64,000 bases of DNA from Mesohalobacter halotolerans (GTDB taxonomy: Bacteria > Bacteroidota > Bacteroidia > Flavobacteriales > Flavobacteriaceae): the NCBI RefSeq assembly GCF_006120725.1, contig NZ_SWMU01000001.1, forward strand, positions 372,001 through 436,000, given 5' to 3'. Positions within the stretch are counted from its first letter, which is position 1. Every line of letters starts with the position of its first letter. Made by a program: the position numbers and the translations under genes. Of the stretch, positions 1-64,000 are shown in pieces. A model generated the notes under the pieces. The model saw nothing but the letters and a program-made list of their open reading frames with translations. It was not told the origin of the DNA and searched no databases.

Positions 1-1728
1 GCCATGGGTGGCATTGCCAAAGGCCAAATTATACGTGAAATAGATGCTTTAGGCGGCTACTCCGGAATAGTTTCAGACGAAACGGCTATACAATTCAAAA
101 TGCTTAACCGTTCTAAAGGTCCAGCGATGTGGAGTCCGAGAGTGCAATCTGACCGTATGATGTTTTCCCAACGTTGGCGTGAGCTCTTAGAACAAACACC
201 AAATCTCGATTTTTACCAGGAAATGGTTTCCGGACTTATAGTAAACCATAACAAAATAGAAGGTGTAAAAACCTCATTAGGTCTTGAAATAAAAGCGAAA
301 ACCGTTGTGCTTACCAATGGCACTTTTTTAAATGGTTTAATTCATATTGGCGATAAAAACTTTGGAGGTGGTAGAGCTGGTGAACGTGCCTCAACTGGTA
401 TTACTGCAGAACTTGAGCAAATAGGCTTTCAAGCTGGTCGTATGAAAACAGGAACTCCACCACGCGTAGATGGCCGTTCTTTAGATTTCTCTAAAATGGT
501 TGAACAGCCCGGAGACGATAATATCGGTCAATTTTCATTTTTGAAGGACATCAAAACCATAAAAAAACAGCGTTCGTGCTATATGACTTATACTTCACCA
601 GAAGTTCATGACCTCTTAAGAGAAGGCTTTGACCGTTCACCCATGTTCAATGGTCGAATTCGAAGTATAGGACCAAGATATTGCCCCAGTATTGAGGATA
701 AAATTGATCGCTTTGCAGACAAAGACAGACATCAAATGTTTATAGAGCCTGAAGGCTGGACAACTATTGAATACTATGTAAATGGGTTTTCTACTTCTCT
801 GCCAGAAGATGTTCAATACAATGCCCTAAAATCAGTCAAAGGTTTTGAAAACGTCAAACTTTTTAGACCCGGCTACGCTATTGAATACGATTATTTTCCA
901 CCAACCCAATTAAAGCATACACTAGAAACAAAGCTCGTATCTGGTTTATTTTTTGCAGGTCAGATTAACGGCACAACAGGTTATGAAGAAGCCGGTTCAC
1001 AAGGTATGATGGCTGGCATAAATGCTGCGCTTAAAGTTAAATCCCAAGATCCTTTTATTCTCAGACGAGACGAAGCTTATATCGGTGTGTTAATCGACGA
1101 TTTAATCACAAAAGGCACTGAAGAACCTTACAGGATGTTTACCTCACGCGCAGAATATAGAACCTTACTTCGACAAGACAACGCGGACATCAGATTAACA
1201 GAGCGATCTTATCGTCTTGGTTTAGCTTCAGAAGAACGCATGAAGCAAGTCGATAAGAAGATAGCAAAAACCAAAAAATTCGTTCAATTTTTCAAAGATA
1301 CTAGTGTTACAACTTCAGAAATTAATCCAATTTTAGAATCAAAAGGCTCAAAACCTGTAGATCAACAGGGTAAATTATTTAAGATATTTGCACGACCTAA
1401 TATTTCACTTTCAGATTTAAAGCAAATTGATAAAGTTGATGCTTTCATTAAAGAGAACAACTTAGATTCTGAAATACAAGAGCAAACTGAAATACAAGTT
1501 AAATATGCCGGCTATATTGAAAAAGAAAAGCAAAACGCTGATAAACTACACCGGTTGGAAAACATTAAAATTCCTCAAAATTTTGATTATTCGCAATTGA
1601 AATCTATGTCTTATGAGGCTAGAGAAAAACTCTCCCAAATACAACCACAAAGTATCTCTCAAGCTTCACGCGTAAGTGGTGTAAATCCAAGTGACATCTC
1701 GGTGTTATTAGTGCATTTAGGACGATAG
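1..1728 (+). CDS. mnmG: tRNA uridine-5-carboxymethylaminomethyl modification enzyme MnmG (GidA), 5'-truncated by the window
   Basis: FAD-dependent enzyme that works with MnmE to modify U34 of certain tRNAs. The frame is open from base 1, and about 50 N-terminal residues with the FAD-binding glycine motif lie outside the window. Visible family blocks include GTFLNGLIHIG, KTGTPPRVDGRSLDFS, RYCPSIEDKIDRFADKDRHQ, GQINGTTGYEEAGSQG, and the C-terminal MSYEAREKL and QASRVSGVNPSDISVLL segments. The C-terminus is complete (stop at 1726-1728). MnmG genes often lie near the replication origin, which fits the parS-like palindrome directly behind the stop. The identification is firm. Confidence 0.97.
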   Translation, partial: AMGGIAKGQIIREIDALGGYSGIVSDETAIQFKMLNRSKGPAMWSPRVQSDRMMFSQRWRELLEQTPNLDFYQEMVSGLIVNHNKIEGVKTSLGLEIKAKTVVLTNGTFLNGLIHIGDKNFGGGRAGERASTGITAELEQIGFQAGRMKTGTPPRVDGRSLDFSKMVEQPGDDNIGQFSFLKDIKTIKKQRSCYMTYTSPEVHDLLREGFDRSPMFNGRIRSIGPRYCPSIEDKIDRFADKDRHQMFIEPEGWTTIEYYVNGFSTSLPEDVQYNALKSVKGFENVKLFRPGYAIEYDYFPPTQLKHTLETKLVSGLFFAGQINGTTGYEEAGSQGMMAGINAALKVKSQDPFILRRDEAYIGVLIDDLITKGTEEPYRMFTSRAEYRTLLRQDNADIRLTERSYRLGLASEERMKQVDKKIAKTKKFVQFFKDTSVTTSEINPILESKGSKPVDQQGKLFKIFARPNISLSDLKQIDKVDAFIKENNLDSEIQEQTEIQVKYAGYIEKEKQNADKLHRLENIKIPQNFDYSQLKSMSYEAREKLSQIQPQSISQASRVSGVNPSDISVLLVHLGR

Positions 1729-1743
1729 GTTCCACGTGGAACA
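1728..1743. promoter_or_regulatory. parS-like centromere site
   Basis: A 14-bp perfect palindrome GTTCCACGTGGAAC (1729-1742), extended to 15 of 16 bases of the TGTTCCACGTGGAACA form of parS. It begins at the last base of the mnmG stop codon. ParB-bound parS sites of this sequence are known in many bacteria and cluster near oriC, often around gidA/gidB/parAB. No second copy was seen in the window and no parAB gene is present, so the function is inferred from sequence and location. Confidence 0.7.
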
Positions 1744-1750
1744 TTGTGAT

Positions 1751-2599
1751 ATGAAAATCAAAGACCATTTCTTAACCCAAGAATATTTTGAAGTTAAACC
1801 TTCACAATACAAGGGAATTCTTCAAACTTTTCCACAACCAAAAGAAGAAGACCTGTCTAAATATTATGACTCGCCAGCATATATTTCACACCAAACACAA
1901 GCTAAATCTTTAAAAGATAAAATTTACCAACGAGTAAAATCTTTTATGACTAATAAGAAAAGACAAATGGTTTTAAAACACCATCAACAGGGCAAAATTT
2001 TGGACATTGGCGCAGGGACAGGACAATTTTTAGAGGTTTTTAAAAAAGAAGATTGGTCAAAATTTTGTATAGAACCCTCAATAAAACTACATCCTGAACT
2101 TTCAGAAAAAGGTATTAAGCGTAAGGATTATCTTAATGAATTTGAAGACCACTCTTTTGAAGTCATTACGTTATGGCATAGCTTGGAGCATATTCCCGAC
2201 CTTGAAAATGCCATTAACCAACTCAGAAGAATTCTAAAACCTGATGGTGTTTTATTTATAGCAGTACCAAACCATAAAAGCCATGACGCTCAATATTACA
2301 AAAAATATTGGGCGGCTTGGGATGTGCCAAGACATTTGTGGCATTTTTCAAGAAGAGGACTTAAGTCAATTTTTTATGATTACGGTTTTAATTGTATCAA
2401 AGAAACCGGAATGCCTTTTGACGCGTTTTACGTTTCAATACTATCTGAACACTATAAATCAAAGGGCAATATTGTAATGGCTATATTCGTAGGATTGTTA
2501 TCTAACTTAAAAGCAGTATTCAATAATAAGTATTCGTCAATTTTGTATGTTTTAAAGCCATTTAAAGAGCAAAACACTCATGAGGACATCGATTCTTAA
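1751..2599 (+). CDS. Class I SAM-dependent methyltransferase
   Basis: Protein of 282 aa with a Rossmann-type methyltransferase core. Motif I is ILDIGAGTGQFLEVF (around residues 80-95), followed by VITLWHSLEHIPDLENAINQLRRILKPDGVLFIAVPN, the usual motif II/III block of UbiE/COQ5-like small-molecule methyltransferases. An upstream GTG at 1736 is in frame but lies inside the parS-like palindrome, so the ATG at 1751 is preferred. The substrate is not evident. It follows mnmG in the same direction at very short distance. The C-terminal region is hydrophobic (IVMAIFVGLLSNL) and may touch the membrane. Confidence 0.85.
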   Translation: MKIKDHFLTQEYFEVKPSQYKGILQTFPQPKEEDLSKYYDSPAYISHQTQAKSLKDKIYQRVKSFMTNKKRQMVLKHHQQGKILDIGAGTGQFLEVFKKEDWSKFCIEPSIKLHPELSEKGIKRKDYLNEFEDHSFEVITLWHSLEHIPDLENAINQLRRILKPDGVLFIAVPNHKSHDAQYYKKYWAAWDVPRHLWHFSRRGLKSIFYDYGFNCIKETGMPFDAFYVSILSEHYKSKGNIVMAIFVGLLSNLKAVFNNKYSSILYVLKPFKEQNTHEDIDS

Positions 2600-2742
2600 A
2601 AACGGCTTTAAACGCCCTAAAACACCTTTGTTTTTTATAGATTCAGAATATTAAAATCAAAATAACAATAATAAATATTTATAGTCATAATTTTAGGTCA
2701 ATCTTTTATTCTTATTTACTTTCGCAACAAAATACATCACAT

Positions 2743-3315
2743 ATGAAACAACTAGCAATTTTATTCATTTTAAGTCTTGGCATAATAAGTTGTCAACAAA
2801 ACAAAACTGCCTATGTCAATAATTCTGAGATTATGGAAGGTTTTGAAAAACTCGAACAGACTGAAGAGCGATTTACGCAAGAGGAAGAAGCTTTAAAAGC
2901 TAAAATCGACGCCATGGTTGCTGAAAGCGGTTATCAGGATTTAGTTAAAGAATACCAAAGTAAGCAGGGACAAATGTCTGAAGCTAAAGAAGAAGAGCTT
3001 TATAATCAAATTATGCAAATCCAACAACGTTTGGGGCAACAACAACAAATGAACAACCAGCAATTCCAAAAGCGTAAAACTGCTGAGATGGATTCTTTAG
3101 TAAAACTCGTTAAGGATTTTATTAAAGATTACGGCAAGGAAAATGGATATACGTATATTTATGGTGCTAACGAATCTGGCAATATCTTGTATGGCAAAGA
3201 AGATTTAGACATCACAGAAGAAGTGACTAAAGCTTTAAACGAAAAATATAGCGTAAAAGCAGATAGTTTAGATGAAACTAGCGAAGCGGAAACTAAAAAT
3301 GATTCGGTTAAGTAA
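2743..3315 (+). CDS. OmpH/Skp-like periplasmic lipoprotein
   Basis: A 190-aa protein with a lipoprotein signal (LGIISCQQ, Cys at about residue 17). It then has YVNNSEIMEGFEKLEQTEE, the Skp/OmpH start motif, a long charged coiled-coil rich in Gln and Glu (residues 35-120), and the family's C-terminal block DFIKDYGKENGYTYIYGANESGNILYGKEDLDIT. Skp-like proteins are chaperones for outer-membrane proteins. The lipid anchor suggests attachment to a membrane on the periplasmic side. It is transcribed alone and ends at a strong terminator. The exact client is unknown. Confidence 0.85.
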   Translation: MKQLAILFILSLGIISCQQNKTAYVNNSEIMEGFEKLEQTEERFTQEEEALKAKIDAMVAESGYQDLVKEYQSKQGQMSEAKEEELYNQIMQIQQRLGQQQQMNNQQFQKRKTAEMDSLVKLVKDFIKDYGKENGYTYIYGANESGNILYGKEDLDITEEVTKALNEKYSVKADSLDETSEAETKNDSVK

Positions 3316-3340
3316 GTCCAAAAACTCCTATTTTAATATT

Positions 3341-3368
3341 AGCCCGAGCGTTTGCTTGGGCTTTTTTT
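3341..3368 (+). terminator. Rho-independent terminator of the OmpH-like gene
   Basis: Inverted repeat AGCCCGAGCG / TTGCTTGGGCT followed by seven T residues. It lies between the converging OmpH-like gene and the holB-like gene, and its T tract overlaps the stop of the latter. Confidence 0.85.
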
Positions 3369-4488
3369 ATGCTTTCATATGTATAAACCGCGATAGCTTT
3401 ATAGAAGCATCGGTAATGACCATTTTTGCATTGACATTCCTATTGATGTGATAAATGGCGTCTTGTATGGTTGTATAAATAGGTTCAATATTATTCCCAT
3501 GGATAAACGGGGCAAACTTATCTAAAGAAAAATTAGCCTGTGTTTTTAAATAAACCAACTCTTGTACTTGATAGTTTTTAAGCAGAGCTTGTCTAAAGAA
3601 ATGCAGGCAATACTTTAAAAAGCGAACCTGTTTATCGCGGGTATTATCACTTATGTTCTGGCTCCAATCCATGAGTTTAATAACGACCTGCTTATTTTTT
3701 TTGGCCTGAAATGCCAGCCGAACCCAATTAATAAACCACTCTTCAAATTCAACTTCTTCTTGATTGTTTTGAGCCAAATTGAAGGCTTGTGTATAATCAC
3801 CATCGGCTTGTTGCGCAATAAAGTTGGCCTGCGAAGAATCTAAAGAAAGTCGATTGATTAAAGCATTGCGAATATTTTCTTGACTTAGTCTTGGAAAATT
3901 TAAGACCTGACACCTTGATTTTATAGTGTCTAAAATAGATTCTTCTTTATCGGTGGTTAAAATCAAAAACGTGTTTTCTGGCGGTTCTTCAATGAGCTTT
4001 AGTAATTTATTAGCTGCAGCAGTATGAAGCTTGTCTGCACACCAAACGATCATCACTTTTGCTACACCGGAGTGTGGCTTTAAGGCAAGCTCATTTGCAA
4101 TACGATCTGCTTCATTGACAGTCATTAATCCTTTTTTCTTTTCGATGCCAATTTCAGTGTACCAAGTTTTTAAATCCATATATGGATTAGACTCTGCTAG
4201 ATTCAACCACGGTTTTATAAAATCTGAAGTAGTAGGTTTACTGGGTTTTCCTTTGTCATTGTTAACAGGCACTGCGATATGAAAATCAGGATGTTGTAAT
4301 ACTGTGGAGTATACCTGACGAGATGTATCAGAATTTAAAATTAAATTGGCACAGGCTAAAGCCATTGGTAAGGTCCCATAACCCATTTCTCCAACATACA
4401 ATTGTGCGTGAGGTATTCTGTCGTTGGTATAACACGTTTTAAGGTGTTTTTTTAAGTGATCTTGTCCAATGATATCTTCAAACCTCAT
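3367..4488 (-). CDS. holB: DNA polymerase III delta-prime-like clamp-loader subunit
   Basis: A 373-aa protein of the DnaX/HolB clamp-loader AAA+ family. It starts MRFEDIIGQDHLKKHLKTCYTNDRIPHAQLYVG, has a degenerate nucleotide-binding loop (GEMGYGTLPMALACA) and the diagnostic KLLKLIEEPPENTFLILTTD with SRCQVLNFPRLS. The broken P-loop is normal for delta prime, which does not hydrolyse ATP. It acts in loading the sliding clamp during replication. It is convergent with the upstream gene and divergent from the tRNA-Gln behind it. Confidence 0.88.
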   Translation of the reverse strand: MRFEDIIGQDHLKKHLKTCYTNDRIPHAQLYVGEMGYGTLPMALACANLILNSDTSRQVYSTVLQHPDFHIAVPVNNDKGKPSKPTTSDFIKPWLNLAESNPYMDLKTWYTEIGIEKKKGLMTVNEADRIANELALKPHSGVAKVMIVWCADKLHTAAANKLLKLIEEPPENTFLILTTDKEESILDTIKSRCQVLNFPRLSQENIRNALINRLSLDSSQANFIAQQADGDYTQAFNLAQNNQEEVEFEEWFINWVRLAFQAKKNKQVVIKLMDWSQNISDNTRDKQVRFLKYCLHFFRQALLKNYQVQELVYLKTQANFSLDKFAPFIHGNNIEPIYTTIQDAIYHINRNVNAKMVITDASIKLSRFIHMKA

Positions 4489-4550
4489 AGTCTACAAAAT
4501 TAATGCAAATAAAATTTGTATTAAAGATTTGTTTAAACAAAAGAATGTTT

Positions 4551-4558
4551 TAAATTTG
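4551..4558 (+). promoter_or_regulatory. Bacteroidota -7 box of tRNA-Gln
   Basis: TAAATTTG matches the Bacteroidota sigma-A -7 consensus TAnnTTTG and lies 11 nt before the tRNA. Confidence 0.65.
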
Positions 4559-4569
4559 CAAATCCTTTT

Positions 4570-4642
4570 TGGCCTATGGTGTAACTGGCAACACGTCTGG
4601 TTTTGGTCCAGAAGAGTCTAGGTTCGAGCCCTAGTAGGCCAA
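4570..4642 (+). tRNA. tRNA-Gln (anticodon TTG)
   Basis: A 7-bp acceptor stem (TGGCCTA with TAGGCCA), anticodon arm CTGG-TTTTGGT-CCAG giving anticodon TTG, and T arm CTAGG-TTCGAGC-CCTAG. Discriminator A is at 4642 and CCA is not encoded. A terminator-like stem follows at 4650. Confidence 0.95.
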
Positions 4643-4649
4643 CAATACA

Positions 4650-4681
4650 ATCCCGAAACGTCTTGTTTTTCGGGATTTTTC
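4650..4681 (+). terminator. Terminator after tRNA-Gln
   Basis: Stem AATCCCGAAA with TTTTTCGGGATT, then a T run. The stretch from here to the promoter at 4959 (about 280 nt) holds no gene that I can support. Confidence 0.8.
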
Positions 4682-4958
4682 ATTTTAGATAAAAAGGCGA
4701 GAAGTTTATCCCGATAGAGATTTTCTTGGGCGTGCAACGATCTTAGAAAATCCTTATTGGTAAGCCCTAGCGCTGTGCTGAGCTGTTTCATTAAGCGAAG
4801 CCGAAAAGCAGTTGAAACATTGGTCAACTAAAAAACTATGAAACACCGGTGTGGTTCAGTTTTTTTTGGTGTTATAATTATTTAAAGTCCAATTTAGGCT
4901 TACGCCCCATATTTCAAAAATTCAAAAACTCTTATATTTTTCGCATCAAAGTTTATTC

Positions 4959-4966
4959 TATCTTTG
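4959..4966 (+). promoter_or_regulatory. Bacteroidota -7 box of the M23 peptidase gene
   Basis: TATCTTTG, a perfect TAnnTTTG box, 18 nt before the start codon at 4985. Confidence 0.65.
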
Positions 4967-4984
4967 TAAGTCATAGGACATCGT

Positions 4985-5845
4985 ATGGCTAAGAAAAAAA
5001 CCAAAATTGTAAAAAAACTATTGCATCGCTATCGATTGGTCATTCTTAATGAAGACACTTTCGAAGAGCGCATTTCTTTTAAAATTAACAGGTTATATGT
5101 TATTGCTTTGATGATAATCTCAGCATTTTTAATTGTCATCTTAACCTCTGCTCTTATTGTTTACACACCTTTAAAGTCTTATATTCCAGGCTATACCACA
5201 ATTGACTTTAAAACACAAGCGACAAAATTAAATTTAAAAATTGATTCTTTACAACAAGTAGTGGAAACCAAGAATGCTTATTTTAATAGCTTAAGAATGG
5301 TGTTAAAAGGCGAAACAGATACTATTATATTTGATAAAGACGCCATTGTAGACGCCAAACCTGCTACCGTAGATAAGTCAGAATTAATGCCAAGTAAAAA
5401 TGATTCTTTACTGAGGGCAGAAGTAGAGCAGGAAGATAAATTTAACGTTTTTCAACAAGCTGTTTTTGAAGGAAACTTTACCTTGTTTCCACCAGTTCAA
5501 GGTATTGTATCAGATGGGTTTAATCCAAAAAACAAGCATTTTGCAGTTGACATAGCTACTGACAAAAATCAATCCGTAAAGTCTGTTGCTGATGGACGGG
5601 TGATATTTTCTGAGTGGACAGCTCAGACAGGCTATGTCATTATTATTGAGCATAAATTTTCGTTGATTTCGGTTTATAAACACAACGCATCATTACTCAA
5701 GCAACAAGGAGACTTTGTGACCTCTGGAGAAGTCATTGCCTTAACCGGTGATACCGGAGAGCTTTCTACAGGAACCCATTTACATTTTGAACTGTGGAGT
5801 GACGGCAACCCAATTAACCCCGAAGAGTTTATAAATTTTAATTAA
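4985..5845 (+). CDS. M23-family peptidoglycan endopeptidase, membrane-anchored
   Basis: A 286-aa protein with a basic cytoplasmic start and one membrane segment (LYVIALMIISAFLIVILTSALIVYTPL, about residues 38-62). A periplasmic linker follows, and then a LytM/M23 domain (residues 165-285). The zinc ligands can be seen as the H-xxx-D of KHFAVDIATD and as HLHFELW near the end. M23 enzymes cut peptidoglycan cross-bridges in cell growth and division. Its stop overlaps the next start as TAATG, so it is coupled with the GH3-like gene. The family is clear but the specific role is not. Confidence 0.9.
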   Translation: MAKKKTKIVKKLLHRYRLVILNEDTFEERISFKINRLYVIALMIISAFLIVILTSALIVYTPLKSYIPGYTTIDFKTQATKLNLKIDSLQQVVETKNAYFNSLRMVLKGETDTIIFDKDAIVDAKPATVDKSELMPSKNDSLLRAEVEQEDKFNVFQQAVFEGNFTLFPPVQGIVSDGFNPKNKHFAVDIATDKNQSVKSVADGRVIFSEWTAQTGYVIIIEHKFSLISVYKHNASLLKQQGDFVTSGEVIALTGDTGELSTGTHLHFELWSDGNPINPEEFINFN

Positions 5846-7341
5846 TGTCTTTAAAATCTTTTGCAGCTAAAATTTATGCCAAATGGACTCGAAGAGAGAT
5901 AAACCGTTGGGCTCATGACCCGATTGATACTCAGCAACAGGTTTTCAAATATTTAATTACAAAAGCTAAGAATACAGCCTTTGGTAAAGACCATGATTTT
6001 AAAAACATACAAAGCCCAACAGCATTTGCAAAACAAGTTCCCATAAGAGACTACGAGCAACTCAAAGCCTATGTCGATCGAGTCGTTGAAGGCGAAAAAG
6101 ACGTATTGTGGCCCGGACAACCTTTATACTTTGCCAAAACTTCAGGAACTACCAGTGGCGCTAAATTCATACCGTTAACCAAAGACTCAATGCCAACCCA
6201 CATTCGTGCGGCGAGAAATGCCATTCTGTGTTACATTGCTGAAACCGGCAACAGTGCTTTTGTAGACGGTAAGATGATCTTTTTACAGGGCAGTCCTGAA
6301 ATGGGTGAAACCAACGGCATCAAAACCGGACGCCTTTCAGGCATTGTTGCACACTATGTTCCATCATATCTTCAAAAAAACAGACTTCCAAGTTGGCAGG
6401 TCAATTGTATTGAGGACTGGGAAACCAAAGTCAATGCCATTGTAAACGAAACCATCGGTCAAGATATGACTGTGATTAGCGGTATTCCATCGTGGGTACA
6501 GACCTATTTTGAAAAATTAGTAAAAAAATCAGGAAAACCAGTTGGAGAGCTTTTTAAAAATTTAGAACTTTTCATCTATGGAGGTTTAAACTATGAACCT
6601 TATAGACCAAAATTTGAAAAGTTGATAGGGCGAAAAGTCAATAGTATTGAATTATACCCAGCATCTGAAGGGTTTTTTGCTTTTCAAGACCAGCAAGATG
6701 ATCAAGGTATGTTGCTACAGCTCAACTCAGGCATGTTTTATGAATTTATTAAGTCTGAAGAGTTTTTTGAGGATAACCCCAAAGTTTACAGTTTAAATGA
6801 AGTAGAGCTCAACCAAAATTATGTATTAATCATTTCTACAAATGCTGGATTATGGCGTTACAACATTGGAGACACCATAAAATTTACAAGCTTAAAACCC
6901 TACAAAATTATCGTATCCGGAAGAATAAAACACTTTATTTCAGCATTTGGCGAACATGTAATTGGCAGTGAAGTTGAAAATGCGATGAAAACCGCATGTC
7001 AACAACACCAATCTCGTATCAATGAATTTACAGTTGCGCCTCAAGTCAACCCGGATAAAGGTTTGCCTTATCACGAGTGGTGGATAGAATTTGATAAGCA
7101 GCCTAAAAACCTAGAAGAGTTTGCTGAAACTATAGACCAGTCCTTAGTCGAACAAAACAGCTATTACAAAGATTTGAGAACTGGAAAAATGCTCAGATCA
7201 ATTGTAATAAGAAGCTTAACTCCAGATAGTTTTAATAAGTATATGAAGTCTATAGGCAAACTAGGTGGACAAAATAAAATCCCTCGTCTATCAGATAACC
7301 GTAAGATTGCAGACCAACTTTCAAAATTTTTAAAGTCCTAA
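5845..7341 (+). CDS. GH3-family (auxin-responsive-like) acyl-adenylate/amido synthetase
   Basis: A 498-aa protein of the GH3 family in the adenylate-forming superfamily. Visible blocks are FAKTSGTTSGAKFIPLT (ATP-phosphate loop, around residues 93-109), SGIPSWVQTYF, LYPASEGFFAFQ and LWRYNIGDTIKFTS. Bacterial GH3 homologues are common in Bacteroidota, and their substrates are largely unknown; plant members conjugate amino acids to hormones. The gene is translationally coupled to the M23 peptidase (1-nt overlap) and followed after 4 nt by the next gene, so the three form an operon. Confidence 0.88.
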   Translation: MSLKSFAAKIYAKWTRREINRWAHDPIDTQQQVFKYLITKAKNTAFGKDHDFKNIQSPTAFAKQVPIRDYEQLKAYVDRVVEGEKDVLWPGQPLYFAKTSGTTSGAKFIPLTKDSMPTHIRAARNAILCYIAETGNSAFVDGKMIFLQGSPEMGETNGIKTGRLSGIVAHYVPSYLQKNRLPSWQVNCIEDWETKVNAIVNETIGQDMTVISGIPSWVQTYFEKLVKKSGKPVGELFKNLELFIYGGLNYEPYRPKFEKLIGRKVNSIELYPASEGFFAFQDQQDDQGMLLQLNSGMFYEFIKSEEFFEDNPKVYSLNEVELNQNYVLIISTNAGLWRYNIGDTIKFTSLKPYKIIVSGRIKHFISAFGEHVIGSEVENAMKTACQQHQSRINEFTVAPQVNPDKGLPYHEWWIEFDKQPKNLEEFAETIDQSLVEQNSYYKDLRTGKMLRSIVIRSLTPDSFNKYMKSIGKLGGQNKIPRLSDNRKIADQLSKFLKS

Positions 7342-7345
7342 AATT

Positions 7346-8998
7346 ATGAAAAACAACTTTGAAAACTATAGGAATAGGGCGCAAGAAAGCACAGCGGCTA
7401 TCGAGCGCATTTACATTACGATGCGGCATTTATTTATACGTGGGTTTTACAAGCCCATGGGGGTTTCAGGTAAGACGTTAAGAGAATCTCTGCTCACTTT
7501 AAGACCTGAAATATATGGTAGTATTGCAGAAAGCAAAGTAGAACTAAATGGGCTCTTATACGTTATGGAACGACTACCTTTAGGCATAGAACAATGTCGC
7601 TATATCAACTTGACCAGTGATGAAGGTTATGCCAGTTCGCATTTTAAAGCTATTATTCCACAAAAGAGAAGAAGAAACTGCTACCGTATAGATGAAGAGC
7701 AAATGAACATTGAAATCACCCGAGGTCGAAGTGACATATATGACATTTTAACCCATTTGACTTTTTTGATTATTGAGTCTCACAAAATCATGGAAAATGT
7801 TATCATTGAAGAAGAGAAAAACTTAACCAGAGATTGGAATAAGTTAAAACAGATAGTCAAAAAACCAGAGTTATCAGAAAAAGAAAAAGAAGTTGCTATC
7901 ACCCATGTCGCTAATATTTTAGGGCGAACCTTTTTTGAAGTTAATGCGGTTTATGAAAAATTTGCAACGCCCCACAATAAGCATCGGTTTTTAAAAATTA
8001 TTTACTATTTAGGAAAACTGGCTTTAGATGAATTTGTAGATAATAAAAAGCGTGTCATCACATTTAGCCCAGTATTAAGAGAACGTTTAGGACATCATAT
8101 CCATGGAGAAATTTGGGCAAACACAATAAAATCAACACTTAAACAGAAAGGTTTATTAAGTCGAGAATTGCATATTATCAGTGCCAATATGCATTCTGTT
8201 ATGAATACACTTTATGCTAAAACAGCTTTAAAGGCGTTTTGCAAAGAAAAAAGCAATCTTGAAATTTATGAAGCTTTAAGCGACAGCTCCAACCAAAACC
8301 TAAGAGATAAAGTTGCTCAATATGCGTCAAAAAACGGGATGACTTATATTAAAGACACTAGTGGAACTAATATCGATGTTCAAATTTTTGATCTTTCGAA
8401 GTTTAAATCACAAAATGACCAACCAGTTATTATCGTCATGGATTACGCCTTTGGCGAGCAAGCTTACGAGACCATGGACGAATTACTAAAACCTTTCAAT
8501 ACAGGCTCTAATCAACCAAAATACTTAAACATAGACTCAATATCAATTATGGGAAAAGCTGGAATTCTCGAAGGTGCAAAAGGAGATATTATGATACCAA
8601 AAGCCCATTTGTTTGAAGGTACTGCAGACAACTATCCTTTTACCAATGAGCTTAAAATCAGCGATATAGAAAACAATGGCCTTGAAGTTTTTGGCGGAAC
8701 TATGGTGACAGTTTTAGGCACATCGCTTCAAAACAGAGACTTGCTTAAGTTTTTTCACGACTCGACTTGGGACGTGATCGGTCTAGAAATGGAAGGCGCA
8801 CATTACCAAAAAGCGATTCAAGCGGCTGCACGCCTCAGAGGTAACATAAAACCCGATATTAAAGTTCGCTACGCCTATTATGCCAGTGATAATCCCTTAG
8901 AGACAGGCAGCACATTGGCCTCTGGTGGTTTAGGAACCTCTGGCGTCAAACCGACATACCTCATTACTGAAAAGATATTGGGACAGATACAACAATAA
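7346..8998 (+). CDS. Conserved Bacteroidota protein with phosphorylase-like C-terminus
   Basis: A 550-aa soluble protein I recognise only as a conserved Bacteroidota family. The N-terminal half is helical and charged (SAAIERIYITMRHLFIRGFY, RGRSDIYDILTHLTFLIIESHKIM). The C-terminal part has an alternating beta/alpha pattern with VIIVMDYAFGEQAYETMDEL and GLEMEGAHYQKAIQAA. The latter resembles the MEG-centred active-site block of nucleoside phosphorylases (inference). It follows the GH3-like gene by 4 nt and is probably co-transcribed. No confident function can be given. Confidence 0.75.
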   Translation: MKNNFENYRNRAQESTAAIERIYITMRHLFIRGFYKPMGVSGKTLRESLLTLRPEIYGSIAESKVELNGLLYVMERLPLGIEQCRYINLTSDEGYASSHFKAIIPQKRRRNCYRIDEEQMNIEITRGRSDIYDILTHLTFLIIESHKIMENVIIEEEKNLTRDWNKLKQIVKKPELSEKEKEVAITHVANILGRTFFEVNAVYEKFATPHNKHRFLKIIYYLGKLALDEFVDNKKRVITFSPVLRERLGHHIHGEIWANTIKSTLKQKGLLSRELHIISANMHSVMNTLYAKTALKAFCKEKSNLEIYEALSDSSNQNLRDKVAQYASKNGMTYIKDTSGTNIDVQIFDLSKFKSQNDQPVIIVMDYAFGEQAYETMDELLKPFNTGSNQPKYLNIDSISIMGKAGILEGAKGDIMIPKAHLFEGTADNYPFTNELKISDIENNGLEVFGGTMVTVLGTSLQNRDLLKFFHDSTWDVIGLEMEGAHYQKAIQAAARLRGNIKPDIKVRYAYYASDNPLETGSTLASGGLGTSGVKPTYLITEKILGQIQQ

Positions 8999-9000
8999 TC

Positions 9001-9687
9001 TTAAGCTGCTACAGCCATTACTAACAAACTTAATTTGATATGCTTCAGTTTTGATAATTGAATAAAACAGGCCTCTGCAGTAGCACCTGTTGTAATTAAA
9101 TCATCTGCTAGAGCTAAATGCTTATAATTGCTTTTTACAGCTTTTGGATTTAAAATAAAATTATGTTCTATCACACCGGTTCGTGCCAAACGATTTTTAA
9201 AGACTTGAGTTCTTGAATAGTGTTTTCGATAAAGCAGTTTATCATTGTACTCACAGTTGAGCTTTTGGCATAAAGCTTTGGTATATCCTTCGACTTGATT
9301 GTAGCCTCTATCTCGTTTTCTTTTAGCATGAATTGGAACAGGAATGATGGCATCTATGGTACTTGTCCAAGCATTTCGTTTTAGTTTTTCAGCATGCCAT
9401 AATCCTAAATATTTACTGATATGTTCTTGGTTTTTATACTTGAGTTCATGAATAAGCTTTTGGGTTTTGTTGCGTTTTTCAAAATATAATAATGCATCTG
9501 CGTACACCAATGGTACTCTACCTAATAGCTTATCAGTAATGAGGTTGTCTCCAGGGTTTGTCCAGTTACATTCTGGGATATCAAAACGGCATCTGGTACA
9601 CATCAATTCTTCACCTGTATGAAGTTGCGCCTCACAAGACATACAAACCTTTGGAAATAATAAATCTAAAGCACCTTGAAATAACAT
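9001..9687 (-). CDS. comF: ComF-family phosphoribosyltransferase-like protein
   Basis: A 228-aa protein with two N-terminal zinc-type CxxC pairs (CMSCEAQLHTGEELMCTRC) and a C-terminal phosphoribosyltransferase fold. PVPIHAKRKRDRGYNQVEG and the PRPP-loop block LADDLITTGATAEACF are typical of ComF. In naturally competent bacteria ComF acts in uptake and processing of transforming DNA. It is convergent with the upstream gene and is the last core gene before the cassette array. Confidence 0.9.
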   Translation of the reverse strand: MLFQGALDLLFPKVCMSCEAQLHTGEELMCTRCRFDIPECNWTNPGDNLITDKLLGRVPLVYADALLYFEKRNKTQKLIHELKYKNQEHISKYLGLWHAEKLKRNAWTSTIDAIIPVPIHAKRKRDRGYNQVEGYTKALCQKLNCEYNDKLLYRKHYSRTQVFKNRLARTGVIEHNFILNPKAVKSNYKHLALADDLITTGATAEACFIQLSKLKHIKLSLLVMAVAA

Positions 9688-9740
9688 GATTTTTTACCTT
9701 AAACAAAGTTATCAAAAAAAACCTAGGCTAAAATACCGGC

Positions 9741-9974
9741 TCAACAATAGAGATTGATAAAATATAATATGTTCCCAGATTTTAGTCCGAGCAAGTTTTT
9801 GTTTATTCCGTCATATTCTTTTCCAACATAAGGATTTTGTCCAATTCCTTTACATGCTAACTTTATTGTCGCATAATATTTGTCCGCTTGTTTTGCAGAC
9901 CATTTGCCAAAAGTATAATCCCAAATGTCATTCAAGTCATCAATGGCTTTTTGTCTTAAAATTACCTTAGCCAT
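9741..9974 (-). pseudogene. ParE/RelE-type toxin, C-terminally truncated (cassette 25)
   Basis: The 77 aa align with the intact 99-aa toxin at 31446-31745 (AKxxLxxKAxxDLNxIWxYTxxxWSxxQADxYY). It diverges after GLKSGNILYF and stops early, losing about 22 residues that carry the usual FYR...I.RILHxRMD tail. The unit also lacks its own attC on this side. Both facts indicate a deletion at the distal end of the array. The antitoxin partner is intact and overlaps it by 8 nt. It is probably inactive. Confidence 0.8.
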
Positions 9975-10215
9975 TTTTTCTTTTTTCCGCTTTTAGTTTT
10001 TTTAGATTTTTGTCAAAGTCAAAGTCTTCCACTAATGTACTGCTTAGTCCTTCTTGAATTGCATTACGTAAAGCAATCACTTTACTTTCTTCATTTTCTA
10101 AAAGCCTAAGTCCAGCTCTGATTACTTCACTGACGTTTTTGTATCGTCCGGCAGAAACTTGAGTTTGTACAAATTGGTCAAAATAATTTCCGAGTGATAT
10201 TGATGTGTTTTTCAT
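9967..10215 (-). CDS. ParD-type ribbon-helix-helix antitoxin (cassette 25)
   Basis: An 82-aa protein nearly identical over its first 56 residues to the antitoxin at 31738-31986 (MKNTSISLGxYFDQFVQTQV). The N-terminal ribbon-helix-helix binds operator DNA and the C-terminal region neutralises ParE. The start is followed upstream by a palindromic operator at 10238. The last 25 residues differ more from the second copy, as expected for the toxin-binding part. It is intact although its toxin is truncated. Confidence 0.85.
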   Translation of the reverse strand: MKNTSISLGNYFDQFVQTQVSAGRYKNVSEVIRAGLRLLENEESKVIALRNAIQEGLSSTLVEDFDFDKNLKKLKAEKRKNG

Positions 10216-10237
10216 TTCTTAATATTTTGCACAAATA

Positions 10238-10252
10238 TACCAAAATTTGGTA
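10238..10252. promoter_or_regulatory. ParD operator candidate
   Basis: Palindrome TACCAAAATTTGGTA, 23 nt before the parD start, with a half-site (ATTGGTA) 10 nt further up. The same 15-mer stands before the second parD copy (32009-32023). Ribbon-helix-helix antitoxins usually repress their own promoter from such sites. Confidence 0.6.
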
Positions 10253-10287
10253 AAATAGTCAAATTGGTAAAATTTCGTATAAATTAC

Positions 10288-10417
10288 ACCCAACTTGTTT
10301 GGCTATGATTTGTTTCGTGAAAATCTGCGAGGTTTTTCCTCCGTAACCGAAAGATAGTAAATTGCAATGAATTCCGATTAGGAATTCAGCCGCAATGAGC
10401 TATACACTTTGTTAGGC
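10288..10417 (-). repeat. attC-like site of cassette 24
   Basis: 130 nt, left core ACCCAAC and right core GTTAGGC, with a unique body. The right core should pair with the high-end core of cassette 24 (TACCAAC) but does not. The left core belongs to cassette 25 and equals that of cassette 11, the second ParDE unit. Confidence 0.75.
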
Positions 10418-10570
10418 ACTGGGCTTCACACGTCCTCTTTCAATACTTTTGTTCTTTAAATACTCTAAAATTTCCTCTTTAGTCATTTTCGAGAACATCT
10501 TATCCAATCTATCTTTTTGCTCTCGGGCAAACTTTACAGCATCAAATTTCTTTTTTGTTTTAGTTTCCAT
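10412..10570 (-). CDS. Small antitoxin-like protein downstream of PIN toxin (cassette 24)
   Basis: A 52-aa ORF starting METKTKKKFDAVKFAREQKD, highly charged, with the segment MTKEEILEYLKNKSIERGR. Its start overlaps the last codons of the PIN gene by 11 nt and its TAA stop is supplied by the attC core (GCCTAAC). Short proteins of this type (FDAVxxxR...MSxEEIxxYxKK) occur as partners of Bacteroidota PIN toxins, so it is probably the antitoxin. It lies after the toxin, not before it. Confidence 0.6.
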   Translation of the reverse strand: METKTKKKFDAVKFAREQKDRLDKMFSKMTKEEILEYLKNKSIERGRVKPSA

Positions 10571-11024
10571 ATTTCATTAATTCTCTTGGAGAGCGAATAT
10601 CCAATTGTTTATATCCATTTTTTAAATTTATAGAATTATAGCCTCGTATTCGCTCAACATTTACGATATGCTTAAAATTCCAACTTACAAGTAAGTCAGC
10701 CTGATATATCGTAGCAAGTGCGATATGTAAACAATCCGCATAACTTGTTTTTCCAACTACATTTTCGTCAATATATTCGGTCGCTAAACTTATAGCTTCA
10801 TCTTTATCTTTTAAAAATTCAGTAAAGCTATCATTTAAGTCAGCTAATAAATTCTTAATCCTTTCCGGTGCAAATTCCAATTCCTCATCTAGCATAGTTG
10901 ATATTAGGATTGTAAACTCACCGTTGCTTATTCTTTCAAACAAAGGTTTAGTCCATTCTTGAAATTCATCGTCATAATATCCTCCAAAAACTGAAGTGTC
11001 CAAATATATCCGCTGTTTTTTCAT
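10560..11024 (-). CDS. PIN-domain ribonuclease toxin, VapC-like (cassette 24)
   Basis: A 154-aa PIN-fold protein. The N-terminal RIYLDTSVFGGYYDDEF carries the first acidic residue, TSYADCLHIALATIYQADLLVSWNFKHI carries the central and C-terminal acidic residues, and IRGYNSINLKNGYKQLDIRSP is the Bacteroidota tail. VapC-type PIN proteins cleave RNA and act as toxins. The partner is probably the 52-aa ORF overlapping its 3' end. The family is certain; the toxin role is inferred. Confidence 0.85.
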   Translation of the reverse strand: MKKQRIYLDTSVFGGYYDDEFQEWTKPLFERISNGEFTILISTMLDEELEFAPERIKNLLADLNDSFTEFLKDKDEAISLATEYIDENVVGKTSYADCLHIALATIYQADLLVSWNFKHIVNVERIRGYNSINLKNGYKQLDIRSPRELMKYGN

Positions 11025-11087
11025 ATCACTAATTTACAAATTTTAGTGAGAAGTTCAATTTTAGCAGAATTATTTTTTCAGCCTTGT

Positions 11088-11222
11088 TACCAACGTCTCG
11101 CGCATAACATAAGTGGCGACTTAAAATGCACAAGTTTTTCGGTTAAACTTTTAATTCTCTAAAATACACAAACCTTTCATTTCAGCACCAAATCTCGCCA
11201 TTCTTGTTATGCGCTGTTAGCG
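11088..11222 (-). repeat. attC-like site of cassette 23 (the retroelement cassette)
   Basis: 135 nt, body family D (minus strand GCGCATAAC...GAGATTTGG), shared with the site at 27816. Right core GTTAGCG is the exact complement of the far core CGCTAAC at 15541-15547, which ties everything in between into one unit. The RT reading frame ends inside this site. Confidence 0.85.
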
Positions 11223-12430
11223 TTACGTTGTTTTTTAATTGGTCTTACTTTCAATATAAATTTTGCTATACCACCCGATAGGTACAGATGATTCCACCAA
11301 TAACCGTTTAAGTTTTTGAATAGCATACCTTTTCGTAGTTTATAAGTTTTGTAATGCTTCATTATACCCAAATACGAATTCATGCTACTTTGAAAAGCTT
11401 TTTGTTCTTCTTTTGTTGGTTTGTGGTCTATTGCTATTTCGTTTTGCTTTTCTATGGCGTTGTAAAAATTTCCTTTTGTACGATTAGCAATGTAAATCCT
11501 ATTGGGAAGTATTACAGTTCCTAAAAACTTCACTCCTTTGCTGTAATGTTGTAGATAAATTTTCTTTGGATGTATGGTAACTTGTAATTCGGTTTGCAGA
11601 TATTCCGATAATTTTGAAATAACTTTCTTTAAAAACTCTTTATCCTTATGCATTATCACAAAATCGTCAACGTATCTGCCGTAATAACGAATACCTAAAT
11701 CGTGTTTTACAAAATGGTCAAAGGTGTCCATGTAAAAGTTGGCAAATACTTGACTGGTTAAGTTGCCAATGGGTAAACCGCAATTGAGTTGACTATGAAA
11801 AAGGCTTTTGGTTTGGGGTAGATTATCCCAATCGCTTTTGTTTCCTTTTATGATGCAGTTTTTTGTTGGGTCGTTAAATATAATTTTCCTGCACAGTTTT
11901 AAAAGTAAATCCTTATCGGAATTTTTATATTTTTCACTTATAAATTGTTCTAGTTTTTTAAACAGAATATTTTTATTGATGCTCATAAAAAAGCCCTGCA
12001 AGTCGAGTTTTAGTATGTAGCAATCTTGAGTGTAATTAGCAGAACACTTCCGTATGAATTTATCAACACGCTGCACGCCAAAATGTGTTCCTTTTCCTAC
12101 ACGGCAAGAGTAGCTATCATGTATAAATTGCTTTTCAAACAGTTGATTGAGTTTGCCAATTACAAGATGATGCACCACTCTGTCTCTAAAATCTGCTGCA
12201 AATATTTCACGCTTTACGGGTTTATCGACTATAAAAGATATGGAACGACCTATTTGGTATGTACCGTTGTTTATTTCTTTGCAGAGTTGAACCAAATTAT
12301 GTTCATAATCTATTTCAAATGCAATGGCATTGGCGGTGTTTCGTTTATTGCTGCGGCAATTAAAATAAGCTTTAAAAAGTTCTGCAAGCTCAATTTTGGG
12401 GTGAGGTATATCGAAAAGTGATAATTGCAT
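11207..12430 (-). CDS. Reverse transcriptase of a diversity-generating retroelement (cassette 23)
   Basis: A 407-aa reverse transcriptase. Catalytic motif A is LKLDLQGFF (D143) and the core is RYVDDFVIMH (residues 252-261). LPIGNLTSQVFANFYMD (219-235) has the (I/L/V)GxxxSQ form typical of DGR reverse transcriptases, where group II intron enzymes have SP. There is no maturase or endonuclease domain. It copies the template RNA with errors at adenines and, with Avd, passes the cDNA to the variable region of the target gene. The last codons (NANSA, stop) are encoded by the attC site. Order target-VR-avd-TR-RT on one strand is canonical. Confidence 0.95.
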   Translation of the reverse strand: MQLSLFDIPHPKIELAELFKAYFNCRSNKRNTANAIAFEIDYEHNLVQLCKEINNGTYQIGRSISFIVDKPVKREIFAADFRDRVVHHLVIGKLNQLFEKQFIHDSYSCRVGKGTHFGVQRVDKFIRKCSANYTQDCYILKLDLQGFFMSINKNILFKKLEQFISEKYKNSDKDLLLKLCRKIIFNDPTKNCIIKGNKSDWDNLPQTKSLFHSQLNCGLPIGNLTSQVFANFYMDTFDHFVKHDLGIRYYGRYVDDFVIMHKDKEFLKKVISKLSEYLQTELQVTIHPKKIYLQHYSKGVKFLGTVILPNRIYIANRTKGNFYNAIEKQNEIAIDHKPTKEEQKAFQSSMNSYLGIMKHYKTYKLRKGMLFKNLNGYWWNHLYLSGGIAKFILKVRPIKKQRNANSA

Positions 12431-12446
12431 TTATTTGTTTTATAAA

Positions 12447-12476
12447 AACACTGCCGAGCAAACGCCCGACAGTGTT
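12447..12476 (-). ncRNA. Structured spacer hairpin between template repeat and RT
   Basis: On the minus strand AACACTG-T-CGGGC, loop GTTT, GCTCG-G-CAGTGTT folds into a 13-bp stem with one U-G pair beside the T/G step and a tetraloop. It lies 21 nt after the TR and 17 nt before the RT start. In the Bordetella phage DGR the RNA just downstream of TR is needed for cDNA priming; this hairpin is in the equivalent place (inference). Confidence 0.6.
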
Positions 12477-12497
12477 AATAAATGGTTTGTTTAAAAT

Positions 12498-12631
12498 CCC
12501 GAACAGCACGAACTCTATTTGTGTTGTTCTTATTGTTGTTGTTCTGATTGCCATTGTTGAAGTTCTGTTTCCAAGCGTTGTTGTTATTGTTCTCGGTAGA
12601 ACTCCAATAGTAGGCACTAGCAAAACCGCCA
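12498..12631 (-). repeat. DGR template repeat (TR)
   Basis: 134 nt matching the variable region at 13225-13358 without gaps. The two differ at 17 positions, all adenines on this (coding-sense) strand. Translated in the VR frame the centre reads STENNNNNAWKQNF and GNQNNNNKNNTNRV: strings of AAC/AAT codons, which adenine mutagenesis can turn into many residues but never into a stop. The 62-aa frame across it is not a gene. One further A-to-C difference lies just outside at 12497 versus 13224. Confidence 0.95.
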
Positions 12632-12814
12632 ACCGAAAAATAAAGGCGTTCATATAAATACAAGGCATCTCATATTTATTGTAGTATTACTCAAAAATGA
12701 ATTGCTCCATATCAAGTAACGCTCATTTTAACTGCTAAAAAGAGCAGTCCCTTTATCGCTTTTAAACTAAACCTTGCTCGCTTGTATATGCCTTAACACA
12801 TACAATTCCGGCAT

Positions 12815-13156
12815 TTACCTATTGGCATTACGCCAACCGGTAATTTGTTTGCCTATGCTATCCATTAAACCCGATAGCTCGGCTTGCTTTTTTATTGCTA
12901 AAATTTTCATATCCACACAAAGGCGTATTTCAAATTTTAGCAATTCAAAATCGTCTAAAAATGTTTCCAGATAAACAATTTTATCCTTTGCTTTATTGGC
13001 TCTATAAATACTTCTTACAAGCTGTATGGCATCTCGTTTCATATCTTGTCCCAAAGTATATTTGTACTCACGAGGAAACTCCTGCGTATATAAAAACACT
13101 TTTTGCACAAGTTTGTAAACATCCTTAAAAACTTGTAATTCGTAGTATAATGCCAT
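12815..13156 (-). CDS. avd: DGR accessory variability determinant Avd (cassette 23)
   Basis: A 113-aa, basic, all-helical protein (MALYYELQVFKDVYKLVQKV, FPREYKYTLGQDMKRDAIQLVRSIYRANKAKDK, YLETFLDDFELLKFEIRLCVDMKILAIKKQAEL). It has the four-helix pattern of Avd and the related 23S rRNA-intervening-sequence proteins. Avd forms a pentameric barrel that binds the RT and the template RNA. The ATG at 13156 is preferred to an in-frame TTG at 13160-13162, which abuts a 17-nt T tract. It lies between target and TR, as in most DGRs. Confidence 0.9.
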   Translation of the reverse strand: MALYYELQVFKDVYKLVQKVFLYTQEFPREYKYTLGQDMKRDAIQLVRSIYRANKAKDKIVYLETFLDDFELLKFEIRLCVDMKILAIKKQAELSGLMDSIGKQITGWRNANR

Positions 13157-13160
13157 ATTC

Positions 13161-13197
13161 AAAAAAAAAAAAAAAAATCGACCGCTCCGCGGATAAA
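13161..13197 (-). terminator. GC hairpin plus 17-nt T tract between VR and avd
   Basis: On the minus strand CCGC-GGA-GCGG, then TCGA and 17 T residues. It may be a weak intrinsic terminator limiting avd/RT expression, or the cruciform that in some DGRs lies just behind VR and aids retrohoming. A direct repeat AACAATTTATC (two copies, 13196-13220) stands between it and the target stop. The long homopolymer is unusual for the region. Confidence 0.45.
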
Positions 13198-13216
13198 TTG
13201 TTAAATAGATAAATTG

Positions 13217-14065
13217 TTAAAAAGCCCGAACAGCACGAACTCTATAAGTGAGGCTCTTATTGTAGAAGTTCTGAAAGCCATCGTTGAAGTTCTGTATCCA
13301 AGCGTTGGTGTTAACGAGCTCGGTAGAACTCCAATAGTAGGCACTAGCAAAACCGCCACCTCCGTTTGCCACTGCGGTAGCATCAATAGTTACCTTGTTT
13401 TGATACATTAAATTCAATTCTTCTTTTGAGGGAAGATACCAGTCGCCATAAGTTTTGCCACCTTCGGTAACTTGTAGCTCATTACAAATACGCGCTGCAT
13501 AAGTGCTGCCATCATCACCTATAGCAACTTGAGCTGCAATAATTATTGAGGTATTAGCTTCGCCTGCATATGGTCCATCTCCTTTGGCTTGCGTATTGCC
13601 GTAGGTGCCTGCATACCATCTTACTCCGGTGCTTTGGTCTTGTTTGGCACATACAAGACCGTGTTGTCCGGTTTCGTCCACCCAAAACACAATACCGCCA
13701 TGGGCAAAGTCGCCAACGGAATAGGTAGAACTTCCCATTTTTTTCCAGACATCATTTGGTGCATCGTAGTAGTAATAGCCCGTTGCGGTAATGTTGGCTG
13801 TTTGTGTTTTCGTAGAAGCGGTACTTACATCATTCACATACACGATTGCACCATCCTGGTCTGTACCATAAGCGTCAACTTTGGCATCTACTTCTGCTAA
13901 TGAAAGTGCTGGGGCTTGTATACCATCTGCGGTTGTTGTGGTTGCAGGGTCTCCTATTACTTGTAGTGTTGTTTTTGGTGTTGTTGTTCCAATTCCTATT
14001 TGAGCGTAAGAAACATTTAAAGCTAGTGTTAAAACTAGTGCTAAAAAAAATTTACTTTGTTTCAT
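13217..14065 (-). CDS. DGR target: secreted C-lectin-fold surface protein (cassette 23)
   Basis: A 282-aa protein with a signal peptide (MKQSKFFLALVLTLALNVSYAQ), then the GIGTTTPKTTLQVIG segment common at the start of flavobacterial surface proteins. From about residue 95 it has a C-type-lectin/formylglycine-enzyme-like domain (GGIVFWVDETGQHGLVCA, GDWYLPSKEELNLMY, FASAYYWSSTE, RVRAVRAF). The last 45 residues are the variable region, where template Asn codons read L, V, T, I, D, F, F, Y, S, L and Y. It probably binds a ligand outside the cell; the ligand is unknown. It is the first gene of the DGR operon. Confidence 0.9.
   Translation of the reverse strand: MKQSKFFLALVLTLALNVSYAQIGIGTTTPKTTLQVIGDPATTTTADGIQAPALSLAEVDAKVDAYGTDQDGAIVYVNDVSTASTKTQTANITATGYYYYDAPNDVWKKMGSSTYSVGDFAHGGIVFWVDETGQHGLVCAKQDQSTGVRWYAGTYGNTQAKGDGPYAGEANTSIIIAAQVAIGDDGSTYAARICNELQVTEGGKTYGDWYLPSKEELNLMYQNKVTIDATAVANGGGGFASAYYWSSTELVNTNAWIQNFNDGFQNFYNKSLTYRVRAVRAF
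13225..13358 (-). repeat. DGR variable region (VR)
   Basis: 134 nt at the 3' end of the target gene, matching TR except at 17 template adenines. In the 78-nt central stretch 17 of 41 template adenines are changed and none of the 37 other bases. The 3' end is identical over GAGTTCGTGCTGTTCGGG, the likely initiation-of-mutagenic-homology segment. The stop codon TAA follows a few bases on. Confidence 0.95.
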
Positions 14066-14220
14066 TTTTGTTTTAAATTAATGTAATTATTGTTAATAAT
14101 GTCTTTAGTTTTTGTATTATACTGATATAGGTTGACTGTTTTTAGTTATTATTTTGCCGTTCAAATGATTTTTTTTTAGCCGTTTAGAAGGCAAAAAAAT
14201 AATTTGAACTAATGTATTTT

Positions 14221-15180
14221 CTAAATTTTAAGTTCTGGTAAATTTACAGATTTTTTTCTGTATGATTTATATTTAATGTTTGGGTTTAAGTGAACCTCTT
14301 CTGGTTTTCTTAGATTAAGGCTAAAATGTGTTCTTAAGTTGTTGTAAATATATACAGCCTGATGGGTCATGTCTCTTGCTATGTCAGTGTTTTTAATGGT
14401 TTGCTTTAGTTCATATTCCTCTTTAAGAGTTCTGTTGATGCGTTCAGCCACAGCGTTTTCGTATGGGTCATATTGTTCTGTCATACTTATAGTGATGTTG
14501 TTGTTTTCTGCGAACTCTGTATATTTAGGGTTGCAATATTGAAACCCTCTGTCCGTATGATGAATGAGTTTTTTGTCTTTATATTTTCTATTTTTAATAG
14601 CCATAGCGAGCGCGTCTTTGCAAAGTGAGGTTCTCATATGGTTGTCGAGTTTGTATCCCATAATCTTCTTAGAATAAGCATCTGTGACTAAGGCGAGATA
14701 GTTGTGTCCGTATTGAGTTTTAATGTAAGTGATATCGCTTACCCAGAGTTGTTCAGGTCGAGTAGGGACTTGTTTTTTTACTATGTTTTTATATTTTTTG
14801 AACATATGTTTAGAATTAGTAGTTGTGATATAGTTTTTTGTTTTAGGAACCAGCAAGTTATTATGCCTTAAGAACCTGTAGAATTTGTCTCTGCCGATTT
14901 TGATATCTGCATCTACAAAGTCTTGTTTCAGTTCATTGTAAAGCTTTAATCCACCAGTTTTAGAACCAACTTTTTTACGATAGTTTTTGACTAACAGAAT
15001 TAGCTTTTGGTGGTCTATGCGTTGTTTTTCTTGTTGTTTGAGTCTTTTGTAGAAGGCTTGTTTAGTGATCCCAAAACATCCATAGAGCCATTTCCTTTTA
15101 TACGGTTTTTCTTCTTTAGCTCTATCTCTTTTGCTAATGTTTTGGGCAATGACTTTTTTGACATATCCACCCCTGTAATA
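14221..15180 (-). CDS. IS3-family transposase OrfB (DDE domain)
   Basis: Integrase-core transposase. The frame is open from about 15180 (YYRGGYVKKVIAQN), in the -1 frame relative to OrfA, and runs WLYGCFGITKQAFYKRLKQQ, then the DDE domain: D in WVSDITYIK, D in HHTDRGFQYC, E in AVAERINRTLKEE. There is no independent good start in the overlap, so it is probably made as an OrfAB fusion by -1 frameshifting, with GAAAAAC near 15108 as a candidate slip site. The stated start is approximate. It seems intact. Confidence 0.82.
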   Translation of the reverse strand, partial: YYRGGYVKKVIAQNISKRDRAKEEKPYKRKWLYGCFGITKQAFYKRLKQQEKQRIDHQKLILLVKNYRKKVGSKTGGLKLYNELKQDFVDADIKIGRDKFYRFLRHNNLLVPKTKNYITTTNSKHMFKKYKNIVKKQVPTRPEQLWVSDITYIKTQYGHNYLALVTDAYSKKIMGYKLDNHMRTSLCKDALAMAIKNRKYKDKKLIHHTDRGFQYCNPKYTEFAENNNITISMTEQYDPYENAVAERINRTLKEEYELKQTIKNTDIARDMTHQAVYIYNNLRTHFSLNLRKPEEVHLNPNIKYKSYRKKSVNLPELKI

Positions 15181-15473
15181 AGTTCCATATCAGCGATGAT
15201 GTCTTGCTGGAAGTCTTTTTGGAACTCGAGCTGTTCTATACGCTCTTTAAGCTTTTTGATTTGATTAAGTTTACTCATACCTGATTTTTGTTGTGCTAAG
15301 GTAGTGTAAATTCTCAACCAATAGTTGATAGTTGTTCTTGGAACATCATATTGTTTGGAGGCTTGATTTACGGAAATTTGTCCGTTAGTGATTTGACCAA
15401 CGACCAAAAGTTTGGTCTCTAAATTTACTTTTTGGTAGCTTTTTTTTCGCCAGTGTTCTTTTTTTGATTTCAT
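15015..15473 (-). CDS. IS3-family transposase OrfA
   Basis: A 152-aa protein with an N-terminal helix-turn-helix (INGQISVNQASKQYDVPRTTINYWLRIY is the relevant region, residues about 28-55). A leucine-rich coiled coil follows (KLNQIKKLKERIEQLEFQKDF), typical of IS3 OrfA. It binds the inverted repeats and joins OrfB through -1 frameshifting. It begins 30 nt inside the right terminal repeat. Confidence 0.88.
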   Translation of the reverse strand: MKSKKEHWRKKSYQKVNLETKLLVVGQITNGQISVNQASKQYDVPRTTINYWLRIYTTLAQQKSGMSKLNQIKKLKERIEQLEFQKDFQQDIIADMELITGVDMSKKSLPKTLAKEIELKKKNRIKGNGSMDVLGSLNKPSTKDSNNKKNNA

Positions 15474-15540
15474 AAGTGACTATAATTAATGGTTTAATTT
15501 TTAGTCAACCTATTTCAGGAAAGTACATTTTTACAATGAA

Positions 15541-15674
15541 CGCTAACGGTCCTGGTATATGGTTTGTGGCGAGGCAAACAAGCACTCACCATTCAATTAT
15601 TCATTTACTTTCAAAAGCATCAAAAACTTTCGGTTTAGCCCTTAACTCGCCATAAACTATATACCATGCTGCCA
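15541..15674 (-). repeat. attC-like site of cassette 22
   Basis: 134 nt. Left core CGCTAAC closes the DGR cassette; right core GCTGCCA is one base off the expected GTTGCCA but continues in register (GCTGCCATTA against TAATGGCAAC at 16334-16343). The body is its own variant, with arms around GGTATATGG and CTATATACC. Confidence 0.75.
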
Positions 15675-15710
15675 TTAGTACTTTTTTCAGAGTTTGATTT
15701 TTAGTCTGAT

Positions 15711-16034
15711 TTAGTCAACAAATGTTTCTTTAATTATACTTTTACAATTCGCTATTTCAGATTTCGTTAAACGGTCAAATCTTTTTAGTATTCGAGTTTT
15801 GTCAATTGTTCGAATTTGGTCAATCGCAATCATTCCATTTTTATTGTTATGTTTTACGCTTACTCTTGTCGGATATTTTTTTAAGTTAGTCGTCATTGGA
15901 GCAACAACGATAGTTTTTAAGAATTTGTTAATTTCATTTGGCGATAGAATCACGCAAGGGCGAGTTTTTTTAATTTCGCTTCCGATTGTTGGATCAAGAT
16001 TTACAAGAACAATTGAGTATTGTTTTAATTCCAT
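15711..16034 (-). CDS. MazF/PemK-type endoribonuclease toxin (cassette 22)
   Basis: A 107-aa PemK/MazF fold protein: YSIVLVNLDPTIGSEIKKTRPCVILSPNEINKF, TIVVAPMTTNLKKYPTRVSV, GMIAIDQIRTIDKTRILKRF. The conserved GSE(I)KKTRP and the DQIRT(I)D motif mark the sequence-specific mRNA interferase family. It overlaps the antitoxin gene by 10 nt, so the pair is translationally coupled. It ends 36 nt before the attC-like site. Confidence 0.92.
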   Translation of the reverse strand: MELKQYSIVLVNLDPTIGSEIKKTRPCVILSPNEINKFLKTIVVAPMTTNLKKYPTRVSVKHNNKNGMIAIDQIRTIDKTRILKRFDRLTKSEIANCKSIIKETFVD

Positions 16035-16270
16035 TCTTCGAAATTTTCATCATCAAAAACATCGTCTAATAATAAGTCATCATCATTATTAGCATTCATT
16101 TCTCTAAAAGCTTTTTCCCAATTATTTCTTGGCTTGTCGATGGGTTTTAATATTATTTGTCCCTTCTCCAAAATCATTTCGACTTTGTCTTTTATGTTGT
16201 ACTTTTCTAAAATAGTCTTGCTCAACCGAAGACCTTTTGAATTTCCGATTTTAATGATAGTTGTTTCCAT
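16025..16270 (-). CDS. MazE/AbrB-type antitoxin (cassette 22)
   Basis: An 81-aa protein with an N-terminal SpoVT/AbrB swapped-hairpin DNA-binding domain (IIKIGNSKGLRLSKTILEKYNIKDKVEMILEKGQIILKPI). Its acidic C-terminus (NANNDDDLLLDDVFDDENFEEW) would occupy the RNA-binding face of the toxin. A palindrome directly upstream is the likely operator. The gene order antitoxin-toxin is standard. Confidence 0.92.
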   Translation of the reverse strand: METTIIKIGNSKGLRLSKTILEKYNIKDKVEMILEKGQIILKPIDKPRNNWEKAFREMNANNDDDLLLDDVFDDENFEEWN

Positions 16271-16279
16271 GGATTATAA

Positions 16280-16293
16280 TTTGTAATTACAAA
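16280..16293. promoter_or_regulatory. MazE operator candidate
   Basis: Perfect 14-bp palindrome TTTGTAATTACAAA, 10 nt upstream of the mazE-like start. AbrB-type antitoxins bind such sites to repress their own operon. Confidence 0.55.
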
Positions 16294-16336
16294 GTAACAA
16301 CTTTTATTATATTCCGCAAAGTTTTTTCAGTATTAA

Positions 16337-16524
16337 TGGCAACGTCCGGGCTATATGTAGTGCGAGCCAAAAAAGCAAAAGCTTTTCAATTCAGCACCGA
16401 CCCAAGCGAACAATTTTTGATTTATATTTTTCAATTAATAAATATAAAAATTGTGAGCGAAAAAAATGCCTTAATCTTCGAATTTTGCCCAAAACCTCGC
16501 ATTATTTATAGCCTCATGTTGTGG
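16337..16524 (-). repeat. attC-like site of cassette 21
   Basis: 188 nt, long body family C (GTAGTGCGAGCC ... CGCATTATTTATAGCCTCATG). Left core TGGCAAC closes cassette 22; right core GTTGTGG is the complement of CCACAAC at 18513. The 300-nt gap between genes here is filled by this repeat. Confidence 0.82.
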
Positions 16525-16571
16525 TTAGTTTTTAAGTATTAGATATCAACATGTAACTTCCACCTTTACCA

Positions 16572-17051
16572 TTATTGTTCAATTTTTAAATTAATCATAT
16601 CTTTTAGATAGGCTGGCTTATATGGTTTACTATTTCCTTTAGTATAAAAAGGATCTATAAAATAGGAAGTGATTTTGGATGTCGAATCAATGACCATTAT
16701 ATTAAGATGAATATCAGTTTTTAATAAATATGCTTTTTCTTTTTTTCTTAATATAATACCGTTTTTTAAACTAGAATCATTCGCTTTTACAATTTTAAAT
16801 TTATTATTATTATTCTTAATTGATATGCGATAGTCCTCATTTATTTCTTGACAATAACCAATTAATATGCTCGTATCTTGCTCGAAGTCCTTTTTATTCA
16901 AAATTGAATATTTTAATAATACATCTTCAATAGGTTTTTGTTTTAAAAACATATCATCAGAAAATTTTGATAAAATTTCAATATCATTTCTATTTTTTGA
17001 TTTACAGCTAACTAGTAATGTCAACAATATGATTAAAAAAGTATTTTTCAT
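16572..17051 (-). CDS. Small lipoprotein, possible partner of the papain-like lipoprotein (cassette 21)
   Basis: A 159-aa protein with a lipoprotein signal (MKNTFLIILLTLLVSCKSKN). The rest is a lysine- and asparagine-rich domain with no recognised family. It follows the 465-aa lipoprotein after 12 nt in the same cassette and is probably co-translated. Given the toxin-like C-terminus of that neighbour, an immunity role is possible, but nothing in the sequence proves it. Confidence 0.6.
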   Translation of the reverse strand: MKNTFLIILLTLLVSCKSKNRNDIEILSKFSDDMFLKQKPIEDVLLKYSILNKKDFEQDTSILIGYCQEINEDYRISIKNNNNKFKIVKANDSSLKNGIILRKKEKAYLLKTDIHLNIMVIDSTSKITSYFIDPFYTKGNSKPYKPAYLKDMINLKIEQ

Positions 17052-17063
17052 TTTTCATTTTTT

Positions 17064-18461
17064 TTATTCTGAATTTCCTGGACTAGTACCACCTGTAGTA
17101 ATTCCTGTTGCTTGACCACTTGATATTAAACTCCTTAAAACTTGCCCCAATGTGCCTGGATTTGAACCTCCTCCTAAGTACCAATTATTGGAAGCATCAC
17201 CAAAATCCAAATCTGTTATAGCCCCTACATCAATTACAAAATCTGTACAGTTTTTATCGTTTAAATTATAGTTACCGCTTTCGTATTGCTTGGCTAGGTT
17301 AATTATTGCTTGTATTTTTGTACCTGTAACATTTTTAGATATATTAACATCATATTCGGTCAAGGAATTATCCCCAAATATACCTGGTTCTGTTGGTGCA
17401 GTTGGTTTTGATGTACCATCAGGATAAAAACCAAAAGATCTGATTTTATTACCTTGTTTAATTGTAATAAATGAATGGCCAACATTAAAACCACTGTTTG
17501 GTTCATTTTGGTTTGCTATAGGTTGATCTACATTAAAAAATATTGTTGCATCCTGACTTGTATCAAATATAGATAAGAACGATTCAATACTATCAATACG
17601 AATATCTGGACCATCCAAGGTAAAAATACTATCTAGAAGTAATACATTATTATTACCACTATTTAAGCAATCTTCATTTAAAGTCGGGTCTAGTGTTAAG
17701 CTATCCTCACATGGTATTAATGGTACCGTACCAGGAGATACTGAACCATTTCCATTACCACCACCACCTCCATTAGTATCAACTGATAAATCAATTAATT
17801 CATCGGTAGTTTCAGTTACACTTGGAACATGATTACAAACATAATTTGATGATGGAATCCAATTGCTTAGACCATGATTATCACAAGCTGGATTATCGCT
17901 ATTAAAACCTCCATGGTTAGAGCACATTCTTAATGTGTATGTGGTTACCCAACCACAGCTCCATGATTTATTGTTTAAGTTGTTTTGATTCCATAGTTCT
18001 TGAATGTTTCCTTCATATTCTGTTTTAACAACATTAGCATTAAGATGAAGATTATCATTTACTTCTTTATAATGGCCATTCAAGTATTTTATTATATATC
18101 CCCTTACTGTATCATTAACTTTCTCAACAACTAAATTTTCAATTATACTATCATTTGAACTATTTTTCTCAATCAAAAATGTAAATGATTTGTTATTCTG
18201 ATTTTCGAGTTTATAGAAGTAATCAAAATTTATATTTAAACTGTCATTACTTTTAAATTTGTTGTCAATTTGCTTTTCAAGTTCAAAGTCTTTTATGATA
18301 GAATTAAAATCCATATCTTTTTGAGCCTCTTTCAAACTTAACAGCTGAGGCTCAATATTTGTTTCATGATTAGTGATTTCATCATTAAACTCCTCTTGTT
18401 CACAGCCTATTAACAGGTTTAAAACCATAAATAAGCAAAAAATGTGATTGATTTTTTTCAT
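17064..18461 (-). CDS. Large lipoprotein with C-terminal papain-like (GHSF / NCTDF) domain (cassette 21)
   Basis: A 465-aa protein with lipobox LLIGCEQE (Cys about 20). A middle part holds a cysteine-rich segment (SWSCGWVTTYTLRMCSNHGGFN) and a glycine linker. The C-terminal domain from about residue 290 carries GFNVGHSFITIKQ, GFYPDGT, NLNDKNCTDFVIDVG and GGGSNPGTLGQVLRSL. The His in GHSF and Cys in NCTDF are placed as in permuted papain-like hydrolases seen at the C-terminus of bacterial surface and toxin proteins. It is anchored to the membrane, probably surface-exposed. A role as peptidase, amidase or toxin is inferred. Confidence 0.65.
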   Translation of the reverse strand: MKKINHIFCLFMVLNLLIGCEQEEFNDEITNHETNIEPQLLSLKEAQKDMDFNSIIKDFELEKQIDNKFKSNDSLNINFDYFYKLENQNNKSFTFLIEKNSSNDSIIENLVVEKVNDTVRGYIIKYLNGHYKEVNDNLHLNANVVKTEYEGNIQELWNQNNLNNKSWSCGWVTTYTLRMCSNHGGFNSDNPACDNHGLSNWIPSSNYVCNHVPSVTETTDELIDLSVDTNGGGGGNGNGSVSPGTVPLIPCEDSLTLDPTLNEDCLNSGNNNVLLLDSIFTLDGPDIRIDSIESFLSIFDTSQDATIFFNVDQPIANQNEPNSGFNVGHSFITIKQGNKIRSFGFYPDGTSKPTAPTEPGIFGDNSLTEYDVNISKNVTGTKIQAIINLAKQYESGNYNLNDKNCTDFVIDVGAITDLDFGDASNNWYLGGGSNPGTLGQVLRSLISSGQATGITTGGTSPGNSE

Positions 18462-18512
18462 CTTTTTTAAATATTAAAGTTAATATTAGTTTTAAGTTGA
18501 GTTATAAATTAA

Positions 18513-18710
18513 CCACAACGGTTTCGGCTATGCGTAGTGCGGGGCAAAAAAGACAAAGCCTTTCAATTCAGCACTAACCCAAGCGAGCGATTTTCTATTT
18601 ATAAATTTCATTGTTTAAATATATCCCGAAATTTCGGGACGAGCGAAAAAAATGCCTAAGCCTTCAAATTCAACCCATAATCCCGCATTACTTATAGCCT
18701 CGTGTTGTGG
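18513..18710 (-). repeat. attC-like site of cassette 20
   Basis: 198 nt, body family C with a 10-nt insertion creating the palindrome TCCCGAAATTTCGGGA (18624-18639). Left core CCACAAC closes cassette 21; right core GTTGTGG pairs with CCACAAC at 19404. Confidence 0.85.
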
Positions 18711-18721
18711 TGCGTTTTTAA

Positions 18722-19006
18722 TCACACTGACATTGGTTTCACGTTAATTTGTCCGCCTATTGCCCTCAATACTTTCATTATTGTTTCGAATTGTGGTTTC
18801 GCGCCGTCAGATAAAGCCTTGTATAGACTTGGTCGGCTCATTCCTGTTTTTTCTGCAATTTTAGTCATCCCAATTGATTTGGCTATATGTCCAATTGCAA
18901 CAATTAAATCAGAGCTATTTCCGTCTTCAAGAACTGTATTTAAGTATTCAGCTATCATTTCTTCGCTGTCCAAATAGTCCGCTATGTCAAATTTTGTTGT
19001 TTCCAT
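18722..19006 (-). CDS. HTH addiction-module antidote, HigA-like (cassette 20)
   Basis: A 94-aa protein of the addiction-module antidote family: YLDSEEMIAEYLNTVLEDGNSSDLIVAIGHIAKSIGMTKIAEKTGMSRPSLYKALSDGAKPQFETIMKVLRAIG. The helix-turn-helix is IAEKTGMSRPSLYKALS. It follows the toxin gene by 1 nt. Such proteins repress the operon and bind the RelE-like toxin. Confidence 0.92.
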   Translation of the reverse strand: METTKFDIADYLDSEEMIAEYLNTVLEDGNSSDLIVAIGHIAKSIGMTKIAEKTGMSRPSLYKALSDGAKPQFETIMKVLRAIGGQINVKPMSV

Positions 19007-19007
19007 T

Positions 19008-19310
19008 TCAGTTGTTTTTTATTCTATTCCAAATTTTTTTAGCTTTTTCAATATCTTTTTGTTGAGTTGATTTCTCGCCACCGATAAGAAGTATAACAAG
19101 TTTAGTTTCCTTATTTTTAAAATAAACTCGATATCCTTTTGCGTAATTAATTCTCATTTCGCTTATTCCATCTCCCACAGGTTTACAGTCTCCGTAATGT
19201 TCATCAGTTTCAAGTTTCTGAATCCGAAAGAGTATTTTAGATTTAGCGCGAATGTCTTTGAGTTTTCTTATCCACTTATCAAATTCAGTTGTCTTCTCTG
19301 TTATTACCAT
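19008..19310 (-). CDS. RelE/HigB-family addiction-module killer toxin (cassette 20)
   Basis: A 100-aa RelE-fold protein: FDKWIRKLKDIRAKSKILFRIQKLETDEHYGDCKPVGDGISEMRINYAKGYRVYFKNKETKLVILLIGGEKSTQQKDIEKAKKIW. It has the GDGISEMRI, GYRVYF and LLIGGEKSTQ blocks of the killer family. The toxin precedes the antitoxin. A -7 box (19335-19342) is upstream. Confidence 0.93.
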   Translation of the reverse strand: MVITEKTTEFDKWIRKLKDIRAKSKILFRIQKLETDEHYGDCKPVGDGISEMRINYAKGYRVYFKNKETKLVILLIGGEKSTQQKDIEKAKKIWNRIKNN

Positions 19311-19318
19311 TTATAAAA

Positions 19319-19342
19319 TGTATTCACTTAGATACAAATATA
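19319..19342 (-). promoter_or_regulatory. Promoter and operator candidate of the cassette 20 toxin-antitoxin operon
   Basis: Minus-strand TATATTTG (19335-19342) matches TAnnTTTG. An inverted repeat TGTAT...ATACA (19319-19336, 8-nt spacer) follows it just before the start at 19310. The cassette therefore carries its own promoter. Confidence 0.55.
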
Positions 19343-19403
19343 AACAATAATTTAGATTAGAAGAAGTAGATTTGGTATATTCATTAGATTCGCTGTAAAT
19401 GCA

Positions 19404-19541
19404 CCACAACGGGAAGTGTATGATTCAGTGGCGACCAAAACAGCACAGTCCTTATTTTTTCAGTCGTAAAAGTAGCAAAAAATCCCAGACTTTTCGATTC
19501 AACTCCCAAACCTAAGCCATTGATTATACACATTGTTACCT
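19404..19541 (-). repeat. attC-like site of cassette 19
   Basis: 138 nt, body family B (arms GTGTATGATTCAGTGGCG and AGCCATTGATTATACAC). Left core CCACAAC closes cassette 20; right core GTTACCT is the complement of AGGTAAC at 19911. Confidence 0.82.
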
Positions 19542-19910
19542 ACAGCGGTCGAGTTTCTCAGGATCATTAGCTGAAAAAGCCTAAGCCTTTCGAGCCCATT
19601 TTTTTTCATTCAGCACGCCGATTCAGCAGTCAATTTAGTTTTAGTCAACTTCAATCGCAAAATTGCTAATTCAGTCGTCTTTAGCGATTCAGCCGACGGA
19701 TAAGTTCAGTATTCCAATTCAGTTGCAAGTTTGTCTTTCAGCCGTGATTTGGCAAATTCAGTCGCAAAAGTGCGTTTAGTTCAGTTCAATTTCGGATTTG
19801 TCATTCAGTTGGAATTAAGCAAAATCAGTCGTAAAAATGCAATTCAGTCAAATACCAATATTAAAAAAATGGGCTTTCCCGAACCTTTAAAAATAGATTT
19901 TTGTAGTTGT
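19542..19910. other. Gene-less cassette 19, rich in ATTCAGT and attC-interior motifs
   Basis: About 370 nt with no convincing gene on either strand. It contains roughly a dozen copies of TTCAG(T/C). Among them are imperfect copies of the conserved inner segment of the attC-like repeats (TCAATCGTAAAATTAGC): TCAATCGCAAAATTGCTAA near 19651, TTCAGTCGCAAAAGTGCG near 19758 and TCAGTCGTAAAAATGCAA near 19826. The unit ends match perfectly (GTTACCT / AGGTAAC), so it is a genuine cassette. Confidence 0.65.
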
Positions 19911-20045
19911 AGGTAACGGTCTGGCTATGCACAGTGGCGTGCAAAAAAGCACTTTCGTTATTTTTTCAATCGTAAAATTAGCAAAAAAAAACGAACCTTT
20001 CATTTCGGCCCAAACACAAGCCATTGTGTATAGCTATTGTTACCC
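19911..20045 (-). repeat. attC-like site of cassette 18
   Basis: 135 nt, body family A (GGCTATGCACAGTGGCGTGC with CCATTGTGTATAGC). Left core AGGTAAC closes cassette 19; right core GTTACCC pairs with GGGTAAC at 20665. Confidence 0.86.
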
Positions 20046-20055
20046 AATGTTATTT

Positions 20056-20658
20056 TCACACTCTGAAATTTTCGAGTATGAATTGATAATCAGTATTTTC
20101 CTCATTAACTATTGCAATTGAAAACGTATTAATTCCAATTGTAATTAAGTATTGAGTCAAATATTTAGTTTCATCAGCACTTATCTGTTGGAATTTAACC
20201 TTAATTACTTTAGTTTTTCCATAAGTCAAAAATTCTTTTTCAGTTATTTTATTTTGAATATTATATTCAGTCGACTGATTTGAAATTTGGTTTTTTAAAA
20301 CTTCAACATATGATTTTAGTACATTTTTATCAAGCTTCACATATTTTCCCGACATAAACGTTATTGTATTCAAATAGTTATTCTCATCAGCAAAAACCTC
20401 AAATTCGTGACCAAAATTTTGTAGCATGATGTTTTTTTGATGAGCAGACTTAATTAGTGAATCATTATGCTCGCCTTTTTTAATAAAATCAAGTATATCT
20501 TCAAAAGTTGTTTTTTCATAATTATTAGGAAGGCTTATTTTACGTTTTAAAAATTCAATTTGGAAAGTATTTGTTTGTTTAAATTCTGCTGGAAGTTTTT
20601 TTTTATCTTTTTTACAAGACAGAAAAATAATTAATATTAGAAGCAGGATTTTTTTCAT
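20056..20658 (-). CDS. Lipoprotein of unknown function (cassette 18)
   Basis: A 200-aa protein with lipobox (LLILIIFLSCKKDKK, Cys about 15). A soluble domain of mixed beta and alpha segments follows (FLKRKISLPNNYEKTTFEDILDFIKKGEHND, KTKVIKVKFQQISADETKYLTQYLITIGINTFSIAIVNEE). It resembles the small PsbP-like lipoproteins that assemble bulky beta folds, but the match is too weak to name. It is the only gene of its cassette and ends 11 nt from the attC-like site. Confidence 0.7.
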   Translation of the reverse strand: MKKILLLILIIFLSCKKDKKKLPAEFKQTNTFQIEFLKRKISLPNNYEKTTFEDILDFIKKGEHNDSLIKSAHQKNIMLQNFGHEFEVFADENNYLNTITFMSGKYVKLDKNVLKSYVEVLKNQISNQSTEYNIQNKITEKEFLTYGKTKVIKVKFQQISADETKYLTQYLITIGINTFSIAIVNEENTDYQFILENFRV

Positions 20659-20664
20659 AATATT

Positions 20665-20852
20665 GGGTAACGTTTGGGCTATAAGTAGTGCGGGGCAAAA
20701 AAGCTAAAGCCTTTCAATTTAGCACAAACCCAAGCGAGCGATTTTCTATTTATAAATTTCATTGTTTAAATATACAAATTGCGAGTGAAAAATACGCTCA
20801 AGCTATCAAATTCAGCCAATAATCCCGCATTACTTATAGCCTCGTGTTGTGC
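20665..20852 (-). repeat. attC-like site of cassette 17
   Basis: 188 nt, body family C without the palindrome insertion. Left core GGGTAAC closes cassette 18; right core GTTGTGC pairs with GCACAAC at 21404. Confidence 0.85.
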
Positions 20853-20860
20853 GTAGGTTT

Positions 20861-21394
20861 TTATTCAATTTTATTCAGTTCAATTGCGTTTGGACTTTGC
20901 GAAAATCCACTCAATGTATTATTATAAAAATACATAGTCTCTTGCATACTTGTCAGCTTTAAACTGTCTCCAACTTTTTTGTGCATTCCGACTGTAATTA
21001 ATGAATCTTTTAATTCAGATATGACTTCGTCGATTCCAAAAGTGTTTGGATTTCTTTCAATTCCTAATACAAATTTTCTGTTCTCAATTTGAAAACTGTA
21101 TTCAGTTGATGAATATGGATGATTTTCAATCCAGCTATTCCAGAAAAATAAAAAAATCCAATAACAGATTATTGTGTTTGCAAAGAACAAAATCGAAAGT
21201 CTTTTTCTAAAAAAGAAAATAATAATTCCAATCAGAATATTAACTCCAAATATTTTAAGTCTGTACGATTCAACTCCAACAGACATAAATGGGTCGGGTT
21301 TAATATTACTAATGCAATATTTCATTAGGAAAATATCGATTAGCAAAATCAGAACTCCAATTCCGACTAATGCTTTTGTTTCAGATTTCGTCAT
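20861..21394 (-). CDS. Membrane protein with three transmembrane segments (cassette 17)
   Basis: A 177-aa protein. Hydrophobic segments are ALVGIGVLILLIDIFLMKYCI (about 8-28), LKIFGVNILIGIIIFFF (46-62) and LSILFFANTIICYWIFLFFW (66-85), followed by a soluble 90-residue domain. No family is recognised. It is the only gene of the cassette, 8 nt from the repeat. Confidence 0.7.
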   Translation of the reverse strand: MTKSETKALVGIGVLILLIDIFLMKYCISNIKPDPFMSVGVESYRLKIFGVNILIGIIIFFFRKRLSILFFANTIICYWIFLFFWNSWIENHPYSSTEYSFQIENRKFVLGIERNPNTFGIDEVISELKDSLITVGMHKKVGDSLKLTSMQETMYFYNNTLSGFSQSPNAIELNKIE

Positions 21395-21403
21395 TCAACT
21401 TAC

Positions 21404-21534
21404 GCACAACGGTCTAGGCTATGCGTAGTGCGGGATTTCAAGGCACTTACCTTTCAATTTTGCCCTTAGTTTATTTAATGTATTTACTTTCATATCAGCA
21501 CTTTCGCCCGCATTACGTATAGCCATTGTTGTGC
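21404..21534 (-). repeat. attC-like site of cassette 16 (R-M cassette)
   Basis: 131 nt, a shortened variant of body family C (GCTATGCGTAGTGCGGG ... CCCGCATTACGTATAGCC). Left core GCACAAC closes cassette 17; right core GTTGTGC pairs with GCACAAC at 26369, 4.8 kb away. Confidence 0.82.
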
Positions 21535-21629
21535 GGTCGTACTTCTTTTTCGGTCGTGTTTTAGCGCTGGCGTGAAAGCTCTTTGCAACCGCAGGAACGA
21601 GGATTGCAATGTGCTTGAACTTGCGTTGG

Positions 21630-23303
21630 CTATTGTAATTCATATTCCTTAAAATCATTTAGAATTTCCTTTAAACTCTCATCTTCTTTATGTTTAGCTA
21701 AAATCAATTTTTCGTCTTTCGTGATAAAGGTTTTTCCGTTTATTTTCCTAAAGTGCTTTTCAACAAAGGTTTCAAAATCCTTTTTTTCATATTCATAAAA
21801 TTCAAATTCGGATTTCTTATTTGAAAAGAACTCAATAAAGTTATTTCTAAACTTGTTTTTAATTTCTTTTCTAAATTTTTCAATTGTCATATTTCCGAAC
21901 TGAGAATATGCTTTTAAAACATATAGAAAATTGATTTTGTATTGATGTACAAAAAGAGTATCTCTGTCAAACAAGCGGTCGGCAAAATGGAATGATTTTA
22001 CAATATCTCCTTTTTCATCAAGCTCACTCGTTTCAAAGTTTTTATAGTTGTTTACATAGCCGTAAATGAAGAAGTTTGGGGTAATGTTATAACCTTCTGT
22101 GATTTTATCTCGATACCTTAAATTCTCTGTGTAATAGTTTCCTGTTTCATTCAGTAAGTCAATATTATACTGAATCACATTTTTAGCGTAAGTAAATTGT
22201 TTGTACTTAGATACTTTACCAGCGGTGTTGTCTGATTTGTAATACTTTGAGTCTCCAATGTAAAAAATATCGCTAGTATCTAATAACGATTGATAATCGA
22301 AAATATGGTCGATTATTTTTCCATCATCATTGTATTTTAGATGTTTTAAGGTTGTTCCATCTTCCGTCTTTTTCTCAATTATTGGGTCTGAAAAAAGCTT
22401 GTCAATCATATCTTCAAAAACAAGATTATAATTGTTTACAGAAATAAATTCTTCTTTCTTTTTTTTGATGCTACTTGTATTCGTTTGAGAAAAATATATT
22501 TCACACAAATGATACATTTTTCTTAATGTGTCATCGAAGTACCTATATTTTATTTTTCGCAGTTTACTTAACCCAATTTTTTGTAAAAGCTCGAATTTTC
22601 TGCCTTTTATTAGTGTGTAAGATTTGTCAATAGTGAGGAATAGATTATGTTCTTTATTAAAGTGATTGAGTATTGAAAAGAAGTAAATTAATAGTTCTTC
22701 TTCGTTATTTAGGACTTTCTTTTTATTACGATATATGTTATAAATGGGTTGTTTATCCTGCGTTAAGAGAGGAACAGATTTTCTAATTGTCTTTTCCCAA
22801 TTTGGATTTTTAACTTGCTGTGATTTATATTCAATATGTTTAAACAGAATTTGATTTTTATTCTTTTTGTAAAAGTTCACAAAAGTTAAAAGCAAATCCA
22901 AAAAGGAATATTCCTGCTCATTTATATTTGTGTTTAATGTTGCTGATAGTGAACTTTGTAAAATGCCAGATTGCTTGTTTCTTCTTTTAAACTCTAATAA
23001 GCTGTTATAAAAATATACTGATGTTTGTCTTATCCAGTTATATTCTGCTTTATGTTTAAAGGTTTCTTTGATATCAATGTTAAATAGGACATTTTTATTT
23101 ATACCAAAAACAGTGTTTGCGCTGTCTGCCATAAAAACTTTGGGCAACATATATACCAATTCGCCTTTCTCATAAGAATGATAATAGCCGACTGAAATAA
23201 TAGTACCAGCACCACTGCCATCTTCATGATAGAACTTAGAGTCGGCAAATGTCTTCCTAAGTTCTTTGAGCGTATATGTTTCCCCTTCAATTAGGATTTT
23301 CAT
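21630..23303 (-). CDS. LlaJI/McrC-family restriction endonuclease subunit (cassette 16)
   Basis: A 557-aa protein. The N-terminal region (GSGAGTIISVGYYHSYEKGELVYMLPKVF) and the C-terminal nuclease region match the LlaJI restriction family, relatives of McrC. The PD-(D/E)xK-type core is visible as KIIDHIFDYQSLLDTSDIFYIGDSKYYK (residues about 330-358). In LlaJI and McrBC this subunit cuts DNA when driven by the AAA+ partner. Its start overlaps the end of the McrB-like gene by 4 nt. With the methylase and HTH gene it forms a complete R-M operon within one cassette. Confidence 0.82.
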   Translation of the reverse strand: MKILIEGETYTLKELRKTFADSKFYHEDGSGAGTIISVGYYHSYEKGELVYMLPKVFMADSANTVFGINKNVLFNIDIKETFKHKAEYNWIRQTSVYFYNSLLEFKRRNKQSGILQSSLSATLNTNINEQEYSFLDLLLTFVNFYKKNKNQILFKHIEYKSQQVKNPNWEKTIRKSVPLLTQDKQPIYNIYRNKKKVLNNEEELLIYFFSILNHFNKEHNLFLTIDKSYTLIKGRKFELLQKIGLSKLRKIKYRYFDDTLRKMYHLCEIYFSQTNTSSIKKKKEEFISVNNYNLVFEDMIDKLFSDPIIEKKTEDGTTLKHLKYNDDGKIIDHIFDYQSLLDTSDIFYIGDSKYYKSDNTAGKVSKYKQFTYAKNVIQYNIDLLNETGNYYTENLRYRDKITEGYNITPNFFIYGYVNNYKNFETSELDEKGDIVKSFHFADRLFDRDTLFVHQYKINFLYVLKAYSQFGNMTIEKFRKEIKNKFRNNFIEFFSNKKSEFEFYEYEKKDFETFVEKHFRKINGKTFITKDEKLILAKHKEDESLKEILNDFKEYELQ

Positions 23304-24958
23304 TCTTCCGTAGTTTCATTTTCTTTGTTGTCAAAAAGCTTTAAAATGGTTAGAATCTCTTTTACTTTTACTATACCATTCTCTTCAATGGGGAAGAAAT
23401 CTTCATATGTTGTTTTATTTTTAAATATGCTTTCATCTTCCATTTCATCTTTGAACACGTCATTCCACAAATAGAAAATCGCTTTGTTAATGAAACTTTT
23501 TAAAGAAATAGTGTTTTCATCAATATCTGGTTTAATGAAATAATTACCTAAGCATTTATCCATGCCAAGATTGTCATTGCTTTTTATTAACTCGTTCACT
23601 TTTTCTATAAATACTAGCCAACTAAACTTATCATTGTCTGACAATTTAACTACAAAGTTTGCAGAAGTGTTTTCATTATTGTCTCTAGAATAATTAATTG
23701 GAATATACTCCCAATCCCACCTTCTTTTAAAAGCACTATCCATAGGGAAGAGCGATTGGTCCGAAGTATTCATGGTGGCTAAAATATGGAGGTTGTCTGG
23801 CAACTTCATTTTACCGCCTTCTAAACCAAAGTCAATATTGATAAGACCTTTATCTTCATTTTCCAAAAACTCTTTTAGTTCTTTTGATGGTGTTATATCA
23901 TAGTCTGAATTTCTATCTAAAAGCTGAAATATATTGCCAAATATCTCGGCACAATTTCCTCTATTTATTTCTTCAATCACTAAATAAAACTCTTTATCTT
24001 CTCCATTTGCTATTGCGTTCCATGCATCTACATAAATTTTAGTAAGTGTTTGTGGTACAAATTCATAACGAATGGTTTCATTATCGTCATTATCTTTTCC
24101 CATTGTTGGTTTGTATCCACCTACAAAAGAAGCATAATCATATTCCGGGTGAAAGGTTACCCTTTCGGTTCTGTCTTTCGCATTCTTTTCTTTTATGATT
24201 TCATTTACTTTGTGGGATTTACCTGTACCTGGGGCTCCGTAGAATATTATATTTTGTGATTTAGATTTTAGAATATATGGTTTTGATATATCTTGGACAA
24301 GCAAAATGTCACCATAATCACTAAACCTAATGTATTCATCATAAATTGATATATGATTATTCCATATACGTTTTCTACTTGCTGAATTGATATATTTTTC
24401 CTTTTCATTTTCAAACCCTTTAATAATATTAAACACTAAAAGATTTGTATCATTGTTATTAATTGGATAATAGTTCATTTCTATTCCAAACCATGGGTGG
24501 TTTTCTCCAATTATTTCGTCAATTTCATTATAAAAATTTTCATTAGAATAGTCACTGTATTTAAATGCTTTTTTAAACTTAAATATACTACGATGTCTTC
24601 CATTAGATAAAGCATGACTTTCTGAATCATCTTCAATTAAACTAAAAAGGAATGGTGATTGTAGTTTGTGTTTAAAGAATTTTTTTTGCTTGACATCAAA
24701 AACATTAATTAATACATTTGGAAACAAGGAGCAGAGTATTAATCTCTTTTCGCCTAATGGAGAACCATATTCAAAGCTATCAACATTCTGTATTATATTA
24801 TAGACCATTCCATTTAGAATTTCAGATTGGCCTATCTTAGAATTATAAATAAATCCATTTTCTTTTGATTGCCCTGCCTCTAGATTCCATCCTGCATTTC
24901 CCCCAGGACTTTCCGTATCAGACGACTTTGTAAACATGGTGGATAAATTCAATCTCAT
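23300..24958 (-). CDS. McrB-like AAA+ GTPase restriction subunit (cassette 16)
   Basis: A 552-aa protein. Walker A is IIFYGAPGTGKSHKVNEII (about 231-249), Walker B is FYLVIEEINRGNCAEIFGNIFQLLDR, and the McrB-type signature is ILATMNTSDQSLFPMDSAFKRRW. The N-terminal 220 residues are probably the DNA-recognition part. McrB-type motors form hexamers that translocate DNA and activate the McrC-like nuclease. It lies between methylase (1 nt gap) and nuclease (4-nt overlap). Confidence 0.9.
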   Translation of the reverse strand: MRLNLSTMFTKSSDTESPGGNAGWNLEAGQSKENGFIYNSKIGQSEILNGMVYNIIQNVDSFEYGSPLGEKRLILCSLFPNVLINVFDVKQKKFFKHKLQSPFLFSLIEDDSESHALSNGRHRSIFKFKKAFKYSDYSNENFYNEIDEIIGENHPWFGIEMNYYPINNNDTNLLVFNIIKGFENEKEKYINSASRKRIWNNHISIYDEYIRFSDYGDILLVQDISKPYILKSKSQNIIFYGAPGTGKSHKVNEIIKEKNAKDRTERVTFHPEYDYASFVGGYKPTMGKDNDDNETIRYEFVPQTLTKIYVDAWNAIANGEDKEFYLVIEEINRGNCAEIFGNIFQLLDRNSDYDITPSKELKEFLENEDKGLINIDFGLEGGKMKLPDNLHILATMNTSDQSLFPMDSAFKRRWDWEYIPINYSRDNNENTSANFVVKLSDNDKFSWLVFIEKVNELIKSNDNLGMDKCLGNYFIKPDIDENTISLKSFINKAIFYLWNDVFKDEMEDESIFKNKTTYEDFFPIEENGIVKVKEILTILKLFDNKENETTEE

Positions 24959-24959
24959 A

Positions 24960-25994
24960 TTATTGACTTTGTATTTGTTTGAATATTTTATTTACAATTT
25001 TACTAACCAGATTTACATCCCAACCATTTCCTGCTCTTTTGCAAAGTTGTTGGTAGGATTGGTTTCCAAAATTAAACTCACCATCATCAAATCCCATAAG
25101 TCTGTAGTGTTCTTTTATTGATAATTTACGTACAATAAACTTTCCTTCTTTTGGTGGGTGTACAACTCTTAATGAATTATGATGTGGTTCAGTTATAGTT
25201 ATACAGGTCCCATCATGTCTAATTTTTTTATTATAAATATCTAAACATAACGACTCATTGACATTAAAATCCAATTTGTGTAATTCAATTAGCCTTGCAA
25301 TTTGTTTTTCGTTTAAAAACAAGTATTCTTCTGGCTCATCATCTAAAAAGTCTTTAAACCTATATTTTAACTCTTCTTTTTCTGGCTCGATAGTAAAGAA
25401 ATCAGGGAGTTCTCCTAGATATCCATAAATCCAAACCCTTTGTCGGTTTTGTGGTATTCCATAGTCTTTTGTATTTAAAAGTTTCCAATCAATGGAGTAA
25501 CCTAATTTCTTAAGCTCTTCTTGGATTTTTTTAAATGTTTCCTTATGCCGTTTAGTAGTTAAGCCTTTCACATTTTCTAATAAAACATGTTTAGGTCTTT
25601 TGACTTCGCATATTCTTATTATATCATAAAATAAAGTTCCTCTTATATCTAACTCTCCTTTTCCTAGTCCAGCTGATGAAAATGGTTGACAAGGAAACCC
25701 TCCCGTAAACAAATCAAAATCTGGTAAATCATATGGGTCTATTTTAGTTATATCTCCATAGTTTTTTATATTAGGGTGGTTCAATTCAAATATTTCTGAA
25801 GCAAATTTGTCATTTTCGGAAAAGCCTATGATTTCAAAGGGTACATCCGATTTTTTTAACCCATAAGACGCACCTCCATATCCCGCAAAAGCTTCAAATA
25901 CCTTTATAGTTTCAATATCTCTAATATTCTTGCTATTTTCGTTTAAAACTGAAAAAGTCAACTGAGGTTCACTTACTATATTTTCTTTACACAT
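24960..25994 (-). CDS. DNA (cytosine-5-)-methyltransferase (cassette 16)
   Basis: A 344-aa m5C methylase. Motif I is VFEAFAGYGGASYGL, motif IV is GGFPCQPFSSAG with the catalytic Cys, motif VI is LLENVKG, motif VIII is IPQNRQRVWIYGY, and motifs IX-X are RKLSIKEHYRLMGF and QLCKRAGNGWDVNL. It protects host DNA from the McrBC/LlaJI-type nuclease encoded behind it. It overlaps the HTH regulator gene by 8 nt. Motifs are complete, so it should be active. Confidence 0.93.
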   Translation of the reverse strand: MCKENIVSEPQLTFSVLNENSKNIRDIETIKVFEAFAGYGGASYGLKKSDVPFEIIGFSENDKFASEIFELNHPNIKNYGDITKIDPYDLPDFDLFTGGFPCQPFSSAGLGKGELDIRGTLFYDIIRICEVKRPKHVLLENVKGLTTKRHKETFKKIQEELKKLGYSIDWKLLNTKDYGIPQNRQRVWIYGYLGELPDFFTIEPEKEELKYRFKDFLDDEPEEYLFLNEKQIARLIELHKLDFNVNESLCLDIYNKKIRHDGTCITITEPHHNSLRVVHPPKEGKFIVRKLSIKEHYRLMGFDDGEFNFGNQSYQQLCKRAGNGWDVNLVSKIVNKIFKQIQSQ

Positions 25995-26184
25995 TGCTTT
26001 TACTTTTTAATAGTTCTTTTACGTCTACAGATAAAATGTCTGCAATAGTATACAAGTCTTCTAAACTCGGCTGTCTCACGTTACGAGCATATTCGTTAAT
26101 CGTGTTATAACTCTTTCCTGTCTGTTTGGCAAGCCAAGTCTGCGAAATTCCTTTGTCTTTTAAAACTTCTTTTATTCGGTTCAT
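25987..26184 (-). CDS. Controller-type XRE helix-turn-helix protein of the R-M system (cassette 16)
   Basis: A 65-aa protein: INRIKEVLK-type start, GISQTWLAKQTGKSYNTINEYARNVRQPSLEDLYTIADILSVDVKELL, a Cro/C1-type HTH. Small C proteins of this size time the expression of R-M genes. It leads the operon. An inverted repeat CACTA-N5-TAGTG lies 47-61 nt upstream. Confidence 0.88.
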   Translation of the reverse strand: MNRIKEVLKDKGISQTWLAKQTGKSYNTINEYARNVRQPSLEDLYTIADILSVDVKELLKSKSNV

Positions 26185-26230
26185 TTGAAACCTAAGTTTT
26201 GTTTATTCAGCGTCAAATATAGTAAAAGTT

Positions 26231-26245
26231 CACTATTATTTAGTG
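26231..26245. promoter_or_regulatory. Candidate C-box/operator of the cassette 16 R-M operon
   Basis: Inverted repeat CACTA-TTATT-TAGTG upstream of the controller gene. C proteins bind such repeats to control their own promoter. It is assigned from position and symmetry only. Confidence 0.4.
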
Positions 26246-26368
26246 TAATTGTTCATTGTCTTGTCGTGGATTGGGGAAGGGCAAGCTCTTTTGGTTTTTC
26301 AGCGTTGGGTTTTGAGCGTTGGCAAAAACCAAATGTGCTTGACCGAGCGTTGGCTTTTTTTGTATGCC

Positions 26369-26501
26369 GCACAACGGTCTCGTATAACCGTCAGTTACGG
26401 GTTAATATGCGTTAATTTTCGGTTTGACACTAACGTTAGCAATTCCGAGTGGATTCGGACGTAGTCGAATCCGCCGTAATTGCGGTTATACATTGTTGTA
26501 A
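26369..26501 (-). repeat. attC-like site of cassette 15
   Basis: 133 nt with its own body (arms CGTATAACCGTCAGTTACGG and CCGTAATTGCGGTTATAC). Left core GCACAAC closes the R-M cassette; right core GTTGTAA pairs with TTACAAC at 26994. The rest of 26185-26368 holds only the R-M leader. Confidence 0.8.
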
Positions 26502-26509
26502 AACGTTTT

Positions 26510-26974
26510 TTATTCAATTTTTATATTCAGTGCAGGTTTTTCCAATCTAAAATTGTCAGCTTTTATTAATTCAATTCCTACGATACTTTCAGACGATATA
26601 TTTTGATTTTTGTTTTCAATTAAGTATCCATTAACATAAATGTCATTTTCTACATCCAGTCCAAAAAAGGCGTTCAACTCTTTTTGGGATTTGAGCTTAA
26701 ATTCGTGATTTATATCCGCTATAATAATTCCTGCGTTTTTCTCATTTTCAATGAATAGGTAAGTAGAACCTAATTTTCTTTCTTTAAAAATATTCAGTCC
26801 TACAACTTTGTCAGAGGATATTTTGTTCAACAAGTCAATACTTCCAATTATTGTGTCGTTTATTATCAAAATTGGCTTTTCAACCTTCATTATGCTCATT
26901 TTTTTATTCTGATTTTGAGCGTAAGTCGAAATTCCTAAAATTAGCATTAAGAAGAATGTCAATATTGATTTCAT
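26510..26974 (-). CDS. Secreted protein of unknown function (cassette 15)
   Basis: A 154-aa protein with a signal peptide (MKSILTFFLMLILGISTYAQ). The segments IIGSIDLLNKISSDKVVGLNIFKE and SSESIVGIELIKADNF look like two related beta-alpha repeats, and the whole resembles the secretin/TonB short domains of flavobacterial exported proteins. No family is assigned. It is the sole gene of its cassette. Confidence 0.65.
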   Translation of the reverse strand: MKSILTFFLMLILGISTYAQNQNKKMSIMKVEKPILIINDTIIGSIDLLNKISSDKVVGLNIFKERKLGSTYLFIENEKNAGIIIADINHEFKLKSQKELNAFFGLDVENDIYVNGYLIENKNQNISSESIVGIELIKADNFRLEKPALNIKIE

Positions 26975-26993
26975 TACGTTTTTTTTAAATGTT

Positions 26994-27151
26994 TTACAAC
27001 GGTTTTGTGTATCTTTCAGTGGCGACCAAAGAAGCGCAGTCCTTTATTTTCAATCGTAAAGTTAGCAAATAAATCCCAGACTTTTGCCTGCCTGCCGGCA
27101 GGCAGGGTTTCAACTCCCAAACCCAGCCATTGAAGATACACATTGTTAGGC
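26994..27151 (-). repeat. attC-like site of cassette 14, with palindrome insertion
   Basis: 158 nt, body family B but 20 nt longer than its relatives because of the perfect palindrome CCTGCCTGCCGGCAGGCAGG at 27087-27106. Left core TTACAAC closes cassette 15; right core GTTAGGC pairs with GCCTAAC at 27816. Confidence 0.85.
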
Positions 27152-27448
27152 AACGTTTTCATCAGCGTATTGTTTTATTCCATTCAGCTCGTTTCCTTTA
27201 TTTTCCATTCCTTCTTCGATATCAAAATCGTCTTGAAGTCCAAGCCAAAACTTAGCTGAATTTCCAAAATATTTACTCAAACGTAGTGCTGTGTCAGCTG
27301 TTATTCGACGTCGTCTATTTACAATTTCAGATATTCGAGTTTGCGGAATTTTCAAATCTTTAGACAGTCGATAAGCCGAAATTTCGAGCGGCTCAAGAAA
27401 CTCGTGAAGCAAAATTTCACCAGGATGCACATTTGATAACTTTTCCAT
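27146..27448 (-). CDS. higA: HigA-type XRE antitoxin (cassette 14)
   Basis: A 100-aa protein: VHPGEILLHEFLEPLEISAYRLSKDLKIPQTRISEIVNRRRRITADTALRLSKYFGNSAKFWLGLQDDFDIE, a textbook HigA/VapI antitoxin with Cro/C1 HTH. Its stop codon (TAA) is part of the attC core GCCTAAC. It follows the toxin by 11 nt. Confidence 0.95.
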   Translation of the reverse strand: MEKLSNVHPGEILLHEFLEPLEISAYRLSKDLKIPQTRISEIVNRRRRITADTALRLSKYFGNSAKFWLGLQDDFDIEEGMENKGNELNGIKQYADENVA

Positions 27449-27459
27449 TTTCTTTGTTT

Positions 27460-27741
27460 TTAATGATAATCGATTATTTCAACTTCGCTAGCATTTCCGT
27501 TATTCCATTCAAAAATTATTCGCCATTGTTTGTTAATTCGAATGCTATAAAATCCACTTAAATTTCCACTTAATTTTTCAAGTCGGTTGGAAGGTGGGAT
27601 TCTCAAGTCAGCTATATTTTGAGAATTATTCAGCATTCTTAATTTTCGGCGCCCAATTTTTTGAATACTAATTGGCATTTTCTTTACTCGATTTCCATTC
27701 CAAATTTGTTCAGTGTTTTTCGAGCGAAAAGAAACAATCAT
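27460..27741 (-). CDS. higB: HigB-type toxin (cassette 14)
   Basis: A 93-aa RelE-fold ribosome-dependent mRNase: MIVSFRSKNTEQIWNG, LRMLNNSQNIADLRIPPSNRLEKLSGNLSGFYSIRINKQWRIIFEWNNGNASEVEIIDYH. The blocks IRINxQWRIxFxW and VEIxDYH are characteristic. Order toxin-antitoxin is the usual higBA arrangement. Confidence 0.95.
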   Translation of the reverse strand: MIVSFRSKNTEQIWNGNRVKKMPISIQKIGRRKLRMLNNSQNIADLRIPPSNRLEKLSGNLSGFYSIRINKQWRIIFEWNNGNASEVEIIDYH

Positions 27742-27752
27742 ATATTTGTTTT

Positions 27753-27773
27753 ACGTTACTAACGTCAAAGATA
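27753..27773 (-). promoter_or_regulatory. higBA promoter and operator
   Basis: Minus-strand -7 box TATCTTTG (27766-27773) directly followed by the 13-nt palindrome ACGTTACTAACGT (27753-27765), where HigA would repress. The start codon is 11 nt beyond. Confidence 0.65.
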
Positions 27774-27815
27774 AGTAAAATTTTCAAATGTTTGCAGAAT
27801 TTTTTTTTAAATGTT

Positions 27816-27949
27816 GCCTAACGGTCCGCGCATAACATAAGTGGCGACTTAAAATGCGCAAATTTTTCGGTTAAACTCTAAGTCGCTAAAAATACACAAA
27901 CCTTTCGTTTCAGCATAAATCTCGCCATTTTTGTTATGCGCTGTTGGGC
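27816..27949 (-). repeat. attC-like site of cassette 13
   Basis: 134 nt, body family D, very close to the site behind the retroelement cassette. Left core GCCTAAC closes cassette 14; right core GTTGGGC pairs with GCCCAAC at 30685. Confidence 0.87.
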
Positions 27950-27953
27950 ACAG

Positions 27954-29201
27954 TTATTTTTTTTCAATTGCTTTCTTAATTCCGAGTGCTATAGCTTTTG
28001 CCATCAATGGAGGTACAGCATTTCCTATTTGTACCATTTGTTTCGCTTTAGAGCCTTTAAATATAAATTCATCAGGAAATGATTGTAAACGAGCCATTTC
28101 TCTAACTGTTATTACTCTTGGTTCAATTGGGTGAATATTAACTCCACCATGATTTTCTTTAATGGTGCAACTGGCTTCATTCCAAGGGCATTTTTTCCAA
28201 GAATCAGAATAATTATCATAAAGACTTTTCCCTTCTGGAACAGCTGCCAGTCTTTTTTTCATTTCATCTTTATGCTTGGTTCTTACGTGATTAATTTCTT
28301 TATTGTCTTTTACCTTAATTAAGTCTTCAATTGCTTCTTTAGTTGTAACATAAGAGCCTTCTTCAATTAGTGGCGATGGGTGAAAATTTTTATTACCTGT
28401 TCTGTTTGCAATAAATATGATTCTTTCTCTTTTTTGAGGAACATAATAATCAGCTGAATTTAAAACTGTAACATTAACTTCATAACCCAATGCTCTAATA
28501 TCTTTTTTAATTTTATCTTCAACTTTTCCTTTTAGCATTGAACGTAAACCTTTTACATTTTCGGCAACTATAAATTGAGGTTGTAAATCTTTTATAATAT
28601 CAAGCATATCCTTGTATAGTGAGTTTCTTGGGTCTTCTACAATCCTGCTACCTGACATACTAAAACCTTGGCAAGGAAAACCACCTGAAAGAACGGTTAA
28701 ATCTTTTCTTTTAAGTTGTTTTTTTACAGTGTCAATAAATTTTTTCTTTATTTCAGAACTTGTTATGTCGCCTTCTATTAAAGGATGCTGGAAATTTTGA
28801 CGATAGGTCATACCTGCTTCTTTAAACCAATCTAATCCTGCAACTTGATTAAAGCCTGCCATTTCAAAACCTTTAGCCATACCTCCAGCACCACAAAATA
28901 AATCAGCAGAAGTAAAGTTATTTGATTTTACATTTTCCCATTCGTCTGATATGTCAATCCAGTTCACAATATCATTTTTTGTTGATTTTGGTATAACTGG
29001 TTCATATTTTACTTCTCTTCCATTTTCATAAATAGATAGATTTAGAAAATATTGAAGCTCACTTTCTTCAACTCTATGTACTCCACCAATTTTATTTGAT
29101 TTTATTTTACCTGCGTGAATATATCGCCTAACAGATTTTTGTGAAACGTTTAGTTTTTTTGCAACATCTTCAATTCGAAGCATTTTTGTTGTAATGTCCA
29201 T
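27954..29201 (-). CDS. m5C DNA methyltransferase with fused N-terminal excisionase-type HTH (cassette 13)
   Basis: A 415-aa fusion. Residues about 5-55 (MLRIEDVAKKLNVSQKSVRRYIHAGKIKSNKIGGVHRVEESELQYFL) form a MerR/excisionase-like winged HTH. From about 95 on is a cytosine-5 methylase: motif I TSADLFCGAGGMAKGFEMAG, motif IV GGFPCQGFSMSG, motif VI VAENVKG, motif VIII VPQKRERIIFIA, motifs IX-X REMARLQSFPDEF and QIGNAVPPLMAKAI. The HTH may let the methylase repress its own operon, as in other HTH-m5C fusions (inference). The partner nuclease lies 31 nt upstream in the same cassette. Confidence 0.92.
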   Translation of the reverse strand: MDITTKMLRIEDVAKKLNVSQKSVRRYIHAGKIKSNKIGGVHRVEESELQYFLNLSIYENGREVKYEPVIPKSTKNDIVNWIDISDEWENVKSNNFTSADLFCGAGGMAKGFEMAGFNQVAGLDWFKEAGMTYRQNFQHPLIEGDITSSEIKKKFIDTVKKQLKRKDLTVLSGGFPCQGFSMSGSRIVEDPRNSLYKDMLDIIKDLQPQFIVAENVKGLRSMLKGKVEDKIKKDIRALGYEVNVTVLNSADYYVPQKRERIIFIANRTGNKNFHPSPLIEEGSYVTTKEAIEDLIKVKDNKEINHVRTKHKDEMKKRLAAVPEGKSLYDNYSDSWKKCPWNEASCTIKENHGGVNIHPIEPRVITVREMARLQSFPDEFIFKGSKAKQMVQIGNAVPPLMAKAIALGIKKAIEKK

Positions 29202-29232
29202 AATTGTCCAATTTTGTCCAAAACTACAAAGA

Positions 29233-30645
29233 TTATTTTAAACTTAAAAGATTTCCAAAATTGAATCTGAATTTTAGTGAATTTCTTGCAGAATGAACTT
29301 GAAACTCTCCAATTGAAATTTTATTATCCATACCATATTTAACAGTTACACTGCTTTTTTCGGTAAAATCATTACTATAATCTATGTATTCTGGATTGAA
29401 ATTAATTTCCTCTAATTCTGATTTGTTTATAATTTGGGATGTGATTTCATTTTCATCTAAATAAAGTGACCATAGTAAATAATCACATTCATTTAAGAAT
29501 TTCAAATATTCTCTCAATAAAAGGGAAACTGTATTTGTATTTCTTACAAGTTCTCGAAATTTTGTTTCATCCATATTTCCTTCGTACCAACCTTTATCTG
29601 AAAAATATAAATCAAATGTTTTTGGTGATGGTTGTCCGATTTCAGGTGGACAAACTTTATAAGATTTTGATTTATTTGTTTTAACAGATAAACTATTCTC
29701 TTGTTCTAAATAGAAGTCAACACCGCTTTTACTATGACTGCCTCTTTCTCTTTTTTCAGTACCTGCATATTTAATTGGAATAAGAGGAAAAAGTTCTTTT
29801 TTGTTTTCTGAATAATGAGTGATGAAAGCTGTTAAAATTTCTTCATCAGAATTATTTACTAATCTATCGCTATCTTTTCCAGGGTCTAACTCGAAAACAT
29901 TGCAAATTGCAAGTTCAGCAGTATCTCCAAGCATTGAATTATTTATTACTTTTTCTTTTTTCAATAATGCAGGGAAATTTTCACGATGAAGCCTGATTTT
30001 ATAACCACTTCTGTTGTTATGTAATTGAAGTTCTAAAACTGTTTTACCTTTAAATTTTACAGTATTCGACTCATTCCAACTTGCAGCTGTTGGTTTTGTA
30101 AATGAAAAATCAGAAAAGTTGTATGTTAATTCAGGAAGGTCATCTCTTTTTAATATCTCATAACTGAATTGGTCTTCTTTTCTGTAAAACCAACAATTAA
30201 GATCACTAACCAATGCGTAGTCAACAACAATTGGTAATATTTCGTTTATTTTTGTTAAACAGAAATTTTTAAAATTATTTCTGTTTATTGTTTCAGCATA
30301 TAAATCACCAAAAAAGTGATTAAAGGTTTCGTCTCCCGCCTGTCCTACTACTTTTGGTGCAAACATTTTCCCTTTACCTTTAAAAGTTCTTACAGAAAAA
30401 GTCTCTTCATTTTCAAGTAAAAAATTATGAGGACACCTTGTAATATATGGTGATGTAAATTTTTTAGAGGTAGTTAAATATTCAATTGGTTTTGGTTTGC
30501 CTCTGAATATTTTGGTTATTATTTTGGACTCAATGAACGAGTTAAGTAAATTTTCATCTATCCGGCTAATAGAAATGTCATTTTCAATTTTAAAATGCAA
30601 ACAAATTGCATATTGAAAAGTCATTCCAAAAGTTTCGTTATTCAT
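29233..30645 (-). CDS. Type II restriction endonuclease-like protein with duplicated halves (cassette 13)
   Basis: A 470-aa protein made of two homologous halves of about 235 residues. First half: YAICLHFKIENDISISRIDENLLNSFIES, HNFLLENEETFSVRTFKGKGKMFAPKVVGQAG, ETFNHFFGDLY. Second half: LAICNVFELDPGKDSDRLV, SGVDFYLEQENSLSVKTNKSKSYKVCPPEIGQPSPKTFDLYF. The second keeps a PD-(D/E)xK-like D-x(n)-SVK core (GVDFYL...LSVKTN). The first has HNFLL in place of VDFYL and is probably degenerate. It precedes the methylase and is assigned as the restriction partner from context. Confidence 0.75.
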   Translation of the reverse strand: MNNETFGMTFQYAICLHFKIENDISISRIDENLLNSFIESKIITKIFRGKPKPIEYLTTSKKFTSPYITRCPHNFLLENEETFSVRTFKGKGKMFAPKVVGQAGDETFNHFFGDLYAETINRNNFKNFCLTKINEILPIVVDYALVSDLNCWFYRKEDQFSYEILKRDDLPELTYNFSDFSFTKPTAASWNESNTVKFKGKTVLELQLHNNRSGYKIRLHRENFPALLKKEKVINNSMLGDTAELAICNVFELDPGKDSDRLVNNSDEEILTAFITHYSENKKELFPLIPIKYAGTEKRERGSHSKSGVDFYLEQENSLSVKTNKSKSYKVCPPEIGQPSPKTFDLYFSDKGWYEGNMDETKFRELVRNTNTVSLLLREYLKFLNECDYLLWSLYLDENEITSQIINKSELEEINFNPEYIDYSNDFTEKSSVTVKYGMDNKISIGEFQVHSARNSLKFRFNFGNLLSLK

Positions 30646-30684
30646 TTATTGTTTTTCTCAAATTTACGGTTTTTTCATAATTGT

Positions 30685-30818
30685 GCCCAACGGTCTGGCT
30701 ATACTCAGTGGCGTGCAAAAAAGCACTTTCGTTAGTTTTTCAATCGTAAAATTAGCAAAAAAATTGGACTTTTCACTTTAGCCCAAACCCAAGCCATTGT
30801 GTATAGCTATTGTTGTGC
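30685..30818 (-). repeat. attC-like site of cassette 12
   Basis: 134 nt, body family A. Left core GCCCAAC closes cassette 13; right core GTTGTGC pairs with GCACAAC at 31239. Confidence 0.86.
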
Positions 30819-30830
30819 ATAGTGTTCTAT

Positions 30831-31112
30831 TCAGAAGATAATTGAGATTATAATAATCATCACTAATCCTATAACAAAATTCCAAGCATTAGAAATATTA
30901 GATTTAAAAAAGTCTTTAGACCACAACTCATTTAATTTCATCAATTTGTTTAATGTCAAAATTGCGATTAATGAAAATAAATTAAGCTTAATAAGTGTTC
31001 CAATTAAATTTATAATCAGATAAGGTATTCCGATTAGAAATCCCTCAATTGTTTGCGGTGCCTCCCATATTTGGTCGGCTATAAAATCCCACTTATTACT
31101 TTTCTTAGTCAC
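30831..31112 (-). CDS. Small membrane protein (cassette 12)
   Basis: A 93-aa protein starting MTKKSNKWDFIADQIWEAPQ, with a hydrophobic stretch FLIGIPYLIINLIGTLIKLNLFSLIAILTL and a C-terminal segment NAWNFVIGLVMIIIISIIF: two to three membrane passes. No family is recognised. The 126 nt between its start and the cassette edge are rich in ATTCAG(T) like the gene-less cassettes. Confidence 0.65.
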   Translation of the reverse strand: MTKKSNKWDFIADQIWEAPQTIEGFLIGIPYLIINLIGTLIKLNLFSLIAILTLNKLMKLNELWSKDFFKSNISNAWNFVIGLVMIIIISIIF

Positions 31113-31238
31113 TCCTTTGTTTAGTTTGTCAGAACGGCAATTAATTCAGTCGCTCTTTTAATTTAACCGTAATTTAAATCATTTTATTTATTAGTCAACA
31201 CCATTTTATTCAACGTCAGTTCAGATTTTTTACATTAT

Positions 31239-31436
31239 GCACAACGTTTGGGCTCTATGTAGTGCGGGGCAAAAAAGCCAAAGCCTTTCAATTCAGCACT
31301 AACCCAAGCGAGCGATTTTCTATTTATAATTTTCATTGCTTAAATATATCCCGAAATTTCGGGACGAGCGAAAAAAAATGCCTAAGCCTTCAAATTCAGC
31401 CCATAATTCCGCATTACTTATAGCCTTGTGTTGGGT
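31239..31436 (-). repeat. attC-like site of cassette 11
   Basis: 198 nt, body family C with the same 10-nt palindrome insertion (TCCCGAAATTTCGGGA, 31349-31364) as the site of cassette 20. Left core GCACAAC closes cassette 12; right core GTTGGGT pairs with ACCCAAC at 32060. Confidence 0.85.
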
Positions 31437-31445
31437 GTAGTTTTT

Positions 31446-31745
31446 CTATTCGGCTATTCTTTTTTTCAAACCCATTCGCTCGTGTAAAATTCTTGTAATT
31501 TCGATTGGTTTCACCTTTGATTTACGATAGAAAATGATATGTCTGTTTGCTTTTAGTCCGAAAAGTTCAGGTTTAATTTTGTCATAGTTTTTTCCTAATT
31601 CTGGATTATTAGCAATGTCTTGGCAAACATCCAGAAGCATATCGTAATATCTATCAGCTTGATTTTCCGACCAATTTTCAAGCGTATATTCCCAAATACC
31701 GTTCAAGTCAGCTACAGCTTTATTGGTCAATTCATATTTAGCCAT
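31446..31745 (-). CDS. parE: ParE/RelE-family toxin (cassette 11)
   Basis: A 99-aa ParE toxin: YELTNKAVADLNGIWEYTLENWSENQADRYYDMLLDVCQDIANNPELGKNYDKIKPELFGLKANRHIIFYRKSKVKPIEITRILHERMGLKKRI. The RHIIFYR and ITRILHERM blocks are intact, unlike the truncated copy at 9741. ParE toxins poison gyrase. It overlaps parD by 8 nt. Confidence 0.93.
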   Translation of the reverse strand: MAKYELTNKAVADLNGIWEYTLENWSENQADRYYDMLLDVCQDIANNPELGKNYDKIKPELFGLKANRHIIFYRKSKVKPIEITRILHERMGLKKRIAE

Positions 31746-31986
31746 TCTTTCTGCGTTTAGCCTTTAATTCCTCAAGATTTTTTTTGGGGTCAAAATCATG
31801 AGCAATTCCGCTATCAATTCCTTCTTGTATAGCATTTCTTAACGCAATCACTTTACTTTCTTCATTTTCTAAAAGTCGAAGTCCAGCTCTGATTACTTCG
31901 CTTACATTTTTGTATCGTCCAGCAGAAACTTGAGTTTGTACAAATTGGTCAAAATAACTTCCAAGCGATATTGATGTGTTTTTCAT
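31738..31986 (-). CDS. parD: ParD-type antitoxin (cassette 11)
   Basis: An 82-aa ribbon-helix-helix antitoxin (MKNTSISLGSYFDQFVQTQVSAGRYKNVSEVIRAGLRLLENEESKV...), almost identical in its DNA-binding half to the copy at 9967-10215. The toxin-binding C-terminus (GIAHDFDPKKNLEELKAKRRKNG) differs. Cognate toxin overlaps it. Confidence 0.93.
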   Translation of the reverse strand: MKNTSISLGSYFDQFVQTQVSAGRYKNVSEVIRAGLRLLENEESKVIALRNAIQEGIDSGIAHDFDPKKNLEELKAKRRKNG

Positions 31987-32008
31987 TACTTTTAATTTTA
32001 TTCAAATA

Positions 32009-32023
32009 TACCAAAATTTGGTA
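32009..32023. promoter_or_regulatory. ParD operator candidate (cassette 11)
   Basis: TACCAAAATTTGGTA, identical to the palindrome before the other parD copy, with the same downstream half-site ATTGGTA. Confidence 0.6.
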
Positions 32024-32059
32024 GATTAGTCAAATTGGTAAAATTTAGCTTAAATTACA

Positions 32060-32195
32060 CCCAACGGAAAGTGTATCTTTCAGTGGCGACCAAAGAAGCA
32101 CAGCCCTTTATTTTCAGTCGTAAAGTTAGAAAATAATTCCCAAACTTTTCGTTTCAACTCCTAAACCTCGCCATTGAAGATACATAGTGTTAGCG
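32060..32195 (-). repeat. attC-like site of cassette 10
   Basis: 136 nt, body family B (GTGTATCTTTCAGTGGCGAC with CGCCATTGAAGATACAT). Left core ACCCAAC closes cassette 11; right core GTTAGCG pairs with CGCTAAC at 33011. Confidence 0.87.
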
Positions 32196-32202
32196 CACGT
32201 TT

Positions 32203-32979
32203 TCATTTCATTTCGATTATCTCCCATTTTTCTTCTGGTTTTTTACTCATTAATACGTTTTTCTCTACATATTTTTTTTCACCTTTAATTAATAGGAACA
32301 AATCAGCACTGCCCGTTGTTCCATTTTCATCGGTTCGAGTTTCCAAGTTACCTTTTGCAAAATAAGAAATTGAGTTTATTTCGCCGATTTGGTTTATTAA
32401 GTTCAAATCAGTTTTCAAAAGCTTAGTTGCTGATGCATATGCTTCAGAATTTGGAATGATAAAAGCAAATAAGACTTTTATAAAAATTGATAAACATAAA
32501 ATTCCTAATATTAAATAGAAAGAAATTAAGTGCATTTTGTTTTCACGTCTTGCACTAATATCATCCATTATAAATTTAGCTATTGTAATCAAAAGTAAAC
32601 CAAACCCTATTGCTTTACTTTCCCAAAAAAAATAAATATTAAATTGTCTTGCCACATATCCATATAAAATAAGGGATAACGATAATAGAAATAATATTTT
32701 TAACGCTATTCCTATTTTTTTAAACAATTTAGTATAATGTGTTGAAACACTTACTTTACTTTTAGTTCCATCTATTTTATATTGTTCGTTATCAATTATC
32801 AGTTTCCTGCCAATAGTCAGCCATAAAATAGGACCAACGATAGCAATCATTGAAATTAATATCCATTTTAATTTAGACTCCTTAAAATCGTTACTCGCTA
32901 TTTTAATTATTGCTAAAAAACTAATTATAAGAGAACTTAAGCAAATTACAAAAAATAGTAGACCAAATATAATTTCCAT
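32203..32979 (-). CDS. Membrane protein with PLDc_N-like and Coa1-like parts (cassette 10)
   Basis: A 258-aa protein. Residues 1-65 (two hydrophobic segments around LKWILISMIAIVGPILWLTIGRKL) resemble the PLDc_N membrane domain. A middle pair of membrane segments follows (IALKILFLLSLSLILYGYVA, KMHLISFYLILGILCLSIFIKVLFAF). The C-terminal 75 residues (SISYFAKGNLETRTDENGTTGSADLFLLIKGEKKY) look like the Coa1-type beta domain. Both domain calls are from pattern memory and tentative. Function is unknown. Confidence 0.6.
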   Translation of the reverse strand: MEIIFGLLFFVICLSSLIISFLAIIKIASNDFKESKLKWILISMIAIVGPILWLTIGRKLIIDNEQYKIDGTKSKVSVSTHYTKLFKKIGIALKILFLLSLSLILYGYVARQFNIYFFWESKAIGFGLLLITIAKFIMDDISARRENKMHLISFYLILGILCLSIFIKVLFAFIIPNSEAYASATKLLKTDLNLINQIGEINSISYFAKGNLETRTDENGTTGSADLFLLIKGEKKYVEKNVLMSKKPEEKWEIIEMK

Positions 32980-33010
32980 AATCTAATAAGAAAAGTGTGT
33001 TTTAAATGTG

Positions 33011-33147
33011 CGCTAACGGGAAGTGTATCTTTCAGTGGCGACCAAATAAGCGATGCACTTTGTTTTTCAGTCGTAAAGTTAGAAAATAAATCCCAGACTT
33101 TCGTTTCAGCTCCCAAACCTCGCCATTGAAGATACATATTGTTGCCC
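33011..33147 (-). repeat. attC-like site of cassette 9
   Basis: 137 nt, body family B. Left core CGCTAAC closes cassette 10; right core GTTGCCC pairs with GGGCAAC at 34241. Confidence 0.87.
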
Positions 33148-33156
33148 ACCGTTTTT

Positions 33157-34209
33157 TTATTCGTTATCGTAATATTCAACTGTTTTTAATAAATGTTCTT
33201 CAAATTTGTAAATGTCGTCAACTGACTCAATTTTCTCCTTAGATTCATTTTTGTCTTGGTCAAATAAACTTATGTATTTAACTCCACCATTCAAATGTAA
33301 TCTGCAAATTGGTCTTCTATTATTATCGTCTAATAAAACTCCAAAATAAGATTGTGTATCTCTATGGACTATTCTTTCTTTTTTTATCTTTCTCCTTAGA
33401 ATAGCAACAATAATTTGATATCCTTCTAATTCCTCTTCGGTGGTTTCAATTTTACTTTTAGGTTCTTCTACAACTTCTTCTTCTTGTTGTTTTTCTTGCT
33501 CTTTATTCAAAGCTGAATTCAATCTGTTATTGACTTTTTCACTAATAATTTGGTTAAAAGCCTTATTTACAAATTCTGTAAATTCTTCCATTACTCTTGA
33601 AGTCAATTTACCACTATAAGTTTTTCTTGCAAATAATTTTACAAATTCTGGTGATGGTTCTAAAAGTTCATTATCAATTAGTGTTTTAATTTCGCTCGTA
33701 TATTTCAAGTTACTTGCATTATCTACTATTAAAGAGATGTCAAATTTTGATTTATGAAATTTCTCAACTTCTTTTGCTGTGCTTTCTTTGATTTTAGTGA
33801 TATCAAACTCCAAAAAGGGTTTTTCATCCATTTTGTTGTTTTCTTCTAAGTCAGTATAAAATCTGTATTTTATTCCATTAGTTAAAAGTGCAAATCTTGT
33901 TTTAGTAACGTGGAAATATCTAAAGAGTTGGGAATTATGAACGTCTAAGTTTTGGTTCCAATGTTTACATTCTACAATTAAAATTGGATTTCCATTCTGA
34001 AATATAGCATAATCAACTTTTTCTCCTTTTTTTAAACCTAAATCAGCTGTAAATTCAGGAACAACTTCTGTTGGATTAAAAGTGTCATATCCTAAGATAT
34101 TAATAAATGGCAAGGTAAAAGCATGTTTAGTAGATTCTTCAGTTCCGATTTTGTCTTTCAGTTGTTCGATTTTCACTGCAAGTTTTTTTAGTTCATTAAA
34201 TAATTCCAT
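33157..34209 (-). CDS. Orphan type I restriction HsdR_N-like nuclease (cassette 9)
   Basis: A 350-aa protein whose N-terminal 150 residues match the type I restriction R-subunit N-terminal domain: EESTKHAFTLPFINILGYDTFNPTEVVPEFTADLGLKKGEKVDYAIFQNGNPILIVECKHW. The PD-(D/E)xK residues are the D of KVDYAI and the E/K of LIVECK. The helicase part is absent. A Glu-rich hinge leads to a C-terminal domain (IIVAILRRKIKKERIVHRDTQSYFGVLLDDNNRRPICRLHL) often found in such stand-alone proteins. It may be a solitary defence nuclease. Confidence 0.82.
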   Translation of the reverse strand: MELFNELKKLAVKIEQLKDKIGTEESTKHAFTLPFINILGYDTFNPTEVVPEFTADLGLKKGEKVDYAIFQNGNPILIVECKHWNQNLDVHNSQLFRYFHVTKTRFALLTNGIKYRFYTDLEENNKMDEKPFLEFDITKIKESTAKEVEKFHKSKFDISLIVDNASNLKYTSEIKTLIDNELLEPSPEFVKLFARKTYSGKLTSRVMEEFTEFVNKAFNQIISEKVNNRLNSALNKEQEKQQEEEVVEEPKSKIETTEEELEGYQIIVAILRRKIKKERIVHRDTQSYFGVLLDDNNRRPICRLHLNGGVKYISLFDQDKNESKEKIESVDDIYKFEEHLLKTVEYYDNE

Positions 34210-34240
34210 ATTTTTTTATTTAGTTGTTTTTTTAAATGGT

Positions 34241-34377
34241 GGGCAACGGTTTTGTGTATAGTTTCGTAGCGGCGATTAAGCGTTAAGATACAAAGATAGA
34301 CAAAACTTTCATCAGCGGAATTTTTCCCTGTGGAAAAATTCCCATAGCTCCGCTATGAACTATACACATTGTTGCCC
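34241..34377 (-). repeat. attC-like site of cassette 8
   Basis: 137 nt with a unique body that contains a nested hairpin (GGAATTTTTCC / GGAAAAATTCC inside AGCGG / CCGCT). Left core GGGCAAC closes cassette 9; right core GTTGCCC pairs with GGGCAAC at 34753. Confidence 0.8.
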
Positions 34378-34752
34378 AAAGTATTTATTCGCACAGTTTT
34401 TTTCATTTAGCGTTCTAGTTATTTAAATTTTAAATCCATAATGCTTTTCAGTTTCGCTTCTCAATTCATAGTGTGATTCAGAGTTCAATTCCGCTTTGAA
34501 ATTCAGCGTGTGATATTCAGTTCAATTGTTATTTTGAAATTCAACGTGCTAATTTTAGTTCAGTTAGCTTACTATCTCATCAAGTGTTTTTTAGTTCGGC
34601 TCCGCTTCACGGTTCAGTTGGTCAATCAAAGTTCAAATCACAATTCAATTCAGCATGTGATTTTAAAGTCAATTTACTTAGCTAAAAACTCAAAAAAAAA
34701 TTCGGTTTGTTTTTGTTCCGAAAATTGTCAATTTATTTCGGTCATATATTTT
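34378..34752. other. Gene-less cassette 8, ATTCAG(T)-rich
   Basis: About 375 nt with no convincing gene on either strand, bounded by perfectly matched ends (GTTGCCC / GGGCAAC). It contains at least eight TTCAG/TTCAA words (CTTTTCAGTTTCG, ATTCAGCGTGTG, ATTCAGTTCAATT, GTTCAGTTAGC, GGTTCAGTTGG, ATTCAGCATG). Composition is like gene-less cassette 19 and the leader of cassette 12. The minus-strand function, if any, is unknown. Confidence 0.6.
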
Positions 34753-34886
34753 GGGCAACGGTCTGGCTATGGGCAGTAGCGCCAAAAAAGCCATTATTTT
34801 ATTTTATTCAGCTAATTTAGCAAATTATCCCGAACTTTCGCTTTTCAATCCTGAACCCAAGCTATTGCCTATAGCTATTGTTAGGG
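34753..34886 (-). repeat. attC-like site of cassette 7
   Basis: 134 nt, body family E (GGCTATGGGCAGTAGCGCC with GCTATTGCCTATAGC). Left core GGGCAAC closes cassette 8; right core GTTAGGG pairs with CCCTAAC at 35684. Confidence 0.86.
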
Positions 34887-34893
34887 TGCGTTT

Positions 34894-35673
34894 TCAATCA
34901 CACTCCCTTATTCCAAGCAGATTAATTCCACTTCGATATTTTTCTTTAATCCTAATTTCGCCCTTATCGTTTTTACCGATTGGAAAACTGCTTCCAGAAA
35001 TATTAATGTGATTTTCGCTGAGAACTTGCTTTAAACTATCAATATTTGTAGTGCAAATTTTAATTATTTTTTCATTTTGAAAATCTAACGCACCATTATC
35101 TTGATAAAATTCAAATTCGTTTCTAAAGGTTTCTAAATATTCTTTATTACTATTTGTAAGCCAATCAAATTTTAAGACTTGATTAATTCTATTCACAGCA
35201 CTATCTTTTTTACCAGCATAAGTCTCAAGCATTGTATAATTTACAAGTCGGTTTAAATCTTGTTCATCTCTAATTGTTCCAATTTCACTTAATTCAAGTG
35301 CCTTTTTATATTGTTCTTTAGCTTCTTTAATTCTACCATCGTATTCAAGTAAATTCCCTTTTGTCTGAAAGTAGTAAACCGTTTTCTTTTGTTTTTCAGG
35401 TAAATTTTCTAAAAAATCAAATGCTTTTTTAATCTCGCCTTTTTGTATATAAATACCTAATAAAGAAAAATGGATATTTAAGTTCGTATTGTCTATTTGA
35501 AATGCTTGTTCGTATAATTTTTCCGCCTCTGATAGTTCTCCATTCATTCGCATTTCAACAGCCTTATTATTTAGTGTGGTTATCTTTTCTTTTTTGGATT
35601 CAGATGATAAGTCGCTTTTACAACTACTTATTGTTGTTAAAATCAGAAGTATAATTAAAGTATTATTTTTCAT
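34894..35673 (-). CDS. TPR lipoprotein (cassette 7)
   Basis: A 259-aa protein with lipobox (LILTTISSCKSDLS, Cys about 18) and three to four tetratricopeptide repeats: MRMNGELSEAEKLYEQAFQIDNTNLNIHFSLLGIYIQKGEIKKAFDFLE and GNLLEYDGRIKEAKEQYKKALELSEI. The C-terminal 60 residues (KIIKICTTNIDSLKQVLSENHINISGSSFPIGKNDKG) are separate. TPRs mediate protein contacts. The partner is unknown. It is the only gene of its cassette. Confidence 0.82.
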   Translation of the reverse strand: MKNNTLIILLILTTISSCKSDLSSESKKEKITTLNNKAVEMRMNGELSEAEKLYEQAFQIDNTNLNIHFSLLGIYIQKGEIKKAFDFLENLPEKQKKTVYYFQTKGNLLEYDGRIKEAKEQYKKALELSEIGTIRDEQDLNRLVNYTMLETYAGKKDSAVNRINQVLKFDWLTNSNKEYLETFRNEFEFYQDNGALDFQNEKIIKICTTNIDSLKQVLSENHINISGSSFPIGKNDKGEIRIKEKYRSGINLLGIRECD

Positions 35674-35683
35674 TTCAAATGCA

Positions 35684-35821
35684 CCCTAACGGTCTGTGTA
35701 TCTTTCAGTGGCGAGCAAAGAAGCGATGCCCTTCGTTTTTCAGTCGTAAAATTAGCAAATAAATCCCAGACTTTTGGTTTCAACTCCCAAACCTCGCCAT
35801 TGAAGATACATATTGTTGCCA
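35684..35821 (-). repeat. attC-like site of cassette 6
   Basis: 138 nt, body family B. Left core CCCTAAC closes cassette 7; right core GTTGCCA pairs with TGGCAAC at 36437. Confidence 0.87.
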
Positions 35822-35828
35822 ACAGGTT

Positions 35829-36416
35829 TTATTTATTCAGTTTTATTTTCTTTTTATTTTCATAACGAAACTCATACAACTCTTTTAATTCAGTCGCAAT
35901 TTTTTCTTTCCATTCCTCAATTTTTTCATCATTTCGTCCACCTTCAGTTTCTTTTATCAATTCCAAGCGACTTTTAGAAAATTCGGTCATAATATCGTTG
36001 TTGATTTGGTTTATAATGTCAAATCCTTTTGCTATTTGCCCTTTATTTTCTAAAGCTCTTTTTCTAAATTTTCTTGCGTGAATTTCCGCAAGGTCAAACT
36101 GCATTTGTTGAAAGTCAATTTGTTTTTGAATGTCAGCAACTTTTGTGGTGTCTATCCACGAAGCATTGCCAAGAAATATATTTTCTATTTTTTGATTCAG
36201 ATTGCGTTTCATAAAGTCAAATCCGCCGATTGCCTGTGAAATCATAAATTGACTGAAAACGACATCATTATTTTCATCGCTGATTTTGATTTTAAAATCT
36301 TCGATAGTCAGTTTTTGGTCAGAATTCCATCTTTTTTGTCCTTCTTGTAAATTTTGTCCAAAGGTTAATTGTAGTGAGCTAATTACTAAAATCAGTCCGA
36401 TGATTATTCTATTCAT
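35829..36416 (-). CDS. Secreted DUF922-like protein (cassette 6)
   Basis: 195 aa from the ATG at 36416 (MNRIIIGLILVISSLQLTFGQN, a signal peptide). An upstream in-frame start at 36548 would begin inside the attC-like repeat and is rejected. The pattern RWNSDQKLTIEDFKI ... NASWIDT ... LAEIHARKFRKRAL resembles DUF922-type secreted proteins, in which an HE-type motif is usual; here the equivalent is DLAEIHARK. No activity is known. Confidence 0.65.
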   Translation of the reverse strand: MNRIIIGLILVISSLQLTFGQNLQEGQKRWNSDQKLTIEDFKIKISDENNDVVFSQFMISQAIGGFDFMKRNLNQKIENIFLGNASWIDTTKVADIQKQIDFQQMQFDLAEIHARKFRKRALENKGQIAKGFDIINQINNDIMTEFSKSRLELIKETEGGRNDEKIEEWKEKIATELKELYEFRYENKKKIKLNK

Positions 36417-36436
36417 ACATTTTTTTTTCAACTTGT

Positions 36437-36569
36437 TGGCAACGGTTTGGCTATGCACAGTGGCGTGCAAATAAATACTTTCGTTATTTTTCAATCGTAA
36501 AATTAGCAAAAAAACCGAACCTTTCATTTCAGGCCAAACCCAAGCCATTGTGTATAGCTATTGTTGGGC
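36437..36569 (-). repeat. attC-like site of cassette 5
   Basis: 133 nt, body family A. Left core TGGCAAC closes cassette 6; right core GTTGGGC pairs with GCCCAAC at 37416. Confidence 0.87.
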
Positions 36570-36576
36570 ATAGTTT

Positions 36577-37383
36577 TTACTCAACGACATTGAATTCATG
36601 CCTGAAATACGTATTTTTAGTAATAGAGTCATATTCTTCGTATCCTTCAGAAGGTTTTATCTCAACTTCCATTAAATAACCTGCAATTACTATTTTTCCT
36701 AATTTAGACGCTTCTGCATCAAATATTATATGGTGATTTTTATCTTGATACACATTTTTATTTCTAAATCTTGAAGATAAATTCTCAATTCTATCATATC
36801 TCAAACTATCATTTTCATAATACTGTTCTTTAAAAGCATTTTCACGAACAAGGTATGCGTCAACTTTACTATTCCTTGAAAATAATGGGCGCTCCATTAA
36901 GAAATAAAATCTATTGTATGAATTTAATTTTACAGTATCTTTAAAAACTACACTATAATAATTACCTCCGATGGTATCGCCCTTTTTATTTAGTTTCCAA
37001 TTTTGATTTAAATATGTTGAATCATTTAAATCAATAAGCTCTTTAATTTCTTTCAAGTTTTGATTGTTGTCATAGTATTTCCACTTTCCTATTTTAAAAT
37101 TATATCCTTTTAATGGTCCTTGACTCAAAATATGGTTTTGTTGATCAAAATTTATTTGAAAAGTTGCAGAATCATTTTTCCAATGAAATTCACTTTTAGA
37201 ATATTTAGAATTCTCGTCGTTGTAATAATAAGTTGATAATCCTTCTTTTAGTCCATATACAACTTCATATTCAGCAATTAAATTTCCTTCTTGGTCAAAT
37301 TCTTGAATAATTTCCTTAGATTTTTTTGTATCACATGAAATAAAAATAAAACCAAAAACTAAAAGCGATAATCTTAAATTCAT
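36577..37383 (-). CDS. Lipoprotein with YwqK/MORN-like repeats (cassette 5)
   Basis: A 268-aa protein with lipobox (LLVFGFIFISCDTKK, Cys about 19). Short repeats of the MORN/YwqK sort follow: QEFDQEGNLIAEYEVVYGLKEGLSTYYYND, GPLKGYNFKIGKWKYYDNNQNLKEIKEL. Such repeats make beta hairpin rows at the cell surface; the family is sometimes annotated as an antitoxin but evidence is thin. The C-terminal half is unassigned. Confidence 0.65.
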   Translation of the reverse strand: MNLRLSLLVFGFIFISCDTKKSKEIIQEFDQEGNLIAEYEVVYGLKEGLSTYYYNDENSKYSKSEFHWKNDSATFQINFDQQNHILSQGPLKGYNFKIGKWKYYDNNQNLKEIKELIDLNDSTYLNQNWKLNKKGDTIGGNYYSVVFKDTVKLNSYNRFYFLMERPLFSRNSKVDAYLVRENAFKEQYYENDSLRYDRIENLSSRFRNKNVYQDKNHHIIFDAEASKLGKIVIAGYLMEVEIKPSEGYEEYDSITKNTYFRHEFNVVE

Positions 37384-37415
37384 ATAGTTTCCTTTAATTT
37401 CTTGTTGTAAATTAT

Positions 37416-37550
37416 GCCCAACGATCTGGCTATGGGCAGTAGCGCCAAAAAAGCCATTCAGTTTTGTTTTCAGTCGTAAATTTAGGAAATAAATCCCAAA
37501 CTTTCGTTTTCAGCCCGAAACCGAGCTATTGCCTATAGCTATTGTTGGCA
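37416..37550 (-). repeat. attC-like site of cassette 4
   Basis: 135 nt, body family E. Left core GCCCAAC closes cassette 5; right core GTTGGCA pairs with TGCCAAC at 38196. Confidence 0.87.
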
Positions 37551-37554
37551 ATAG

Positions 37555-38139
37555 TTATTTTATCACACTCAATATTGATTCAGCAAGTTCAGATAGTCCT
37601 TTTTCAGTTGTCAGGATTTCTCTATCATATTCGTTAGTTAAATAGCCAAGTTCAATTAGAGCAATTGGATAATCCACGTTTTTCAGAAGATAGAAATCAG
37701 CTTTTTTTATTTCTACGTTTCTGTCATTGAAGCTATAAAATAATTTAAGAGCTAAATCTCCCGATTTTTCTTTGTGTTTATTTTTATCGCTAATGAATAT
37801 TTCTTTTCCACTTTCTTTTTCGTTGTCAGTTGCGTTTGCGTGTAACGAGATTACAAAATCTGGTCTCAATCCATTTATTTGTTCTGCTCGTTCGTTTAGA
37901 GATAAAAACTTATCTGTATCTCTCGTTAAGATAATTTCCACATTAGAGTTTTTATTTAGTTCCTTTATTTTATTTGCAATATTTAGAGCAATTTCTTTTT
38001 CATTAAATCCGCTTACACTTGTTCCTGGGTCTTTTCCTCCGTGGCTAACGTCAATTACGATTAGCTTTTTTTCAACAGTTGTAAATGCCATTGTGATTGC
38101 CAAAAGTGCAAATCCGATAAATTTCGATAGGTTTTTCAT
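37555..38139 (-). CDS. N-acetylmuramoyl-L-alanine amidase, Amidase_3 type (cassette 4)
   Basis: A 194-aa zinc amidase with signal peptide (FIGFALLAITMAFTTVEKK). Zinc and catalytic residues are visible: H in IDVSHGGKDPG, E in NEKEIALNIANKI, H in VISLHANATDNE and E in YPIALIELGYLTNEYD. LTRDTDKFLSLNERAEQIN is also typical. It cuts the stem peptide from N-acetylmuramic acid in peptidoglycan. All key residues are present, so it should be active. As a lone cassette gene it may modify or attack cell wall. Confidence 0.92.
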   Translation of the reverse strand: MKNLSKFIGFALLAITMAFTTVEKKLIVIDVSHGGKDPGTSVSGFNEKEIALNIANKIKELNKNSNVEIILTRDTDKFLSLNERAEQINGLRPDFVISLHANATDNEKESGKEIFISDKNKHKEKSGDLALKLFYSFNDRNVEIKKADFYLLKNVDYPIALIELGYLTNEYDREILTTEKGLSELAESILSVIK

Positions 38140-38195
38140 TGTGTTTCTATTTTAGGTTTATTATTCTGATAACGTTAAATTCAGTTATTAATTAT

Positions 38196-38333
38196 TGCCA
38201 ACGGAGTGTGTATCTTTCAGTGGCGACCAAAGAAGCACTATCCTTTATTTTTCAATCGTAAAGTTAGAAAATAAATCCCAGACTTTCCGTTTCAACTCCC
38301 AAACCTCGCCATTGAAGATACATAGTGTTATGC
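38196..38333 (-). repeat. attC-like site of cassette 3
   Basis: 138 nt, body family B. Left core TGCCAAC closes cassette 4; right core GTTATGC pairs with GCATAAC at 39532. Confidence 0.87.
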
Positions 38334-38348
38334 CACGTTTTTTAGTTT

Positions 38349-38762
38349 TTAATTATTTCTCTTAATTAAGGTTTTAGGAAATAGAATAAAACCATTTATT
38401 AAAATAAGAACTAAAATGAAACCAAAAGATAGTGACAAAGATTGACTAAATATATCAGTTTTATCAATTTCAAGTTCGAATCCATAATAAATATAGGATG
38501 CAATTAATCCCAATAGACCTATTATTGAAAATCCTGTTGATATTAAATTAAAATTTTTGTGATTTTTATTTACAAGTAGAAATAGTGCTAATAAGATTTT
38601 ATAAAAGCCAAATATTAAAACTAAAACAGTAACTAATAATGCTATTATTTTAAATAATATACCGCTAACGTCATACCAATCGTACAACCAGGTAAAGAGT
38701 TTAAAGCAAAAAAATGATGCTGTAAACCATAAAGTATAGCCAATAAGATGTAAATATTTCAT
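38349..38762 (-). CDS. Four-segment membrane protein (cassette 3)
   Basis: A 137-aa protein with four hydrophobic segments (YLHLIGYTLWFTASFFCFKLF, GILFKIIALLVTVLVLIFGFYKILLALFLLV, NLISTGFSIIGLLGLIASYIYYGF, LSLSFGFILVLILINGFILFP). No recognised family. It is the last of three small genes in this cassette. Confidence 0.65.
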   Translation of the reverse strand: MKYLHLIGYTLWFTASFFCFKLFTWLYDWYDVSGILFKIIALLVTVLVLIFGFYKILLALFLLVNKNHKNFNLISTGFSIIGLLGLIASYIYYGFELEIDKTDIFSQSLSLSFGFILVLILINGFILFPKTLIKRNN

Positions 38763-38859
38763 ATAATTTTAGTTTGTATTTATATACTTTTCATTTCTCA
38801 GAAATAAACTTGTTAATCAAGCCAGGTGATTTAACTCCAACATACTAAATTAAAAAAAT

Positions 38860-39096
38860 TTAGTCTTTGATATTAGTTTTTAAAACGTTAACCCCATCTG
38901 TCCATAATCCTAAAATTTGAAATTTTCCCGAAGAGTATTTTAAAGGTTCAATATTTTTGTTAATCCTATAATGCTCTATAAATTTAAATAGTTCATTTTC
39001 ATCAACAGGTGTAATTTTAGTTTCATATTTTATACCATTTTTAATTATTTTTGATTGAGTTTTTTTTAATTTAATTTTAGCTTCTTGATAGTTCAT
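38860..39096 (-). CDS. Small hypothetical protein (cassette 3)
   Basis: A 78-aa charged protein (MNYQEAKIKLKKTQSKIIKNGIKYETKITPVDENELFKFIEHYRINK). No signal or membrane segment. Unrecognised. It lies between the 54-aa coiled-coil ORF and the membrane protein on the same strand. Confidence 0.5.
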   Translation of the reverse strand: MNYQEAKIKLKKTQSKIIKNGIKYETKITPVDENELFKFIEHYRINKNIEPLKYSSGKFQILGLWTDGVNVLKTNIKD

Positions 39097-39332
39097 TTTT
39101 TTAATTCATTTTCTAGTTTGATTGCTAATATGTTGTATGTATAATTCATCCTATCATTATTTAATGAGTTATTTCTTAAATTCAAATAATTAGGTATTAT
39201 ATAAAAAATTCAGAGGTTCCAAAATAGCAAGAATTATTATCAAAAAAATTAAAGACCATCAAAAAGGATTATCTTTTATTTATATTCATAAATTATTTAA
39301 CAGAATACAAAAAGAGATAATCCATCAAACTA

Positions 39333-39497
39333 TTATCTGATGTTCTCTAAGTTGTAATTAATTTCTGACAATTTGTTTTTCATTTCGTTCAATATTTGGA
39401 CAACATCATGATCCTTTTCAATTATCCTATCCTGAATATTTTGAAGAGTTAAATCCATTGATATAACTGCATCCTTCATGTTTTCTATTTCATCCAT
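39333..39497 (-). CDS. 54-aa coiled-coil protein (cassette 3)
   Basis: A short ORF of 54 codons beginning MDEIENMKDAVISMDLTLQN and ending NKLSEINYNLENIR. Hydrophobic residues repeat in heptad spacing over its whole length, which suggests one amphipathic helix or coiled coil. It is the first gene of the cassette, 34 nt from the cassette edge. Coding is likely but not certain. Confidence 0.5.
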   Translation of the reverse strand: MDEIENMKDAVISMDLTLQNIQDRIIEKDHDVVQILNEMKNKLSEINYNLENIR

Positions 39498-39531
39498 TCT
39501 TTTATTTTTTTATGATATTATTTTTAATGTG

Positions 39532-39665
39532 GCATAACGTTCTCGCATAACGCTTCGTTGCGGGTAGATTAGCGATTATTTTTCAATTAAACTTTTAACT
39601 TCCAGAAAATCCCAAACCTTCGTTTTAAACACAAACTCCGCAATGAGCGATATGCAGTGTTCTAT
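39532..39665 (-). repeat. attC-like site of cassette 2
   Basis: 134 nt with its own body (CTCGCATAACGCTTCGTTGC ... CCGCAATGAGCGATATGC). Left core GCATAAC closes cassette 3; right core GTTCTAT pairs with ATAGAAC at 40242. Confidence 0.8.
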
Positions 39666-39669
39666 GCAG

Positions 39670-40221
39670 TTATTTTAGCAGTCTGAATGAATTTACAAAC
39701 GAACCTGCTCTCTCATCGTCGATTCCAATATATGTTATAGTATAAACCCTATTTCCTTGCCGAAATAGTCTTCCCAATATAAAACCGTCTAGACCTTTAC
39801 TTTTCGCATTTTCATTGAGTTCTAGTTGGAATTTTTGTCCGTCTAATTCGTGTTGTTCAACTGGTTTTTGATATTGTAAATTGAATGATTCCGCCATTTT
39901 ATTTGCATAATTTGCCACACCTTGATTATAAAGTTGTCCATTAGACATCGACTTAATCATATGTTCAGGATAATCAATATATTCAACATTGAAGATTTTT
40001 TGAGATCCTAAAGTCGAACGATACATATGAATTTGGAACTTGTCAAGTCCAATTTGATTATCAATTGCAGTATGACTTGGTTCTGTTGGAAAAGCAGCAA
40101 CGAAATTTCCTACTTTAGAAGCATATTCACCGCCTTTAGTTTTATAAATATCATCACTTTTATTTTTTCCACACGAGATGAAAGCAAAAGTTATTAATAT
40201 TAGTAATATTTTTTTTGTCAT
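39670..40221 (-). CDS. Lipoprotein of unknown function (cassette 2)
   Basis: 183 aa from the ATG at 40221 (MTKKILLILITFAFISCGKN, lipobox Cys 17). An upstream in-frame start at 40275 would lie within the repeat and is rejected. The rest (GNFVAAFPTEPSHTAIDNQIGLDKFQIHMYRST, KMAESFNLQYQKPVEQHELDGQKFQLEL, YTITYIGIDDERAGSFVNSFRLL) has the shape of small PsbP-like or DUF1795-like proteins. Unnamed. Confidence 0.7.
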   Translation of the reverse strand: MTKKILLILITFAFISCGKNKSDDIYKTKGGEYASKVGNFVAAFPTEPSHTAIDNQIGLDKFQIHMYRSTLGSQKIFNVEYIDYPEHMIKSMSNGQLYNQGVANYANKMAESFNLQYQKPVEQHELDGQKFQLELNENAKSKGLDGFILGRLFRQGNRVYTITYIGIDDERAGSFVNSFRLLK

Positions 40222-40241
40222 GGATTTGTTTTTATAATTGC

Positions 40242-40376
40242 ATAGAACGGTCTGGCTATGAGCAGTAGCGCGCAAACCAGCCTAAATTTTCATTTCATTC
40301 AGCTAAGTTAGCAAAAAATCCCAAACTTTCGCTTTTCAGCCCAAACCCGAGCTATTGCTTATAGCTATTGTTGTAG
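40242..40376 (-). repeat. attC-like site of cassette 1
   Basis: 135 nt, body family E (GGCTATGAGCAGTAGCGCGC with GCTATTGCTTATAGC). Left core ATAGAAC closes cassette 2; right core GTTGTAG pairs with CTACAAC at 41676-41682, the attI-like junction. Confidence 0.86.
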
Positions 40377-40401
40377 CCAGTTCTTTCTTGCGTTTAGTTA
40401 T

Positions 40402-41568
40402 TTATTCACTTGCCTTTTCTTTTGTTTCATAATATTCAATTATGCGATTGGTTACTCCTGTCGGCTCTTCCGTTTTAACTCCATCTCCATAGAAATAACA
40501 AGTAGTCCAATTACCATACTCGTCAAAGTCAGCATATTCAAATAAATAGGTGGCATAAACGGTTTCACGGTCATCGTCTATAGCTTCTATTTTTATAACG
40601 TTACCACGTTCATCAAAATATAAATCGTGTACGGCTCTAATGTGTTTATTGAAGTTCCTTAATATAGTAAGTGGATGCAAACGCCTCTTTTTTATAAGCT
40701 GGTTTTCTTCATTATACCAATATTGTTCTTTATGGTTTATAGTTGGCCTATCCTTATCAGGGTGTGTTGTTATGGTAATAAGGTTACCCTTATCATCCCA
40801 CTCGTAGCGGATAATGGGACTATAAGATTTTGATATACCATCAAATTCAAAATCGTCTATATTAATTGACATAGGTGACTTTTCTGTAATTTTATATTTT
40901 TTTTCTATGAGCTGATTTTTATCATCATAAATATATTCAGCAAAATAAGAAGACTCCTTTTTATCGTACTTTCCATCCAAATCATAATCAAAAGTGAAAA
41001 AACGCTCTTCTTTGGATATAAGACCATTTTTGTTTCTTGAATATTCAAATAACTTTCCAATTTTCTTATAAGAACTATCTTTCTCTACTGTCATTTCATA
41101 GGCTTGGTAAAAATTAGGGGCAATTTTAACACGATAAGGATTATGAACAAAAAAAGGGAATTTTTTACTTTGTTTGTATTGAAGCTTATCTTTTACATCC
41201 TCTTGATTATACTCATAATGGTAGATATGCATACGGTGTGCTTTAACAGTATCAGAAAATCTTTGGTCGATTGACTTTTTAAGGGTCTGCCTACTTATAA
41301 TCATACCTAAAGTATCATATGTGACCATTCCATTACCGCCATTATCAAAAGGACGTCCCATAAAACCAGCACTATAATACTTTAACTTATCACTACCTCT
41401 AGGGGCTTTTGAAGTGTCTATTTTACCATATTGATATATTCTTTTAACAGGACCATGTAAAACATGTCCTTTAGTATCCTTTTCATAACTATAATAAAGT
41501 GTTTTGTCTTTTGTGGTTTTACAACTAAAACAACTAATTATCAGCAATATATAACAATATCGTATCAT
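40402..41568 (-). CDS. Lipoprotein with YD/RHS-like repeats (cassette 1)
   Basis: A 388-aa protein with lipobox (YILLIISCFSCKTTKD). The body contains YD-like strand repeats: KLFEYSRNKNGLISKEERFFTFDYDLDGKYDKKE, AEYIYDDKNQLIEKKYKI, IRYEWDDKGNLITITTHPD, EQYWYNEENQLIKKR, LYFDERGNVIKIEAI. It is probably surface-exposed. As the cassette next to the integrase it would be the most recent insertion if the classical model holds. Confidence 0.75.
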   Translation of the reverse strand: MIRYCYILLIISCFSCKTTKDKTLYYSYEKDTKGHVLHGPVKRIYQYGKIDTSKAPRGSDKLKYYSAGFMGRPFDNGGNGMVTYDTLGMIISRQTLKKSIDQRFSDTVKAHRMHIYHYEYNQEDVKDKLQYKQSKKFPFFVHNPYRVKIAPNFYQAYEMTVEKDSSYKKIGKLFEYSRNKNGLISKEERFFTFDYDLDGKYDKKESSYFAEYIYDDKNQLIEKKYKITEKSPMSINIDDFEFDGISKSYSPIIRYEWDDKGNLITITTHPDKDRPTINHKEQYWYNEENQLIKKRRLHPLTILRNFNKHIRAVHDLYFDERGNVIKIEAIDDDRETVYATYLFEYADFDEYGNWTTCYFYGDGVKTEEPTGVTNRIIEYYETKEKASE

Positions 41569-41675
41569 ATTTTATCCTGGTAATTTTACTAAAGATTGTT
41601 TCATAACTTTAAAAGTCGAAGATATTAGTATTTATTGAAGTACAATATTTGTTTTATTTTCAGTTTTTGAATTGG

Positions 41676-41714
41676 CTACAACTAGTATATATCGTCAAAA
41701 ACACACCACTTTTT
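41676..41714 (-). other. attI-like junction
   Basis: Core CTACAAC (41676-41682) matches the other end of cassette 1 but is not followed by a repeat body. The next 32 nt run directly to the integrase stop at 41715. On the minus strand it reads ...TATACTA-GTTGTAGCC. It is the only core in the array lacking long stem arms, as in integron attI sites. Confidence 0.65.
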
Positions 41715-43484
41715 TTAATCTTTAGAGGTGTTTTTTATATTTTTTGATAGCTTATCCAAGGGACTTTCTATATGTTTTGTACTTTTTTGACTCACATGCG
41801 TGTAAATCGTAGTTGTCTTTATACTATTATGACCGAGTAACTTTTGAATAAAACGAATGTCCGTACCCGCCTCAAGCAAATGTGTTGCAAAGGAATGTCG
41901 TAAACTATGTATATTCACCTTCTTGTTTATACCTGCAGATTTTAAAGCACGCCTCATTATTGATCTACAACTCTCAGTAGAATAGGGCTGCCCCTTTATT
42001 TGACCTTCAAAAACATAGTTCTTTGTTGTGTATAGCTCTTTATAGGTATTGAAATACTCAACAATAGAGTAAGGTAACATAACTTGACGGTCTTTTTTAC
42101 CCTTACCCGATTTCACTAAAATCTTATGCTCAGTAAAATCAATATCAGTCCAACGCAAATCACAAATTTCACTAACCCGCATTCCGGCACCATAAGCCAA
42201 TAACAAAATCAACTTGTGTTTAGGCTGTTTGACAGCTTCAATAATACGTCTACATTCATCAACGCTCAAAACTTTGGGTAAGGTCTTTTCTTTTTTAGGA
42301 CGTGGAATTGTCCAGGATTGGGTGTCATCCCATTCCAATACATGTTTGTAGTAAAACTTTAAGGCATTCACAACCATATGTCCACTGGCAGACTTTAAGC
42401 CGTATTCAGAAAGCTTAGACAAGTATTTTACCACAGTTTTACGATTCATTTCCTGCGGATTTGAATAGTCGTGATCTATCAAAAAATTTATAAAAGCATT
42501 GGTATAACTCTTAATTGTTGAATTGCTGTAATTCATCGCTAAAAGCATATTAACCATATCTTCAACATAAGACTTAGCCCTATCGGGCACCATATCCATC
42601 AATCTTTGTTTTGTGCCGGTGAGTTGTTCAGATTTTCGATTGATTGTTTTCTTACGACTAAAGTAAGCGTCTTTTACATGAAGTGTAATCTTTACATTCA
42701 AATCACTTAACAACAATTTAAGCGATTCTAAATTTTTTGGAGTTGCAGGAAGTAAATACCCATTCTCAGATTTAGTGTACTTCGATTGATTTAACCGTCT
42801 TAAAATTTCAATCAGTCTAAAATCTTTGGTAAACTTCAGTAACGCATACCTTTTGTCCTGCTGATAGCTAAAAATTTCAACATTAAGATTTTTTGAAAAA
42901 TTCTGCTTAAAGTAATAGTCATCGTCAAATAATGGAACACCAAAAATAGCTTCTACCTTTTGTTTTGCTTTTGGATGCCGATACACCATATAAGCCTTAT
43001 GGGTTTTGTTCCAGTAAACCCCTTTCACTTTTTTCAAAGCTTTTGTGTAAGACTGCACATAATTCATCTTAAGCACCCAATATTTTCCTACAGGATCCAA
43101 GACTCTCAAATTCAATCGTGGGTCAATCTGATGTGTTTCAGATTTATGTACCGAATTACCAGTCTTTTCAGAATGTGATAACGGTCGTTCGCTCGTTTGA
43201 GCTATGGGCAAATGTTGACGCTCCTTTTGAGCGCTTGCCTTTACGTTTGAATTTTCTTTTCCTCTGCTTTGAGGTCGCTTTTCAATAACTAAATGATCAA
43301 AATGCTTCTGTAATAAATTATAATTGTCTTTACAATATTCTAAATGCCAACACCGATGAGTTCTACTATATCTTGCGCCAATACGCTTCATTTTTTGTCT
43401 GGTTTTAAGATCATCCCACTTAAAAAACGCAGCAATACGATATTGTCCTCTATGCCATATTTTTCTTAAAACAATTTCAGACAT
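41715..43484 (-). CDS. Tyrosine recombinase of the array, XerD-like with three N-terminal modules
   Basis: A 589-aa site-specific recombinase. The core-binding SAM-like domain spans about 303-395 and the catalytic domain 402-575. R436 (GAGMRVSE), K461, H526 and R529 (HSLRHSFATH), H552 (LLGHNS) and Y561 (TTIYTHV) are all present. The tail IESPLDKL resembles the SPLD ending of IntI. Spacing R436 to H526 is 90 residues, like XerD (96); IntI1 has 131 because of its extra attC-binding insert, which is missing here. The N-terminal 270 residues hold three related modules (about 4-62, 122-182, 200-265; for example KRIGARYSRTHRCWHL and KKVKGVYWNKTHKAYMV). It lies immediately upstream of the array on the same strand. 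Confidence 0.85.
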   Translation of the reverse strand: MSEIVLRKIWHRGQYRIAAFFKWDDLKTRQKMKRIGARYSRTHRCWHLEYCKDNYNLLQKHFDHLVIEKRPQSRGKENSNVKASAQKERQHLPIAQTSERPLSHSEKTGNSVHKSETHQIDPRLNLRVLDPVGKYWVLKMNYVQSYTKALKKVKGVYWNKTHKAYMVYRHPKAKQKVEAIFGVPLFDDDYYFKQNFSKNLNVEIFSYQQDKRYALLKFTKDFRLIEILRRLNQSKYTKSENGYLLPATPKNLESLKLLLSDLNVKITLHVKDAYFSRKKTINRKSEQLTGTKQRLMDMVPDRAKSYVEDMVNMLLAMNYSNSTIKSYTNAFINFLIDHDYSNPQEMNRKTVVKYLSKLSEYGLKSASGHMVVNALKFYYKHVLEWDDTQSWTIPRPKKEKTLPKVLSVDECRRIIEAVKQPKHKLILLLAYGAGMRVSEICDLRWTDIDFTEHKILVKSGKGKKDRQVMLPYSIVEYFNTYKELYTTKNYVFEGQIKGQPYSTESCRSIMRRALKSAGINKKVNIHSLRHSFATHLLEAGTDIRFIQKLLGHNSIKTTTIYTHVSQKSTKHIESPLDKLSKNIKNTSKD

Positions 43485-43531
43485 ATTCTTAAACCCCTTA
43501 AATTTTAGCTCAATTAAGGTTTAAATATAGT

Positions 43532-43570
43532 AAAAAACCACCTTTAAGCAAGAAATAAAGATGGTTTTTG
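43532..43570 (-). terminator. Terminator of odhB
   Basis: On the minus strand AAAACCATCTTTA / TTAAAGGTGGTTTTTT, an imperfect stem followed by T residues, 19 nt behind the odhB stop. Confidence 0.7.
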
Positions 43571-43588
43571 TATTTGTAAAGGCTTAAT

Positions 43589-44863
43589 CTATAACTCTAA
43601 AGCTTTTTTGACATTATTATCCATTAATAATTCCTCCGGGTTTTCTAAAGCTTTTTTGACCTCGACTAAAAAACCAACGGACTCTTTACCATCAATAATT
43701 CTGTGGTCGTAAGACAAAGCAACGTACATGATGGGACGTATTTTTACTTCGCCATCTACAGCTACTGGCCGTTCCACAATATTGTGCATGCCCAAAATAC
43801 CACTTTGCGGCGGGTTGATAATTGGTGTTGAAAGCATTGAGCCAAATACACCACCATTGGATATCGTAAACGTTCCACCAGTCATTTCATCGACCGTGAT
43901 TTTACCATCACGAGCACGAGTTGCTAGACGTTTCACTTCTTGTTCTACACCTCTAAAGCTTAAGTTTTCAGCATTTCGAATCACCGGAACCATCAAACCC
44001 TTTGGTCCCGAAACCGCAATGCTGATGTCTTTGTAATCGTAAGTAATCATTTCCTTACCGTCTATCATAGAGTTGACCGAAGGATATTCATCTAAAGCAC
44101 GAACCACTGCTAGAGTAAAGAAAGACATAAAGCCTAAACTCACACCGTGCTTTTCTTTAAAGTTGTCTTTATATTGCTTTCTCAGGTCAAAAATGGGTTG
44201 CATATCGACTTCGTTAAAGGTCGTAAGCATCGCCGTTTCATTTTTAGCGCTCACCAAACGCTCAGCCACTTTTCGACGCAGCATAGACAATTTCTTACGG
44301 CTCTCACCTCGGCTCCCGGAACCTGGGGTTCCCATAGAAGGTTTGGCTTCTGCTTTAACGGCATCATCCTTAGTGATGCGACCATCTCTTCCTGTGCCTT
44401 TTACGTCACCGGCATCTACACCTTTTTCGTCCAAGATTTTCTTAGCAGCTGGCGAAGGCGTTCCGCTGGCGTATGTTTTCTTTTCGTCTGATGCAGACTT
44501 CTGCTCACTTTCTTTATCGCTTGAGGCTTGTTCTTCTGTCTTGTCTTTAGACTCGTCACTGGAAGAGGCATTGTCCTTTTCCTTTTCAGAATCCTTGTCA
44601 GAATCAGTATCTCCTGCAGGTTTTTCGGCCTCAGTATCTATCAGACAAACCACTTCACCTACTTCAACAACATCACCTTCTTCGGCTTTTAAGGTGATTA
44701 TGCCGCTTGCTTCAGCAGGCAGTTCAAGGGTTGCTTTATCACTGTCGACTTCGGCAACTGTCTGATCTTTTTCGACGTAGTCGCCGTCTTGGACTAACCA
44801 TTCTGCAATTTCAACTTCGCTAATGGATTCTCCTGGTGAAGGAACTTTCATTTCTAGAGCCAT
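43589..44863 (-). CDS. odhB: 2-oxoglutarate dehydrogenase E2, dihydrolipoyl succinyltransferase
   Basis: A 424-aa E2 enzyme. The lipoyl domain is residues 1-76 with the modified Lys in [16 protein letters not shown] long acidic linker (80-125) follows, then a peripheral subunit-binding domain ([31 protein letters not shown]) and the catalytic domain ending [19 protein letters not shown] with the DHRxxDG active site. It transfers succinyl groups to CoA in the TCA cycle. It lies 75 nt after the E1 gene and should be co-transcribed. Confidence 0.97.
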
Positions 44864-44938
44864 AATGTTTTTGTTTCGAGTTTAAAGTTAAAAAGTATCA
44901 AGTTGTATGTATCAGCTTTTACTTTATTAAAAATTGTT

Positions 44939-47722
44939 TTATAAATTAAAATTATTTGTAGAAGCATCAAAAACATAATCGATGACTTCTTGATGTCGTT
45001 TTTCAAAACGTTTAGTACTTCCAGCAGCCGGCGAACCGTAAAATCGTCTACTGCAAACCCTAAAGTTTTTAGCTTGGTCAAAGTGTAACAAAAGATGAGA
45101 ATACGCTCCCATATTTCTGGGTTCTTCCTGAGCCCATACCACATCTTCAGCCGAACTGTAACGCTTTAAAATCTTCTCTATTGCTTTTATTGGCAAGGGG
45201 AAAAGTTGCTCAATACGCACTAGAGCGACATCGTTTCTTTGGTCTTCTTCTTTGCGTTTTAATAAGTCATAATAAAACTTACCACTACACAGTACAAGTG
45301 TTTTTGTAGATTTCGGTTTAGCATTCGGGTCGTCTATTAGGGTTTTAAACTCACCATTAGCCAAGTCTTCTTTGGTTGAAACCACTTTAGAATGTCTCAA
45401 TAAGCTTTTTGGTGTAAAGATGATCAGTGGTTTTCTAAATTTTGTTTTGAGTTGGCGCCTTAATATGTGAAATAAATTGGCCGGCGTCGTACAATTGGCT
45501 ACATACATATTGTCTTTAGCGCAAAGCTGAAGGTAACGTTCCATGCGTGCAGAAGAATGCTCAGAACCTTGTCCTTCATATCCGTGTGGTAACAACATAA
45601 CAAGACCGTTTTGGGTTTTCCATTTATCTTCTGCAGCAGAAATATATTGGTCTATCATGATTTGAGCTCCATTGCTAAAATCGCCAAATTGAGCTTCCCA
45701 AATGGTCAATGTATGCGGACTAGCCATGGCATATCCATAATCAAAACCTACAACACCGTATTCTGAGAGTAAGGAGTTGTAGATATAAAAATGCGCTTTG
45801 TCGTTGATGTTGTTATGCAATACGACCTCTTCTTCGCTATCTTCAACTTTAATAACTGCATGTCTATGCGAAAATGTACCGCGCTCTACATCCTGTCCAC
45901 TTATTCTTACATCATGACCTTCTTCGACAACCGAAGCATAAGCTAAAACTTCTGCCATACCCCAATCTAGAACATTGTCTTCAAAGTACATTTTGTGACG
46001 AGCATCAATAATCTTTTTAGCTTTCCTGATAAACTTTTTATCCTCTGGAAGATTGGTGATGATTTCTGCAACTTTGTCGAGCTTCTTAAGGTCGTATGAT
46101 GTATCAACAGGTTTTAGCATATCATCTTGGTTGGCATATTCTGAGCCTTCCCATTCTTCTTGCATGATAGGCGTGACAAAAGCAGTATCTTCTTTTTTGG
46201 AGTCGGCAAGCTTTTCTTCCAAATTACTTTTATAGTTTTCTTCTAGTGTTTTGACATAGTCGTCATCAATAATGCCCTGCTCTTTTAGTCTTTTAACATA
46301 GATGTCTCTCGGATTATCGTGTTTTGAAATGGCTTTGTAAAGCTTTGGCTGTGTAAATCGCGGCTCATCACCTTCATTGTGGCCGTATTTTCTGTAACCC
46401 AACAAGTCAATAAAGACGTCACGCTTAAATTCCATCCTAAAGGCAAGGGCAAACTGCATAGCATGTACAACGGCTTCTACATCATCAGCATTTACGTGCA
46501 TTACCGGCGATAAAGTGACTTTACCAACATCTGTACAATAGGTAGATGAGCGACCGTCCAAGTAGTTTGTCGTAAAACCAATTTGGTTATTGACCACAAT
46601 ATGAATAGTTCCCTGAGTTTTATAACCCTCTAGCTTTGCCATTTGGACTACTTCATAAGCAATCCCTTGTCCGGCAATAGCTGCATCACCGTGTACAACA
46701 ATGGGCAATACATTTTGTTCACTACCTATATGATGATCGTCCTGTTTGGCTCTAGCAATACCTTGTACAACAGCACCTACAGCTTCAAGATGAGAAGGGT
46801 TTGGTGCAATGTTGAGATTAATTTCTTTTCCGGAATCGGTCTTGCGGATACACGTCCAACCTAAATGGTACTTGACGTCACCATCAAAGACTTCTTGTTC
46901 GTAGTCTTTCCCTTCAAACTCATTAAAAATGGCTTTGGGGTCTTTTCCAAAAATATTGGCAAGTGTGTTAAGACGACCGCGATGAGCCATTCCCATCACA
47001 AACTCCTTCACACCGCGATCTGCAGCTTTTTCTATCAAAGTATCTAAAGCCGGGATGAGGCTTTCGTTACCTTCTAATGAAAACCGTTTTTGACCGATGT
47101 AGTTTTTATGAAGAAAACTTTCGAAAGTGACCGCTTCGTTCAACTTTCTTAAAATATGCTTCTTTTCGTCATGGTTAAATTTGGGATGGTTTTGGTTGTG
47201 ATAGATTTTATCTTGAATCCACGAGACGATCTCAGGTTTTCTGATGTAGACGTATTCAATTCCTATGGCATCGCAAAACACACTTTCCAGAAAGTCAATG
47301 ATTTGTCTTAATGTAGCTTTACCAATGCCAACAATTTCACCGGCATTAAACTCTTTGTCTAGATCTTCATGAGATAAGCCAAAATTTTCGATGTCTAGTT
47401 TTGGCCGGTACTTTCGACGTTCACGGACGGGATTGGTTTTGGTAAACAAATGCCCTCGCGTTCTGTAACCGTCAATAAGTCTGATAACCTGAAACTCTTT
47501 ATGGACGTCCTCAGAACCATTGATATGACCATTTTCAGAAAAACTGATATCTTGATTATTCCCGGATTCCAACACTTCGTCTGCGCCGTCTTTACCAAAA
47601 TCAAAACCTTGGAAAAAGGCTCTCCAACTCGGCTCTATGCGATCAGGATATTTTAAATATAGTTGATAAAGGTCGTCAAGTTGGTCAGGATGAATACTGT
47701 TTAAAAAGGAAAATGGATCCAT
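44939..47722 (-). CDS. odhA: 2-oxoglutarate dehydrogenase E1 component
   Basis: A 927-aa thiamine-diphosphate enzyme (usual length about 930). It starts FSFLNSIHPDQLDDLYQLYLKYPDRIEPSWRAFFQGF, and has KRFSLEGNESLIPALD, MGMAHRGRLNTLANI, HLGWTCIRKTDSGK, VHGDAAIAGQGIAYEV, GHNEGDEPRFTQP and QEEPRNMGAYSHL. It decarboxylates 2-oxoglutarate in the TCA cycle. It is first of the odhA-odhB operon. Confidence 0.98.
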   Translation of the reverse strand: MDPFSFLNSIHPDQLDDLYQLYLKYPDRIEPSWRAFFQGFDFGKDGADEVLESGNNQDISFSENGHINGSEDVHKEFQVIRLIDGYRTRGHLFTKTNPVRERRKYRPKLDIENFGLSHEDLDKEFNAGEIVGIGKATLRQIIDFLESVFCDAIGIEYVYIRKPEIVSWIQDKIYHNQNHPKFNHDEKKHILRKLNEAVTFESFLHKNYIGQKRFSLEGNESLIPALDTLIEKAADRGVKEFVMGMAHRGRLNTLANIFGKDPKAIFNEFEGKDYEQEVFDGDVKYHLGWTCIRKTDSGKEINLNIAPNPSHLEAVGAVVQGIARAKQDDHHIGSEQNVLPIVVHGDAAIAGQGIAYEVVQMAKLEGYKTQGTIHIVVNNQIGFTTNYLDGRSSTYCTDVGKVTLSPVMHVNADDVEAVVHAMQFALAFRMEFKRDVFIDLLGYRKYGHNEGDEPRFTQPKLYKAISKHDNPRDIYVKRLKEQGIIDDDYVKTLEENYKSNLEEKLADSKKEDTAFVTPIMQEEWEGSEYANQDDMLKPVDTSYDLKKLDKVAEIITNLPEDKKFIRKAKKIIDARHKMYFEDNVLDWGMAEVLAYASVVEEGHDVRISGQDVERGTFSHRHAVIKVEDSEEEVVLHNNINDKAHFYIYNSLLSEYGVVGFDYGYAMASPHTLTIWEAQFGDFSNGAQIMIDQYISAAEDKWKTQNGLVMLLPHGYEGQGSEHSSARMERYLQLCAKDNMYVANCTTPANLFHILRRQLKTKFRKPLIIFTPKSLLRHSKVVSTKEDLANGEFKTLIDDPNAKPKSTKTLVLCSGKFYYDLLKRKEEDQRNDVALVRIEQLFPLPIKAIEKILKRYSSAEDVVWAQEEPRNMGAYSHLLLHFDQAKNFRVCSRRFYGSPAAGSTKRFEKRHQEVIDYVFDASTNNFNL

Positions 47723-47829
47723 ATAATTTTAGGAATTATAATGCAAATTTAAGAATTTAACTCTAACGTCATATGCTTTTTTAACGAACACTTATACCTC
47801 TTAAACCAATTTGGCTTAATTTTTAAGTA

Positions 47830-48804
47830 TTATGCTTCTCTATGCATTAATTCTTGAGCAAAATTTTTCAGCTTTTGCTTTTTGTCGTCAGGTAAATTTA
47901 ATTGGTTTAAAGACAATAAAGCTTTTTGCTTATAGCGTTCTATGCGCTCAGAAGAAATGGATTTGATCTCGTATTGGTCGTAAATTTGTTTGACGGTTTC
48001 AATTTTGGCCTGAGTGTTTTTTGGGTTAATGCTAAATAGGTGCTTTAATTGATTTCTATCATCTTCAGAAGAGAGCTCTAAGGCTTTGAGGTAAAGGAAT
48101 GTTTTTTTGTTTTCGATGATATCACCACCAACTTGTTTACCAAATGTCTTAGGATTGCCATAGACATCGAGTAAATCGTCTTGAATCTGAAAGGCAATGC
48201 CTAGATTAATCCCAAAGCTGTAAATATGGTCTTGGTTTTCTAAACTTGTACCAGCAATGATACTGCCCATTTTAAACGCACAAGCGACAAGAACAGCTGT
48301 TTTTAAACGAATCATTTCCAGGTATTTTTCTATACTTACCTCTTCAAGATTCTCAAAATCCATATCCATCTGCTGTCCTGAACAGACTTCCTGAGCAGTT
48401 TTTGAAAACAGTTGTACTAAAGTGTAAAACGAGTGCTGATCGTAATCTTCAAGGCACTGATATGCCCATATCAACATCGAATCACCCGATAAAATTGCCG
48501 TATTAATATCCCACTTTTCATGTACCGTAGGATGTTGTCGTCTCAATGGCGCATCATCCATGATGTCGTCATGCACTAATGAAAAGTTATGAAAGACTTC
48601 AATGGCCATAGCTGCGCTGTATGCATGATCTACATGACCATCAAAAAGATCTGTCGTCATCAATACTAAAGCTGGCCGAATACGCTTCCCTCCGAGGTTT
48701 AAAATGTAATCTATAGGGTCAAATAAGCTTGAAGGCGCTTGATTGTTACACTTACGGGTTAGATAGGCATTAAAAGACTCGGCGTATTTTGTGATACTTT
48801 TCAT
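47830..48804 (-). CDS. Polyprenyl (isoprenyl) diphosphate synthase
   Basis: A 324-aa trans-isoprenyl synthase. First Asp-rich motif LVHDDIMDDAPLRRQHPTVH, second FQIQDDLLDVYGNPKTFGKQVGGDIIENKKTFL, plus GGKRIRPALVLM near the start. It makes farnesyl, geranylgeranyl or longer diphosphates for quinones or lipid carriers; chain length cannot be read with confidence. It stands alone between odhA and the SPOR-domain gene. Confidence 0.93.
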   Translation of the reverse strand: MKSITKYAESFNAYLTRKCNNQAPSSLFDPIDYILNLGGKRIRPALVLMTTDLFDGHVDHAYSAAMAIEVFHNFSLVHDDIMDDAPLRRQHPTVHEKWDINTAILSGDSMLIWAYQCLEDYDQHSFYTLVQLFSKTAQEVCSGQQMDMDFENLEEVSIEKYLEMIRLKTAVLVACAFKMGSIIAGTSLENQDHIYSFGINLGIAFQIQDDLLDVYGNPKTFGKQVGGDIIENKKTFLYLKALELSSEDDRNQLKHLFSINPKNTQAKIETVKQIYDQYEIKSISSERIERYKQKALLSLNQLNLPDDKKQKLKNFAQELMHREA

Positions 48805-48917
48805 CGAGAAATAATAAAATTACAAATTGCTAAAATAGAACCTGAAGATTAACTTTTGTGCTAAAAGCATGAAAAATTTAATTTCTATTATAAATTTTTT
48901 AGAAACAATTATTTATT

Positions 48918-48925
48918 TAATTTTG
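48918..48925 (+). promoter_or_regulatory. Bacteroidota -7 box of the SPOR-domain gene
   Basis: TAATTTTG, perfect TAnnTTTG, ends 6 nt before the ATG at 48932. The transcript would be leaderless or nearly so. This decides the start against the upstream in-frame ATG at 48869, which lies before the promoter. Confidence 0.65.
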
Positions 48926-48931
48926 TTTGAT

Positions 48932-49873
48932 ATGAATATTCAATATTACATCAAAACACTTTTATACCGCCACGATTGTGTTATCGTTAATGGATTGGGT
49001 GGCTTTGTAACACAAAAACAAGCCTCTAAGCTAGAAAATGGGTACTTTTTTCCGCCTAAAAAAAACCTAACTTTCAACGAGAGTTTGGGGGATAGTCATG
49101 ATGGTTTATTAGCCAATCATATTGCCAAAAATGAAAAGGTTTCTTTTCAAATTGCCCAACAAAAAATTAAAACGTTCAGTAAAAAAATTAAAGATACCCT
49201 GGAAGATGAAACTGACATCTATCTTAAAGATTTGGGACACTTTAAAATGAACACAGAGCGTAAACTGGTGTTTAAACCCGATAATACAGATTGGCTTATT
49301 GAGGCTTATGGCTTGCCAAAGTTTAAAGTTGACCAAGTCGAAATTCCTCAAGAAAACTCCGAGAAGAAACAACCTGTAGAAATAACGACAGCAGCTAAAG
49401 TCAAAACACTTAAGGACGCTCAGCCTAAGAAAAATTATTGGAAATACGCCGCCGTTGGTATCATCGCTTTAGGACTTGCCGGCTTGGTTGGTTCTCAAAT
49501 CTATCAGAAAGATGTTAAAGCGCATAATCTCGTTCAGCAAGAAAAAGCCAAACAATTAATAGACCAAAAAATACAAGAAAGCAGTTTTTTTGTTCAAAAG
49601 CCTCTGAAGGCCTTATCTGTTGAAGTCAAACCCAAAACCTTTGGCAAGTACCATATTGTTGGTGGCGCATTTAGAATAAGGGCCAATGTCGATAAAAAAA
49701 TCAACCAACTTCAAAGGCAAGGCTTTGATGCTAAGTATATTGGGCAAAACAAATATGGTCTTCATCAAGTAGTTTATGCCAGCTTTCAAGACAAAACACA
49801 AGCGCTTAAAAAGTTGAGCCAGATCAAATCTCAAAATAATCCTTACGCCTGGCTTTATGTTAAGGAACTTTAA
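48932..49873 (+). CDS. HU-CCDC81 and SPOR domain peptidoglycan-binding protein
   Basis: 313 aa from the ATG at 48932. The N-terminal two small domains (YIKTLLYRHDCVIVNGLGGFVTQKQASKL and NHIAKNEKVSFQIAQQKIKTFSKKIKDTLEDETDIYLKDLGHFKM) are of the bacterial HU-CCDC81 type. One membrane segment follows (YAAVGIIALGLAGLVGSQIY), then a C-terminal SPOR domain (GKYHIVGGAFRIRANVDKKINQLQRQGFDAKYIGQ, YASFQDKTQALKKLSQIK). SPOR domains bind denuded peptidoglycan at the septum. The protein probably works in division. Confidence 0.88.
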   Translation: MNIQYYIKTLLYRHDCVIVNGLGGFVTQKQASKLENGYFFPPKKNLTFNESLGDSHDGLLANHIAKNEKVSFQIAQQKIKTFSKKIKDTLEDETDIYLKDLGHFKMNTERKLVFKPDNTDWLIEAYGLPKFKVDQVEIPQENSEKKQPVEITTAAKVKTLKDAQPKKNYWKYAAVGIIALGLAGLVGSQIYQKDVKAHNLVQQEKAKQLIDQKIQESSFFVQKPLKALSVEVKPKTFGKYHIVGGAFRIRANVDKKINQLQRQGFDAKYIGQNKYGLHQVVYASFQDKTQALKKLSQIKSQNNPYAWLYVKEL

Positions 49874-49896
49874 GATTGGTTTCATAGACGATACCT

Positions 49897-49904
49897 TATC
49901 TTTG
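49897..49904 (+). promoter_or_regulatory. Bacteroidota -7 box of the thioesterase gene
   Basis: TATCTTTG, perfect consensus, 13 nt before the start at 49918. Confidence 0.65.
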
Positions 49905-49917
49905 CAAAAAAAAGCTA

Positions 49918-50427
49918 ATGGATATTAAACATCCTAAAGATTCAAAAACAGAACTTACCGATTTGGTTTTGCCTAGCGAAACCAACCCAATCAACAATTT
50001 ATTTGGAGGAGAACTGCTTGCTCGCATGGATCGCGCAGCAAGTATTGCGGCAAGAAGACATTCACGTCGAATTGTGGTAACAGCTTCAGTCAACCACGTG
50101 GCCTTTAATAAAGCTATTCCATTGGGAAGCGTGGTGACAGTTCAGGCTAAAGTTTCTAGAACGTTTAAAACTTCTATGGAAATCTATTTAGACGTGTGGA
50201 CAGAAGATAGAGAAAGTGGCAGAAGGCTAAAAGCTAATGAAGCCATTTATACCTTTGTCGCTGTCGATGATATGGGTAATCCCGTACCCGTTCCAAAAAT
50301 AGAGCCTGAAACTGATTTAGAAAAAGAGCGCTATGAAGCTGCGCTAAGACGTAAGCAACTCAGCTTAGTTTTGGCCAAAAAAATGGACCCTCATGAAGCT
50401 ACAGAACTTAAAGCATTATTTCAATAA
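49918..50427 (+). CDS. Hotdog-fold acyl-CoA thioesterase
   Basis: A 169-aa protein of the YciA/acyl-CoA hydrolase family: NPINNLFGGELLARMDRAASIAARRHSRRIVVTASVNHVAFNKAIPLGSVVTVQAKVSRTFKTSMEI, with the GGELLxxMDxxA catalytic motif and the hotdog helix. It hydrolyses acyl-CoA esters in the cytoplasm. The next gene starts 17 nt on and is probably co-transcribed. Confidence 0.93.
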   Translation: MDIKHPKDSKTELTDLVLPSETNPINNLFGGELLARMDRAASIAARRHSRRIVVTASVNHVAFNKAIPLGSVVTVQAKVSRTFKTSMEIYLDVWTEDRESGRRLKANEAIYTFVAVDDMGNPVPVPKIEPETDLEKERYEAALRRKQLSLVLAKKMDPHEATELKALFQ

Positions 50428-50444
50428 TCTACAATTTTTTATTT

Positions 50445-50882
50445 ATGTATACCGCCATTCAACATTTACATTCCTACTGGGCTTACTTAGTTTTGCTCAT
50501 AGTAGTTTTAGCCACTTTTAATGCCATTATAAAATCAGCTGGTAAAAAACCTTTTGTGGCGCATGATTTTCGAATCTCCTTGTTTGCTCTTATTGTGATG
50601 CACTTGCAATTACTTATTGGTTTAGTACTGTATTTTGTGTCGCCTTATTTTTCAGCGTTTTCAGAAGTTGGTATGGGTGGTGTGATGAAAGATGAAACTT
50701 TGCGACTATATCTCGTAGAACACCCAACAACCATGATTCTGGCTATCGTTTTCATAACGATGGGTTATTCTAAACATAAAAAGAAATTGTCTTCCAGTAA
50801 GAAATTTAAAACCATTTCTATTTTTTATGCCATTGCGCTGATACTCCTTTTGTCTAGAATTCCTTGGCAGGCCTGGTTTTAA
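50445..50882 (+). CDS. Four-helix membrane protein
   Basis: A 145-aa protein with four membrane segments (YWAYLVLLIVVLATFNAII, FRISLFALIVMHLQLLIGLVLYFV, TTMILAIVFITMGYSKH, ISIFYAIALILLLSRIPW). The helices carry His residues (H8, H10, H53, H91 region) in the manner of small b-type cytochrome-like proteins. Conserved in Flavobacteriia as far as I recall. Function unknown. It is convergent with the next gene. Confidence 0.75.
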   Translation: MYTAIQHLHSYWAYLVLLIVVLATFNAIIKSAGKKPFVAHDFRISLFALIVMHLQLLIGLVLYFVSPYFSAFSEVGMGGVMKDETLRLYLVEHPTTMILAIVFITMGYSKHKKKLSSSKKFKTISIFYAIALILLLSRIPWQAWF

Positions 50883-50885
50883 GGT

Positions 50886-53660
50886 TTAAAACCGCCTCGA
50901 CTTACTAGGGTCTTTACCGCCAAATTTGCTGAATTTATAGGTAAAACTGAGCATAAAATACCGCTCTAAAATGAGTTGATCTGTATCTTGAATAAAATCA
51001 TCACCGGTGGTTCGGCTTGTATTGATGTTTTGATCGAGTAAATCGTATACTTTAAACTTGACAATAGCGTTTTCATCGGCAAAAGTATAACCAAGACTAA
51101 CATTCCATAACCAAAAATCTGAATCAAAATCTGAGCTGACGTTCCCGAGTTGGGTATAGCTGATATCATTACCAAAGACTACATTTTTGGGCCAATAGGT
51201 CGTCAATTCTAGACCAAAATCAAGATTTGTAAACTCTTCATCTAGACTTTGCTGCAAATTGTAAGTTGTAATATTGTGCGTAATGCCAAAGCGTGGCTCG
51301 ACATCGATTACATCTTCAATTTCATAATTTAAATCTACAGAAGGAGAAAACTGGTAAGACTCACTTCTAAAACTTTGCGCATTGGAAAACCCTAAATTTT
51401 TGTTGTAGTTAAAATTGAAATCACCGCCCATGGTAAAACGTTCCCGATCATTCTGATTTTTTGACTTTTTAAGACTACGGTTAATGTAAAAATTTAAATA
51501 TGCACTTTGACCGCCGCTGAGGTTGGTATAAGTGGTCGTTCTGACCAAATCTTCGTCTGTAATTGTTACCGGGACAACCTGATCTTCATTATAAGTAAAA
51601 TAAGAGTAAATACCATAACCACTTCGGGTTTTATAATTGTATTTTCTGTAACTTAGGCTAAAATTATGAACAACCGAAGCGTCCAAGTCTGGATTACCAA
51701 CCGTGATATTTAAGGGATTGGTTTGATTAACTACAGGTTGTAATTGACTGACGCTCGGGATTTGAGTCGAGTTTCTAAACCAAGAGGAAAGGCGTGACTT
51801 ATCTTTAAATTGGTAAGCTACATAACCACTATAAGCAAAGATGTTAAAATCATTACTAAAGTTGACGTCTTGAATTAAATTGTTGGTTTTAAGCTCAGTG
51901 CGATTTAGCCCGCCACTTACACTAAGGGTTAAAGTATCGTCGTCAAAACGCACTCCGGCTTTAGGAATATGTTTGTTTGCATTCAAAGTAAAAGCATTAC
52001 TCAAATCTTCATTCAAAGTCGAAAACTCACCTGTATTATCATCAAAATCAAAAACAATTCGTTCAGATTTTTCACTCTCATTCACATATTCGTAACTTAG
52101 ACTGTAAAATAAATCTTCAAACAAGAGATTTCTATACCTTCCTGAAATGCTGTATTCGTCCCGATGCGAGCTGTTTTGAATATTTTGGTTTTGAACTTCT
52201 GTATTGGGATTGTCGCCAAATATTTCTCTTGTAGAATTAAAAAGACTATTGTTTTCAGAATTGGTATTGGTATTTCTAAAGCGTAGTGATGCATAGGCGC
52301 CTTTGGTCTTGAGTCTTCGTGAAAACGACAGGTTGTTGCTAAAGGTTTTATTATCAAATTCTGATGTATTATCTGTATTGAGCTGGTTGATTTGCTCACC
52401 ATCACTATCTAAAGATTCAGAAAAAGAAGAGGCTTCATTATGTCCAGAAGAGATATTAATGTTTGGTCTTATCGAAATTCGCGTTAAGGTATCGGGCTTA
52501 ATGCTGTAGTTCAGACTTCCGCGATGAGAATCAGACTGGTTGAGAGACGTATTTTCTGAGTTGGTAAAAAACGTTCTGTCGGGCAAAATGTTTTCTCTTC
52601 GTGTCGAGGTTTCATTACGGGTTTTATTCGCACCGTAAAAGTAATTGGACTCTAAATCTTGTTTTTCTGACCATTCATCCGCATAGCTTACACCGACATT
52701 ATCAGATTTTGTAATCCCGGAATTACCGCCAAAATTTATTCCATTGACACCAAAACTTCCATTGGAGCTTCTTGTGACGCGTCTTACATTGCCCATCATA
52801 TCAAAGACTTCATCAAAGCTAAATCCTGGGCTATTAATATTATTTGAGCCTGCTATAACGCTGATGCGAGTGTCATCTTTAAAGTAATTTCCAAAGCCAC
52901 TCATCGCATACCGGCCATCAGTGCCGCCACCAAGCGTCACCCGTGAAAATATACCTTTGTTTTTGTCTTCATCTATAGTGATATTGATGGTTTTATTTTC
53001 TGCATCACCGTCTTCACCGGTAAATTCCTGTTCTTTAGTCTTTGTATCGACCACTTGCAATTTTTCTATGATAGATTTGGGTAAGTTTTTTGTGGCGATT
53101 TTAGGGTCATCCCCAAAAAAAGATTTGCCATTGACCAATATACGCTGCACTGGTTTACCGTTGACCGTGATATTGCCATCAGCATCGACTTTTAGACCTG
53201 GTAGTTTTTTAAGTAAGGCTTCAAGATTGGCACCATCACGGGTCTTAAATGAAGAGGCATTAAATTCTAAAGTATCTTTTTTAAAAACAATTGGTGAGCG
53301 GTTAGCTGTTACTGTAACTTCATCAAGTTTGTCAGCCTTTGAGTTTAAATAAATAGTGCCTAAATTAGTAGGAGAGTTTTTAATATTTATGGTTTGCTGG
53401 TAAGTTCTCATCCCCGTGTAACTTACATTTAAGCGAAGTAAACTGTCCTGAGCTATGTCTTCAATTTCAAAAAACCCGTCTTGATCGGTAATAGAATAAG
53501 AGACCATGCTAGAGTCTTTGAGTCGTTCTAGGTATACTGTAGAGGAAATCAAACTTGACTGGCTAAGGCTATCCTTAACAATACCGCTAATTTTGAAAGA
53601 ATTTTGCGCAGACACGCAGATCAAACTCAAAAAGCAAATAAATGAAAAGATATACTTCAT
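50886..53660 (-). CDS. Outer-membrane beta-barrel protein with carboxypeptidase-like and plug domains
   Basis: A 924-aa protein with signal peptide (YIFSFICFLSLICVSAQN). Then come a CarboxypepD_reg-like domain (SGIVKDSLSQSSLISSTVYLERLKDSSMVSYSITDQDGFFEIEDI), a TonB-plug-like domain (LDEVTVTANRSPIVFKKDTLEFNASSFKTRDGANLEALLKKLPGLKVDADGNITVNGKPVQRILVNGKSFFGDDP) and a long C-terminal barrel. It belongs to the TonB-dependent-receptor-like group often labelled outer membrane beta-barrel family. The substrate is unknown. There is no SusD-like partner beside it. Confidence 0.88.
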   Translation of the reverse strand: MKYIFSFICFLSLICVSAQNSFKISGIVKDSLSQSSLISSTVYLERLKDSSMVSYSITDQDGFFEIEDIAQDSLLRLNVSYTGMRTYQQTINIKNSPTNLGTIYLNSKADKLDEVTVTANRSPIVFKKDTLEFNASSFKTRDGANLEALLKKLPGLKVDADGNITVNGKPVQRILVNGKSFFGDDPKIATKNLPKSIIEKLQVVDTKTKEQEFTGEDGDAENKTINITIDEDKNKGIFSRVTLGGGTDGRYAMSGFGNYFKDDTRISVIAGSNNINSPGFSFDEVFDMMGNVRRVTRSSNGSFGVNGINFGGNSGITKSDNVGVSYADEWSEKQDLESNYFYGANKTRNETSTRRENILPDRTFFTNSENTSLNQSDSHRGSLNYSIKPDTLTRISIRPNINISSGHNEASSFSESLDSDGEQINQLNTDNTSEFDNKTFSNNLSFSRRLKTKGAYASLRFRNTNTNSENNSLFNSTREIFGDNPNTEVQNQNIQNSSHRDEYSISGRYRNLLFEDLFYSLSYEYVNESEKSERIVFDFDDNTGEFSTLNEDLSNAFTLNANKHIPKAGVRFDDDTLTLSVSGGLNRTELKTNNLIQDVNFSNDFNIFAYSGYVAYQFKDKSRLSSWFRNSTQIPSVSQLQPVVNQTNPLNITVGNPDLDASVVHNFSLSYRKYNYKTRSGYGIYSYFTYNEDQVVPVTITDEDLVRTTTYTNLSGGQSAYLNFYINRSLKKSKNQNDRERFTMGGDFNFNYNKNLGFSNAQSFRSESYQFSPSVDLNYEIEDVIDVEPRFGITHNITTYNLQQSLDEEFTNLDFGLELTTYWPKNVVFGNDISYTQLGNVSSDFDSDFWLWNVSLGYTFADENAIVKFKVYDLLDQNINTSRTTGDDFIQDTDQLILERYFMLSFTYKFSKFGGKDPSKSRRF

Positions 53661-53819
53661 AAAAAAGGATGAGAAAAATTAACGACCAATCTTGGAGTTT
53701 ATTTTATTTATCACATGTTTCGTTCATAGGACAATAAAAAATGGATGATGTAAAATTTGAAATGACAATTTGTAAATATAAATTTATCTGTCTTGGATGT
53801 AAGAACACTAAAAACATTT

Positions 53820-53827
53820 TACATTTG
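53820..53827 (+). promoter_or_regulatory. Bacteroidota -7 box of asd
   Basis: TACATTTG, perfect TAnnTTTG, with TTG at 53793-53795 as a possible -33 element; 14 nt to the start at 53842. Confidence 0.6.
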
Positions 53828-53841
53828 CAAAAAATAAAACT

Positions 53842-54831
53842 ATGGTTGTAGCAGTTGTTGGAGTCACCGGTATGGTTGGCCAAGTCATGTTAAACGTATT
53901 GGAGGAAAGGCAATTTCCGGTAACAAAATTATTAGCGGTTGCTTCAGAGCGATCGGTCGGAAAAACAGTCACATTTAAGGGCAAAGCTGTAAAAGTCATT
54001 AGTGTGAAAGACGCCATCGCAAAACAACCGGATATCGCCTTGTTTTCTGCAGGCGGTCAAACCTCTTTAGACTGGGCACCCAAGTTCGCTGAGGTCGGTA
54101 CGGTCGTGATCGATAATTCCTCTGCCTGGAGAATGGACGAGAAAATAAAATTAGTAGTTCCTGAAATCAATGCTAAAGAACTGACAAAAGCAGACAAGAT
54201 CATTGCAAACCCAAATTGTTCTACGATTCAATTGGTCATGGCTTTAAAACCACTTCATGACACCTTTAAAATTAAACGTGTTATTGTTTCTACCTATCAA
54301 TCAATCACCGGAACGGGTGTACAAGCTGTAAAACAACTGGAAAATGAATATCAAGATGCCAAAGGTGAAATGGCTTACCCGTATCCTATTCATAAAAATG
54401 CTTTGCCACACTGTGATGTGTTTTTAGATAACGACTACACCAAAGAAGAAATGAAATTGACCAATGAAACTAAAAAAATCCTATCAGACGCTTCGGTCAA
54501 TGTTGTCGCAACAGCCGTAAGAATACCTGTCGTTGGTGGTCATTCTGAATCTGTTAATCTGGAGTTTGAAAAGCCATTTGAAATGAATGACGTAAGACAA
54601 AAACTCAATGACTTTGACGGCGTTACGCTTCAGGATAATCCTGGTACCAATACTTATCCGATGCCCATCTACGCTGAAGGTAAAGATGAGGTTTTTGTTG
54701 GACGCCTAAGACGAGATTTTAGTATTGAGAATGGATTAAACCTGTGGATTGTGTCCGACAACCTCAGAAAAGGCGCAGCGACTAATGCCGTTCAAATTGC
54801 AGAATACGTCCATAAACACCTTCTTTCTTAG
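53842..54831 (+). CDS. asd: Aspartate-semialdehyde dehydrogenase
   Basis: A 329-aa NADP enzyme: VAVVGVTGMVGQVMLNVLEERQFPVTKLLAVASERSVGKTVTFKGK, active-site block IIANPNCSTIQLVMALKPLHD with the catalytic Cys, and RIPVVGGHSESVNLEFEKPFE with the His. It makes aspartate semialdehyde for lysine, methionine, threonine and diaminopimelate. Monocistronic. Confidence 0.97.
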   Translation: MVVAVVGVTGMVGQVMLNVLEERQFPVTKLLAVASERSVGKTVTFKGKAVKVISVKDAIAKQPDIALFSAGGQTSLDWAPKFAEVGTVVIDNSSAWRMDEKIKLVVPEINAKELTKADKIIANPNCSTIQLVMALKPLHDTFKIKRVIVSTYQSITGTGVQAVKQLENEYQDAKGEMAYPYPIHKNALPHCDVFLDNDYTKEEMKLTNETKKILSDASVNVVATAVRIPVVGGHSESVNLEFEKPFEMNDVRQKLNDFDGVTLQDNPGTNTYPMPIYAEGKDEVFVGRLRRDFSIENGLNLWIVSDNLRKGAATNAVQIAEYVHKHLLS

Positions 54832-54937
54832 AAAAAAGCTTGAAAAGATCATACTTTCTCCAGAAAATAGACTTAATTAACAGTTGTTAGTTTGTGAAAT
54901 TCTGTTAATCTTCTATTTTTACGGAAATTAATTTTCA

Positions 54938-57529
54938 ATGCGTTCTATATCATTACTTATCATGCTTTTGGCGATCACATCGCTGCAGGCACAAAACTTT
55001 GAGACCGTAATTTCCAGTTACCTGGATAATTCTTCTGAGGAATTCAATTTCAATCGGTCAGATTTACAAGATTTTAAAATTAGCGATGCCTCCTATTCCA
55101 AAAGCATGGATCTACACAACGTGTATGTTCAACAAAACTATCAGAATACACCGGTATTAAACGCCATTGGAAGTTTTGCCATTAAGCAAAATCGCGTGGT
55201 CAATTTTAATCATTCGTTTGTAACTGAATTAGACCAGAAAATAGAAACTTCAACCGCTAGTCTTTCAGCTGAAAATGCTTTATCTGAGGCCACGAATCAA
55301 TTGAATATAAATACTTCATTTGAACTTGTAGAGACACATTCTAATGTGGAATTCATTTACAAATCTGATGATTCAGCAGAAGTCACACCTGTAAAACTGA
55401 CTTATGTTTTAACAGAAGAGAACAAATTAAGATTGGCTTGGGATTTCAGTATTTTAACTCACGACGAGAGCCATTGGTGGAGCATTTCAATTGATGCTAA
55501 TAATGGACAAATATTAAGACAAAACGATTGGATGCTCAGCTGTAATTTTGATAGTAAATATTCGCATCATCAAAGTAAGCCCCACAATATAGAGGTCAAT
55601 AAAAACTCTACACTAAGTTTTGTTTCTGATGGTTCTACATACCGAGCCTATCCGCTTGGTGTCGAATCGCCAAATCACGGGAATAGAGTATTGCTGAACC
55701 AGCCTGCTGATGCAACGGCCTCACCTTTTGGATGGCACGACACCGATGGTGTAGCGGGTCCAGAATTCACCATAACAAGAGGAAACAATGTTTTAGCAAG
55801 TGAAGATAGAGATGCAGATAATATCCCGGGTTATTCACCAGATGGTGGCACCAATTTAAATTTTGATTTTCCGATTGATAACAATTTACCACCTGCATTT
55901 AATGAAGATGCCGCCATAACCAACTTATTTGTTTGGAACAATTACACGCATGATGTTTGGTTTAATCACGGGTTTGACGAAGATGCCGGAAATTTTCAAC
56001 AGACCAATTATAGTGGTCAAGGGGCTGGCAATGATTTTGTTGTTGCAGATGCTCAAGATGGAGCAGGTTTAAACAACGCCAACTTTGGTACACCTCCAGA
56101 AGGATTTAATCCAAGAATGCAAATGTTTTTGTGGTCACCGCCTGGACCACCAAGTGATCCTTTGAGTATCAATTCACCCTCAGATATTGCTGGAGATTAT
56201 TCCGGAATTGAAGCGAGTTTCGGTCCAGGGTTAACGCCTACACCAATAACCTCAGACTTGGTATTGATTTCTGACGATGATAGTTCAACTTCAACCGATC
56301 CTCATGATGCTTGTGACCCATTAACCAATGCGTCCAGCTTAAATGGGAAAATAGTTGTCATTAACCGTGGAGATTGTTTTTTTGTAGACAAAATTCAAGC
56401 CGCACAAAATAATGGCGCCCTTGCAGTTATCATGATAAATAATGTTTTTGGAGACCCAATAGCCATGGGAGGTGATGGTTCAAATATTACGATTCCATCC
56501 ATTATGATTTCACTGACCGACGGTTCTGCTATACTTTCAAAATTACAAAATGGACAGACTATAAATGCAACTTTAGTCAATAATGGTCCATTTGAAGTCG
56601 ATGGCGATTTTGATAACGTTATCATTGCTCACGAATACGGACATGGTATTTCCAACAGATTAACAGGCGGTCCTCAACAAGCTAATTGTTTATTTAATGA
56701 TGAGCAAATGGGAGAAGGCTGGAGTGACTGGATAGGACTGATGATGACCATACAGCCTAATGATACCGCAGGATTACCCAGAGGTATTGGAACATTTGCT
56801 ATAAGTCAACCCACAACAGGTAACGGTATCAGACCAGCGCGATACACTACCGATACATCCATCAATCCTGCCACTTACGGGTTGTCCAATAATCCTAATA
56901 TTTCACAGCCTCACGGCGTCGGTTTTGTATGGGCAACAATGCTTTGGGATTTAACCTGGGAATTGATTGATGAATACGGATTTGACCCTGACCTAATGAA
57001 CGGTAATGGCGGAAACAACCTAGCCATGCAATTGATAATAGATGGTATGAAACTTCAAAGCTGTAATCCTGGTTTTATAGATGGCCGTGACGCTATCTTA
57101 CAAGCTGATATGCTTGCAAATAACGGTGCTAATCAATGTTTTATATGGAAAGTTTTTGCCGATAGAGGTCTGGGTTTTAGCGCTAATCAAGGTTCTGCAT
57201 TCGACCGTAACGACCAAACAGAAGCTTTTGATTTGCCACCAAACATCACCTTGCCATGCGAAAACTTAGCGGTTCAAAGTTTTAATGAAAACACCCTTAA
57301 GCTATATCCTAACCCGGCAGAAGATATTTTGACTATAGAAAGCCTTGGGGGAAGTATTGGTCGTGCCAACCTAAAAATATTTGATATGAACGGCAGATTG
57401 ATAATCAATAAACCCTTAGACTTTAATCAAGTTCAAAATTTGAATGTTTCAAGCTTAAACAGTGGTGTGTACTTGATAAAAATTGAAAACACCAGCGTAG
57501 ATATCTCTAAGAAATTAATCATTAATTAA
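54938..57529 (+). CDS. M36 fungalysin-like metalloprotease with PA domain and type IX secretion tail
   Basis: An 863-aa protein: signal peptide (LLIMLLAITSLQAQN), an FTP-type propeptide, then the M36 catalytic region (DEDAGNFQQTNYSGQGAGNDFVVADAQDG, zinc motif VIIAHEYGHGISNRLTGGPQQ, third ligand E in MGEGWSDW). A PA domain (about residues 400-545; GKIVVINRGDCFFVDKIQAAQNNGALAVIMIN) is inserted before the HEYGH. The end has a Por secretion-system sorting domain (LKLYPNPAEDILTIESLGG, SGVYLIKIENTSVDISKKLIIN). It is secreted and probably digests environmental protein. Confidence 0.94.
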   Translation: MRSISLLIMLLAITSLQAQNFETVISSYLDNSSEEFNFNRSDLQDFKISDASYSKSMDLHNVYVQQNYQNTPVLNAIGSFAIKQNRVVNFNHSFVTELDQKIETSTASLSAENALSEATNQLNINTSFELVETHSNVEFIYKSDDSAEVTPVKLTYVLTEENKLRLAWDFSILTHDESHWWSISIDANNGQILRQNDWMLSCNFDSKYSHHQSKPHNIEVNKNSTLSFVSDGSTYRAYPLGVESPNHGNRVLLNQPADATASPFGWHDTDGVAGPEFTITRGNNVLASEDRDADNIPGYSPDGGTNLNFDFPIDNNLPPAFNEDAAITNLFVWNNYTHDVWFNHGFDEDAGNFQQTNYSGQGAGNDFVVADAQDGAGLNNANFGTPPEGFNPRMQMFLWSPPGPPSDPLSINSPSDIAGDYSGIEASFGPGLTPTPITSDLVLISDDDSSTSTDPHDACDPLTNASSLNGKIVVINRGDCFFVDKIQAAQNNGALAVIMINNVFGDPIAMGGDGSNITIPSIMISLTDGSAILSKLQNGQTINATLVNNGPFEVDGDFDNVIIAHEYGHGISNRLTGGPQQANCLFNDEQMGEGWSDWIGLMMTIQPNDTAGLPRGIGTFAISQPTTGNGIRPARYTTDTSINPATYGLSNNPNISQPHGVGFVWATMLWDLTWELIDEYGFDPDLMNGNGGNNLAMQLIIDGMKLQSCNPGFIDGRDAILQADMLANNGANQCFIWKVFADRGLGFSANQGSAFDRNDQTEAFDLPPNITLPCENLAVQSFNENTLKLYPNPAEDILTIESLGGSIGRANLKIFDMNGRLIINKPLDFNQVQNLNVSSLNSGVYLIKIENTSVDISKKLIIN

Positions 57530-57548
57530 ATCTATCGCTTACATTATT

Positions 57549-57583
57549 AAAAAAGCTGAATTTGTTTTAAATTCAGCTTTTTT
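57549..57583 (+). terminator. Terminator of the M36 protease gene
   Basis: Stem AAAAAGCTGAATTT / AAATTCAGCTTTTTT, symmetric with A and T runs, so it may act in both directions. Confidence 0.85.
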
Positions 57584-57595
57584 ATCGGTCACAAA

Positions 57596-58588
57596 ATGTT
57601 AGAGCTCAACTCAGTTTATTTCTCTTACGACAAAGATTTTACACTTCATGATATTTCATTTCGAATAAATTCGGGTGAAATCCTAGGAATTATAGGTCAG
57701 AGCGGTTGTGGTAAAACCACATTACTCAAGTTGATTTTTGGAAAACTTGACGCTAATCAAGGTGAATTATTTTGGCATAACGAAAAGATCTTAGGTCCTT
57801 CATACCAGCTTATTGCCGGAAAAGAAGATTTTAAATATGTTACACAAGATTATGAGCTGATGCCCTACACCAGTGTTTTAGAAAACATCATCAAACCTTT
57901 ATCAAGACAACACTTAGAACAAAACATTTCCAGAGCTCGCGAACTACTTGAAGTGGTCAGTCTCGAAGAATTTGAAAACACCAAAGTAAAAAACTTAAGC
58001 GGTGGTCAGCAACAACGGGTAGCTCTAGCCAAAGCATTAGCCAAAACACCCCAATTACTTCTGCTTGACGAACCCTTTTCTCAAATCGATAGGTATTTCA
58101 AAAACAAACTCAGACGCAAGCTGGTAAAATTTTTAAAATCTGAAAATGTGACCTGTGTAATCGCAACGCACGACAAAGACGATGTTTTACCTTTTGCAGA
58201 CAATTTACTGGTACTAAAACAAGGAAAAACAGTCGCCTTAGATACACCCTTAAAGCTATACCAAAGAAATAAAAACCCCTATATCGCAGGACTTTTTGGT
58301 GATTTTAATTTTTTTAAAATTAAAGATATTTGGCCCCAATCCAACAAAGAAGAACGCCTTGTAGTTTATCCCTACGAAATTGAAATTAAAGAAGCCAAGA
58401 CACCCGAAATTCAAGTGATTGAGCAATATTTTTCAGGACAGTTTTTTAAAAGTATTATACAATGGAAATCTCAAAGAGTATTTGTACAAACCCCTATACC
58501 TTTAACCCCCAAAAAGGCCTATAAGTTAACCTTTAAAAAAGAACACTTACAAAAACGCTACAATTTAAATCTAGAGAAGATAAGTTGA
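57596..58588 (+). CDS. ABC transporter ATP-binding protein
   Basis: A 330-aa ATPase. Walker A GQSGCGKTTLLKLIFG, Q-loop TQDYELMPYTSVLENI, signature LSGGQQQRVALAKALAK, Walker B LLLLDEPFSQID, switch VIATHDKDDV. The C-terminal 100 residues form a regulatory TOBE-like extension like that of PotA/FbpC-type importers. No permease is next to it, so the transported substrate is unknown. Confidence 0.92.
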   Translation: MLELNSVYFSYDKDFTLHDISFRINSGEILGIIGQSGCGKTTLLKLIFGKLDANQGELFWHNEKILGPSYQLIAGKEDFKYVTQDYELMPYTSVLENIIKPLSRQHLEQNISRARELLEVVSLEEFENTKVKNLSGGQQQRVALAKALAKTPQLLLLDEPFSQIDRYFKNKLRRKLVKFLKSENVTCVIATHDKDDVLPFADNLLVLKQGKTVALDTPLKLYQRNKNPYIAGLFGDFNFFKIKDIWPQSNKEERLVVYPYEIEIKEAKTPEIQVIEQYFSGQFFKSIIQWKSQRVFVQTPIPLTPKKAYKLTFKKEHLQKRYNLNLEKIS

Positions 58589-58669
58589 AGGAGACCTATA
58601 GCTTAAGAACCCAATCATTTGTATATCAACAATATTTATATTACTTTAGTATAAATAAAATGATAACCC

Positions 58670-58972
58670 ATGTCTAAATTTGGTGAAATCATTGATTTGC
58701 AAATTCCTGTGCTGCTAAATTTTTTTACAGAATGGGATGAAAACTGCAAACAACTCCACCCCGTCTTAAAAGATGTGGCTGCTGCAATGGGCGATAAAGC
58801 CAAAGTAGTCAAAATTGATGTAGACAAAAATCAAGAGCTTGCTGAAGCCTTGCGAATAAAATCTTTACCGACTTTTGTCATTTATAAGTCTGGAGAAATG
58901 GTGTGGCGCAAAAGTGGATTTATGGAAGCCCCAGATTTGTTAGCCATCTTAAAAGACAACAAAATTGCTTGA
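58670..58972 (+). CDS. Thioredoxin-family protein with atypical active site
   Basis: A 100-aa thioredoxin fold: IPVLLNFFTEWDENCKQLHPVLKDVAAAMGDKAKVVKIDVDKNQELAEALRIKSLPTFVIYKSGEMVWRKSGF. The usual WCxxC is replaced by WDENC, so only the second cysteine remains, while the cis-Pro loop (SLPTF) is kept. It cannot work as a standard dithiol reductase; a monothiol or binding role is likely. Monocistronic. Confidence 0.88.
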   Translation: MSKFGEIIDLQIPVLLNFFTEWDENCKQLHPVLKDVAAAMGDKAKVVKIDVDKNQELAEALRIKSLPTFVIYKSGEMVWRKSGFMEAPDLLAILKDNKIA

Positions 58973-58985
58973 GACATTTTCAAAT

Positions 58986-59765
58986 TCAAACCAAGTCGTT
59001 TTTAATTTTTTCGATTAAGTCTTCTTTGTCTTTAAAAATACTAAAGTCTCCATTTTTTATATAAGAAATCTGACCACTTTCTTCACTAACCACTAAAGCT
59101 AATGCATCAGTTTTTTCTGTGATACCAACAGCAGCACGATGTCTTAACCCAAATCTTAAAGGGATTTTTCTATCATTAGACACCGGTAAAATTGCCCGAG
59201 TCGCTGTAATCTTGTTGCCCTCTATCACCAAAGCCCCATCATGTAACGTGCTGTTCTTGTAAAATATAGACTGTATAATAGGTTCGTTAATTTCAATATT
59301 CATGACATCTCCTGTGTTTTTCACAAAATCTAAGTTTGAGCTTCTCCGGATAACAATGAGGGCTCCGGTCTGTTTTTCACTCATTTTCGCACAGGCATTT
59401 ACAACATCATCAATATGATCTAGAGACTCGGTTGAACTTCTGCTAAAAGTAAAATTTTTAAAAACCCCATTTTTATTGGTAATATTTGTCGAACCAATTA
59501 ATAGAAAAAATTTTCGAATCTCCTGTTGAAACACCACAATTAACATCACAGCACCTACACTACTAAATAAACCTAAGAAGCTACTCAACATTTCCATATT
59601 GAGAAAATCAGTCAATTTCCAGACCAAATAAATAATGACAATCCCAATAAAAATATTAATGGCTACCGTACCTCGAATCAATTTATAGATATAATACAAT
59701 AATGTGGCGACCAATATGATGTCGATAAGGTCGAGAATTCTAAAGTCTAAAAAATCTAATCCCAT
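58986..59765 (-). CDS. cdaA: Diadenylate cyclase CdaA
   Basis: A 259-aa protein with three N-terminal membrane segments (ILDLIDIILVATLLYYIYKLI, INIFIGIVIIYLVWKL, LGLFSSVGAVMLIVVFQQEIRK) and a DisA_N cyclase domain. DGALVIEGNKITATRAILPVS and RFGLRHRAAVGITEKTDALALVVSEESGQIS carry the DGA and RHR catalytic motifs. It makes c-di-AMP, a second messenger for wall and osmotic balance. Convergent with the thioredoxin gene. Confidence 0.95.
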   Translation of the reverse strand: MGLDFLDFRILDLIDIILVATLLYYIYKLIRGTVAINIFIGIVIIYLVWKLTDFLNMEMLSSFLGLFSSVGAVMLIVVFQQEIRKFFLLIGSTNITNKNGVFKNFTFSRSSTESLDHIDDVVNACAKMSEKQTGALIVIRRSSNLDFVKNTGDVMNIEINEPIIQSIFYKNSTLHDGALVIEGNKITATRAILPVSNDRKIPLRFGLRHRAAVGITEKTDALALVVSEESGQISYIKNGDFSIFKDKEDLIEKIKNDLV

Positions 59766-59825
59766 AGTGTAAAAGTAATAAAAACGTAAGGAAAATGAAT
59801 TTACTAATGTATTTTAAAAAAATTG

Positions 59826-59833
59826 TAAATTTG
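59826..59833 (+). promoter_or_regulatory. Bacteroidota -7 box, leaderless start
   Basis: TAAATTTG ends 4 nt before the first ATG at 59838, so transcription would begin at or next to the start codon. Confidence 0.55.
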
Positions 59834-59837
59834 AATT

Positions 59838-60230
59838 ATGATGATTAAGTACAATAAAAAAAGGCTATTGTTAATCAAAATATATTCTTTTGTAGTAGGC
59901 ATATTATTTTTGATTAACCTTTGGGCTCTTTTTACTGAAGATGACTCTTATTTGAATATCATAACTACAATTTTATTAATTGGGTTTTGCGTTGGACCTT
60001 TATTTTATCAAGTTGCCCGATATGACGATCACAAAATTACAGCGCAGTTTGGTTGGCCAAAAATATATTATAAAGACATCATAGATGTTAAATATTTTGC
60101 CGGTGATATCCTAATCAAATCAGATAAACGCTCAATAGGCATTAACACACAAGTCGCCGACAAATCATCTCTATATGAATTTGCATCTATACTTGAGCAA
60201 AAAACAGGTTATGAACTGAATCTGACTTAA
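59838..60230 (+). CDS. Small membrane protein with PH-like C-terminus
   Basis: A 130-aa protein. Two membrane segments (LLLIKIYSFVVGILFLINLWALF and IITTILLIGFCVGPLFYQVA) are followed by about 65 residues with a beta pattern (HKITAQFGWPKIYYKDIIDVKYFAGDILIKSDKRSIGIN) like bacterial PH domains. A second ATG follows at 59841. Function unknown. Confidence 0.7.
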   Translation: MMIKYNKKRLLLIKIYSFVVGILFLINLWALFTEDDSYLNIITTILLIGFCVGPLFYQVARYDDHKITAQFGWPKIYYKDIIDVKYFAGDILIKSDKRSIGINTQVADKSSLYEFASILEQKTGYELNLT

Positions 60231-60291
60231 CTTGTAACTTTTTAAATAAATGTATGTCTAACAAATTGATATAAAACTTAAACTTTAAAAC

Positions 60292-62349
60292 ATGAAGCTT
60301 TCACATTTTAAAACACTCAGCATTTTGGCTTGTTCTTCACTATTGCTCTTTGCATGTCAAAGTGAACCAAAAACAGAAACAGATCCACCGGGTATAGAAA
60401 CCGAATATATGGATACTTCCGTTCGACCACAAGATGATTTCTTTACTTACGTTAATGGGAAATGGGTAGAAACTACTGAAATTCCAGACGATCGTGTACG
60501 TTGGGGCGGATTTGGTATTTTAAGAAAGCAAACTGATGCCGATGTTTTAAAAATTCTAAAAGAAGCTGAAGAATCTGGTCAATACGATGCCGATTCAGAT
60601 CAGGGAAAGGCTATTCAGGTGTTTAATTCTATTATGGATACCAATGCGAGGAATACTACCGGGATTGAACCTTTAAAAACGTCTTTTGAAAAAATCAATA
60701 CCATTAAGGATATTGAGAGTCTTCAAACCGTTTTAGCCAAAAACCCGGTGGAATTAAGCTCACCATTTATGGGTTTGTTTGTGTACTCAGACCCTAACGA
60801 CAGTAATACTAACGTAGCTTATCTCGGTACCGGTGGTCTGGGATTGCCTGAAAGAGATTATTATTTAAAAGATGACGAAGACAGTAAAGAAATACGAGAA
60901 GATTACAAAGTTTTTGTTTCAGATTTATTTGAAATGACTGGTGAAAATCCCAATACTGCAAAATCTTATGCAGAAACTATTCTGGAGTACGAAACTATTC
61001 TTGCTAAGCCACGCTTGAGTAAAGTTGAGCGTCGTGACTTTAGAAATTACAACAACCGGTACGCCGTTGAAGACATCAAAACTTTAACACCCAGCGTTGA
61101 CTGGTCAAAATTTATGACGGACTTGGGAATTGAAAAACAACCTGATACAGTTTTGGTCATGCAGACCAAATATATGAAAACCTTGGATTCTGTATTTAAA
61201 AATAGTCCAATCGATGATCTTAAAACATTAGTAAAATGGTCAACACTCAATAGTTCTGCTTCACGACTGTCTATGGATCTAGATAAAAGAAATTGGGAGT
61301 TTTACAGCAAAAGACTTCGCGGTGCTAAAGCACAAAGACCACTTGATGAAAGAGCTCTAGCTGTTGTTAATGGGAGTATAGGTGAAGCTGTAGGTAAACT
61401 CTATGTCGATGAAAAATTTCCACCAGAAGCCAAGAAGAAAGCAGAAGAAATGGTTGCTAATGTCATTGAAGCTTTTAAGACAAGAGTCAATAATCTAGAT
61501 TGGATGAGCGACTCTACAAAGGTCAAAGCTATTGAAAAACTTGATAAATTTACTGTAAAAATTGGTTACCCTGACGAATTTAAAGACTATTCAGACCTGG
61601 ATGTTAAACCAGAAAATTCGTATTATGAAAATCGTCTTGCGGTTAGTGCGTGGAACTTTAGAGATGATCTCAGTAAAATCGGAGAGCCTGTCGATAAAAC
61701 CGAGTGGGGTATGTCACCACAAACCGTCAATGCTTACTTTAATCCGTTTTATAACGAAATCGTGTTTCCTGCGGCGATACTTCAGCCTCCATTTTACAAT
61801 TATAAAGCGGATATGGCTGTAAATTATGGAGGTATTGGTGCTGTAATTGGTCACGAGATATCTCATGCCTTTGACGATAGCGGAGCACGATACGATGCAG
61901 ATGGCAATCTTAAAAACTGGTGGACAGACCAAGACCTTGAGAACTTTACAGAACGAGGTGATAAGCTTGCTGAACTCTACAGTAGTATTGAAGTTTTAGA
62001 TAGTGTTTATATCGACGGTAAATTTACTTTGGGCGAAAACATTGGTGATTTAGGAGGTGTTTTAGCGGCTTATGATGGCTTACAAATGTATCTTGAAGAA
62101 AATGGCAGTCCAGGTAAAATAGAAGGGTTTACACCAGAACAACGTTTCTTTTTATCCTGGGCAACAGTGTGGAGAACTAAAATGAGAGATGAAGCTTTAA
62201 AAACTCAAGTTAAAACAGACCCGCATTCGCCTGGGATGTATCGTGCATATGTGCCTTTACAAAATGTAGATGCGTTTTACGAAGCGTTTAACGTCAAAGA
62301 AGGAGATAGCCTTTACATTGCTCCGGAAAATCGTGTGAGAATTTGGTAA
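60292..62349 (+). CDS. M13-family zinc metallopeptidase (neprilysin-like), lipoprotein
   Basis: A 685-aa protein with lipobox (LACSSLLLFACQSEP). The N-terminal M13 domain is DTSVRPQDDFFTYVNGKWVETTEIPDDR. The catalytic zinc motif is VIGHEISHAFDDSGARYD, the second ligand block ENIGDLGGVLAAYDGL, and the C-terminal motif is VPLQNVDAFYEAFNVKEGD. It degrades peptides outside the inner membrane. Complete and of usual length. Confidence 0.96.
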   Translation: MKLSHFKTLSILACSSLLLFACQSEPKTETDPPGIETEYMDTSVRPQDDFFTYVNGKWVETTEIPDDRVRWGGFGILRKQTDADVLKILKEAEESGQYDADSDQGKAIQVFNSIMDTNARNTTGIEPLKTSFEKINTIKDIESLQTVLAKNPVELSSPFMGLFVYSDPNDSNTNVAYLGTGGLGLPERDYYLKDDEDSKEIREDYKVFVSDLFEMTGENPNTAKSYAETILEYETILAKPRLSKVERRDFRNYNNRYAVEDIKTLTPSVDWSKFMTDLGIEKQPDTVLVMQTKYMKTLDSVFKNSPIDDLKTLVKWSTLNSSASRLSMDLDKRNWEFYSKRLRGAKAQRPLDERALAVVNGSIGEAVGKLYVDEKFPPEAKKKAEEMVANVIEAFKTRVNNLDWMSDSTKVKAIEKLDKFTVKIGYPDEFKDYSDLDVKPENSYYENRLAVSAWNFRDDLSKIGEPVDKTEWGMSPQTVNAYFNPFYNEIVFPAAILQPPFYNYKADMAVNYGGIGAVIGHEISHAFDDSGARYDADGNLKNWWTDQDLENFTERGDKLAELYSSIEVLDSVYIDGKFTLGENIGDLGGVLAAYDGLQMYLEENGSPGKIEGFTPEQRFFLSWATVWRTKMRDEALKTQVKTDPHSPGMYRAYVPLQNVDAFYEAFNVKEGDSLYIAPENRVRIW

Positions 62350-62372
62350 CCTTATTGACCAAACTAAACTAT

Positions 62373-62400
62373 AAAATGCTCTCAAATTTGAGAGCATTTT
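62373..62400 (+). terminator. Terminator of the M13 peptidase gene
   Basis: Perfect palindrome with arms AAAATGCTCTCAAA / TTTGAGAGCATTTT. Confidence 0.85.
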
Positions 62401-62480
62401 TAGTATTATACTATAATTGCTCTTTACCTTCTACGAACTAATTTAAATTTATTATTTTAGGTCATACAAAAAACAATATC

Positions 62481-63017
62481 ATGTCAATAGCAAAACCCTT
62501 TAACTTAAAGCAGTGGATAGAAGATAACAGAGACTTGCTCAAACCGCCGGTAGGCAATAAAAACCTATACAAAGATGCCAAAGATTATATTGTCATGATC
62601 GTTGGTGGACCCAACGCCCGTAAAGATTACCATTACAACGAAACTGAAGAATTATTTTACCAGCTGGAAGGTCAAATTGAAGTTCATATACAAGATAATG
62701 GCAAAAAACGAACAATGCAACTCGGTCCCGGTGATATGTATCTTAACCCACCAAAAGTGCCACACTCACCAGTAAGGCATGAAAATTCGATTGGATTGGT
62801 CGTTGAGCGCAAACGTAAGCATTTAGATATTAACGATGGCTTAATGTGGTTTTGTGACAATTGTAACCATAAACTTCACGAAGTTTATTTTCCGTTAAAC
62901 GATATCGAAAAAGATTTTCTTAAGCACTTTAAACATTTTTATGCTAATGAAGATTTGAGAAACTGTAATAATTGTGGTACAGTTATGCCAACCGATGAAC
63001 GATTTGTAGCAGATTAA
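62481..63017 (+). CDS. nbaC: 3-hydroxyanthranilate 3,4-dioxygenase
   Basis: A 178-aa cupin dioxygenase: VGGPNARKDYHYNETEELFYQLEGQIEVHIQDNGK (Fe ligands H and E), LGPGDMYLNPPKVPHSPVRHENSIGLVVERKR, and a C-terminal rubredoxin-like iron site with two cysteine pairs (WFCDNCNHKLHEVYF, LRNCNNCGTVMP). It opens the ring of 3-hydroxyanthranilate in the kynurenine pathway of tryptophan breakdown. Stop codons of this and the converging MFS gene overlap by 4 nt. Confidence 0.94.
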   Translation: MSIAKPFNLKQWIEDNRDLLKPPVGNKNLYKDAKDYIVMIVGGPNARKDYHYNETEELFYQLEGQIEVHIQDNGKKRTMQLGPGDMYLNPPKVPHSPVRHENSIGLVVERKRKHLDINDGLMWFCDNCNHKLHEVYFPLNDIEKDFLKHFKHFYANEDLRNCNNCGTVMPTDERFVAD

Positions 63018-64000
63018 TCTTCGACAGGTGTTTTGTAAAATAGGCTCATTATAAAAGAAAGTAACACCAAAACCAAAACTAGGATAAAGGACCACCACAG
63101 ATCACTAAAGTCTGCTATAAACCCTAAGAGCACAGGACCAATTAAAAACCCGATGTAACCCGAACCCGCTATCAATGATATGGAGCGCGATTTGTCTAAT
63201 TTGGGGTATCGACCGCCTAATCTAAATAACTCGGGGACAACAACAGATAGTCCTAAACCGACCAAACCAAACCCAAAAATAGCCCAAAAGGTACTTTTCA
63301 ACAAAATCAAACCAAATCCAAAAACAGAAGCAAAAAGGCCAAAGGTTAACACGTTTTTACTGCCATATCTATTGCAGATACCGTCACCTAAAAAACGCCC
63401 CAGAGTCATAAAGATAGAAAAGGAAAAAAAACCGACGGCCCACCATTTGGGTTGAGCATGACATATATCTTCAAGGTACAGTGCACTCCAATCGGCAACT
63501 GCGCCTTCACCAGCCATGCAAATAAAACCGATAATCAATAAGACAAATAAAGGTTTGATGTAACCCAAATCTAGCGATGGCGAGTCACTGTGTTCAACAT
63601 TTATGGCTGTGTAAGATCTAGAAAAATAGAGATTTAAAATTAAAACCAACCCACTTAAACCAAGTACAAACCAGAACGGAACTTCACCAAAATAGGATAA
63701 ACACAATGCCCCAAGACCACCACTTAAAACACCGCCTAGACTAAAAAACCCATGGTTAGCCGACATGATGTTTACTTTCTGGATAGATTCGATTTGAGAG
63801 ACTAAGGTATTCATGCTAATGTCTGTGAATCCTGTACTCAGCCCAAGAAGAAACAGAGCCAAACATAAACCGATGTAGGTCGAGATGAGATAAGGACCCA
63901 GAAACGCAATACAAACCGCAATAATGCCGATTAAACAAGCCTTCCCGAGGCCAAAATGCTTGATGAGCTTGGGTGAAAATAGGATCATCACAAAGGTTCC
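63014..64000 (-). CDS. MFS transporter, 5'-truncated by the window
   Basis: At least 325 aa with about ten hydrophobic segments (CLIGIIAVCIAFLGPYLISTYIG, FWFVLGLSGLVLILNLYF, LFVLLIIGFICMAGEGAVADW, IFGFGLVGLGLSVVVPELFRLGG, SISLIAGSGYIGFLIGPVLLGFIADFSDL). It resembles the FucP/YbjJ-like branch of the major facilitator superfamily. The frame is open to the window edge, so the true start lies outside. Substrate unknown. Confidence 0.85.
   Translation of the reverse strand, partial: GTFVMILFSPKLIKHFGLGKACLIGIIAVCIAFLGPYLISTYIGLCLALFLLGLSTGFTDISMNTLVSQIESIQKVNIMSANHGFFSLGGVLSGGLGALCLSYFGEVPFWFVLGLSGLVLILNLYFSRSYTAINVEHSDSPSLDLGYIKPLFVLLIIGFICMAGEGAVADWSALYLEDICHAQPKWWAVGFFSFSIFMTLGRFLGDGICNRYGSKNVLTFGLFASVFGFGLILLKSTFWAIFGFGLVGLGLSVVVPELFRLGGRYPKLDKSRSISLIAGSGYIGFLIGPVLLGFIADFSDLWWSFILVLVLVLLSFIMSLFYKTPVED

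Follow-up and report, generated by a model that had tools for sequence, protein, structure and literature searches.

A complete diversity-generating retroelement, probably carried as a single cassette of an integron-like array, in Mesohalobacter halotolerans

A complete, once-active diversity-generating retroelement (DGR) is likely the cargo of a single cassette in an integron-like chromosomal array of Mesohalobacter halotolerans, and mobility of this cassette has not been observed. The stretch analysed, hereafter the window, comprises 64,000 nucleotides (positions 372,001 to 436,000 of contig NZ_SWMU01000001.1), and its features are collected in Table 1. The parts of the DGR, the adenine-specific divergence of its repeats, its membership of the array, its paired end tags and the location of the reverse transcriptase (RT) stop in the cassette's own hairpin site are all established by the data presented here, as are similar unit ends around related DGRs with different flanks elsewhere and the distinct DGR cassette, in inverted orientation, of a further named strain. 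A preliminary description, made from the sequence alone, had proposed the DGR as one cassette of the array, which our analysis supports, and had noted no known report of such an arrangement; none was found in the open-licence literature searched.

Table 1. Features of the window (positions counted from its first nucleotide)
Feature	Coordinates	Strand	Evidence or remark
Tyrosine recombinase, 589 aa, array head	41715..43484	(-)	PF00589 1.5e-44
attI-like insertion point = first cassette start	41673..41682	(-)	exact match to first cassette's end tag; 33 nt past recombinase stop
One-strand array, 24 attC-like sites/units	10286..40375	(-)	23 matched by hairpin model at E ≤ 4e-4, 10 of those being training sequences
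Complete DGR (target with VR, Avd, TR, RT)	11094..15547	(-)	cassette from upstream R' box GTT to R' box of own attC-like site
DGR reverse transcriptase, 407 aa	11207..12430	(-)	RVT_1 1e-21; phrog_1423 reverse transcriptase 9e-95; YVDD motif
Template repeat TR	12492..12630	(-)	aligned against VR
Avd accessory protein	12815..13162	(-)	bAvd PF22296 1e-22, above cut-off; phrog_3206 Avd 2e-23
Target gene, Lcl_C C-terminal domain	13217..14065	(-)	PF07603 2e-13, above cut-off
Variable repeat VR, 3' end of target	13219..13357	(-)	TR alignment
attC-like hairpin site of DGR cassette	11087..11221	(-)	R1 model 108.4 bits, E 2e-20; among the model's 10 training sequences
attC-like site of preceding (PemK) cassette	15540..15673	(-)	R1 model 69.8 bits, E 2e-12; not used in training
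IS3-family insertion inside DGR cassette	14127..15513	(-)	NF033516 transpos_IS3; reading frames; inverted repeats

The system meets the criteria of a DGR, namely a DGR-type RT, adenine-specific substitutions between the template repeat (TR) and the variable repeat (VR), and an Avd protein together with a C-type-lectin-like target; the lectin-like fold and retrohoming were not demonstrated. The order of target with VR, avd, TR and RT on one strand, given in the preliminary description, held. TR and VR differ at 19 of 139 columns and all 19 mismatches fall on adenines of TR, where A accounts for 51 of 139 bases; in DGRs of relatives the corresponding counts were 17/18 (L098), 15/15 (L071) and 20/20 (L063). 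The RT carries the motif IGNLTSQ, which we take to be DGR-type, and adjoins TR and Avd. No DGR-RT-specific model matched it in the profile libraries used, and its best NCBIfam match, a group II intron RT model, scored 98.8 bits, far below the cut-off of 300. The Avd profile NF033474 likewise matched the Avd protein under its cut-off (67.6 bits against 80). Judged by eye, the target gene has a signal-peptide-like start; its Lcl_C domain is of the C-type-lectin-like kind. The window thus shares with other DGRs that have Avd and an Lcl_C target the RT, Avd, TR, a VR in the 3' end of the target and adenine-specific divergence, and differs from known DGRs in its packaging: here the DGR forms a single cassette that has paired end tags and brings a hairpin site of its own.

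The array that holds the DGR meets integron-type criteria: hairpin sites in the same orientation at gene 3' ends, a match between the start of a unit and its own R'' tag, as expected of a circular intermediate, and an attI-like point beside a recombinase. The circle itself was not observed. The 23 model matches in the window lie on the minus strand, 13 of them outside the training set, and the remaining site (10286-10421) is degenerate and was found by eye. The stem has 18 pairs, nine with compensatory double changes among 10 sites, and the spacers are unequal; an A.C mismatch (columns 24/140) is present in 10/10 training sites, and no clear extrahelical bulge of the canonical type was seen in the consensus. 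Elsewhere in the genome the model gave four more matches and one marginal partial match (150 of 4911 candidates scored), and an Rfam scan of the window at gathering scores returned nothing but a tRNA.

The tags were compared as the 7 nt after GTT at the start of a unit and the mirrored 7 nt before AAC at the unit's own end. Pairing was exact in 21 of the 24 units and in none of 552 mismatched pairs. A match of at least 6/7 was found in 23 units, with the DGR cassette one of two at 6/7. The earlier statement that the DGR shows the same end-matching as every other cassette holds at this level for those 23 units, with the correction that the extended tag of the DGR reaches 6/7, not 7/7. The PIN cassette next to the DGR, at 3/7, breaks the rule, and the array's last site is degenerate; we therefore regard the DGR-side end of the array as decaying. 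The longest ATG-started frame lies on the array's strand in all 24 units, and in 16 of them it stops within the site or no more than 30 nt from AAC; three units have no frame above 36 aa.

The heptamers described earlier at the ends of the DGR unit, GTTAGCG at 11216-11222 and CGCTAAC at 15541-15547, were confirmed exactly. CGCTAAC occurs 5 times in the window against an expectation of 3.4, which is no enrichment, and the heptamer alone therefore proves nothing; with 75 scattered places in the genome as well (41 forward, 34 reverse), bare heptamer counting was dropped as cassette evidence in favour of the hairpin model and tag pairing. By integron analogy the cassette would not end at 11216, as first described, and would include its own hairpin site up to the R' box at about 11094, which gives a length of 4.45 kb, or ~3.07 kb rather than ~2.9 kb without the insertion sequence (IS). 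The cassette start GTTAGCGTTC (15547) matches its own end TAACGCTAAC (11218) at 6/7 tag positions, a level reached by 6 of the 552 cross pairs. The RT stop (11207-11209) lies inside the cassette's attC-like site, as had been claimed, and the duplex energy of this site is -20.4, compared with a control minimum of -16.8 (n=330). The R' box of the PemK cassette's site forms the start of the DGR cassette, and the R'' of that site reads AGC, not AAC. Given this mutation and the imperfect tag, the present-day mobility of the DGR cassette may be weak.

The catalytic part of the recombinase heading the array is C-terminal, XerA/IntI-like and devoid of the IntI insert, and an N-terminal part of ~300 aa has no assignment. 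The first 291 residues of the protein gave no Pfam match at E ≤ 10, and no likeness of this part to HARP is claimed. The integron integrase profile TIGR02249 is the top NCBIfam match of the recombinase (226 bits, under the cut-off of 265, in two stretches with profile positions 178-241 unmatched), and other matches to this family in the genome are weaker (≤80 bits). Since 14 of 14 control genomes also match below cut-off, this match is unspecific. The best PDB match is the XerA-like 4a8e (163 bits), and residues 177-247 of IntI4 have no counterpart; the insert I2 is given as integrase-specific (PMC4792948). IntI integrons have the core-box consensus RYYYAAC (R'') and GTTRRRY (R'), each of which is met at 5 of the 24 sites. 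The platform is integron-like but no IntI integron of the canonical kind: it fails two tested features of these, the IntI-specific insert (I2) and the RYYYAAC/GTTRRRY boxes. A homologue of the recombinase lies upstream of an array on the same strand in the window and at five loci of four relatives; the start tag behind it was exact at four of five heads tested, and within 131 nt of the stop in three.

Sedentary chromosomal integrons, such as those of Vibrio, consist of IntI, attI and arrays of attC cassettes. The window resembles them in its large one-strand array, its small accessory genes, toxin-antitoxin genes among them, its hairpin sites at gene 3' ends and an insertion point beside a tyrosine recombinase. 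In contrast to these integrons, the recombinase of the window lacks the IntI insert and reads in the direction of the cassettes, its stop being followed by the attI-like point, and the sites carry matched 7-nt tags, not RRRY, and the A.C stem mismatch. Among XerA/XerCD-type recombinases the catalytic part is closest to the archaeal XerA-like 4a8e, whereas the position at the head of a cassette array and the extra N-terminal residues set the enzyme apart.

A scan with the RT found 93 relatives, the best 80 of which (loci L063 upward) were taken on. The unit ends GTTAGC(G/A)TTCA and CAACGAAACGCTAAC recur at the window, where CAACGAAACGCTAAC has one change, and at L071, L063 and L065, while most of the sequence beyond them differs; homologous DGRs with shared flanks beyond the cores, which would have refuted the earlier proposal, were thus not met. 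The model placed an attC-like site at the RT 3' end in L064, L066, L068, L069 and L092 (E 7e-12 to 0.05). The structure scan also found one in L071 and, weakly, in L063, and missed that of L077, which is a by-eye call only. Energy alone does not separate L063 (-13.3), L092 (-13.8) and L066 (-15.2) from L111 (-15.1), L104 (-13.7) and L085 (-13.2), which were not called cassettes. The end-structure scan took 56 of 81 sequences (L063-L107, L109-L117, L137 and the window), omitting L108 and the more distant L118-L142 except L137, and L078 and L088 had almost no 3' flank. L070 and L072, of the same RT clade, showed no attC-like site in the structure scan, and L099 (genome G188), a 59%-identical DGR of the same family, had no hairpin-site match.

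Psychroserpens burtonensis (L098) carries a complete, inverted DGR cassette between two sites, with tags matching at 7/7. The tag search over the RT loci tried more than one candidate end at each locus and reached as far as 7 kb upstream, so that it also yields chance matches. Exact matches occurred at L065, L068, L091 and L098, of which only those of L098 sit at model-found sites; the other three are not at unit ends and were discarded as chance matches or local repeats, as were many one-mismatch matches. No start tag was found for L077 and L092 although their contigs extend past the target, and the contigs of L064, L066, L068 and L069 were too short for the search. Consecutive tag pairs in the relatives were exact in 57 of 118 cases and reached at least 6/7 in 87, compared with 74 and 292 of 13,806 cross pairs (any pair lacking a tag was left out, and a few were counted twice where L153/L154 and L157/L158 overlap). 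The RT tree drew on the window and 80 loci and kept the 75 of these 81 sequences that had 300 or more aligned residues. It contains a starred clade of 11 rows across several Bacteroidota families, seven of them labelled cassette, and at least four label changes are forced; we assigned the labels ourselves, including the by-eye L077.

The DGR could be an ordinary chromosomal one flanked by chance by unrelated intergenic repeats, such as terminators or REP-like elements. Palindromes that fit the model were indeed seen in 210 of 249 genomes from the family, the bare heptamer shows no enrichment, and related DGRs without sites exist (L099, L070, L072). Against this stand the exact tags of the array units and their absence from cross pairs, the single strand shared by the array and all main frames, the RT stop inside the hairpin, the unit ends that stay similar in other hosts while the flanks change, the exact tags around the inverted DGR, and the recombinase and attI-like start at array heads, which together make this explanation very unlikely. 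A canonical IntI integron with ordinary attC sites, merely missed by surveys, would account for the top rank of TIGR02249, the order of attI, cassettes and attC, and the 18-pair hairpin with unequal spacers, and Bacteroidota are listed among integron-bearing phyla (PMC8618304). It is, however, unlikely, as the profile match is unspecific, below cut-off and interrupted, the IntI4 segment has no counterpart in a protein closest to 4a8e, and few sites fit the core boxes.

A further alternative is a transposon-like unit, in which each cassette would have 10-bp terminal inverted repeats (GTT-N7 ... N7'-AAC) as its limits and the hairpin separating the cassettes would be the target or belong to the host. 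In its favour, the unit ends are inverted, hosts share the DGR end CAACGAAACGCTAAC but for the most part not the hairpin behind it, and one duplicate pair in genome G101, 97% identical over 653 nt, shares a tag but differs in its hairpins, whose identity of 0.67 is that of the background. However, the tag varies from unit to unit, whereas transposon ends are fixed, and 13 of 15 same-tag duplicate pairs within genomes G101 and G471 keep the hairpin (identity 0.93-1.0; 0.67 and 0.76 in the other two), so that the hairpin as a rule moves with the unit. This explanation is accordingly considered very improbable, and host-supplied hairpins were rejected as a rule, with the single G101 pair in their favour. 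No same-tag duplicate pairs were found between genomes. Conservation of the 15-nt DGR end alongside varying hairpins is not explained.

In the cassette reading, which we prefer, the hairpin site would fold as single-stranded DNA and be joined by the recombinase to the attI-like site that follows the recombinase gene. An excised or transferred circle would carry target, Avd, TR, RT and hairpin together, and a ready-made protein-diversifying system would be inserted in one step. DGRs diversify their targets by retrohoming, and the inserted DGR would then do likewise. Neither excision, circle nor transfer was observed, and shuffling and transfer of the unit by the array, as put forward in the preliminary description, remain inference.

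Phages, plasmids and transposons are the DGR vectors named in PMC10907252, and section 7 of PMC3521204 goes no further than the speculation that an integron system might be co-opted by a Vibrio DGR located near Tn7. Treponema denticola also has an integron and DGRs in one species, with the integron repeats used only as species tags and no DGR placed in a cassette in the sections bearing on it (PMC4891356). No copy of the RT turned up in the other 26 genomes of the genus, and no relative of at least 60% identity occurred among the matching records, 57 from phages and 35 from plasmids (46% and 38% at best). Viral contigs gave one RT locus, of 45% identity, and a phage or plasmid as the recent vehicle of this RT clade is thus unsupported. 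The cassette-borne DGRs across Bacteroidota suggest a new route by which DGRs may travel between species, transfer itself not having been observed. If the cassette reading is true, mutator, template and target form one portable cassette, a self-diversifying binder can be gained in a single recombination step, and DGR spread has a further vehicle beside phages, plasmids and transposons. It would also bring to light an integron-like platform with a recombinase that has no IntI insert, and so make the mechanism of I2-free recombination of folded single-strand sites directly testable. We lean slightly towards a bolder reading, taken as a whole, in which Bacteroidota, or at least Flavobacteriaceae, possess a second, IntI-free integron-like system with a XerA-type recombinase, attI behind its own stop and private 7-nt tags; DGRs would keep recurring among its cassettes, in either orientation and after more than one capture, and the system would be the main vehicle of this DGR clade across families and orders, overlooked by surveys based on IntI and canonical attC.

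The IS3-family element sits between the start of the DGR cassette and the target. It is 1387 bp long, has perfect 11-bp terminal inverted repeats (ATAGGTTGACT), and encodes orfA (15015-15473) and orfB (14221-15189); no clean target duplication was seen around it. The element has one match in the genome, and its insertion inside the cassette may influence expression.

The diversity-generating retroelement (DGR) of the window is arranged on the minus strand in the order target gene, Avd, template repeat (TR) and reverse transcriptase (RT), with open frames for RT, Avd and target and the TR present. The alignment of the TR with the variable repeat (VR) spans 139 positions and has 19 mismatches, all 19 at template adenines, which account for 51 of the 139 template bases. 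Adenine-restricted divergence between the two repeats is a signature of DGR mutagenesis. The preliminary description had bounded the unit by the heptamers GTTAGCG (11216-11222) and CGCTAAC (15541-15547), and both lie at these positions; the heptamer taken alone is not enriched. An IS3-family element occupies the stretch from unit start to target. In the DGR cassettes of relatives, a small Por_Secre_tail protein gene precedes the target where the window has the IS instead; this partner is a Por_Secre_tail match in loci L063 and L098 and was judged by eye in L071. The IS3-family element might have taken the place of the partner gene, and possibly influences expression of the unit. The attC-like site preceding the DGR unit reads AGC in place of AAC, and the distal array end (10286-11094 and 9741-10215) is otherwise decaying; the present mobility of the unit is therefore uncertain.

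Coordinates of the DGR, cassette and recombinase features
Feature	Sequence	Position	Strand	Basis or remark
Target gene	window	13217-14065	minus	Lcl_C PF07603
Avd	window	12815-13162	minus	bAvd PF22296
TR	window	12492-12630	minus	alignment to variable repeat
VR	window	13219-13357	minus	alignment to template
RT	window	11207-12430	minus	RVT_1
PemK	window	15711-16034		array cassette gene, toxin-antitoxin member
ParD	window	9967-10215		array cassette gene, toxin-antitoxin member
PIN	window	10560-11024		array cassette gene, toxin-antitoxin member
Tyrosine recombinase	window	41715-43484	minus	589 aa
Four attC-like matches outside main array	G000 (window's own genome), contig C4	543953-560764		E 3e-7 to 0.013
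Partner gene	L063	1856-2356		Por_Secre_tail
Partner gene	L098	8006-8476		Por_Secre_tail
Target gene	L098	8485-9264
Avd	L098	9327-9686
TR	L098
RT	L098	9956-11170
Flanking sites	L098	7657-7788 and 11212-11345	opposite to DGR

The covariance model of the attC-like sites (R1), built from ten window palindromes, comprises 18 stem pairs, nine of which show compensatory double changes. It recovered 23 minus-strand sites between 11.1 and 40.4 kb (E<=4e-4), ten being training sequences and 13 lying outside the training set, and a degenerate 24th (10286-10421) was recognised by eye. Three weaker plus-strand matches (E 0.004-0.013) fall on palindromes already counted as sites; two other matches, partial and marginal (E 0.59 and 0.88), were taken as chance. 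A genome-wide search, in which 150 of 4911 candidates were scored, added only the four matches on contig C4 and one marginal partial match. The hairpins reach the gathering score of no Rfam family. In 24/24 units the array strand carries the longest ATG-started frame, and in 16 the stop of this frame is inside the site or at most 30 nt from it; three units have no frame above 36 aa.

The ends of each of the 24 units were compared using the 7 nt after GTT at the start and the 7 nt before AAC at the unit's own end. These tags are exact reverse complements in 21 units and match at 6/7 in two, the large unit at 21530-26375 and the DGR unit, with only the PIN unit (10413-11094) as low as 3/7. End and start pairs drawn from different units gave no exact match in 552 and six at 6/7. 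Such pairing is the expectation for a cassette passing through a closed circle, as start and end there form one stem. The tag of the first unit has an exact match at 41673-41682, 33 nt beyond the recombinase stop, which we take to be the attI-like point. The site of the PIN unit is a degenerate hairpin that looks hybrid on visual inspection. The last ParDE unit (9741-10215) has no visible site and a shortened toxin frame; its tag, GTTGGGTGTA, also starts a related ParD/ParE-like cassette at 31446-31986.

An RT-alignment scan returned the best 80 of 93 relatives (36-84% identity over the best segment). An R1 site lies directly at the RT 3' end and on the RT strand in L092 (E 7e-12), L068 (4e-4), L064 (0.003), L069 (0.016) and L066 (0.054); the remaining matches among the RT loci are three in L098 and two, away from the RT end, in L115. 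None of these ten R1 matches came from a non-Bacteroidota record. In an R1-independent structure scan of 56 of 81 sequences, duplex energies were -20.4 for the window, -19.0 for L064 and L071, -17.6 for L069, -16.4 for L068, -15.2 for L066, -13.8 for L092 and -13.3 for L063, and the 330 control stretches had a mean of -8.0, a 5% point of -13.7, a 1% point of -15.4 and a minimum of -16.8. Comparable energies occur without the end motif in L111 (-15.1), L104 (-13.7) and L085 (-13.2), so the sites of L066, L092 and L063 rest on that motif and, for the first two, also on R1.

The 15-nt unit-end motif CAACGAAACGCTAAC is found in L063, L068, L071, L092 and L077, the last with a hairpin judged by eye and missed by the structure scan. 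The window and L064 each depart from it by a single change, it is truncated in L065, and the unit end of L066 and L069 is CACCGAAATGCTAAC. The hairpin behind the motif is mostly unlike between hosts, L068 and L069 having one in common; that the CAACGAAACGCTAAC end is kept across hosts and the hairpin mostly is not remains unexplained. Where the contig passes the target, a matching start is present in L098 (7/7), the window (6/7), L071 (GTTAGCGTTC, 6/7) and L063 (GTTAGCATTC, 5/7); the L063 start comes after a complete hairpin site identified by eye. No matching start was found in L077 or L092, whose contigs extend beyond the target, and the contigs of L064, L066, L068 and L069 are too short upstream to show one. 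L065 has a start of the L063 type and has lost its downstream site. The DGR of genome G188 (L099) gave no site match, and only part of the DGR group are thus cassettes.

Psychroserpens burtonensis DSM 12212 (L098) carries a complete DGR between two opposite-strand sites with an exact tag, and 17 of the 18 positions at which its TR and VR differ are template adenines. The opposite orientation, together with a remote position in the RT tree, indicates a separate capture. Seven changes of cassette label are needed on this tree, and starred branches force four or more of these. The tree was built quickly and leaves many forks open, and the cassette labels on it were assigned by the analyst. The window RT belongs to a starred 11-row clade, seven rows of which are labelled cassette, with record names from Chitinophagaceae, Bacteroidales, Crocinitomicaceae, Marinilabiliaceae and unclassified Bacteroidetes. 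The non-cassette rows are L065, a remnant, L067, where the RT end is followed by unrelated sequence (by eye), and L070 and L072, which have no site.

A search of 26 further congeneric genomes, some incomplete, did not find the RT, which is present in three of 249 family genomes, the window's own included. Phage and plasmid records held no relative at >=60% identity (best listed 46% and 38%), and viral contigs held one at 45%. A recent arrival of the DGR with its cassette is consistent with these search results; transfer by an unseen plasmid or phage is not excluded. Searches of open-licence literature (including PMC4891356, PMC9024848 and PMC10907252) turned up no description of a cassette-borne DGR, subscription papers and preprints being outside their scope. 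Bacteroidota have been listed among integron-bearing phyla (PMC8618304), and an integron link has been speculated on for one Vibrio DGR near Tn7 (PMC3521204).

Of the 249 family genomes, again counting the window's own, 210 contain R1 matches at E<=0.001; the search used strict filters and scored 13 candidates in each genome, and the matches were not individually checked. Six genomes were re-searched and 18 stretches fetched. Between consecutive sites of these stretches and L098, 57 of 118 tag pairs are exact and 87 match at >=6/7, compared with 74 and 292 of 13,806 cross pairs; a few of the 118 were counted twice, and the 31 misses were not looked at singly. In four relatives, at five loci in all, a recombinase homologue (E 3e-52 to 2e-46) lies upstream of the array on the same strand: L157, from the same genus, L154 and L160, from G220, L159 and L148. 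An exact start tag follows the recombinase in four of five heads tested, at +33 nt in the window, +31 in L159, +131 in L157 and +369 in L160; the fifth, L154 with its 8.6-kb gap, has one-mismatch places only. The interiors of L152 and L160 contain weaker homologues on the opposite strand, and none was seen at E<=1e-8 in L149-L151, L155, L156 or L161, most of which are short whole contigs. In genome G101 (C1:72500-152800, L144-L148), an array of roughly 76 kb with at least 42 attC-like sites and repeated identical cassettes is headed by a 401-aa recombinase, with an IS3-like element between, by eye.

The match of the window recombinase to TIGR02249 reaches 226 bits, below the cut-off of 265, and is split into two stretches that leave profile positions 178-241 unmatched; it is unspecific, since below-cut-off matches occur in 14/14 control genomes. 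Among solved structures, the recombinase best matches the archaeal XerA-like 4a8e (163 bits). A match to the Vibrio integrase IntI4 (146 bits) leaves IntI4 residues 177-247 without a counterpart. The 20-residue I2 domain is described as specific to integron integrases (PMC4792948). Only 5/24 R'' boxes fit RYYYAAC, and equally few R' boxes (5/24) fit GTTRRRY. Compared with IntI integrons, the platform functions like an integron yet fails two defining features: given the unmatched IntI insert region and the few boxes fitting the consensus, it is not a canonical integron. Pfam gave no match for the N-terminal 291 residues of the recombinase. Among 295 further genomes from the order searched at E<=1e-75, one contains a near-full-length relative (44%), and shorter forms sit at the heads of other arrays. 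A further homologue (L090 8871-9701; 38%, E 2e-52) shares a contig with another Bacteroidales DGR RT. The window recombinase abuts sucB (43589-44863), and a sucB-like gene (L077 2-1300) lies beside the L077 DGR on the other strand, by eye; this common neighbourhood may perhaps represent a conserved chromosomal spot.
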